Positions 1 through 25,878 of a DNA stretch of 25,878 nt are shown here, one piece after another. Where the stretch lies: assembly GCA_022360075.1 (NCBI GenBank), contig JAKSDN010000436.1:1-25878 (forward strand). Reading direction: 5' to 3'. Within the stretch, counting starts at the first letter, position 1. Each line of letters starts with the position of its first letter. The translations under genes were made by a program, and so were the position numbers. The notes under the pieces were generated by a model that was not told the origin of the DNA, did not search any database, and saw only the letters and a list, made by a program, of their open reading frames with translations. The DNA is from Kiloniellales bacterium. GTDB taxonomy: Bacteria > Pseudomonadota > Alphaproteobacteria > Kiloniellales > JAKSDN01.

Positions 1-10
1 AAGGCTTAAA

Positions 11-28
11 GTTATATCTTATAGACAA
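11..28. promoter_or_regulatory. Candidate operator upstream of the amidohydrolase-like gene
   Basis: An AT-rich stretch in an otherwise GC-rich window carries the dyad ATATC-N5-GACAA at 14-28. It matches the dyad ATGTC-N5-GATAT at 7416-7430 in inverted orientation, with 12 of 17 bases identical over the longer alignment (11-27 against 7417-7433). Half-sites spaced by about five bases fit a dimeric GntR/HutC-type repressor, and such a regulator is encoded at 1144-1938. The similarity is seen directly; the link to the regulator is inference. AT-rich promoters can resemble one another by chance. Confidence 0.4.
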
Positions 29-109
29 CTAGCAGGAATTGCGCCTCTTCACGAGGCGGATAGTCCGGCGATCCGGCGTGTCCCGCGCGTTCGCCGCTGG
101 AGACAGGCC

Positions 110-997
110 TTGAGCGCTACCTACGACTTCCCCGCCATCGACACCGTGGTCAATCCTCAGACCGCCGACATCCTGAAGCTTCGCAGCTTCGAGCCGACCT
201 TCCAGATGGAGAAGTTCGGCCGCGACCAGAAGGCACTCCAGGGCTGGACCCTTGAGGAGATGCTCGCCCTGATGGACGACGCCGGGGTTGAGCGCGCTTT
301 CCTCGTCGCCTGCAAGGTCGGGCAGATGGGCTTGCCGGGGAGCTGGCAGCTTCCCTACGAGATCGTGGCCGACGCGATCCAAGCGCATCCGGACCGCTTC
401 TACGGGCTCGCGGGCGTGGACCCGACCGAAGGCATGCACGGCGTACGCGAACTGGAGCGGGCGGTGCGTGACTACGGCTTCATCGGGGCACATGGCTATC
501 CGCATTGGTTCGAGCTCGCCCCAGATCATGCGAAATGGTATCCGCTCTATGCCAAATGCGTGGAACTGGACATTCCGATCCAGCTCCAGGTCGGGCAATC
601 GCTCGTCTACTACGAAAAGCGCCCGCTGCGCAGCGTGGGGAGGCCGATCACCCTAGACAGTGTCGCCTGCGACTTCCCCGAACTGAAGCTCATCGGCATC
701 CATGTGGGCATCCCCTGGACCGATGAGATGATCGCCATGGCCTGGAAGCACCGCAATGTCTATATCATCTCGGACGCCCATGCGCCGCGCTACTGGCCGG
801 CGAGCTTCGTCAATTACATCGACACCTATGGGCGTCACAAGGTGATGTTCGGCACCGATTTTCCGGTGCTGGGTTTCGAGCGCGTTCGCCGCGAGGTCGA
901 GGAGCTAGGCCTGCGGGAAGAATCGAAGCGGCTGTTCCTACGCGACAACACGATCGGCATTTACAAGCTGGATCTGCCGCTCAGCACGGAGCTCTAG
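110..997 (+). CDS. Amidohydrolase-fold (Amidohydrolase_2-like) protein, metal site degenerate
   Basis: This 295-residue protein has the length and overall pattern of the amidohydrolase_2 (COG2159) TIM-barrel hydrolases and decarboxylases. Support comes from the strand-end motif IGIHVG (His198), a late FGTDFP motif with the usual metal-site Asp (Asp250), and HGYPHW near residue 128. The N-terminal metal-binding D-x-H-x-H signature is replaced by D-T-V-V-N at residues 11-15. The strand normally carrying a metal His reads IQLQVG at about 157-162. Activity may therefore be altered, or may use a different metal arrangement. The start is a TTG at 110, preceded by GGAGA six bases upstream. It lies next to a GntR regulator and near CoA-linked catabolic genes, so a role in the same degradative pathway is likely. 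The substrate is not identifiable. Confidence 0.8.
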   Translation: MSATYDFPAIDTVVNPQTADILKLRSFEPTFQMEKFGRDQKALQGWTLEEMLALMDDAGVERAFLVACKVGQMGLPGSWQLPYEIVADAIQAHPDRFYGLAGVDPTEGMHGVRELERAVRDYGFIGAHGYPHWFELAPDHAKWYPLYAKCVELDIPIQLQVGQSLVYYEKRPLRSVGRPITLDSVACDFPELKLIGIHVGIPWTDEMIAMAWKHRNVYIISDAHAPRYWPASFVNYIDTYGRHKVMFGTDFPVLGFERVRREVEELGLREESKRLFLRDNTIGIYKLDLPLSTEL

Positions 998-1042
998 CGG
1001 TGATGTGGCCGAACGCGGGCTTGGCATGAGGGTGGGCGGCTG

Positions 1043-1081
1043 ATAAGCATGCAAGATCTCGCAAGACTTGGCCGTGCTTAT
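1043..1081. repeat. Inverted repeat in the leader of the GntR gene
   Basis: ATAAGCA at 1043-1049 is perfectly repeated in inverse at 1075-1081 (TGCTTAT), with 25 bases between the arms. A weaker CAAG/CTTG dyad sits inside. It lies in the 146-base gap between the amidohydrolase-like gene and the regulator, about 60 bases before the regulator start. It could be an autoregulatory site or a folded leader; it has no T-tract typical of an intrinsic terminator. A 7-base match at this spacing could be coincidental. Confidence 0.3.
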
Positions 1082-1143
1082 CCCCGCCTTGGTTGCGTGT
1101 GGTCGGAGAAGCCGTGCCGCCGCGTGGCGAGGGAACGACGCCC

Positions 1144-1938
1144 ATGAGCACGCAACAAGGCGATGCGCCCCGGTTCGACGGGTTATCTCCCCTACCGCTC
1201 TACCACAAGATCTACATGGTGCTGCGCGAGCGGCTGGAAGAAGGTGCGTTCCCGGCCGACGTGCCGATGCCCTCCGAACACGATCTTGCCGCCGAGTTCG
1301 GCGTGTCGCGGATAACCATCCGGCGGGCGCTGGAGCGACTGACCGAGAAGGGGATGATCGCGCGCCACCGCGGGCGCGGTACCTTCCCGATTGCGCCCCC
1401 TGTCTCGCGGCCCTTGCGGACCGATATCAGCGGACTGATGGAAAGCCTGCAGGTGATGGGGCGCAACACCAGCGTGCAACTGCTGGAATTCGGCTATGTC
1501 CATGCATCCGCCGAGATCGCCGCGGCACTCGAGATCACGCCTGGTGCGGAGGTGCAGAAGGCGGTTCGGGTGCGCCGCCATGACGGCCGCCCGGTCTCCT
1601 ACCTGACCACGCATGTGCTGGCCGAAGTGGGGCGGCGCTTCGGCCCGTCCGACTTGGAGACAACGCCGCTTCTGTCGCTGCTCGCGAAATCAGGCATCGA
1701 GGTCACCGCTGCCGATCAGACTATCACCGCCTGCATGGCCGATGCCGCCGCTGCCACGCAGCTCGAGGTCGAGATCGGCGCGCCGCTTCTGGTTGTGGTG
1801 CGTGTCATCCGCGACCAGTCGGATCGCCCTGTTGAGCATATCCGCGCGCTTTACCGCCCCGATCTCTACGAGTTCCAGATGTCCATGTCGCGCAAGGCCG
1901 GTAGCGGAAAGATGCGCCTGGAAACCGGTCAAGCCTGA
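1144..1938 (+). CDS. GntR-family transcriptional regulator, HutC subfamily (wHTH + UTRA)
   Basis: This 264-residue protein has a classic GntR winged helix at about residues 17-83, including LPLYHKI, the PSEHDLAAEFGVSRITIRRA recognition-helix stretch and the RHRGRGTF wing. A UTRA ligand-binding domain follows at about 100-245. This architecture belongs to the HutC subfamily, whose members usually repress catabolic or transport operons until a small-molecule effector binds. ATG 1144 was chosen because GAGGGA lies nine bases upstream; a TTG at 1093 would add 17 residues without helping the fold. The 3' end overlaps the convergent alpha/beta-hydrolase-like gene by 10 bases. Likely targets are the TRAP operon, the CoA ligase and the amidohydrolase-like gene, whose promoters share a dyad. 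This is inferred from position and operator similarity. Confidence 0.92.
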   Translation: MSTQQGDAPRFDGLSPLPLYHKIYMVLRERLEEGAFPADVPMPSEHDLAAEFGVSRITIRRALERLTEKGMIARHRGRGTFPIAPPVSRPLRTDISGLMESLQVMGRNTSVQLLEFGYVHASAEIAAALEITPGAEVQKAVRVRRHDGRPVSYLTTHVLAEVGRRFGPSDLETTPLLSLLAKSGIEVTAADQTITACMADAAAATQLEVEIGAPLLVVVRVIRDQSDRPVEHIRALYRPDLYEFQMSMSRKAGSGKMRLETGQA

Positions 1939-2783
1939 TCGAGCCATTCTGAGAGGGCGGCTGCCGTCGCCTCGGCGCGATCCGGTGTGGCATTGCCCGG
2001 GATCACAAGACGCTGTGCATCGGGCATCAACGCCATGACAGCGTCGAGATACTCCAGCAGCATGTCGTCCTCGGCGCAGGCGACCAGCGTGCGCACGCTC
2101 ACCAGCGGCAGGCGCGCGCGCTTGTCGTAGGTGAAGGCCGCCCGATAGGAGTGATGGTAGCTGCGCACCGCCTTGAGCACCTCGACCACCTTCTCGTGCA
2201 GAACCTCCGGGGCGGGTAGACCCACCTTGCGCAGATGCGCCGCGTCGCGCCTGAACCAGGGCCAGAACAAGGCGTTGTCGCGCACAAAATGCCAGGCCCA
2301 GTTGAGTTGGCTGCCGGTCTGGTCCACTGTCACCTCAGGTGCATAGTGGGCTAGCATGTCGGCCTGCTCGTCCGTGGCGTAGACGGCCATGCCGTCGAGG
2401 ATCAGCGCTCGCACCATACCCGGCATTCCGATCGCCAACTCGACGGCGATGTTGCCGCCCGTGTGGCTCCCATAGGCGTCGAAAACATCCACGCCTATTG
2501 CGTCCAGCATGCGGCGATGGGCATCGGCGAAGTAGCGGATATCCGGTGCGTCCCCTGGCGCGGGCGGGCAGGAATCGCCATTGCCCAGCGTGTCGGGTGC
2601 GATCACGTGCCGGGATCGGCCCAGCCGTTGCATCAGCGGTTGCAGGATCCACGACGAGGTGGGCGAGGGATGGAACATCACCAAGGGCCGCCCGCCATGA
2701 TGGGCACCGGCCTCACGGTAATGCACCTGGCCTTCCGCGATGCGCACGAAACCCCGGTCGATCTCGGCCAATTCCTCGGTCAT
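1929..2783 (-). CDS. Alpha/beta-fold hydrolase-like protein with atypical catalytic residues
   Basis: This 284-residue protein has the alpha/beta-hydrolase (MhpC-like) layout: an early strand with an oxyanion-type loop (MFHPSPTSSW, about 36-45), APDTLGNGDS at about 62-71, a nucleophile-elbow region at 103-110, and LVACAEDD near the end. The elbow reads G-S-H-T-G, so His107 occupies the usual Ser/Asp/Cys position. The C-terminal stretch where the catalytic His is expected (IPGNATPDRAEA) contains no His. ATG 2783 is preferred because the frame upstream of it lies within the dehydrogenase gene. It sits 10 bases after the acyl-CoA dehydrogenase stop, as the last gene of the TRAP operon. It may be a non-hydrolytic or diverged family member; lyase or hydratase-type chemistry is possible but not shown. 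Confidence 0.82.
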   Translation of the reverse strand: MTEELAEIDRGFVRIAEGQVHYREAGAHHGGRPLVMFHPSPTSSWILQPLMQRLGRSRHVIAPDTLGNGDSCPPAPGDAPDIRYFADAHRRMLDAIGVDVFDAYGSHTGGNIAVELAIGMPGMVRALILDGMAVYATDEQADMLAHYAPEVTVDQTGSQLNWAWHFVRDNALFWPWFRRDAAHLRKVGLPAPEVLHEKVVEVLKAVRSYHHSYRAAFTYDKRARLPLVSVRTLVACAEDDMLLEYLDAVMALMPDAQRLVIPGNATPDRAEATAAALSEWLDQA

Positions 2784-2793
2784 GGGTGCGGAC

Positions 2794-3936
2794 TCACAGA
2801 CCCAACTCGCGGGCGATGATGTTGCGCTGAATCTCGTTGCTGCCTTCGCCGAAGCTGTACAAACGAGCATCGCGCCACAGCCGCTGCATTTCGCTTTCGA
2901 TGATATAGCCGGCGCTGGCCAGCGTTTGCATTCCATGCTGGGTGACGTACTGCAGGGCCTCGGTGGCAATCACCTTGGCCTGGGCGGCGTGGCGGCGGGC
3001 CGGCAGGCCCTCGCGGATCAGCCAGGCGAGATGCCAGGAGGTCAGGCGCGACTGGTCCACCCGCATCTGCATATCCGCCAGACGATGCTGGATCACCTGA
3101 AACTTGCCGATGGGCCGGCCGAATTGCTCGCGTTCGGTGACATGGGCCAGCGTCAGGTCGACCGCACGCTGCGCTGCGCCGGTGACCGCGGCCGCCATTC
3201 CCGCACGCGCGTAGTGCAGGGTGGACATCAGATGCACAAAGCCCTTGCCTTCTTCGCCCATGAGCGCCTCGGCGGGTACCTCAGCACCGTCGAAGGCGAT
3301 CTCGTAGCTGGGCAACGCATTGTTGCCGACCTTGGGCAGCTGGGAGAAGCTCACGCCCGCGGTGTCCTTCGGGACAAGCAGGATCGACAGGCCCTCGTGG
3401 CCGGACCCGCTCTCACCGGTCCGCACGACGGTGACGATGAAATCGGCCTCGGCGGCGTCACTGATCCAGGACTTGCGCCCGGTGATTACCCAGGTATCGC
3501 CCGCGCGGCGTGCCCGCGTCGCGACAGCGGCCGCATCGCTGCCCGCCTGCGGTTCGGTCAGCCCCAGGGCGAACAACAGCCCCTCGCCGATCAGGCGTGG
3601 CATCAGTGCAGCCTTTTGCGCCTCGGTGCCGTATGTCATCAGCGACATGCCGCCGAAGCCTACTGCCCGGTTGAACAGCGACGCCGCCATCCAGCCCTTG
3701 CGGCCCATCGTCTCCTGCACCAGCGCCACGGTGTCCCAGCCGCTGCCGAGTCCGCCCTGTGCCTGCGGGAAGGGTAGGGCCAAAAGCCCGTCGTCGGCCA
3801 TCACCTTCAGCAGATGGTAGGGCGGATCGTGCTGAGCGTCGCGGCGCGCCTGCTCCTCGGGGGGCAGATGACGCTCTAGAAAGCGCTCCACGCTGTTCAC
3901 GATCTGCCGTTGCTCCTCGGTGAGCGAAAAGTCCAT
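2794..3936 (-). CDS. Acyl-CoA dehydrogenase
   Basis: This 380-residue protein is full length for the FAD-dependent acyl-CoA dehydrogenase family, which introduces the alpha-beta double bond in acyl-CoA thioesters and passes electrons to ETF. Visible marks are the N-terminal SLTEEQRQIV, the FAD/substrate segment LTEPQAGSDAAAV, WITGRKSWISDA in the mid-domain, EREQFGRPIGKFQ, and the C-terminal GEGSNEIQRNIIAREL, where Glu364 sits at the usual catalytic-base position. Its ATG overlaps the TRAP permease stop by one base (TGATG), which implies translational coupling. Together with the CoA ligase across the divergent promoter, it suggests that the imported compound is activated to a CoA thioester and then dehydrogenated. 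The chain type cannot be fixed by eye. Confidence 0.93.
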   Translation of the reverse strand: MDFSLTEEQRQIVNSVERFLERHLPPEEQARRDAQHDPPYHLLKVMADDGLLALPFPQAQGGLGSGWDTVALVQETMGRKGWMAASLFNRAVGFGGMSLMTYGTEAQKAALMPRLIGEGLLFALGLTEPQAGSDAAAVATRARRAGDTWVITGRKSWISDAAEADFIVTVVRTGESGSGHEGLSILLVPKDTAGVSFSQLPKVGNNALPSYEIAFDGAEVPAEALMGEEGKGFVHLMSTLHYARAGMAAAVTGAAQRAVDLTLAHVTEREQFGRPIGKFQVIQHRLADMQMRVDQSRLTSWHLAWLIREGLPARRHAAQAKVIATEALQYVTQHGMQTLASAGYIIESEMQRLWRDARLYSFGEGSNEIQRNIIARELGL

Positions 3937-6215
3937 CAGGTTACCTTTTCTTGTGGGGTCAGAGCGTCGGCGCGGCCCAGCAGTGTGCGGACGCTGACGG
4001 TGAAGACGAGGCTGATTGCAAAGAGACCAGCCAGCCAGATCCCCGGCTGACGGACATGCAGCAGGTTCTGTCCCATCACCTCGACCGCCACGGCGCAGAG
4101 CGCCATGAGCGCCCAGAGCGGCCAGGCCAGTTCCTCGGGGATCGGCCGGGTCTCAGCGTCGGCCACCTCATCGCTGGTCAGGTTGCGCAGATCGAGCCCG
4201 GCCGCCTTAGGTCGTTCCTCCAGCCCCTCCTCGGCCTTGGCCTTGCTGAGCCGCGCCGCCGCCAGCCGTCCGAATAGACCCGGGGACGCCGCCTGTCTCT
4301 CGTCTTCAAGCCGCACTGCCGGGACGCCCGAGCCGATGCCGCGCCAGTTCAGCGCTGCCACGGCCAGTACCAGCCCCAGCCCGGCCAGGTCGGCCACCCC
4401 CTGCGGAGCAACCATCATCAGCCCGCCCGCCAAGAGCACCGCGCGCCAAACCGCTCCCATTGGCCCAAAGAGGAAACCCACGAAGGCCGCCGAGATCGCC
4501 ACCAGTCCGATGGAGGCCGACCCGGCGGCGAGCGCGGTTTCCCACAGCGATCCCTCCAGCACCAGGGCAGGCTGGTAGATGAACATCACTGGTATCAGAA
4601 AGGCCGCGATGCCCAGCTTGGCGGCGTCAACGCCTGTGCGCATCGGATCAGCTTGGGCTATGGGGGCTGCGGCGAAGGCCGCCAATGCGATGGGCGGCGT
4701 GATGTTGGATACCACGCCGAAATAGAGGGCGAACATGTGGGCGGCCATCGCCGGCACGCCCGCGGCCTGCAGGATCGGGATCACCGTGGCGACCATGGTG
4801 ATGTAGACTGCCGAGGCCGTCATCCCCATGCCCATGATCAGCGCCATGGCGCCGGAGATGAGAATCAGCAGCCATAGTTGCCCTTCGGCCGCCGCCATCG
4901 CTGCCTGCGACAGCTTGAAACTCAGCCCAGTGGCGAAGATCGCGCCGATGATGATACCCGCGCACGCCGCTGTCGCCGACAGCCCGACGGTGGAGCGTGC
5001 TGCAGTCTCGGCAGCCAGCAGCATCTTTGGCGCAGTGGGCCATGTGGGTCGGCGCAGAAAGCCGATCAGGAAGGTCCCGATGATCGCAACCACCGCCACG
5101 AAGATGATCGAATAGCCCGCCAGCAGTGTGCCAAGGATCAGGGCAATCGGGATCAGCAGGTAGCCCTGCCGCTTCAGCACCGGCCAGGCGCGGGGCAGGG
5201 CAGCCCTTGGAATGGTGCGCAGCCCCGAGCGGCGCGCCTCTAGATGGACGGCCACGAAGATCCCCAGGAAGTAGAGCAGCGCCGGCACCAGCGCCGCGAG
5301 TGCCACCTCCAAATAGGGCCGGCCCATGAACTCCGCCATGATGAAGGCGATGGCTCCCATGACCGGAGGCATGATCATGCCCCCGGTGGAGGCGGCCGAT
5401 TCCACCCCGCCCGAGAAGCTGCCGCGATAGCCGAGTTGCCGCATCAGCGGGATCGTGAAGGACCCGGTGGTCAGAACGTTGCCGATGGCGCTGCCCGAAA
5501 GACTACCCATGAAAGCCGACGAGACCACCGCGGCCTTCGCCGGCCCGCCAGTACGATGGCCGAAGAGCGCGAACGCCAGCCGCAAGAAGAAGGTGCCGAC
5601 CCCGACCACGCTCAGAAGCTGGCCGAAGAAGATGAACAGGACAACGTATTGCGCCATCACCAGGACGGGGACGCCGAATACCCCGTCATCACCGACCAGA
5701 AGCGAGCGCAGCAGCCCGGTGAGGCTCGTCGGCGGGCCGTAAAACACGCCCGGGAAGTGGTCAGCGTTCAGGGCGTGGATGCAGAAAAACAGCGCCACGG
5801 CGATGATGATCAGCCCCACCGCCCGGCGCACCGCCTCGAAGAGCAGCGCTAGCGTCATCCAGGCAGCCACCATGTCTGTGGTGGACAGCCGGACCGTCCG
5901 CATTTCCCAGTTGTCGATGGTGGAGAGATAATACCAGGCAAGCCACAGCGCACAGAAAAACAGCGCCGTGTCCAGCACACGCGCCAAAGTTCTGCGCGTG
6001 CGTCCCGCTGCGTCGAGGGGGAAGACCACGAAGACCAGCGCCAGCGCCACCATCACGTGCAGCATTCGGTAGAGCATGCTGTCGGGCGCGCCGTAGAAGC
6101 CCGCATAGAGGTGGATCAGCACGAAGAAGACCGACAGCACCAGACCCACCCATCGGCGAGCACCTGAAAACGTATCGGCTTCAGAGGTCAGTCCAAGCGA
6201 TCGAATGCCCAGCAA
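3936..6215 (-). CDS. TRAP transporter fused permease (DctQ-DctM type, TAXI system)
   Basis: This very hydrophobic protein of about 759 residues matches the fused 4TM/12TM permeases that partner TAXI-type binding proteins and use an ion gradient to import carboxylates. The large-subunit part includes SGSAIGNVLTTGSFTIPLM, GGMIMPPVMGAIAFIMAE, MGMGMTASAVYI and SNITPPIALAAFAAAPIA. A charged linker (EEGLEERPKAAGLDLRNLTS) and two more hydrophobic segments follow at the C-terminus. The start was placed at TTG 6215 because AGGAGG lies at 6223-6228, seven bases upstream. The longer frame to 6323 would run into the binding-protein gene. It lies 64 bases after the binding protein, with a strong hairpin in between, and is coupled to the acyl-CoA dehydrogenase. 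The substrate is unknown. Confidence 0.92.
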   Translation of the reverse strand: MLGIRSLGLTSEADTFSGARRWVGLVLSVFFVLIHLYAGFYGAPDSMLYRMLHVMVALALVFVVFPLDAAGRTRRTLARVLDTALFFCALWLAWYYLSTIDNWEMRTVRLSTTDMVAAWMTLALLFEAVRRAVGLIIIAVALFFCIHALNADHFPGVFYGPPTSLTGLLRSLLVGDDGVFGVPVLVMAQYVVLFIFFGQLLSVVGVGTFFLRLAFALFGHRTGGPAKAAVVSSAFMGSLSGSAIGNVLTTGSFTIPLMRQLGYRGSFSGGVESAASTGGMIMPPVMGAIAFIMAEFMGRPYLEVALAALVPALLYFLGIFVAVHLEARRSGLRTIPRAALPRAWPVLKRQGYLLIPIALILGTLLAGYSIIFVAVVAIIGTFLIGFLRRPTWPTAPKMLLAAETAARSTVGLSATAACAGIIIGAIFATGLSFKLSQAAMAAAEGQLWLLILISGAMALIMGMGMTASAVYITMVATVIPILQAAGVPAMAAHMFALYFGVVSNITPPIALAAFAAAPIAQADPMRTGVDAAKLGIAAFLIPVMFIYQPALVLEGSLWETALAAGSASIGLVAISAAFVGFLFGPMGAVWRAVLLAGGLMMVAPQGVADLAGLGLVLAVAALNWRGIGSGVPAVRLEDERQAASPGLFGRLAAARLSKAKAEEGLEERPKAAGLDLRNLTSDEVADAETRPIPEELAWPLWALMALCAVAVEVMGQNLLHVRQPGIWLAGLFAISLVFTVSVRTLLGRADALTPQEKVT

Positions 6216-6222
6216 AGGACAT

Positions 6223-6228
6223 CCTCCT
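6223..6228 (-). promoter_or_regulatory. Shine-Dalgarno site deciding the TTG start of the TRAP permease
   Basis: On the minus strand AGGAGG lies seven bases before an in-frame TTG at 6215. The ATG that directly abuts the site is out of frame and soon meets a stop, so the TTG is the better start. Confidence 0.6.
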
Positions 6229-6246
6229 GTCAGAGGCCGGGCGTGT

Positions 6247-6273
6247 CGCCGCCGCCGGGTGCCGGCGGCGGCG
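6247..6273 (-). repeat. Perfect GC hairpin between TAXI binding-protein and permease genes
   Basis: CGCCGCCGCCGG at 6247-6258 is followed by a 3-base loop and its exact reverse complement at 6262-6273, giving a 12-bp all-GC stem. It starts seven bases past the binding-protein stop and ends before the permease ribosome site. In solute-binding-protein operons, intercistronic hairpins commonly protect the upstream mRNA from 3' decay, so that the binding protein outnumbers the permease. That role is inferred here. There is no T-tract, so it is unlikely to be a strong intrinsic terminator. Confidence 0.7.
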
Positions 6274-6279
6274 GTCGGC

Positions 6280-7272
6280 TTAGCGGGCGGTGATCCCCAC
6301 TTCCTCGTAGTAACGCGCGGCACCCGGATGCACCTCGACCGGGTTGTCGTTCAGTGCGATCGCCGGATCGATCTCTTCGGCACCGGCGAACAGGCCATGG
6401 AACTCCTTGTAGTTTTCTACCAGCACCTTGGTGATTTCGTAGGCCAGCTCGTCGGAGACGTCGGAGGAGATCACGAGCTGGTTGACCATGTAGGGGATAA
6501 GCTGATCCTCCTCCTGGTTGGCATAGGTCCCCGCCGAGATGGTCTCGGCGCGCGTGCCGGGCAGGAGCTCGTTGTAGCGAGCCGCGGCCTCTTCGGTGAA
6601 GCCGAGCAAGTTGAAGCCCGGGTTATTCTCGATCTGGAGCATCAGGCTGTAGGGGGCGGGCCCTGCAAAGAAGCCCACATCCAGGCGGCCGTCCTGCATC
6701 GCCTGGGCAGTGTCGCCGTAGCCGATGCTCTCGATCACGCCACCGGCGGCGGTAATGTCGTCGAGGGTAACATCATGAGCCTGAAGCGCCGCCTCAATCA
6801 TCGGGAAGAAGATCGAGGTGCGGTTGGCGCCCCACACGCGCTTGGGCCCGTCGGCGGCCTGCGAGAGCGAGGTGATCTCGGTACCTGCGGCGGCGATCGG
6901 CTGGAGGAAGGCACCGTAGAGCGTCATCAGGTGGCGCACTTTGGGCACCTGGACGCCCAGCGAGCCGCCATCCTCGCGCACGATCCCTGACAGGAAGCTG
7001 TAGGTCAGCAACATCTCGATCTCGCCATCCTGCAGACGCACGAAATTGGCCGAGGTACCGCCGGCGACGGTGGTTGCCTCGACGCCTTCGATATTCTCGT
7101 TGATCAGCTCTGCCATCTTCGCACCCACGATCGGATAGGTGCCGGCTAGGCCCGAGCCGATCCTGATAAAGGTATCCTGGGCGGCCGCGCCACCGGCTGA
7201 AAGCACGGTGGCCGTGATTGCGGCAACGCCTAGCAATCGGGCGAAGGGAAGGGGGGTCGTTCGGTTGGACAT
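6280..7272 (-). CDS. TAXI-family TRAP transporter solute-binding protein
   Basis: This 330-residue periplasmic receptor has a clear signal peptide: a basic N-terminus (MSNRTTPLPFARLLG), a hydrophobic core (VAAITATVLSAGGAAA) and likely cleavage near residue 31 before QDTF. The mature protein opens with IRIGSGLAGTYPIVG and continues with TTVAGGTSANFVRL, both characteristic of the TAXI (TRAP-associated extracytoplasmic immunogenic) receptor family. DVGFFAGPAP matches the ligand-region pattern. ATG 7272 is preceded by AAGGAGGT at 7281-7288, eight bases upstream, so the longer frame to 7371 is not needed. It is the first gene of the operon with the fused TRAP permease. TAXI systems usually import di- or monocarboxylates or related acids; the ligand cannot be read from the sequence. 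Confidence 0.95.
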   Translation of the reverse strand: MSNRTTPLPFARLLGVAAITATVLSAGGAAAQDTFIRIGSGLAGTYPIVGAKMAELINENIEGVEATTVAGGTSANFVRLQDGEIEMLLTYSFLSGIVREDGGSLGVQVPKVRHLMTLYGAFLQPIAAAGTEITSLSQAADGPKRVWGANRTSIFFPMIEAALQAHDVTLDDITAAGGVIESIGYGDTAQAMQDGRLDVGFFAGPAPYSLMLQIENNPGFNLLGFTEEAAARYNELLPGTRAETISAGTYANQEEDQLIPYMVNQLVISSDVSDELAYEITKVLVENYKEFHGLFAGAEEIDPAIALNDNPVEVHPGAARYYEEVGITAR

Positions 7273-7406
7273 AGGGAGAGACCTCCTTGTTGTCGTGCCG
7301 CCGCCTTCGAGGACGGTCACTTTGCCAGTGCACGGGCGCCGGTCCGAGGGTGCGCGCCGCGCGAGACACATTGGCGGTGCAGGATTGCGCCGCCGACAGC
7401 GATTGC

Positions 7407-7435
7407 ACTATTCTAATGTCTTAATGATATGTCAA
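7407..7435 (-). promoter_or_regulatory. Predicted sigma-70-type promoter of the TAXI/TRAP operon
   Basis: On the minus strand a consensus TTGACA (7430-7435) is followed after 17 bases by AATAGT (7407-7412). It lies in an AT-rich island about 135 bases before the TAXI gene start. The candidate operator at 7416-7430 fills the spacer, which would suit repression by steric block. Prediction by eye only. Confidence 0.45.
7416..7433. promoter_or_regulatory. Candidate operator in the divergent TRAP/CoA-ligase promoter region
   Basis: The dyad ATGTC-N5-GATAT at 7416-7430 has the same half-sites and spacing as the inverted copy at 14-28. It lies between the -35 and -10 elements predicted for the minus-strand TAXI operon and about 80 bases before the plus-strand CoA-ligase start. 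One bound repressor could therefore control both directions. The nearby GntR/HutC-type regulator (1144-1938) is the obvious candidate, by inference. Confidence 0.42.
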
Positions 7436-7511
7436 TTAGTCAGGGACGCGATTCGTGGCCACCACGCATCGCTGCGCCCGACCGTCGCCGCGCCGACAAG
7501 GAATGCAATGG

Positions 7512-8987
7512 ATGACCTCGCCGCACGACCTGCAGAACCTCGCCGCCATTCTTGACATCCATGCGGCGACGCGAGGCACTCATCCGGCGATCGTGGAGGG
7601 TGAGACAAGCTGGAGCTATGCGGACCTGGCGCGGCGCGTGCGCTGTCAAGCAGTGGCGCTGGCGGCGCGCGGGGTAGGGAGTGGCGACCTGGTTGGCCTG
7701 GCAATGCGCGACTGCGCCGACCACGTGGCTGCGATGTTCGCGCTGGCGCGTCTGGGCGCGGTGCTGCTGCCAATGGACAGTCGCTGGGGCCCGGGCGAGA
7801 CCACGCAGCTCGTCGCCCATTTCGAGCCTCGCCTGGTGATCCGCGAGGATGCGGCGGAGCTGGAGGGCTCGACCGTATTGGACAGCGCAAGATTCCTTGC
7901 AGAGGCCGATGCCGCAGACCCCGCCACCGCCCCCGCTCCGGTGCAGGAGGGCGACCCGCCCCTCTTGATCTCGCTGTCCTCAGGCACGACCGGGCGCCCC
8001 AAGGGTCCCGCCATCACACACCGGCAGATGCTGCACCGGTTCATCAATCAGACAATCAGCCTCAGCTTCGACTGGTACGACCGCTTCGTGGTGGCGACTC
8101 CGCTCTACTTCGGCGGCGGGCGAACCTTTGCGCTGTCCTATCTCTATCTCGGCGGGACGATCCTGCTCTTCCCACCTCCCTACAAACCCGAACAATTGGC
8201 CGCCGCGATGGCACGGTTCCGGCCGACGGCGCTCTTCCTAGTGCCGACGCTGCTGCGGCGGATGCTGACGCTCGACGACGCGGCGCTGGCCCCGTTTCAG
8301 GGGTTGCGGCTGCTGATCTCCAGCGGCGCACCGCTGTTCTCCCGGGAGCGCGAGGCGGTTTGTGCGCGGCTGACGCCGAACTACTTTGAATACTACGCCT
8401 CCACCGAAGGCGGCGGCATCACCGTGCTGGCGCCGTTGGAGCGTCCGGGCCACGAGACGACCGTGGGCCGGCCCGCCTTCCGTGTCGAATTGCAGGTCGT
8501 GGGCGAGGATCATCGTCCGCTCGCTCCGAACGAGGTGGGCCGCATCCGCTATCGCGGACCGGGCGTGGCCCAGGGCTTCTTCCGGGATCCCGAGGCCGAC
8601 CGCGACAGTTTCCGCGATGGCTGGTTCTATCCGGGTGATCTTGGCGCGATAGATACTGACGGCTTTCTATCGCTGCGTGGCCGCTCCAAGGACATGATCA
8701 TCCGCGGCGGTGCGAACATCTACCCGGTGGAGATCGAACAGACCATCGCCCAGGTCGCCGGGGTGCGCGACGTGGCAGTGGTAGGCTTGCCCGATGCCGA
8801 GATGGGCGAGGAGATCTGCGCTGTGATCGTGGCCGATGAAAGCGTCACCGATGCGGCCATCGCCGCCGCGTGCCGCGACCGCTTGGCCGCCTACAAGGTG
8901 CCGCGCCGTATCCACTTCACCGACGAACTCCCCCGCAACTCTGCCGGTAAGGTGCTCAAGCCGCGACTGGTGGAGGCGCTTGCGTGA
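7512..8987 (+). CDS. AMP-dependent acyl-/aryl-CoA synthetase (class I adenylate-forming)
   Basis: This 491-residue protein carries the core ANL-superfamily motifs: the ATP P-loop SSGTTGRPKG (about 156-165), YYASTEGG (A5), WFYPGDLGAI (A7), LRGRSKDMIIRGGANIYPVE (A8, hinge) and the C-terminal NSAGKVLKP with the catalytic Lys at about 480. It should adenylate a carboxylic acid and form the CoA thioester. ATG 7512 is preferred because AAGGA lies nine bases upstream; GTG 7455 and ATG 7503 are in frame but lack a well-placed ribosome site. It is transcribed divergently from the TAXI/TRAP operon, so the imported acid is the likely substrate. The motifs do not separate medium-chain, aromatic or other acids. 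Confidence 0.93.
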   Translation: MTSPHDLQNLAAILDIHAATRGTHPAIVEGETSWSYADLARRVRCQAVALAARGVGSGDLVGLAMRDCADHVAAMFALARLGAVLLPMDSRWGPGETTQLVAHFEPRLVIREDAAELEGSTVLDSARFLAEADAADPATAPAPVQEGDPPLLISLSSGTTGRPKGPAITHRQMLHRFINQTISLSFDWYDRFVVATPLYFGGGRTFALSYLYLGGTILLFPPPYKPEQLAAAMARFRPTALFLVPTLLRRMLTLDDAALAPFQGLRLLISSGAPLFSREREAVCARLTPNYFEYYASTEGGGITVLAPLERPGHETTVGRPAFRVELQVVGEDHRPLAPNEVGRIRYRGPGVAQGFFRDPEADRDSFRDGWFYPGDLGAIDTDGFLSLRGRSKDMIIRGGANIYPVEIEQTIAQVAGVRDVAVVGLPDAEMGEEICAVIVADESVTDAAIAAACRDRLAAYKVPRRIHFTDELPRNSAGKVLKPRLVEALA

Positions 8988-9494
8988 ATGCGGGCAGCCG
9001 GATCGATTGCCCGGTCGCCGCGGCACTCTCGATCACTCCGCTCCGAGTAGCAGAAATCGGTGGGCTCGCCATGATCCAGGGTGACCACGTCTCTGGGACA
9101 GGTGACGAGGCTACCGGCGATCGCGTTTGGCCGATAGATCAGGGCTTCGGCAAGCACGGCCACGCGTTTGTGGATCTTAGCCAAGATCCAGGGATCATCC
9201 TTCGGAACACCTGAAATCGTCGAGGGTGTCGAGGCCGATAGGATCGTGATCCAGCGCGTTTTGCACTACGATTTGGACGTCAAACGCCACGTCGAATCGC
9301 GTGATTAAGATCTTGTGACGCCCCGCTCCGAGAATCCCATCAGAACTTTGAGACGGATGAGGCGGTCAGGAAGCTGTCGGAGCCCAAGCCCGGGCGGCAA
9401 CGAGCAGTTGCCAAAGTCCCTGCAACTCTGCAAGTTCCGCCATTGAAGCAGCTCAACGGACCCCGTCGAACCTTCCGCCCGGTCTCGCGCCCCT
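8988..9494. other. Gene-free boundary between catabolic and glycan regions
   Basis: About 500 bases without a convincing gene. Short open frames exist on the plus strand (8984-9214, 76 codons, overlapping the ligase stop) and the minus strand (8891-9184, running antisense into the ligase end). Neither has a good ribosome site or a recognisable family. A plus-strand stretch at about 9211-9306 reads smoothly (EIVEGVEADRIVIQRVLHY) but is bounded by stops. The region could be decayed coding sequence left by rearrangement at the junction, plus the leader of the following glycosyltransferase. I see no clear terminator or promoter. Confidence 0.5.
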
Positions 9495-10748
9495 ATGCCG
9501 GACAGTGCCCTTTCTCTCGAGACTTCGAGCGTCGAGATCCTGAAGCTCAGCGAGCGGGCCGCGCCGCGGGTGAGCCTGGTGCTGGTCGACTGGAGCGTGC
9601 GCGAGAGCTTTCACATCATCGACTACTTGCGCCGTCAGAGCGCGCCGCGCGAAGCCTTCGAGATCATCATCGTCGAGTACTACGACCACCGCTCGCCGGC
9701 GCTCGAAGCTTATGCCGAGGAGGTCGATAGCTGGATCCTGCTGCGCGCGCCAGCCTCGGCGCTCTATCACAAGCACCTGATGTACAACGCCGGAATCCTC
9801 GCGGCACGGGGCGAGATCGTGATGATCGGTGATTCCGACGCCATGGTGCAGGAGAGCTTCATCGGTGCCATCTGCCAGGCCTTCGACGAGAACCCGGACA
9901 TCGTTCTGCACATCGACCAGTTCCGCAACAACCGGCGCGATCTCTATCCCTTCAACAAGCCTACCTTCGCGGAGATCCTGGGCGAGGGCTGCGTCAACAA
10001 CGCCGACGGCCAGACCGCCGGCCTGCGCGACCGCTCGGACCCCTTGCACACGCGCAACTACGGCGCCTGCATGGCGGCCCGGCGCGAGCGCCTGATCGAG
10101 ATCGGCGGCGCCGACGAGCACGTCGATTTCTGCGGCCACATCTGCGGGCCCTACGATCTGACCTTCCGCCTGATCAACGCGGGGCTGAGCGAGGTCTGGC
10201 ACCGGAGCGAGTTCACCTACCATAGCTGGCATCCCGGCGCGGCCGGGGTCGACAACTACCAGGGCCCGCACGACGGCAAGCAGATGTCGACGACCTCGCT
10301 CGAGGCCCTCACGGCGGGCCGGACCCGTCCGCTGGTCGAGAACCCCGGCATTCGCGCGCTGCGGCAGGGCGAGGCGCTTGGCCCGAAGGCGCTTCTCGAG
10401 CGCGCTGTCCCGCAAGCGAACTTCGCGCTCTGGGCCGAAGATGGGATCAAGGCGGCGGCGGCCAAGCCGGAATGGCGGATGGCCCGCTACGGCACGGCGC
10501 CGGCCAAGTATCGCGGCTATCGCATCGAGCAGCCCGTGTCCGGCAAGGGCTGGGGGGCGCAGGCGCTCTGCAATCCCGCCGACAGCATCGAGGCCGAGAC
10601 GCTGCCGGGTCTGCTGCGCGCCATCGACCGGCGGAGCTCGACGCGCATGACGCTTCTGGGTCTCTTCGGCGCCTTCTACCTCGCCTGGGACCGGGTGCGC
10701 GAGAAGCTGATCAAAGAAGTCATGGAACGCTTGCGGAGGGCGCCATGA
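9495..10748 (+). CDS. GT-A fold glycosyltransferase (family-2-like)
   Basis: This 417-residue protein begins its catalytic domain with RVSLVLVDWS at about 25-34, followed by EIIIVEYYD at 56-64. IGDSDAMV has the metal-binding DxD at Asp113-Asp115, and NYGACMAARRE lies in the acceptor half. This is the GT-A layout of nucleotide-sugar-dependent transferases, although the start is less regular than in typical GT2 enzymes. About 150 C-terminal residues look like a separate region and end in a basic helix. ATG 9495 lacks a clear ribosome site, so the start is less certain than the frame. The stop overlaps the next gene by four bases (ATGA). Donor and acceptor are unknown; a role in surface polysaccharide or lipid-linked glycan assembly is inferred from the neighbours. 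Confidence 0.8.
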   Translation: MPDSALSLETSSVEILKLSERAAPRVSLVLVDWSVRESFHIIDYLRRQSAPREAFEIIIVEYYDHRSPALEAYAEEVDSWILLRAPASALYHKHLMYNAGILAARGEIVMIGDSDAMVQESFIGAICQAFDENPDIVLHIDQFRNNRRDLYPFNKPTFAEILGEGCVNNADGQTAGLRDRSDPLHTRNYGACMAARRERLIEIGGADEHVDFCGHICGPYDLTFRLINAGLSEVWHRSEFTYHSWHPGAAGVDNYQGPHDGKQMSTTSLEALTAGRTRPLVENPGIRALRQGEALGPKALLERAVPQANFALWAEDGIKAAAAKPEWRMARYGTAPAKYRGYRIEQPVSGKGWGAQALCNPADSIEAETLPGLLRAIDRRSSTRMTLLGLFGAFYLAWDRVREKLIKEVMERLRRAP

Positions 10749-11122
10749 GCCTGGGTCCGACAGGCCTGTTCGCACGCTGGGCCTACCGCCTGGATTTCCT
10801 CAAGCGCGAGATCGAGGCGCGCGCGCGTCAGTTGAGAATGGTCACGGATTCCCTGGCGCGGCTGCCGGAAGCCGATCCCGCCATGAAACCCACCGTGTTG
10901 ATCGATGGCGAGGCGGAGGCGGCCTTTCTGGCCCGTGCCATGCGGTTCGGTCTTTTGCCCAAGCTCGACCTGCGGCGCTTGCAGACGGCCGACGATATCG
11001 AGGCTTTCAGCCGGGACGTCGGGACTCGAGACCGCCCGCTCTACGTCGCCGGCAGCCTCTTCGCCCGCCACTACACGCTCTTCATCGAGACTTTTGGGCG
11101 CGAGCGGCTGACGGTTCTATAG
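10745..11122 (+). CDS. Small protein of unknown function, coupled to the glycosyltransferase
   Basis: This 125-residue protein starts at an ATG that overlaps the glycosyltransferase stop in an ATGA junction, which strongly supports real, coupled translation. The N-terminus is basic and helical (LFARWAYRLDFLKREIEARA, about 8-27). The rest looks like a small alpha/beta domain, with VLIDGEAEAAFLARAMRFG and LYVAGSLFARHYTLF. No signal peptide or membrane segment is apparent and I do not recognise a family. It could be an accessory subunit of the transferase or the N-terminal remnant of a longer enzyme; it ends cleanly at TAG with no obvious continuation. It converges on the radical SAM gene with a 43-base gap. 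Confidence 0.65.
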   Translation: MSLGPTGLFARWAYRLDFLKREIEARARQLRMVTDSLARLPEADPAMKPTVLIDGEAEAAFLARAMRFGLLPKLDLRRLQTADDIEAFSRDVGTRDRPLYVAGSLFARHYTLFIETFGRERLTVL

Positions 11123-11165
11123 CGGGTCGGCCGAGGCCAAGAGGTTTCCCGGAAGAAAGCGGCAC

Positions 11166-12647
11166 TCAAGCCGACAGCGAGTCGGGCTCCAATAGCTGGC
11201 GGCGCAGCCTGGTCTTGGCCATCTCCTGGACGTGGCGCCGGGTCTCCCAGCCGAAGCGCTGGGTCAGCGTGTCGAGATAGCGCGGCGAGGCGAAGTAGTC
11301 GTGGAAGGCCTGGTCGCGGAAGGCCAGGACCTCGGCCGCGCTCAGGTGCTCGGTCGGCAGCGGCTTGCAGCTATAGCTGTGCTGGGAGAAGCCCTCCCAG
11401 GTCTCCGGCAGCGCCCAGCCGTTCTCCAACGCCATGTGATAAAGCGGCGAGCCCGGGTAGGCCATGGCCGAGTAGAAGTTGGCGAACTCACAGTTGAGCG
11501 ACTTGGCGAGTTCGAGCGTGGCCTGCATAGAGTCGGCGTCGTCGTCCGGCAGGCCGAAGATGAAGTTGCCGATCACGTGGATGCCGGCGGTCTGGATCGC
11601 GCGGACGATCTCGAAGATGTCGTCCTGAGTGAAGGACTTCTCCGCGCCGTCGCGCACGTGCTCGCTGCCGGACTCGATGCCGAGGGCGAGCCAGCGGATG
11701 CCGGCGCGGCGCAGCAGATCGAGCTTGTCCGGCCGCACCGTGTCGATCCGCGCGTAGGCCCAGATGTTGATGTCGAGCGCCGCCTCGGCCAGGGCCTCGC
11801 AGATCCCGGTCACGTGGCGCCAGTTGAGCACGAACATCTCGTCGATGATCTTGAAGGTCTTGACGCCGTAGACGTCGTGCAGCTTGCGGATCTCGGCCAC
11901 CACGGCCTCGGGCGAGCGCATGCGGTAGCGGTTGGTGCCGAAGGGTGCGTTGATGCAGCAGAAGCTGCATTTGTAGGGGCAGCCGAGCGAAGTGTAGATC
12001 GAAGCATAGGGCTGGCGCCGCTCCAGCGCGCCGAAGCACTGCCAGTTGTGCGCGCGGTAGCGTTCCATCGGCAGCAGGTCCCAGACGTCGCCGTGCAGGT
12101 CCGCGTCGAGGTCCTTCAGCAAGGGCGCGCCCGGGTTGCGCCGCAGCCCGCCCGCCTCGTCGATCCAGGCCAGGCCGGGTACGGCCTCCAAGGCCGGGTC
12201 GTTGTCGCACAGTTGATGGAGCAGCGCGTCGAGGGTGACCGGGCCCTCGCCGACGCAGACGTAGTCGGCGGCCTCCTCCTGCAGCGTCTGCTCCGGCAGC
12301 GCCGAGACATGGCCGCCGACCAGGATCACCGGCAGGCTCGGATCTCCGTCCTTCAGCGCGCGGCAGGCCGCGCCTGCGGCGACCATCTGCTGGGTCGAGG
12401 CCGAGGGCTGATGACCGTAGGCGACCACGCAGACCAGGCGGGGCGAAAGGCCCTGAACCCGCTCGGTCACGGCCTTGGGGCCGATGTGCTCGGCCTCGGC
12501 GTCGATGATCGTCACGCCCCAGTCCCGGTCGCGGAGATAGCCGGCCAAGAGCCGGCACCACAGCGGCGGCTCCACCGCGGTCAGGTCGTTGCCCAGATCC
12601 TGATAGATCTCGTGCCGGGCGCCGGGATTGATCAGTATGATGTCCAA
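11166..12647 (-). CDS. B12-binding-domain radical SAM protein
   Basis: This 493-residue protein has an N-terminal cobalamin-binding-like Rossmann domain at about 1-145 (MDIILINPG, VILVGGHVSALPEQTL, DYVCVGEGP). A radical SAM core follows, with CxxxCxxC at Cys223, Cys227 and Cys230 (SLGCPYKCSFCCIN), GIESGSEHVRDGA and GNFIFGLPDDDADS. The C-terminal part (about 390-493) is helical. The BchE/P-methylase-type class in COG1032 does methylations, cyclisations and other radical reactions on diverse substrates. The DxHxxG lower-ligand motif is not visible, as is common in this class. It lies between two glycosyltransferase genes on the opposite strand, so modification of a glycan, its lipid carrier or a nucleotide sugar is a reasonable but unproven guess. 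Confidence 0.92.
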   Translation of the reverse strand: MDIILINPGARHEIYQDLGNDLTAVEPPLWCRLLAGYLRDRDWGVTIIDAEAEHIGPKAVTERVQGLSPRLVCVVAYGHQPSASTQQMVAAGAACRALKDGDPSLPVILVGGHVSALPEQTLQEEAADYVCVGEGPVTLDALLHQLCDNDPALEAVPGLAWIDEAGGLRRNPGAPLLKDLDADLHGDVWDLLPMERYRAHNWQCFGALERRQPYASIYTSLGCPYKCSFCCINAPFGTNRYRMRSPEAVVAEIRKLHDVYGVKTFKIIDEMFVLNWRHVTGICEALAEAALDINIWAYARIDTVRPDKLDLLRRAGIRWLALGIESGSEHVRDGAEKSFTQDDIFEIVRAIQTAGIHVIGNFIFGLPDDDADSMQATLELAKSLNCEFANFYSAMAYPGSPLYHMALENGWALPETWEGFSQHSYSCKPLPTEHLSAAEVLAFRDQAFHDYFASPRYLDTLTQRFGWETRRHVQEMAKTRLRRQLLEPDSLSA

Positions 12648-12688
12648 CTCGCCGCTTCCCGCTTGCCTAGGTCCCGAACCAGGACTTC

Positions 12689-12717
12689 TATATCGACCGT
12701 TCGTTCGTTTCGGACAA
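12689..12717 (-). promoter_or_regulatory. Predicted promoter of the radical SAM gene
   Basis: On the minus strand TTGTCC (12712-12717) and GATATA (12689-12694) are separated by 17 bases, about 42 bases before the start codon at 12647. The site lies in the 106-base divergent gap shared with the glycosyltransferase at 12754. The match is moderate and by eye. Confidence 0.35.
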
Positions 12718-12753
12718 GGCCTTAGTCGGATCCGGGGAGACTCGAGGGCGAAG

Positions 12754-13710
12754 ATGGAGCGTTCTTCTGGGCCGCCTCAGATCACGATCGTCACGCCGGT
12801 GCTCAACGGAGCGGCCCATATCGCGGACGCCCTGCAAAGCGTCGCCGATCAGACTCTACCGCCGGCGGAGCATCTGGTCTTCGACGCCGGCTCGACGGAC
12901 GGCACGCAAGACGTCGTGCGGCGCTTTGCCCACTGCACGCTGATCGAGGAGACCGACGCCGGCGCCCACGATGCTATGAACAAAGGCATAGGACGGGCGG
13001 CGGGCAGCCTGATCGGCTTTCTCAACGCCGACGACCGCTACGAGCCCGAGGCCTTCGCGCAGGTCGCGCAGGCTTTCGAGTCGGACCCGGCAGCCGAGAT
13101 GGTGCTGGTCGGCTCGACGGTCGTGGCGCGCGAGGGAGAGGACAAGGCCTTGCTGATCGAGCGCCGGCCGGCGCCGGGCGCGGCGACCGATCTCGCCGCG
13201 CTGGCCTTCGGCGTGCCCTGCATCAATGCCCGCTTCTTCCGGCGCGCGCTGCTCGAGCGGCTCGGCGGCTTCGACAACCGTTTCTATATCTCGGCCGATC
13301 GGCATATGCTCCTGCGCGCGGCGCTGCAGGGCGTGCGCGCCCGCGAGATCCCCTCCGTGCTGTTTGAGTACCGGGTTCACCCCGGCTCGCTGACGTTGGC
13401 GCCGAGCGCCCAGGCTCGGGCGCAGATCATCGACGAGCACATCACCATGGTTGAGGAGCTGCTCGCCAAAGGCGATATGCCCCGAGACAGCCGTCGGTTG
13501 CTAAGGGATTGGCAGACCTACGAGCGCCTGCGGCGCCGGGCCGGACGGCGCGCGGGCCGACGCCCGGCCCATCCGGCTCTGCCCTTGTTGGTGGCGAGCC
13601 TGGCCCGGCCGAAGGTCTGGCCGGCGCTTGTCCGTGCCGCGGTCCGCAAGCTCCGCCTGGCCGCCACGGAGACTCGGGCCCCCGATGCCACGAAAATCTT
13701 ACGCGCATAA
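12754..13710 (+). CDS. Family 2 glycosyltransferase
   Basis: This 318-residue protein has a standard GT2 start: ITIVTPVLNGAAHIADALQS at about 10-29, then DAGSTDGT at 44-51, EETDAGAHDAMNKGI and LNADDRYEPEA, with the metal-binding Asp pair at 93-94. The DAGxxDAMNKGI stretch is the nucleotide-sugar-site signature seen in WcaA/WcaE-like transferases. The C-terminal 60 residues are very basic, which suggests peripheral membrane association. ATG 12754 was chosen because the GT2 fold starts directly after it and GAGGG lies five bases upstream; in-frame codons back to 12628 run into the divergent promoter. It transfers a sugar in an exopolysaccharide, LPS or other surface glycan pathway of unknown structure. 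Confidence 0.9.
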   Translation: MERSSGPPQITIVTPVLNGAAHIADALQSVADQTLPPAEHLVFDAGSTDGTQDVVRRFAHCTLIEETDAGAHDAMNKGIGRAAGSLIGFLNADDRYEPEAFAQVAQAFESDPAAEMVLVGSTVVAREGEDKALLIERRPAPGAATDLAALAFGVPCINARFFRRALLERLGGFDNRFYISADRHMLLRAALQGVRAREIPSVLFEYRVHPGSLTLAPSAQARAQIIDEHITMVEELLAKGDMPRDSRRLLRDWQTYERLRRRAGRRAGRRPAHPALPLLVASLARPKVWPALVRAAVRKLRLAATETRAPDATKILRA

Positions 13711-14033
13711 CTTCGTAGCCCCGGGTACGGAAGGCCGGCGGGGGCCGGCATTGACAAGACGGCGGATTTCCCATACCCCCCATCCGTCTCGTGGATAAGG
13801 GCTTTCGGGGCTTGTTCTCGCCCGTCGGGGCCAGCCAAAACGCAGCGCCGCCGCGCGCAATCCTCGGCAGAAACCTGGTCTGATTGGATGGTCGGGTGTC
13901 GGCGGGTCTGCTATATCAGCCCGGTTGCGGGGGCTAGGTAAGTCGGATGCTCTTGGGTTCTCCGCTCTATGTCGGCGAGCAGCCAGGGCGCGCGGTTTCC
14001 CGTGCCTAGGCCCGAGGCTCGAAGGGTATGCTG
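13711..14033. other. Intergenic region before the sugar-nucleotide operon
   Basis: About 320 bases without a gene. It holds a short GC hairpin at 13734-13749, directly followed by TTGACA (13751-13756), a consensus -35 whose -10 partner (ATACCC, about 16 bases on) is weak. A second AT-rich TATATC lies at 13912-13917. The region probably contains the promoter and an untranslated leader of the operon starting at 14034. Antisense frames here have no recognisable product. Confidence 0.5.
13734..13749 (+). terminator. Short GC hairpin after the family 2 glycosyltransferase
   Basis: GCCGGC at 13734-13739 and 13744-13749 pair around a four-G loop, 24 bases after the stop codon. There is no T-tract, so intrinsic termination would be weak at best. 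Confidence 0.25.
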
Positions 14034-14624
14034 ATGACGTCTGGCCATGGACAGAAGTACTTCGCGCAAGTCGCCGACGTCGCGGGGGCCATGGACGTCC
14101 AGGGTTTCGAGGCGATGGTCGAGGGTCTGGCGGCCCTGCGCGAGCGCGGCGGGCGCCTGTTCGTCCTCGGCGTCGGCGGCAGCGCCGGGAACGCCTCGCA
14201 CGCGGTCAACGACTTTCGCAAGCTCTGCGGCATCGAAGCCTACGCCCCGACCGACAACGTGCCGGAACTGACCGCGCGCACGAACGACGAAGGCTTCGAG
14301 ACCGTCTTCGAGGCCTTTCTGCAGGTGAGCCGGGCCTCGGACAAGGACGGCGTGCTGGTCTTCTCGGTCGGCGGCGGCAACGCCGAGCGGCAGGTCAGCG
14401 TGAACATCATCCGCGGCCTGGACGAGGCCAAGCGCCGCGGCCTCACGGTCTTCGGAATCGTCGGCCGCGACGGGGGCTATACGAAGCGCGTCGGCGATCA
14501 CGTGATCGTCGTGCCGACGGTCGACGACGCGCTGATCACGCCGCACACGGAAGCTTTTCAGGCCGTCGTTTGGCACGGGTTGGTCTCGCATCCCAAGCTG
14601 CAGACCAACGCGACCAAGTGGTGA
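14034..14624 (+). CDS. SIS-domain sugar-phosphate isomerase, GmhA-like
   Basis: This 196-residue protein matches GmhA (sedoheptulose-7-phosphate isomerase) in length and layout. The SIS phosphosugar-binding motif VGGSAGNASHAVNDF lies at about 47-61, VFSVGGGNAERQVS is the second Ser/Gly-rich loop, and a C-terminal HTEAFQAVVWH helix aligns with the GmhA active-site Glu/His helix. GmhA converts sedoheptulose 7-phosphate to glycero-manno-heptose 7-phosphate, the first step to activated heptose. ATG 14034 was preferred over ATG 14028 because GAAGGG lies seven bases upstream of it. It opens the eight-gene operon and is 25 bases before a transaldolase gene, whose product could supply sedoheptulose 7-phosphate. 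A different ketose-phosphate substrate is possible. Confidence 0.85.
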   Translation: MTSGHGQKYFAQVADVAGAMDVQGFEAMVEGLAALRERGGRLFVLGVGGSAGNASHAVNDFRKLCGIEAYAPTDNVPELTARTNDEGFETVFEAFLQVSRASDKDGVLVFSVGGGNAERQVSVNIIRGLDEAKRRGLTVFGIVGRDGGYTKRVGDHVIVVPTVDDALITPHTEAFQAVVWHGLVSHPKLQTNATKW

Positions 14625-14649
14625 GGCCGGAACGGGGGAAGAACGCGCG

Positions 14650-15396
14650 ATGGCATCGCTCAACGACCTGAACATCAAGATCTTCGCCGATGGCGCCAGC
14701 CTAGAGGGCATGAAGGCGCTTTACGCCAATCCGCTGATCAAGGGCTTCACCACCAACCCGACGCTGATGCGCAAGGCCGGTGTCAGCGACTACGTGGCTT
14801 TCGCCCACGAGGTGCTCGCCGCGATCCCGGACCGGCCGGTCTCCTTCGAGGTCTTCGCCGACGACTTCGGCGAGATGGAGCTGCAGGCGCGCGAGATCGC
14901 GACTTGGGGACCCAACGTCAACGTGAAGATCCCGATCACCAACACGAAGGGCCAGTCGTCGGTGCCGCTGATCGGCCGGCTGTCCGCGGCCGGCGTTGCG
15001 CTCAACATCACGGCGGTCTTCACCCTCGATCAGGTCCGCGAGGTCGCGGGCGTCCTCGCCAAGGACGTGCCGGCCATCGTCTCCGTCTTCGCCGGGCGCG
15101 TCGCCGATACGGGCATCGACCCTCTGCCGCTGATGACGCAGTGCAAGCAGTCGCTCGCGGATTGCCCGAAGGCGGAGCTGTTGTGGGCCAGCCCGCGCGA
15201 GCTGCTCAACATCTTTCACGCGGACTCGGTGGACTGCGACATCATCACCGTCACCCACGACACGCTCGCCAAGCTCACCTCGGTGGGCAAGGATCTCGCG
15301 CAGTTCAGCCTCGAGACGGTGCAGATGTTCCACGACGACGCCACCAAGGCGGGCTTCACGATCGAGGTCGAGGGGCCGAGCCGGGCGACGGCATAG
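14650..15396 (+). CDS. Transaldolase family protein (small, TalC/FSA-like)
   Basis: This 248-residue protein is a single-domain TIM-barrel transaldolase, shorter than TalB (about 317 residues) and slightly longer than the TalC/FSA group (about 215-220). Visible marks are IFADGA at 11-16, KGFTTNPTLMRKAG at 31-44 and VNVKIPITN with the Schiff-base Lys93. NITAVFTLDQ, SVFAGRVADTGIDP and LLWASPRE follow in the usual order. Transaldolases move a dihydroxyacetone unit between sugar phosphates and can form sedoheptulose 7-phosphate; FSA-type members act as aldolases. A transaldolase inside a sugar-nucleotide operon suggests dedicated precursor supply rather than housekeeping pentose-phosphate metabolism. 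The ribosome site (GGGGGA) lies about ten bases upstream. Confidence 0.92.
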   Translation: MASLNDLNIKIFADGASLEGMKALYANPLIKGFTTNPTLMRKAGVSDYVAFAHEVLAAIPDRPVSFEVFADDFGEMELQAREIATWGPNVNVKIPITNTKGQSSVPLIGRLSAAGVALNITAVFTLDQVREVAGVLAKDVPAIVSVFAGRVADTGIDPLPLMTQCKQSLADCPKAELLWASPRELLNIFHADSVDCDIITVTHDTLAKLTSVGKDLAQFSLETVQMFHDDATKAGFTIEVEGPSRATA

Positions 15397-15523
15397 GCCT
15401 TCGCCGGCCCGCTTCGGACGCGCCTGCGGTTCCCATCCGGGGCACCGCCGGAAAGCGATCCGAGAAGCTGCCGAGCGATGGACCGCAACGAGCTCACGAG
15501 ATGAAGGGAAGGGGAAACCTGCG

Positions 15524-16531
15524 GTGCAATTTCCGAACGTGCTGATTACCGGCGGCGGGGGCTATGTAGGCAACGTGCTGACCCCGCAGCTTCTGGGGGC
15601 AGGCTACAGCGTCACGGTTTTCGACACTTTCTGGTATGGGACCGAGACCCTGCCGGTGGACCACCCGAAGCTCAGCTTGGTCACGGGCGACATCCGCGAC
15701 CTGGACTTCCTGTCCCGGGCTTTCGACGGCATCGACGCCGTCATCCATTTGGCCTGCATCTCCAACGACGCGAGCTTCGAGCTCGACGAGGAACTCAGCA
15801 CCAGCGTCAACCTCGATGCCTTCGAGCCCATGGTGGTCGCCGCCAAGAAGGCCGGCGTGAAGCGCTTTATCTATTGCTCCTCGAGCTCGGTCTACGGCGT
15901 CTCGGAGTCGCCCGACGTAACCGAGGACCATCCGCTCGTGCCGCTGACACTCTACAATAAGTACAAGGGCATGTGCGAGCCGCTGCTGTTCAAGCACATG
16001 GACGATAGCTTCACCTGCGTGACGATCCGGCCGGCGACGGTCTGTGGCTACAGCCCGCGCTGCCGGCTCGATCTCTCGGTCAACATCCTGACGAACCACG
16101 CGGTCAACAAGGGCACCATCACGGTTTTCGGCGGCAGCCAGAAGCGCCCGAACCTCCATGTCAACGACATGGCGGATCTCTACCAGGTCATGCTGGAGGT
16201 GCCGGCGGAGAAGATCCAGGGCGAGATCTTCAACTGCGGCTACGAGAATCACTCGATCATGCAGCTTGCCCAGTTCGTCAAGAAGGTGGTCGAGGAGGAG
16301 TTCCCCGAGAAGGGCGAAATCGGCATCACCGTGACCGAAAGCAACGACAATCGCTCCTACCACATCAACTCGGACAAGATTAAGCGGGTGCTCGGTTTCG
16401 TGCCGAAGCGCACGATCGAGGATGCCGTGCGCGGACTCTGCATCTCCTTCAAGGACGGCAAGCTGCCGAACAGTTTCGACGACGACTGGTACTTCAACGT
16501 GCGCACGATGAAGGCGCTCGGCGTCAAATGA
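15524..16531 (+). CDS. NAD-dependent epimerase/dehydratase (extended SDR), first
   Basis: This 335-residue extended short-chain dehydrogenase has the NAD-binding GGGGYVG at about 10-16, VTGDIRD (53-59), IHLACIS (74-80), CSSSSVYG (118-125) and a YxxxK active pair at Tyr144/Lys148. It should act on a nucleotide sugar as a 4-epimerase, 4,6-dehydratase or similar; the subtype cannot be read by eye. The GTG start at 15524 follows a purine-rich AAGGGAAGGGG stretch and there is no upstream ATG in a suitable position. A 127-base gap precedes it, the largest in this operon, so an internal promoter is possible, although I see no clear one. Its stop overlaps the next SDR gene by four bases. Confidence 0.92.
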   Translation: MQFPNVLITGGGGYVGNVLTPQLLGAGYSVTVFDTFWYGTETLPVDHPKLSLVTGDIRDLDFLSRAFDGIDAVIHLACISNDASFELDEELSTSVNLDAFEPMVVAAKKAGVKRFIYCSSSSVYGVSESPDVTEDHPLVPLTLYNKYKGMCEPLLFKHMDDSFTCVTIRPATVCGYSPRCRLDLSVNILTNHAVNKGTITVFGGSQKRPNLHVNDMADLYQVMLEVPAEKIQGEIFNCGYENHSIMQLAQFVKKVVEEEFPEKGEIGITVTESNDNRSYHINSDKIKRVLGFVPKRTIEDAVRGLCISFKDGKLPNSFDDDWYFNVRTMKALGVK

Positions 16532-17523
16532 CCTCTTCGCCTGTCGCCATCGTCACCGGGGGCGCCGGCTTCATCGGCAGCCACATGGTCGATCTGCTGG
16601 TCGATCGGGGCTTCGCCGTCAGGGTGATCGACAACCTCGTAGGCGGTCGCGAGAACAACCTCGCGCAGCATGCCGACAACCCGAAGGTGACCTGCGAGTG
16701 GGCCGACATCCGCAGCTTCGAGGCCGGCCATCCGCTCTTCGCGGGCGCGCGCTATCTCTTCCATTTCGCCGGCATCGGCGACATCGTCCCCTCGATCGAG
16801 CGCCCGGTCGAGTACATGGACGTGAACGTGCAGGGGACGGTGCGCATGCTGGAGTGCGCGCGTGCCGCCGGCATCGAGAAGTTCGTCTATGCGGCCTCCT
16901 CGTCCTGCTACGGCCTGGCCGACGTCCCGACCCGCGAAGATCATCCGATCCGTCCGCAATATCCCTACGCGCTGTCCAAGTATCAGGGCGAGCAGGCCTG
17001 CTTCCACTGGTATCAGGTCTACGGCCTGCCCGCGAACGCCATCCGGATCTTCAACGCCTACGGCACCCGCTCGCGGACTTCCGGCGCCTATGGTGCCGTC
17101 TTCGGCGTGTTCTTGCGGCAGAAGCTGGCCGGCTCGCCCTTCACGGTGGTCGGCGATGGCACGCAGCGCCGCGACTTCCTCTACGTGACGGACGTGGCCC
17201 GGGCCTTCCTGGCCGCCGCGACGACGGAGAGGGTGGGCACGTTCTGGAACCTCGGTGCGGGCGCGCCGCAGTCGGTCAACCGGCTGGTCGAGCTGCTGGA
17301 CGGCGAGGCCACCCATATCCCCAAGCGTCCGGGCGAGCCCGACTGCACCTGGGCCGACATCACGAAGATCAAGGAGGAGCTGGGCTGGGCACCGGCGGTC
17401 AGCTTCGAGGAAGGGGTCGGGCGCATCCTGGAATCGATCGAGTACTGGCGAGAGGCGCCGCTTTGGGACGCCAATTCCATCGCCAAGGCGACCAAGACCT
17501 GGTTCGATTATCTCGGCAAGTAA
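16528..17523 (+). CDS. NAD-dependent epimerase/dehydratase (extended SDR), second
   Basis: This 331-residue extended SDR has TGGAGFIGSH at 10-19, FHFAGIGD (79-86), AASSSCYG (122-129) and the YxxxK pair Tyr147/Lys151 in YPYALSKYQGE. RIFNAYGTRSR and GDGTQRRDFLYVTDVA are the substrate-binding segments typical of UDP-hexose 4-epimerases and related GDP/dTDP-sugar enzymes. All catalytic residues appear intact. It starts in an ATGA overlap with the preceding SDR, so the two enzymes are made together, probably for consecutive steps on the same activated sugar. The exact reaction is not determinable. Confidence 0.93.
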   Translation: MTSSPVAIVTGGAGFIGSHMVDLLVDRGFAVRVIDNLVGGRENNLAQHADNPKVTCEWADIRSFEAGHPLFAGARYLFHFAGIGDIVPSIERPVEYMDVNVQGTVRMLECARAAGIEKFVYAASSSCYGLADVPTREDHPIRPQYPYALSKYQGEQACFHWYQVYGLPANAIRIFNAYGTRSRTSGAYGAVFGVFLRQKLAGSPFTVVGDGTQRRDFLYVTDVARAFLAAATTERVGTFWNLGAGAPQSVNRLVELLDGEATHIPKRPGEPDCTWADITKIKEELGWAPAVSFEEGVGRILESIEYWREAPLWDANSIAKATKTWFDYLGK

Positions 17524-17553
17524 CGCGCATACCAAGAGGCGGGGGCATTCGGC

Positions 17554-19146
17554 ATGTTTCCTCAAGCGATCAAAGGCAAGATCAAGAAGGTCGACGAGCT
17601 GCGCGAGATCATCGGCGCGCCACCGCGCGACCAGAAGGTCATCATGTGCCACGGGACCTTCGACATCGTCCACCCCGGGCATGTCCGCCATCTGATCTAC
17701 GCGAAGAGCAAGGCCGACCTGCTGGTCGTCAGCCTGACCACCGACGCGCACATCAAGAAGGCGAACTTCCGGCCCTACGTCCCCGAGGACCTGAGGGCGC
17801 TCAACCTCGCGGCCCTGGAGGCCGTGGACTACGTCGTCATCGATTCGGAGCCCAAGCCGCTGCGCAATCTGGAGATCTTGAAGCCCGACTACTTCGCCAA
17901 GGGCTACGAGTATGTGAAGGGCCGGGTCGATCCGCGCACGCAGCAGGAAATCGACGTCCTCAAGACATACGGCGGGGAATTCATCTACACGCCGGGCGAC
18001 GTGGTCTATTCCTCGTCGCACATCATCGAGAACATGCCGCCGAACCTATCGGTCGAGAAGCTGCTCATGCTGATGGACGCGGAGTCGCTCAGCTTCGGGA
18101 ATCTCCACAACGCCCTCGACGATATGAAGGGCGCGCGCGTCCACGTGGTCGGCGATATCATCGTCGATACCTACACACATACCTCCTTGATTGGCGGCAA
18201 CACCAAGACACCGACTCTGTCGGTGCGCTACGAAGCCAAGAGCGATTTCGTCGGCGGGGCGGGGATCGTGGCCAAGCATCTCAAGGCGGCGGGGGCCGAC
18301 GTGACGCTCACGACCGTGCTCGGCGACGACGCCCTCAAGGATTTCGTCCAGGAAGATCTGAAGAAAGCGGGGGTCCGGCTCAACGCGGTGATCGACCCCA
18401 CGCGCCCGACCACCAACAAGAACGCCATCGTCGCGGGCGGCTACAGGCTCTTGAAGGTCGACACGGTCGACAACCGCTCGATCTCGGAGAATATCACCGA
18501 TCGTTTCCGTGAGCTGATCTCGAGGACCGAAGGCGATTCCGTCGTTTTCAGCGATTTCCGCCACGGCATCTTCAATCAGGAAACGATCCCGAAGCTGATC
18601 GAGGGCATTCCGGACGGCGTGCTAAGGGTCGCCGACAGCCAGGTGGCGAGCCGCTGGGGCAACATCACGGAGTTCAGCGGCTTCGACCTGATCACGCCGA
18701 ACGAGCGCGAGGCCCGCTTCGCGCTGGGCGACCAGGACTCCGTCATTCGGCCGCTCGCCCTCAGGCTCTACCGGGCGGCCAAGTGCAAGACCCTGATGCT
18801 GACCATGGGCGAGCGCGGGCTGCTGACCTATCGCAAGGAGCCCGATGTCTCGCCATCGGTGCCGGAGGTCTCGGAGGACGTGCGCGCCTTCTTCGTGCTC
18901 GATTCCTTCGCCGACAACGTCGTCGATGCAGTGGGCTCGGGCGATGCCCTGCTCTCCTATGCCACGCTTGCCATGGTGGCGACGGGCAACCCGGTCATCG
19001 CCTCGATCCTCGGCGCGATGGCCGCGGCGCAGGAGTGCGAGTACGACGGCAACGTGCCGGTGACGACGAAGGACGTGCGCGCGCGCATGCAGCGGATCGA
19101 GGCGCAGGCGGACTACGGGGAGCCGATCGGCGCGGCGACGGCCTGA
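17554..19146 (+). CDS. Fused nucleotidyltransferase - PfkB sugar kinase (HldE-like, reversed domain order)
   Basis: This 530-residue protein has an N-terminal cytidylyltransferase-like domain at about 28-160, with HGTFDIVHPGH at 33-43 as the nucleotide-binding motif. A ribokinase/PfkB kinase domain follows at about 195-510, with VVGDIIVDTYTHT, DFVGGAGIVAKHLKAAGADV and the anion hole/catalytic base motif DAVGSGD ending at Asp464. HldE of Gram-negative heptose synthesis joins the same two activities, but with the kinase first and the nucleotidyltransferase last. Here the order is reversed. The likely job is to phosphorylate a sugar phosphate at C1 and then transfer a nucleotide to give an NDP-sugar. 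It sits between two SDRs and a Gfo/Idh gene, and its stop overlaps the next start by one base (TGATG). Confidence 0.9.
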   Translation: MFPQAIKGKIKKVDELREIIGAPPRDQKVIMCHGTFDIVHPGHVRHLIYAKSKADLLVVSLTTDAHIKKANFRPYVPEDLRALNLAALEAVDYVVIDSEPKPLRNLEILKPDYFAKGYEYVKGRVDPRTQQEIDVLKTYGGEFIYTPGDVVYSSSHIIENMPPNLSVEKLLMLMDAESLSFGNLHNALDDMKGARVHVVGDIIVDTYTHTSLIGGNTKTPTLSVRYEAKSDFVGGAGIVAKHLKAAGADVTLTTVLGDDALKDFVQEDLKKAGVRLNAVIDPTRPTTNKNAIVAGGYRLLKVDTVDNRSISENITDRFRELISRTEGDSVVFSDFRHGIFNQETIPKLIEGIPDGVLRVADSQVASRWGNITEFSGFDLITPNEREARFALGDQDSVIRPLALRLYRAAKCKTLMLTMGERGLLTYRKEPDVSPSVPEVSEDVRAFFVLDSFADNVVDAVGSGDALLSYATLAMVATGNPVIASILGAMAAAQECEYDGNVPVTTKDVRARMQRIEAQADYGEPIGAATA

Positions 19147-20078
19147 TGCGCTCGATCGTCGTCGGGCTCGGCGTCCAGGGACACAAGCGCAAGGCCTTCG
19201 CCGGCGATGACTTCGTCGCCTCGGCGGACCGCTTCAAGCCGGAGGCGGACTACCGCGACGTCCAGGACGTGCCGCTCGCCGACTACGACGCGGCCCTGCT
19301 CTGCATTCCCGACGAGCCCAAGGTCGAGATGATTGGCTGGCTGCTCGGCAACGGTAAGCATGTCCTGGTCGAAAAGCCCTTGTTCGCCGCCGACAACGAC
19401 TCGCTGCAGGCGCTCGAGGCGGCGGCACGGGCCAAGGGCGCGGTTTGCTACACCGCCTACAACCACCGCTTCGAGCCGCACTTCGTGCGCATGCGGGATT
19501 TGGTCTCATCGGGCACGCTGGGCGAGATCTACCGCTGCCGCATGTTCTATGGCAACGGCACAGCGCGGCTGGTGCGCGAGTCGGACTGGCGCGACCAGGG
19601 CGCCGGGGTGCTGCCGGATCTGGGCTCGCACCTGCTCGACACGGCCGCCTTCTGGTTCGGCGCGCTGGGCGAGGATTTCAGGATCATCGCCGCCAACTGC
19701 TTCGAGAACCGAGCGCCGGACCACGTCGTCATCGGGTCGGAGTCGAATCGCCCGCGGCTCGAGCTCGAGATGACCCTGCTGAGCTGGCGCAATCACTTCA
19801 CCTGCGATCTCTTCGCCGAGAAAGGCAGCGCGCACATCCGCTCGCTCTGCAAATGGGGCCCGAGCAGTTTCACCAAGCGTACGCGCGTCCTGCCGAGCGG
19901 CCGCCCGCCGGAAGAGGTGGTGACGCTGGTCGAGAGCGATCCGACCTGGGAGGCGGAATACCGTCACTTCAAGGCCCTGTGCCGCGACGGCGCCGCGACG
20001 GATCTCTCGAACGACCGTTGGCTGAACGGGCTGCTCGGGCGCCTGGGCGAAGAAGCGGTCGCGGAGGCGGCGCGGTGA
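19146..20078 (+). CDS. Gfo/Idh/MocA-family oxidoreductase
   Basis: This 310-residue protein has an N-terminal NAD(P)-binding Rossmann fold (SIVVGLGVQGHKR), the family signature VLVEKPL with Glu76-Lys77-Pro78, a TAYNHRF strand and a C-terminal domain with LPDLGSHLLDTAAFW, where His162 and nearby Asp residues occupy the usual catalytic position. Members oxidise or reduce sugar hydroxyl/keto groups, often in nucleotide-sugar pathways such as the WlbA route. The N-terminal Gly motif is short and lacks the usual first strand extension. The start ATG overlaps the upstream stop, and the end overlaps the next gene (GTGA). The frame stays open well upstream of 19146, but that portion is antisense-free shadow of the kinase gene and is not part of this protein. 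Confidence 0.92.
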   Translation: MRSIVVGLGVQGHKRKAFAGDDFVASADRFKPEADYRDVQDVPLADYDAALLCIPDEPKVEMIGWLLGNGKHVLVEKPLFAADNDSLQALEAAARAKGAVCYTAYNHRFEPHFVRMRDLVSSGTLGEIYRCRMFYGNGTARLVRESDWRDQGAGVLPDLGSHLLDTAAFWFGALGEDFRIIAANCFENRAPDHVVIGSESNRPRLELEMTLLSWRNHFTCDLFAEKGSAHIRSLCKWGPSSFTKRTRVLPSGRPPEEVVTLVESDPTWEAEYRHFKALCRDGAATDLSNDRWLNGLLGRLGEEAVAEAAR

Positions 20079-21364
20079 CGCAGCCAACCATCGGTTTTGC
20101 CGGCATGACCCATCTGGGGCTCAACTCCGCCGTGGCTGCGGCCGAGCGCGGATTTCCGACGCTCTGCTTCGATCCGGACGCGGGCTTGTCCGCGCGCTTG
20201 TCGAGAGGCGAGCTGCCGATCGTCGAGCCCGATCTGCCGGAGCTACTGGCCAAGAACGCCGAGCGCCTCGAGTTCACCTCGGAAAGCGGCGCGCTGAGAG
20301 CCTGCGACGTCGTCTACGTCGCGCCCGACGTGGCGACCGACGATAGCGGCGTGAGCGATCTCTCCGACCTCGAGCGGCTGCTGGGCCTCGTCGAGCCGGC
20401 CATGCGGGCCGATTCGGTGCTGGTGATCCTAAGCCAGGTGCCGCCCGGCTTTACCCGCGCCTTTGGGCGGGCGGGCAAGCCCCTGGTCTACCAGGTGGAA
20501 ACCCTGATCTTTGGCCGTGCGATCGAGCGGGCGCTGCATCCGGAGCGCTATATCATCGGCCTCGCCGATCCGCAGGCGCCGCTGCCCGAGGCCTATCGGG
20601 CCTTCCTCGAGGCCCACGGCTGTCCGCTGCTGCCGATGCGCTACGAGAGCGCGGAGCTGGCAAAGATCGCCATCAACTGCTGCCTGGTCGCCTCGATCAG
20701 CGTGGCCAACACGCTCGCCGAGCTCTGCGAGGGGATCGGCGCCGACTGGGGCGAGATCGCGCCCGCCTTGAAGCTCGACCGGCGCATCGGCGCCCACGCC
20801 TACCTGAGCCCGGGACTCGGCATCGCCGGCGGCAACCTGGAACGCGACCTGGCGACGGTCTGCCGGCTGGCCGACGACGTCGGCGGCGACGCGGGCGTCG
20901 TGCGCGCCTGGATCGCCAACTCCGGCCACCGCAAGCTGGCCGCAGCCCGCATGCTCGAACGCCTCCTGCCGGCCGGTGGCGCGGGCGGCGAGCAGGCCCC
21001 GTTGGTCGCGATCTGGGGCCTGGCCTACAAGGAGAACACCCACTCGACCAAGAATTCGCCGGCCCTGGCGACGATCGCGGCGCTGCCGCAATACCCCATC
21101 CGCTTTCACGACCCGGTCGTGGAAGCTTCGGCGGTTCAACACCCGCGCGCCGAGGCCGCCCGGACACCGCTCGAAGCGGCCGCGGATGCGCAGGCCCTGC
21201 TGATCTTGACGCCCTGGGCCGACTACCGGGCAGTGGCACCGGCGGATCTCGCGCGCGCGATGAAGGGCGATCTGGTGATCGATCCCTTCCGCGTCCTCGA
21301 CGAAGATCGCTGCGCCGAGGCCGGGCTGACCCGCGTCACCCTGGGCCGTTCCGCCGAAATCTGA
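20075..21364 (+). CDS. UDP-glucose/GDP-mannose dehydrogenase-like protein, catalytic Cys absent
   Basis: This 429-residue protein has the three-part layout of nucleotide-sugar 6-dehydrogenases. The NAD domain has GFAGMTHLGLNSAVAAAERG, the middle domain has ESAELAKIAINCCLVASISVAN with Lys197 and Asn201, and the C-terminal domain has WGLAYKENTHSTKNSPAL. The active-site loop, normally GFGGSCFPKD with a Cys nucleophile, reads GIAGGNLERD, placing Asn254 at the Cys position and Arg at the Lys position. Without Cys the usual two-step oxidation to a uronic acid is not expected, so a one-step oxidation or a different reaction is possible. The GTG start lies in a GTGA overlap with the Gfo/Idh gene. The alignment is by eye. 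Confidence 0.88.
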   Translation: MTQPTIGFAGMTHLGLNSAVAAAERGFPTLCFDPDAGLSARLSRGELPIVEPDLPELLAKNAERLEFTSESGALRACDVVYVAPDVATDDSGVSDLSDLERLLGLVEPAMRADSVLVILSQVPPGFTRAFGRAGKPLVYQVETLIFGRAIERALHPERYIIGLADPQAPLPEAYRAFLEAHGCPLLPMRYESAELAKIAINCCLVASISVANTLAELCEGIGADWGEIAPALKLDRRIGAHAYLSPGLGIAGGNLERDLATVCRLADDVGGDAGVVRAWIANSGHRKLAAARMLERLLPAGGAGGEQAPLVAIWGLAYKENTHSTKNSPALATIAALPQYPIRFHDPVVEASAVQHPRAEAARTPLEAAADAQALLILTPWADYRAVAPADLARAMKGDLVIDPFRVLDEDRCAEAGLTRVTLGRSAEI

Positions 21365-21394
21365 GACCCGCCGTCATCGGCGCAAGGAGTGAGC

Positions 21395-22282
21395 ATGCTC
21401 GAACATTTGAACGCGACCCCCGAGAAGCCGAGCCGCGTCGTGGTCATGGGGGCCGGCGGCTTCGTCGGCGGCGCTTGCGTCGCGCGCCTGGCAGCCGAGG
21501 GGGTCGAGGTGCTCGGCCTGACCCGGCGCGACGTCGATCTGCTCGCGCCCGACGCCGCGGCGACGCTGGCGGCGAAGCTGCGGCCGGACGACGTCCTGAT
21601 CGCGGTTTCCGCGCTGGCACCGGTCAAGACGGTCCCGATGTTCGTCGACAACATGGTCATGGTCGGCGCCATGTGCGCGGCCCTGGAGCGGACGCCGGTC
21701 GCCCATGTGGTCAACATCAGCTCGGATGCCGTCTATGCCGACTCGCCCGCGCCGCTGACCGAGGATTCGGTCAAGGCGCCGGACAATCTGCACGGCCAGA
21801 TGCACGTCAGCCGCGAGCTGCTGTTTCGCGAGGCGGTGAAGGGCCCCCTGGTCAGCCTCCGCCCGACGCTGATCTACGGCGCCGAGGATCCGCACAACGG
21901 CTACGGTCCGAACCGATTCCGCCGCCTGGCCGCGAAGGGCGAGGCGATCACGCTCTTCGGCGAAGGGGAGGAGCGGCGCGATCATGTGCTGGTCGAGGAC
22001 GTGGCTGAGATCGTCGCCCGCTGCGTGCTGCACAGGAGCGTGGGCGCCCTGACGGTGGCGACGGGCGAGGTCGTCTCGTTCCGGGAGCTGGCCGAGGTGG
22101 TCGTCGCGCAGTTCGATCGTCCGGTGCCGGTGCAGGGCTCGGTCCGGAACGGGCCGATGCCGCACGACGGCTACCGGCCGTTCGATATCTCCGCCTGCCG
22201 GGCGGCCTTCCCTGAATTCAGCTACACGCTGCCGAGAGACGGCATCGCCCAGGTGCACCGCCAGGCCATTCAGTCGGCGTAG
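21395..22282 (+). CDS. NAD-dependent epimerase-like SDR, third, active-site pair not conserved
   Basis: This 295-residue extended SDR has the NAD-binding GAGGFVGG at 19-26, the NISSDAVYAD strand at about 108-117 and HVLVEDVAEIVARC in the C-terminal half, and resembles RmlD/WcaG-type enzymes. At the position of the YxxxK active pair it reads H-G-Q-M-H (133-137), so both Tyr and Lys are replaced by His. Either the chemistry has changed or the protein binds rather than converts a nucleotide sugar. ATG 21395 was chosen because AAGGAG lies five bases upstream; the in-frame GTG at 21389 overlaps that ribosome site. It is the last gene of the operon and overlaps the convergent SGNH-like gene by 13 bases. 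Confidence 0.87.
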   Translation: MLEHLNATPEKPSRVVVMGAGGFVGGACVARLAAEGVEVLGLTRRDVDLLAPDAAATLAAKLRPDDVLIAVSALAPVKTVPMFVDNMVMVGAMCAALERTPVAHVVNISSDAVYADSPAPLTEDSVKAPDNLHGQMHVSRELLFREAVKGPLVSLRPTLIYGAEDPHNGYGPNRFRRLAAKGEAITLFGEGEERRDHVLVEDVAEIVARCVLHRSVGALTVATGEVVSFRELAEVVVAQFDRPVPVQGSVRNGPMPHDGYRPFDISACRAAFPEFSYTLPRDGIAQVHRQAIQSA

Positions 22283-23430
22283 AGCTGCGAGCGCTGCGAG
22301 GCGCTTTCCTGTTCGGCGAGCGCGCCCTGGACGTTGGGCATCTCGCGCAGGGCTTCGACGATCCCCTCGGCCGTGAAGCGATTGCCGGCCGGCGACATGT
22401 GGCCGAGCACCTTGCACTCGTCATCGTGCTCGACGTAGAGCTTGCAGAAGCGCTCCTCGTCCTCGGCCAGGATCGCCTTCAGGGGCTCCCAGAAGTCGAC
22501 CACCGGGATTCCCATCTCGCGCACGCACTGGGCCACCGCGACATGATGGGCGGCGGGCTCCTTCCAGCCGCGAATGTGCGTGGCGCCGAACTGGATGGCG
22601 AAAACCAAATCGACGTCGGCGGCCTCGGTCTTCTCCTTCAGGCGCTCCATCAGCAGGCAGGAAACCTCGCTGCCGTTTTTGTGAACGTGCTTGTAGTAGT
22701 TGCCGAAGTCCCGCCACCACCAGGCTCCGCCGCTGACCCGGTCGATGGTCCAGTTGACCAGGTGGGAGTAGCCGAAGATCCCGCGCAGCAGGCCCAGGTC
22801 ACGGGGTCCCCCGTCGTAGTGCGGGACCGGGAAGTTCTTGTGCACCAACTCGCCGTCCTCGACCACGAAGTAGGGCTTGTAGATCCCGCCGTAGAGCGCG
22901 TACTCGGTGCGCTCGATGTCGTCGACCATCGCATCGACCACGATGGTATGGGGTTTTAGGATGCCCATCAGGCGCTCGGCCCGCAGGACCATCTGATCGA
23001 CGCCGTAGCCGCCGGCGCCGGCGTTCAGGACCGGAATTCCCAGAATATCCTGCGCCTGCGCCGGCCAGGTCTCATGATCCCAGACCTCCGAGCCGCCCGT
23101 GAAGGAGTCGCCCACGGCCAGGATCGCGTTCTCGGCCGGCGGGGTGATCTCGGAGGAATTCATGCGCAGGCCGTAAGCGCCGGTGGTCGTCGTCTCCTTC
23201 CCGGTACCGGCTGCGCGGTTCTCTTTCAGATACCAGCCGAGCAGCTCGTCGTAGCGGACGGCGAGGTTGACCTTGATCTGATTAACCTGCTTGCCGATCA
23301 GGTTCTCGATTGGCCAGAGCGGCACGCCGTTGTATTGACGCAGGCCGATCTCCAAGACGAGAAAGCAGATCAGAAGAGAGCCTCCCAAAAGGCTCATGTT
23401 GGTCGCAATACGTCTTAGCTTCACCCTCAC
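22270..23430 (-). CDS. Membrane-anchored SGNH/GDSL-hydrolase-like protein
   Basis: This 386-residue protein has a basic N-terminus and one hydrophobic segment at about 13-30 (SLLGGSLLICFLVLEIGL), consistent with a signal anchor placing the rest in the periplasm. ILAVGDSFTGGSEV at 103-116 is the block I Gly-Asp-Ser motif, NAGAGGYGVDQ is the Gly/Asn block, and GHMSPAGNRFTAEGI at about 343-357 carries the terminal His344. The Asp that usually stands two or three residues before this His is not seen. SGNH proteins of this shape include AlgJ/AlgX-like acetyltransferases and esterases that modify exported polysaccharides, so O-acyl editing of the local glycan is plausible. The GTG start has GAGGGG just upstream. 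It is the last gene of a three-gene minus-strand operon, 16 bases after the previous gene. Confidence 0.82.
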   Translation of the reverse strand: MRVKLRRIATNMSLLGGSLLICFLVLEIGLRQYNGVPLWPIENLIGKQVNQIKVNLAVRYDELLGWYLKENRAAGTGKETTTTGAYGLRMNSSEITPPAENAILAVGDSFTGGSEVWDHETWPAQAQDILGIPVLNAGAGGYGVDQMVLRAERLMGILKPHTIVVDAMVDDIERTEYALYGGIYKPYFVVEDGELVHKNFPVPHYDGGPRDLGLLRGIFGYSHLVNWTIDRVSGGAWWWRDFGNYYKHVHKNGSEVSCLLMERLKEKTEAADVDLVFAIQFGATHIRGWKEPAAHHVAVAQCVREMGIPVVDFWEPLKAILAEDEERFCKLYVEHDDECKVLGHMSPAGNRFTAEGIVEALREMPNVQGALAEQESASQRSQLYAD

Positions 23431-23446
23431 CTCACCCCTCTGAGCT

Positions 23447-24493
23447 TCACGCCGAGTTGGCGGTCGCCTCGTCGATCATTTCCTGGAGCTCGCCGATCCA
23501 GCGGGCCTCGAACTTCTGGCTCGGCGGATCCCGGACGACAAGGAGCTTGCGCAGCCCGCTTCTCCAGTAGATGGCGCGGAAGAAATTGCTGAACACCGGC
23601 GGAATCGAGTCCTTCAGGTGTTGGGCCAAACTTCCGATCGTCTTGTAGCGCACATCGAGCAGATAAAGCTCGCCCGTTCTGGGATCGACGTCGTAGCCCT
23701 TGGTGCCGATCATGGCGGCGATGAGCTTACCCCTGTAATAGAGGATGTGATGGTTCCTGTAACGCAGTCCCGTATCGACGAGCCGGCTGTCGGAGGAAAC
23801 CTGCTCGGGGCGGAGATAGGGCGCGATGACAGAGCGCTGCATGTTGAACCAGAAGGACTCCGGATCTCCCAGCTGGTCGCTCAAGTTTGCGTAGAGCTTT
23901 AAGGCCTGGCCCCAGCTCGGGCAGTCCAAGACCGCGGCGCGCGCCGCCTCCGCCGCCGATTTGGTCTCCCCCATGGCGTCATGGCTCAGTGCCTCGAGAA
24001 AGCGGATCGCCGGCGCGTGGTCGCCATAGAAGATGCTCTCCTCGGCGACGAGCTGGGTCACCGTCTTGGCATCGCCCTGGGCGTAGAGATCGGCGAGGAG
24101 GCAGGCGAAGATATCGTAGGACTGGGTTCGCTGGTAGAGCTTGAAGGCCACGGCCTGAAAGCGCTCGTGGACGCGCTCCCATTTGAGATCGTCCGGGAAG
24201 GGCTGGAAGGGGCCATAGTCCTCCCGGTCGAAGCCCAAGTCATCGAACATCTGACTCACGGTACGGACGGAAGTGTTGACGACGCGATACTGCTCCAGGG
24301 CCAGGCGTATGCCTTTTTCATCGAACTCCAGGGCGTCGGCCAGGCTTTCGACTAGGCGCAGGAGATCGTGCCACCGGTGCTGCTTCTTGAGCGACGAGAT
24401 CGCCGCTTCGAGCGCCGGGCTGTCGATGGCCAGGGCCGTGACCTCTGGCGCTCCGGGCCGAGCCTCGGAAGCCGTGTCCGCCGCGGTCAGCAC
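23447..24493 (-). CDS. Protein of unknown function, helix-rich N-terminal two-thirds
   Basis: I do not recognise a family in this 348-residue protein. The N-terminal 240 residues look like paired amphipathic helices (LRLVESLADALEFDEKGIRL, LLADLYAQGDAKTVTQLVAE, FLEALSHDAMGETKSAAEAA), similar in rhythm to TPR-type repeats. The C-terminal 110 residues are richer in aromatic and beta-prone residues (NHHILYYRGKLIAAMIG, LYLLDVRYKTIGSL) and suggest a separate small domain. There is no signal peptide or membrane segment. The GTG start overlaps the upstream gene by seven bases and the next gene follows 16 bases after the stop, so the three are co-expressed. A scaffold or partner role in glycan assembly is a guess from position only. 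Confidence 0.75.
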   Translation of the reverse strand: MLTAADTASEARPGAPEVTALAIDSPALEAAISSLKKQHRWHDLLRLVESLADALEFDEKGIRLALEQYRVVNTSVRTVSQMFDDLGFDREDYGPFQPFPDDLKWERVHERFQAVAFKLYQRTQSYDIFACLLADLYAQGDAKTVTQLVAEESIFYGDHAPAIRFLEALSHDAMGETKSAAEAARAAVLDCPSWGQALKLYANLSDQLGDPESFWFNMQRSVIAPYLRPEQVSSDSRLVDTGLRYRNHHILYYRGKLIAAMIGTKGYDVDPRTGELYLLDVRYKTIGSLAQHLKDSIPPVFSNFFRAIYWRSGLRKLLVVRDPPSQKFEARWIGELQEMIDEATANSA

Positions 24494-25878
24494 GGCAGCG
24501 CCTCGGCGATCTCGTAGACCACGTGGCGTCCCGCGCTCTGAGCCTGGGTCAGCACCGCCTGATCGCCGACCAGAACGCTATCGCCTTCGCGCCGGACCGG
24601 ATACTGCGTTCCGGCGCAGGTGGTCACGCTCTCGGCCCCGTCGGGCGAGAGCAGCGCGCGGCCTTCCTCGGCCGAATCCACCATGATCGTATGGCGTCTG
24701 ATCAGCGCGAGGACCCGATCCTTCCATTCCGCCGAGCCCGGCACCAGGCTGTCCAGGTGCTTGGACACCGACGGCGAGCTGCTGGGATAGAGAACCACGT
24801 AGGAGCCTTGGTGGCGGACCAGCGGCTGCAGGAGCCCCGTGCCGACCGCGATGCGAACCAACGACCTGGTCTCGTCGCAGGGCGTCGAGAACACCAGGTT
24901 GTCGATGAGGCGGGCATCGCGGATCAGGGCCGAGCGCGCGACGATCAACGCGGAGCGGCTCTCGACGCGTCGCCAAGCGGATTCCTCGACATCGCTGAAA
25001 TGCCAGCGCAAAGGCCGCTTCGTGAAGAATTCCGTCGAGGCGCTGAAGGCCCAGCTCCACCAGCGGGCGATGCCCTCGCAGTCGACTCGATTGACGTCCT
25101 TGAACATCTCGAAGTCTTTATCGAGCGGCGAGAAGCCGGCGCCGAAGCCGTCGTCGGAGTCGGTCAGCAAGTAAAGCTCGTCCTCGTCGAAGTCCTCGTC
25201 CAGCATCCAGAAATCGTTCGGACGGAAGCGCCGGGTATCGAAGATGAACATCTCCCGGCCGAGCTGACGGACCGAGACGCCCTGACCCCTGATCGGCGAG
25301 ATGATGTACTCGGGATGGCTCGGGAAGAAGGGGCTGTCGGGATGGTAGGCGCAGGTCAGGGGGTGGACATGCTGCAGCGACAGCCGCACGAGATCCCGGG
25401 GCGCCGCCGCGATGGTCCGGTCTTCGCCGCTGTAGGTCTCCGTCAGGCGCTCGACGAAGCCCTCCTCGGCGACCCGCATGAAGTTCATGTAGAGCGCCTT
25501 CTTGCCGAGTGCCAACTGTTCGGAGAAGGTCGCGAAGATGCCGTCCGACCAGGCGGCATCGGGGTAGAGCGGAAAGGCGTAGCTGCCGGACTCCTGCGCC
25601 TTCTCGAGGCCCAAGCGCCAGAACTTGTGATGAGTTTGTATCGGGTTGCCGATGTCCTCGTCCGAGATCAGATCGACCTCGGTGTTGGTCAGGGCGGCGA
25701 ACTCGCGGAACAGCGCATTCTCGCGGAGCCTCTGCGCATCGGCGGCCGTGGTGAAGAGGACATGGCGCAGCTCGTGCTCCGCGACTAGTGCCGGGAAGTT
25801 GCCCGGCGACAGCAGGCACGGGATGCAGACGTCCAGCAGAGCCGAGATGTGCCAGTCACCCCAGACAATCGTGAACAT
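24487..25878 (-). CDS. Protein of unknown function, possibly glycosyltransferase-like
   Basis: This 463-residue protein has no family I can name with confidence. The start (FTIVWGDWHISALLDVCIPC, then LFTTAADAQRLREN) has the strand-helix rhythm of a nucleotide-sugar-binding alpha/beta domain. Asp/Glu-rich DEDFDEDELYLLTDSDDG lies at about 229-246, and Trp-rich WWSWAFSASTEFF follows at about 274. There is no signal peptide. The ATG sits exactly at the window edge, so a start further upstream cannot be excluded and the promoter is out of view. It overlaps the next gene by seven bases. Placement beside glycan genes hints at a transferase or substrate-recognition role; this is inference. Confidence 0.75.
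   Translation of the reverse strand: MFTIVWGDWHISALLDVCIPCLLSPGNFPALVAEHELRHVLFTTAADAQRLRENALFREFAALTNTEVDLISDEDIGNPIQTHHKFWRLGLEKAQESGSYAFPLYPDAAWSDGIFATFSEQLALGKKALYMNFMRVAEEGFVERLTETYSGEDRTIAAAPRDLVRLSLQHVHPLTCAYHPDSPFFPSHPEYIISPIRGQGVSVRQLGREMFIFDTRRFRPNDFWMLDEDFDEDELYLLTDSDDGFGAGFSPLDKDFEMFKDVNRVDCEGIARWWSWAFSASTEFFTKRPLRWHFSDVEESAWRRVESRSALIVARSALIRDARLIDNLVFSTPCDETRSLVRIAVGTGLLQPLVRHQGSYVVLYPSSSPSVSKHLDSLVPGSAEWKDRVLALIRRHTIMVDSAEEGRALLSPDGAESVTTCAGTQYPVRREGDSVLVGDQAVLTQAQSAGRHVVYEIAEALPC

Follow-up and report, generated by a model that had tools for sequence, protein, structure and literature searches.

The eight genes at positions 14028-22282 on the forward strand of the window (the whole 25,878-nucleotide stretch of Kiloniellales DNA that was analysed) probably form a pathway to a modified higher-carbon sugar in nucleotide-activated form, most probably a heptose, that goes into a surface polysaccharide (probability roughly 0.6). 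A transaldolase (TAL) would form sedoheptulose 7-phosphate (S7P), which a GmhA-like isomerase (SIS) would convert to an aldoheptose 7-phosphate. The kinase half of a nucleotidyltransferase-kinase fusion (NTK) would phosphorylate C1, a GmhB-type phosphatase would take off the 7-phosphate, and the nucleotidyltransferase half of NTK would yield the NDP-heptose; the phosphatase would here come from elsewhere, and in most relatives from a gene beside TAL. SDR1 would oxidise C4 to a ketone, and a homologue of UDP-glucose dehydrogenase (UGD-like) would act at C6, where a heptose bears a secondary alcohol, oxidising it to a ketone or epimerising or dehydrating the sugar through that ketone. The remaining enzymes (GFO, SDR2 and SDR3) would epimerise or reduce the keto intermediates, after which a ThDP carboligase, present in most relatives, may attach a two-carbon branch at a ketone. 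We infer each reaction, substrate and nucleotide of this scheme, as well as the product and its chain length (C7 or C8); the gene content, order, conservation, domain families and residue changes are observed directly.

Organization of the gene cluster

Open reading frame and Pfam analysis of the window shows eight same-strand genes forming an operon, with domain families that bear out the gene order given in a preliminary description of this DNA. That description placed the operon start at 14034, which is the second in-frame ATG; the first is at 14028. The short gaps or overlaps that it reported for most junctions are present at six of them (-4 to 30 bp), the TAL-SDR1 junction being exceptional (127 bp); from SIS to SDR3 the intergenic distances are 25, 127, -4, 30, -1, -4 and 24 bp. 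GC3 is 0.88-0.93 across the eight genes. Two genes upstream, outside the cassette, encode a family-2-like glycosyltransferase (9495..10748, +; Glycos_transf_2 E 2.7e-05) and a family-2 glycosyltransferase (12628..13710, +; Glycos_transf_2 E 1.5e-19). A radical SAM gene adjoins the operon, and it was rejected as a cassette member since it is not conserved with the operon (weak matches in 2 of 80 loci).

Relatives with record labels of several phyla have a similar gene order, with approximately 37-82% identity per protein, so the arrangement is not a product of chance. Conservation was counted in 48 loci whose NTK relatives have at least 40% identity and which extend at least 5 kb upstream and at least 4.5 kb downstream of NTK. 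SDR2, GFO and UGD-like are each retained in 47 of these loci, SDR1 in 45, SDR3 in 42, TAL in 38 and SIS in just 27, and all eight genes are present in 21. The neighbourhood recurs as a conserved cassette. The earlier proposal that the sugar is heavily modified is supported.

Enzymes of the proposed heptose trunk

TAL (14650..15396, +; 248 aa; TAL_FSA, Pfam E 7.7e-40) is a transaldolase of the TIGR02134 type, scoring 348.4 bits against a curated cut-off of 281.95, and its catalytic Lys93, in a VKIP motif, is present in 56/56 loci. The ordinary product of TIGR02134 transaldolases is S7P. Pathways that use GmhA usually take S7P from central metabolism, so a transaldolase within the operon is unexpected and would fit an octose equally well.

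SIS (14028..14624, +; 198 aa; SIS_2, Pfam E 2.6e-08, 34.4 bits) matches the gmhA model TIGR00441 (E 4e-13) at 49.7 bits, below the cut-off of 209.45. All 13 of the PDB matches listed are phosphoheptose isomerases. His58 and Asp62 are conserved in 37/37 loci and Glu175 and His183 in 38/38, at positions that presumably correspond to the GmhA zinc ligands His, Glu, Gln and His; all four residues are of kinds able to bind a metal. Where GmhA structures read STSGKS, the SIS loop is altered and longer.

NTK (17554..19146, +; 530 aa; CTP_transf_like 7.9e-15, PfkB 2.7e-17) carries an N-terminal rfaE_dom_II (residues 25-161, E 1.4e-25) and a C-terminal rfaE_dom_I (residues 189-510, E 4.2e-37). The nucleotidyltransferase thus precedes the kinase, the reverse of HldE, and the protein scores 149.3 bits against an HldE cut-off of 521. 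HxGH and the Asp of GxGD are conserved in 80/80 loci. Among solved structures, the NTK kinase, like SIS, is nearest to heptose enzymes.

The preliminary description found no GmhB phosphatase. This holds for the window, where a search with the relatives' phosphatase gave as its only notable match a 27-residue stretch covering the end of SIS, but not for the cassette in general: of 53 relatives in which the position could be tested, 43 have a GmhB-like HAD phosphatase gene directly before TAL, usually after SIS. It is this copy and a minority of relatives that lack GmhB, and the HAD gene completes a trunk of isomerase, kinase, phosphatase and nucleotidyltransferase as in NDP-heptose synthesis. 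The HAD protein of one relative (L016) matches the heptose-bisphosphate-phosphatase model at E 5e-37, below its cut-off, and all four relatives' HADs that were scanned fall under the GmhB cut-offs. The sole functional model that the relatives' HAD exceeds is a histidinol-phosphatase domain. Since SIS, NTK and the HAD protein all lie far below the curated heptose cut-offs, and since the HAD protein passes only that one, the substrates may differ. In a search of 29 cassette genomes (L014 was left out of 30), TIGR00213 (GmhB) matched in all 29 at E <=1e-3, but a single match passed the cut-off and matches also came from 5 of 14 control genomes, making this weak evidence for a phosphatase supplied in trans.

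Oxidoreductases

SDR1 (15524..16531, +; 335 aa; Pfam E 8e-38), an extended SDR, has PDB entry 6vo6 as its best match (E 4.7e-36; next 9e-23), which we take to be Cj1427, the NDP-heptose 4-dehydrogenase of Campylobacter jejuni. The proposal of a single operon for a heptose-type activated sugar gains from this match and from the phosphatase in relatives. Cj1427 is described as oxidising C4 of a GDP-heptose, and the C. jejuni GDP-heptose pathways resemble the cassette in using GmhA, a kinase, GmhB, a nucleotidyltransferase, a C4-dehydrogenase, epimerases and reductases (PMC10680097). They differ in that the kinase and nucleotidyltransferase are separate enzymes, and the main text of the source nowhere mentions a transaldolase (PMC10680097). 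SDR2 (16528..17523, +; 331 aa; Pfam E 8e-55) is GalE-like, matching the galE model at E 1e-42, below the cut-off, with a UDP-glucose 4-epimerase as its top PDB match. The YxxxK motif is intact in SDR1 (67/67 loci) and SDR2 (72/72). GFO (19146..20078, +; 310 aa; PF22725, PF01408; Pfam E 7.4e-11), of the Gfo/Idh/MocA family, retains Lys77 of its EKP motif and a D...H pair in 77/77 loci.

The two altered active sites noted previously were confirmed. UGD-like (20075..21364, +; 429 aa; three UDPG_MGDP domains, E 1.8e-20) shares the whole fold and the active-site Lys and Asn (Lys197, Asn201) of UDP-glucose 6-dehydrogenase, but Asn254 replaces the catalytic Cys in 70/70 loci, GGNLERD aligning with GGSCFPKD of two solved enzymes. 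Because the acid-forming Cys is dispensable for oxidising a secondary alcohol to a ketone only, UGD-like could act in this way at C6. SDR3 (21389..22282, +; 297 aa; extended SDR, Pfam E 2.7e-25) is GDP-fucose-synthase/RmlD-like and lacks YxxxK: the Tyr position holds His in 47/55 loci and Tyr in 8/55, and the Lys position holds His in 55/55. Structure models confirmed both folds and pointed to no substrate; the closest folds are UDP-glucose dehydrogenases for UGD-like (pLDDT 90) and GDP-L-fucose synthase for SDR3 (pLDDT 93). In the fold search with the SDR3 model, two C. jejuni heptose C4-reductase entries ranked 47 and 50, among the many SDRs that the predicted fold resembles. No clear HldD is present, as had been stated: against the TIGR02197 cut-off of 274.6 bits, SDR1, SDR2 and SDR3 score 62.6, 98.9 and 40.2.

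Alternative products

An octose instead of a heptose as the end product is a live alternative, though an unlikely one. From ribose 5-phosphate and a three-carbon unit, TAL would make octulose 8-phosphate, which would then pass through steps like those of the lincosamide pathway: an isomerase, a kinase, a phosphatase, a nucleotidyltransferase, an epimerase, a UGD-like dehydratase and a Gfo/Idh epimerase. This route accounts for the transaldolase in the operon and for a UGD homologue without Cys, and its enzyme classes are those of lincosamide synthesis, in which LmbL is reportedly a UGD-like 6,8-dehydratase and LmbZ is said to be Gfo/Idh-like. One source names LmbR as transaldolase, LmbN as isomerase, LmbP as kinase, LmbO as guanylyltransferase, LmbK as phosphatase, LmbL as dehydrogenase, LmbM as epimerase and LmbZ as oxidoreductase, some of these functions being only predicted (PMC4351081), and another has GDP-octose converted to GDP-lincosamide by LmbM, LmbL, CcbZ and CcbS (PMC12945683). 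Judged by enzyme class alone, the window holds all classes of the lincosamide (lincomycin/celesticetin) pathway except the phosphatase and aminotransferase; that pathway differs in being a Streptomyces antibiotic route with separate kinase and guanylyltransferase genes and with an aminotransferase, a gene that the cassette in the window lacks. The score of TAL above the cut-off of an S7P-forming family and the nearness of SIS and the kinase to heptose enzymes in the PDB also argue against an octose.

That the cassette makes an ordinary NDP-heptose, for an LPS core or a plain heptose capsule, with the extra oxidoreductases serving a second, unrelated sugar, is highly improbable. The trunk enzymes do resemble GmhA, GmhB and HldE of the ADP-heptose pathway, but the NTK domains are reversed, the window lacks a clear HldD, and GFO, UGD-like and SDR1 remain with NTK across relatives at the counts given above. 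Moreover, a separate HldE-like gene, with kinase then nucleotidyltransferase, also matches in three of four genomes (G001, G002, G003). A product of six carbons or fewer, with TAL working as an aldolase and SIS as an isomerase on different phosphates, is very unlikely as well. Both families include other specificities and the phosphate loop of SIS has diverged, as such a reading would allow; the phosphatase of relatives beside an HldE-like kinase/nucleotidyltransferase, the closeness of SDR1 to 6vo6 and a UGD homologue whose missing Cys suits a secondary C6 alcohol all speak against it.

Possible carbon branching and the bradyrhizose cluster

Of 51 relatives whose downstream sequence extends 9 kb or more, 41 have a ThDP carboligase pair at the locus (30 a split transketolase, 11 an E1-type enzyme), suggesting a carbon-branched sugar; 10 lack the pair. 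The window, which ends 3.6 kb past the cassette, contains no ThDP pair or split transketolase within its bounds, as it contains no phosphatase. A review describes branching split transketolases as merely proposed, with 13 putative ones, all streptomycete (PMC12247030). The relatives' pairs resemble the split transketolases of miharamycin and amipurimycin and E1-type enzymes (PMC12247030) in lying near enzymes that would form keto-sugars, but their hosts belong to other phyla.

Bradyrhizose is a ten-carbon sugar. Busset and coworkers (2016) described the gdh cluster as the bradyrhizose O-antigen genes of photosynthetic Bradyrhizobium and cautioned that their gdh mutant could be polar (PMC4743980). 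This cluster is the closest relative of the cassette that mutants link to a sugar. Its genes are the best genome-wide matches of NTK, SDR1, SIS and the C half of a cassette transketolase from a relative in 10/10 genomes, with a small margin for SIS in some. The cluster has a nucleotidyltransferase-kinase fusion with NTK's domain order, counterparts of SDR1 (43-47%) and SIS (31-36%) and a split transketolase approximately 40% identical to those of cassette relatives. Unlike the cassette, it has an additional NTP_transferase and a Zn-alcohol dehydrogenase, and four loci (L108, L110, L111, L113) have no separate TAL, Gfo/Idh or UGD-like match at 1e-5; a 26% UGD match lies approximately 12 kb away in L109. 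In the NTK tree, a very long distance separates the bradyrhizose type from that of the cassette. The gdh cluster is probably a distant relative that shares its enzyme trunk with the cassette. SDR2 was rejected as an ortholog of ORS285 gdh (~25% identity). An rfaL primer had no match in L108, as expected if rfaL lies approximately 44 kb away as reported (PMC4743980). A lead to Coxiella virenose, from a family description, was dropped as a search of the open-access literature gave no paper combining its terms.

With enzymes in common with the bradyrhizose cluster and classes in common with the lincosamide octose pathway, the cassette has precedents; no description of such a surface sugar was found in the open-access literature, mostly searched short of full text. 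Tentatively, and at somewhat less than even odds, the cassette may represent an undescribed class of bacterial surface sugars, namely NDP-heptoses (or octoses) that carry oxidation at both C4 and C6 and that, in most lineages, are carbon-branched at a ketone through a ThDP enzyme, either a split transketolase or one of E1 type, with bradyrhizose as a cousin. Bradyrhizose would then arise from a heptose trunk by formation of a 4-ketone, addition of a two-carbon branch that leaves C4 as a tertiary alcohol, closure of the carbocyclic ring and gain of one further carbon. If so, this route would be testable, and it would be the first role of a branching split transketolase outside streptomycete antibiotics, going by one 2025 review (PMC12247030). 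Through its link to the gdh cluster, the cassette gives the unsolved biosynthesis of bradyrhizose an assayable enzyme list and step order. The cassettes also provide a large natural pool of candidate ThDP enzymes for carbon addition to keto-sugars, and the UGD homologue would exemplify its family acting on a secondary alcohol.

Distribution

The cassette is patchy but present in several phyla. The NTK tree requires 13 label changes against a minimum of 7, which is no proof of transfer between phyla since the bins are loosely labelled. A search of plasmid sequences gave 43 records, none of which reached 60% identity; those listed, 20 in number, were at 24-30%. Besides the glycosyltransferases of the window, transport genes fit the proposed surface polysaccharide: families assigned by reading as ABC exporter ATPase-like occur in 15 of 80 loci and permease-like families in 12 of 80.

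Organization of the operon

The eight-gene operon noted in the preliminary description holds: eight plus-strand open reading frames span positions 14028-22282, separated by gaps of -4 to 127 bp (in order 25, 127, -4, 30, -1, -4 and 24 bp). Their Pfam and NCBIfam families are, in order, SIS_2 (SIS, a GmhA-like isomerase), TIGR02134 transaldolase (TAL), two extended SDRs (SDR1 and SDR2), a fusion of a cytidylyltransferase-like domain with a PfkB kinase (NTK), Gfo/Idh/MocA (GFO), UDPG/MGDP dehydrogenase (UGD-like) and a third extended SDR (SDR3). Among the eight proteins, TIGR02134 is the sole equivalog-type NCBIfam model to score above its cut-off. The proposal that the operon directs synthesis of a nucleotide-activated higher sugar is right in outline and open to sharpening; the cassette can be regarded as a variant of such pathways, with putative reactions. 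No earlier description of the cassette was found in searches of an open-access library that lacks most subscription journals.

Two family-2 glycosyltransferase genes lie 5' of the operon and flank a minus-strand gene for a B12-binding radical SAM protein (11166-12647). Only 2/80 loci have weak relatives of the latter close to the cassette. Three minus-strand genes are located 3' of the operon (22270-25878); one has a weak GDSL/SGNH match and two are without any Pfam family. The last of the three has relatives at 24-29% identity in eight of the 80 cassette loci (L004, L024, L025, L029, L035, L048, L050 and L060), and a 26% relative also adjoins one bradyrhizose (gdh) cluster, L113. Positions 1-8987 are apparently unrelated to sugars, their translations being read by eye as hydrolases, a GntR-like regulator, an acyl-CoA dehydrogenase, a TRAP-type transporter and an acyl-CoA ligase.

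Distribution of the cassette

Genome contigs scanned with NTK as the query gave 160 encoding stretches, and the best 80 of the 160 were analysed by placing each of the eight window proteins on them by tblastn. Presence was counted at an identity of at least 40% in the 48 loci that extend 5 kb or more upstream and 4.5 kb or more downstream of NTK. The neighbourhood recurs, with the complete set of eight in 21 of these 48 loci and, by record titles, in several phyla. SDR2, GFO and UGD-like are each present in 47/48 loci, SDR1 in 45/48, SDR3 in 42/48, TAL in 38/48 and SIS in 27/48. Hosts, again by record titles, include Alpha- and Betaproteobacteria, Myxococcota, Acidobacteriota, Verrucomicrobiota, Nitrospirota, Planctomycetota, Bipolaricaulota and Thermodesulfobacteriota. 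Azospirillum rugosum, Magnetospirillum sp. UT-4 and a Bradyrhizobium are examples of soil strains that carry it. Three metagenome bins titled Bordetella parapertussis (L023, L025 and L036) have the cassette, with NTK identities of 62-63%; these titles are probably loose bin labels.

The distribution is patchy. At E <=1e-100, NTK is found in 23 of 337 genomes in the class of genome G001 and in 2 of 199 in the phylum of genome G004 (centre genomes included), and the genus of G001 has it in 7 of 242 genomes, counting the centre and one partial gene. In the NTK tree (90 rows), the window groups with loci L001 and L002 at an SH-aLRT of 94, below the 95 mark.

Active sites and related pathways

Residue conservation was read from query-anchored tblastn alignments, one per locus, leaving out rows at or below 40% identity. 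Retained residues include Lys93 of TAL (56/56 loci), HxGH and Asp464 of NTK (80/80), YxxxK of SDR1 (67/67) and SDR2 (72/72), Lys77, Asp and His of GFO (77/77), and His58 with Asp62 (37/37) and Glu175 with His183 (38/38) of SIS. The two altered active sites noted from the window alone are those of SDR3 and UGD-like. In SDR3, the Lys position is His in 55/55 loci, and the Tyr position is His in 47/55 and Tyr in 8/55. UGD-like retains Lys197 and Asn201 and has Asn254 in 70/70 loci, where entries 4a7p and 3gg2 have Cys. The catalytic Cys of UGDH is required for oxidation of a primary alcohol to an acid. Since C6 of a heptose or octose is a secondary alcohol, at which oxidation ends at a ketone, the Cys would be dispensable in UGD-like, and a change of substrate to higher sugars would permit its loss.

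The predicted SDR3 model (pLDDT 93) has GDP-fucose synthases as its nearest folds, and the Campylobacter jejuni heptose C4-reductase entries 7anc and 7cxt fall within the first 50 of 745 matches (E <=0.001). The top solved relative of SDR1 is 6vo6 (E 4.7e-36; runner-up 9e-23), which we take to be Cj1427. Cj1427 is described as the C4-dehydrogenase of GDP-D-glycero-D-manno-heptose (PMC10680097).

GDP-octose synthesis uses the enzyme classes of the cassette according to a table in PMC4351081, and a 2025 review (PMC12945683) has LmbM, LmbL, CcbZ and CcbS converting GDP-octose to GDP-lincosamide. This parallel, drawn by enzyme class, favours the pathway logic and also an octose (C8) product. For the proposed NDP-heptose trunk, the relatives supply a candidate phosphatase. 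The preliminary description listed GmhB as missing, and no gene of the HAD phosphatase type was found in the window; for the cassette generally this does not stand. In Sulfidibacter (L016), a HAD gene is located between SIS and TAL, and its relatives are directly 5' of TAL in 43 of the 53 loci having TAL and at least 0.8 kb in front of it. One of the other ten (L033) has a HAD match overlapping the TAL match. Counted differently, 41/58 loci that reach 5 kb or more ahead of NTK have a same-strand HAD gene at a distance of up to 6.5 kb. The top NCBIfam model for the L016 protein is a histidinol-phosphatase domain, above cut-off, and the heptose 1,7-bisphosphate 7-phosphatase model scores under its cut-off (E 5e-37; 127 bits against 178), so by sequence the protein resembles GmhB without qualifying as a certified member of that family. 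It completes a trunk of isomerase, kinase, phosphatase and nucleotidyltransferase, which is the logic of NDP-heptose synthesis.

Possible carbon branching

ORF clustering in the 80 loci, checked with Pfam, revealed a two-gene (split) transketolase after many cassettes. Of the 51 loci extending 9 kb or more beyond NTK, a split transketolase occurs in 30, an E1-alpha/beta pair in 11 and neither in 10; pairs were counted at any place in each locus, and the counts may include chance neighbours. The pairs are mostly 3-8 kb 3' of NTK on the same strand. L030 (split pair) and L011 (E1 pair) have theirs 5' of NTK, and L062 has its E1 pair on the opposite strand. The window, which ends 3.6 kb beyond the cassette, has no convincing transketolase match (best E 0.03), although a pair may lie farther along; the identical NTK in the protein search is listed with a longest contig of 71,678 bases. 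A 2025 review (PMC12247030) lists 13 putative split transketolase sequences, all from streptomycetes, for which hydroxyacetyl addition to keto-sugars is proposed but unproven, and describes E1-type enzymes as introducing two-carbon branches at C3 or C4.

In 28/80 loci (including L019, L026, L055, L073, L074 and L079), ORF clustering also gives a family read by eye as a DegT-type aminotransferase, which frequently adjoins the split transketolase. Its presence suggests that an amino group is added in some lineages.

The bradyrhizose cluster

Busset et al. (PMC4743980) state that the biosynthesis genes of bradyrhizose are unknown and tie the sugar to gdh, within a conserved eleven-gene cluster where polar effects are possible. 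The published gdh forward primer matches 11 of the 242 genomes of the G001 genus at up to three mismatches: one genome matches exactly, three have one mismatch, two have two and five have three. The reversed pattern, which serves as the control, matches seven genomes, so a primer match alone means little. The telling result is that ten of the 11 matches are about 2.5-2.6 kb from a same-strand NTK-like gene (30-33% identity). Such a gene is present in 12 genomes, two of which are without a primer match, and G020 has a primer match but is without NTK at 1e-60. One SDR gene of G165 contains exact matches to both gdh primers, which face each other 381 bp apart. The gene order of the cluster is NTK, NTP_transferase, SDR1 (44%), SIS (31%), gdh (25% identical to SDR2), the N half (40%) and C half (39%) of a transketolase, and a Zn-alcohol dehydrogenase.

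Genome-wide searches of 10 genomes point to the same cluster. Window SDR1 scores 263-269 bits there versus at most 107 elsewhere, and the transketolase C half of a Bradyrhizobium-group cassette (L112) scores 191-203 versus at most 135. Window SIS finds its best match in the cluster in each genome, with a small margin in some (59-62 versus up to 55). The most distant of the links is NTK, as judged from the tree.

Bradyrhizose has ten carbons, with ring closure from C1 to O-4, O-5 or O-9 (PMC9912281). We infer that C5 and C9 are both attached to C4, making C4 a tertiary alcohol, which would be the expected outcome of a ThDP-dependent addition to a 4-ketone. A two-carbon branch on a heptose gives nine carbons, so that one carbon is left over to account for.

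In the bradyrhizose cluster of L108 (14258-14980 and 14990-16495), the nucleotidyltransferase-kinase fusion adjoins a further nucleotidyltransferase (PF00483); with two such domains side by side, one may be redundant or act on a different substrate. L112 (genome G059, 4292-14879) carries a window-type cassette and a split transketolase at 52-72% identity per gene, with no SDR3 match, a locus type that differs from the gdh cluster of other Bradyrhizobium-group genomes.
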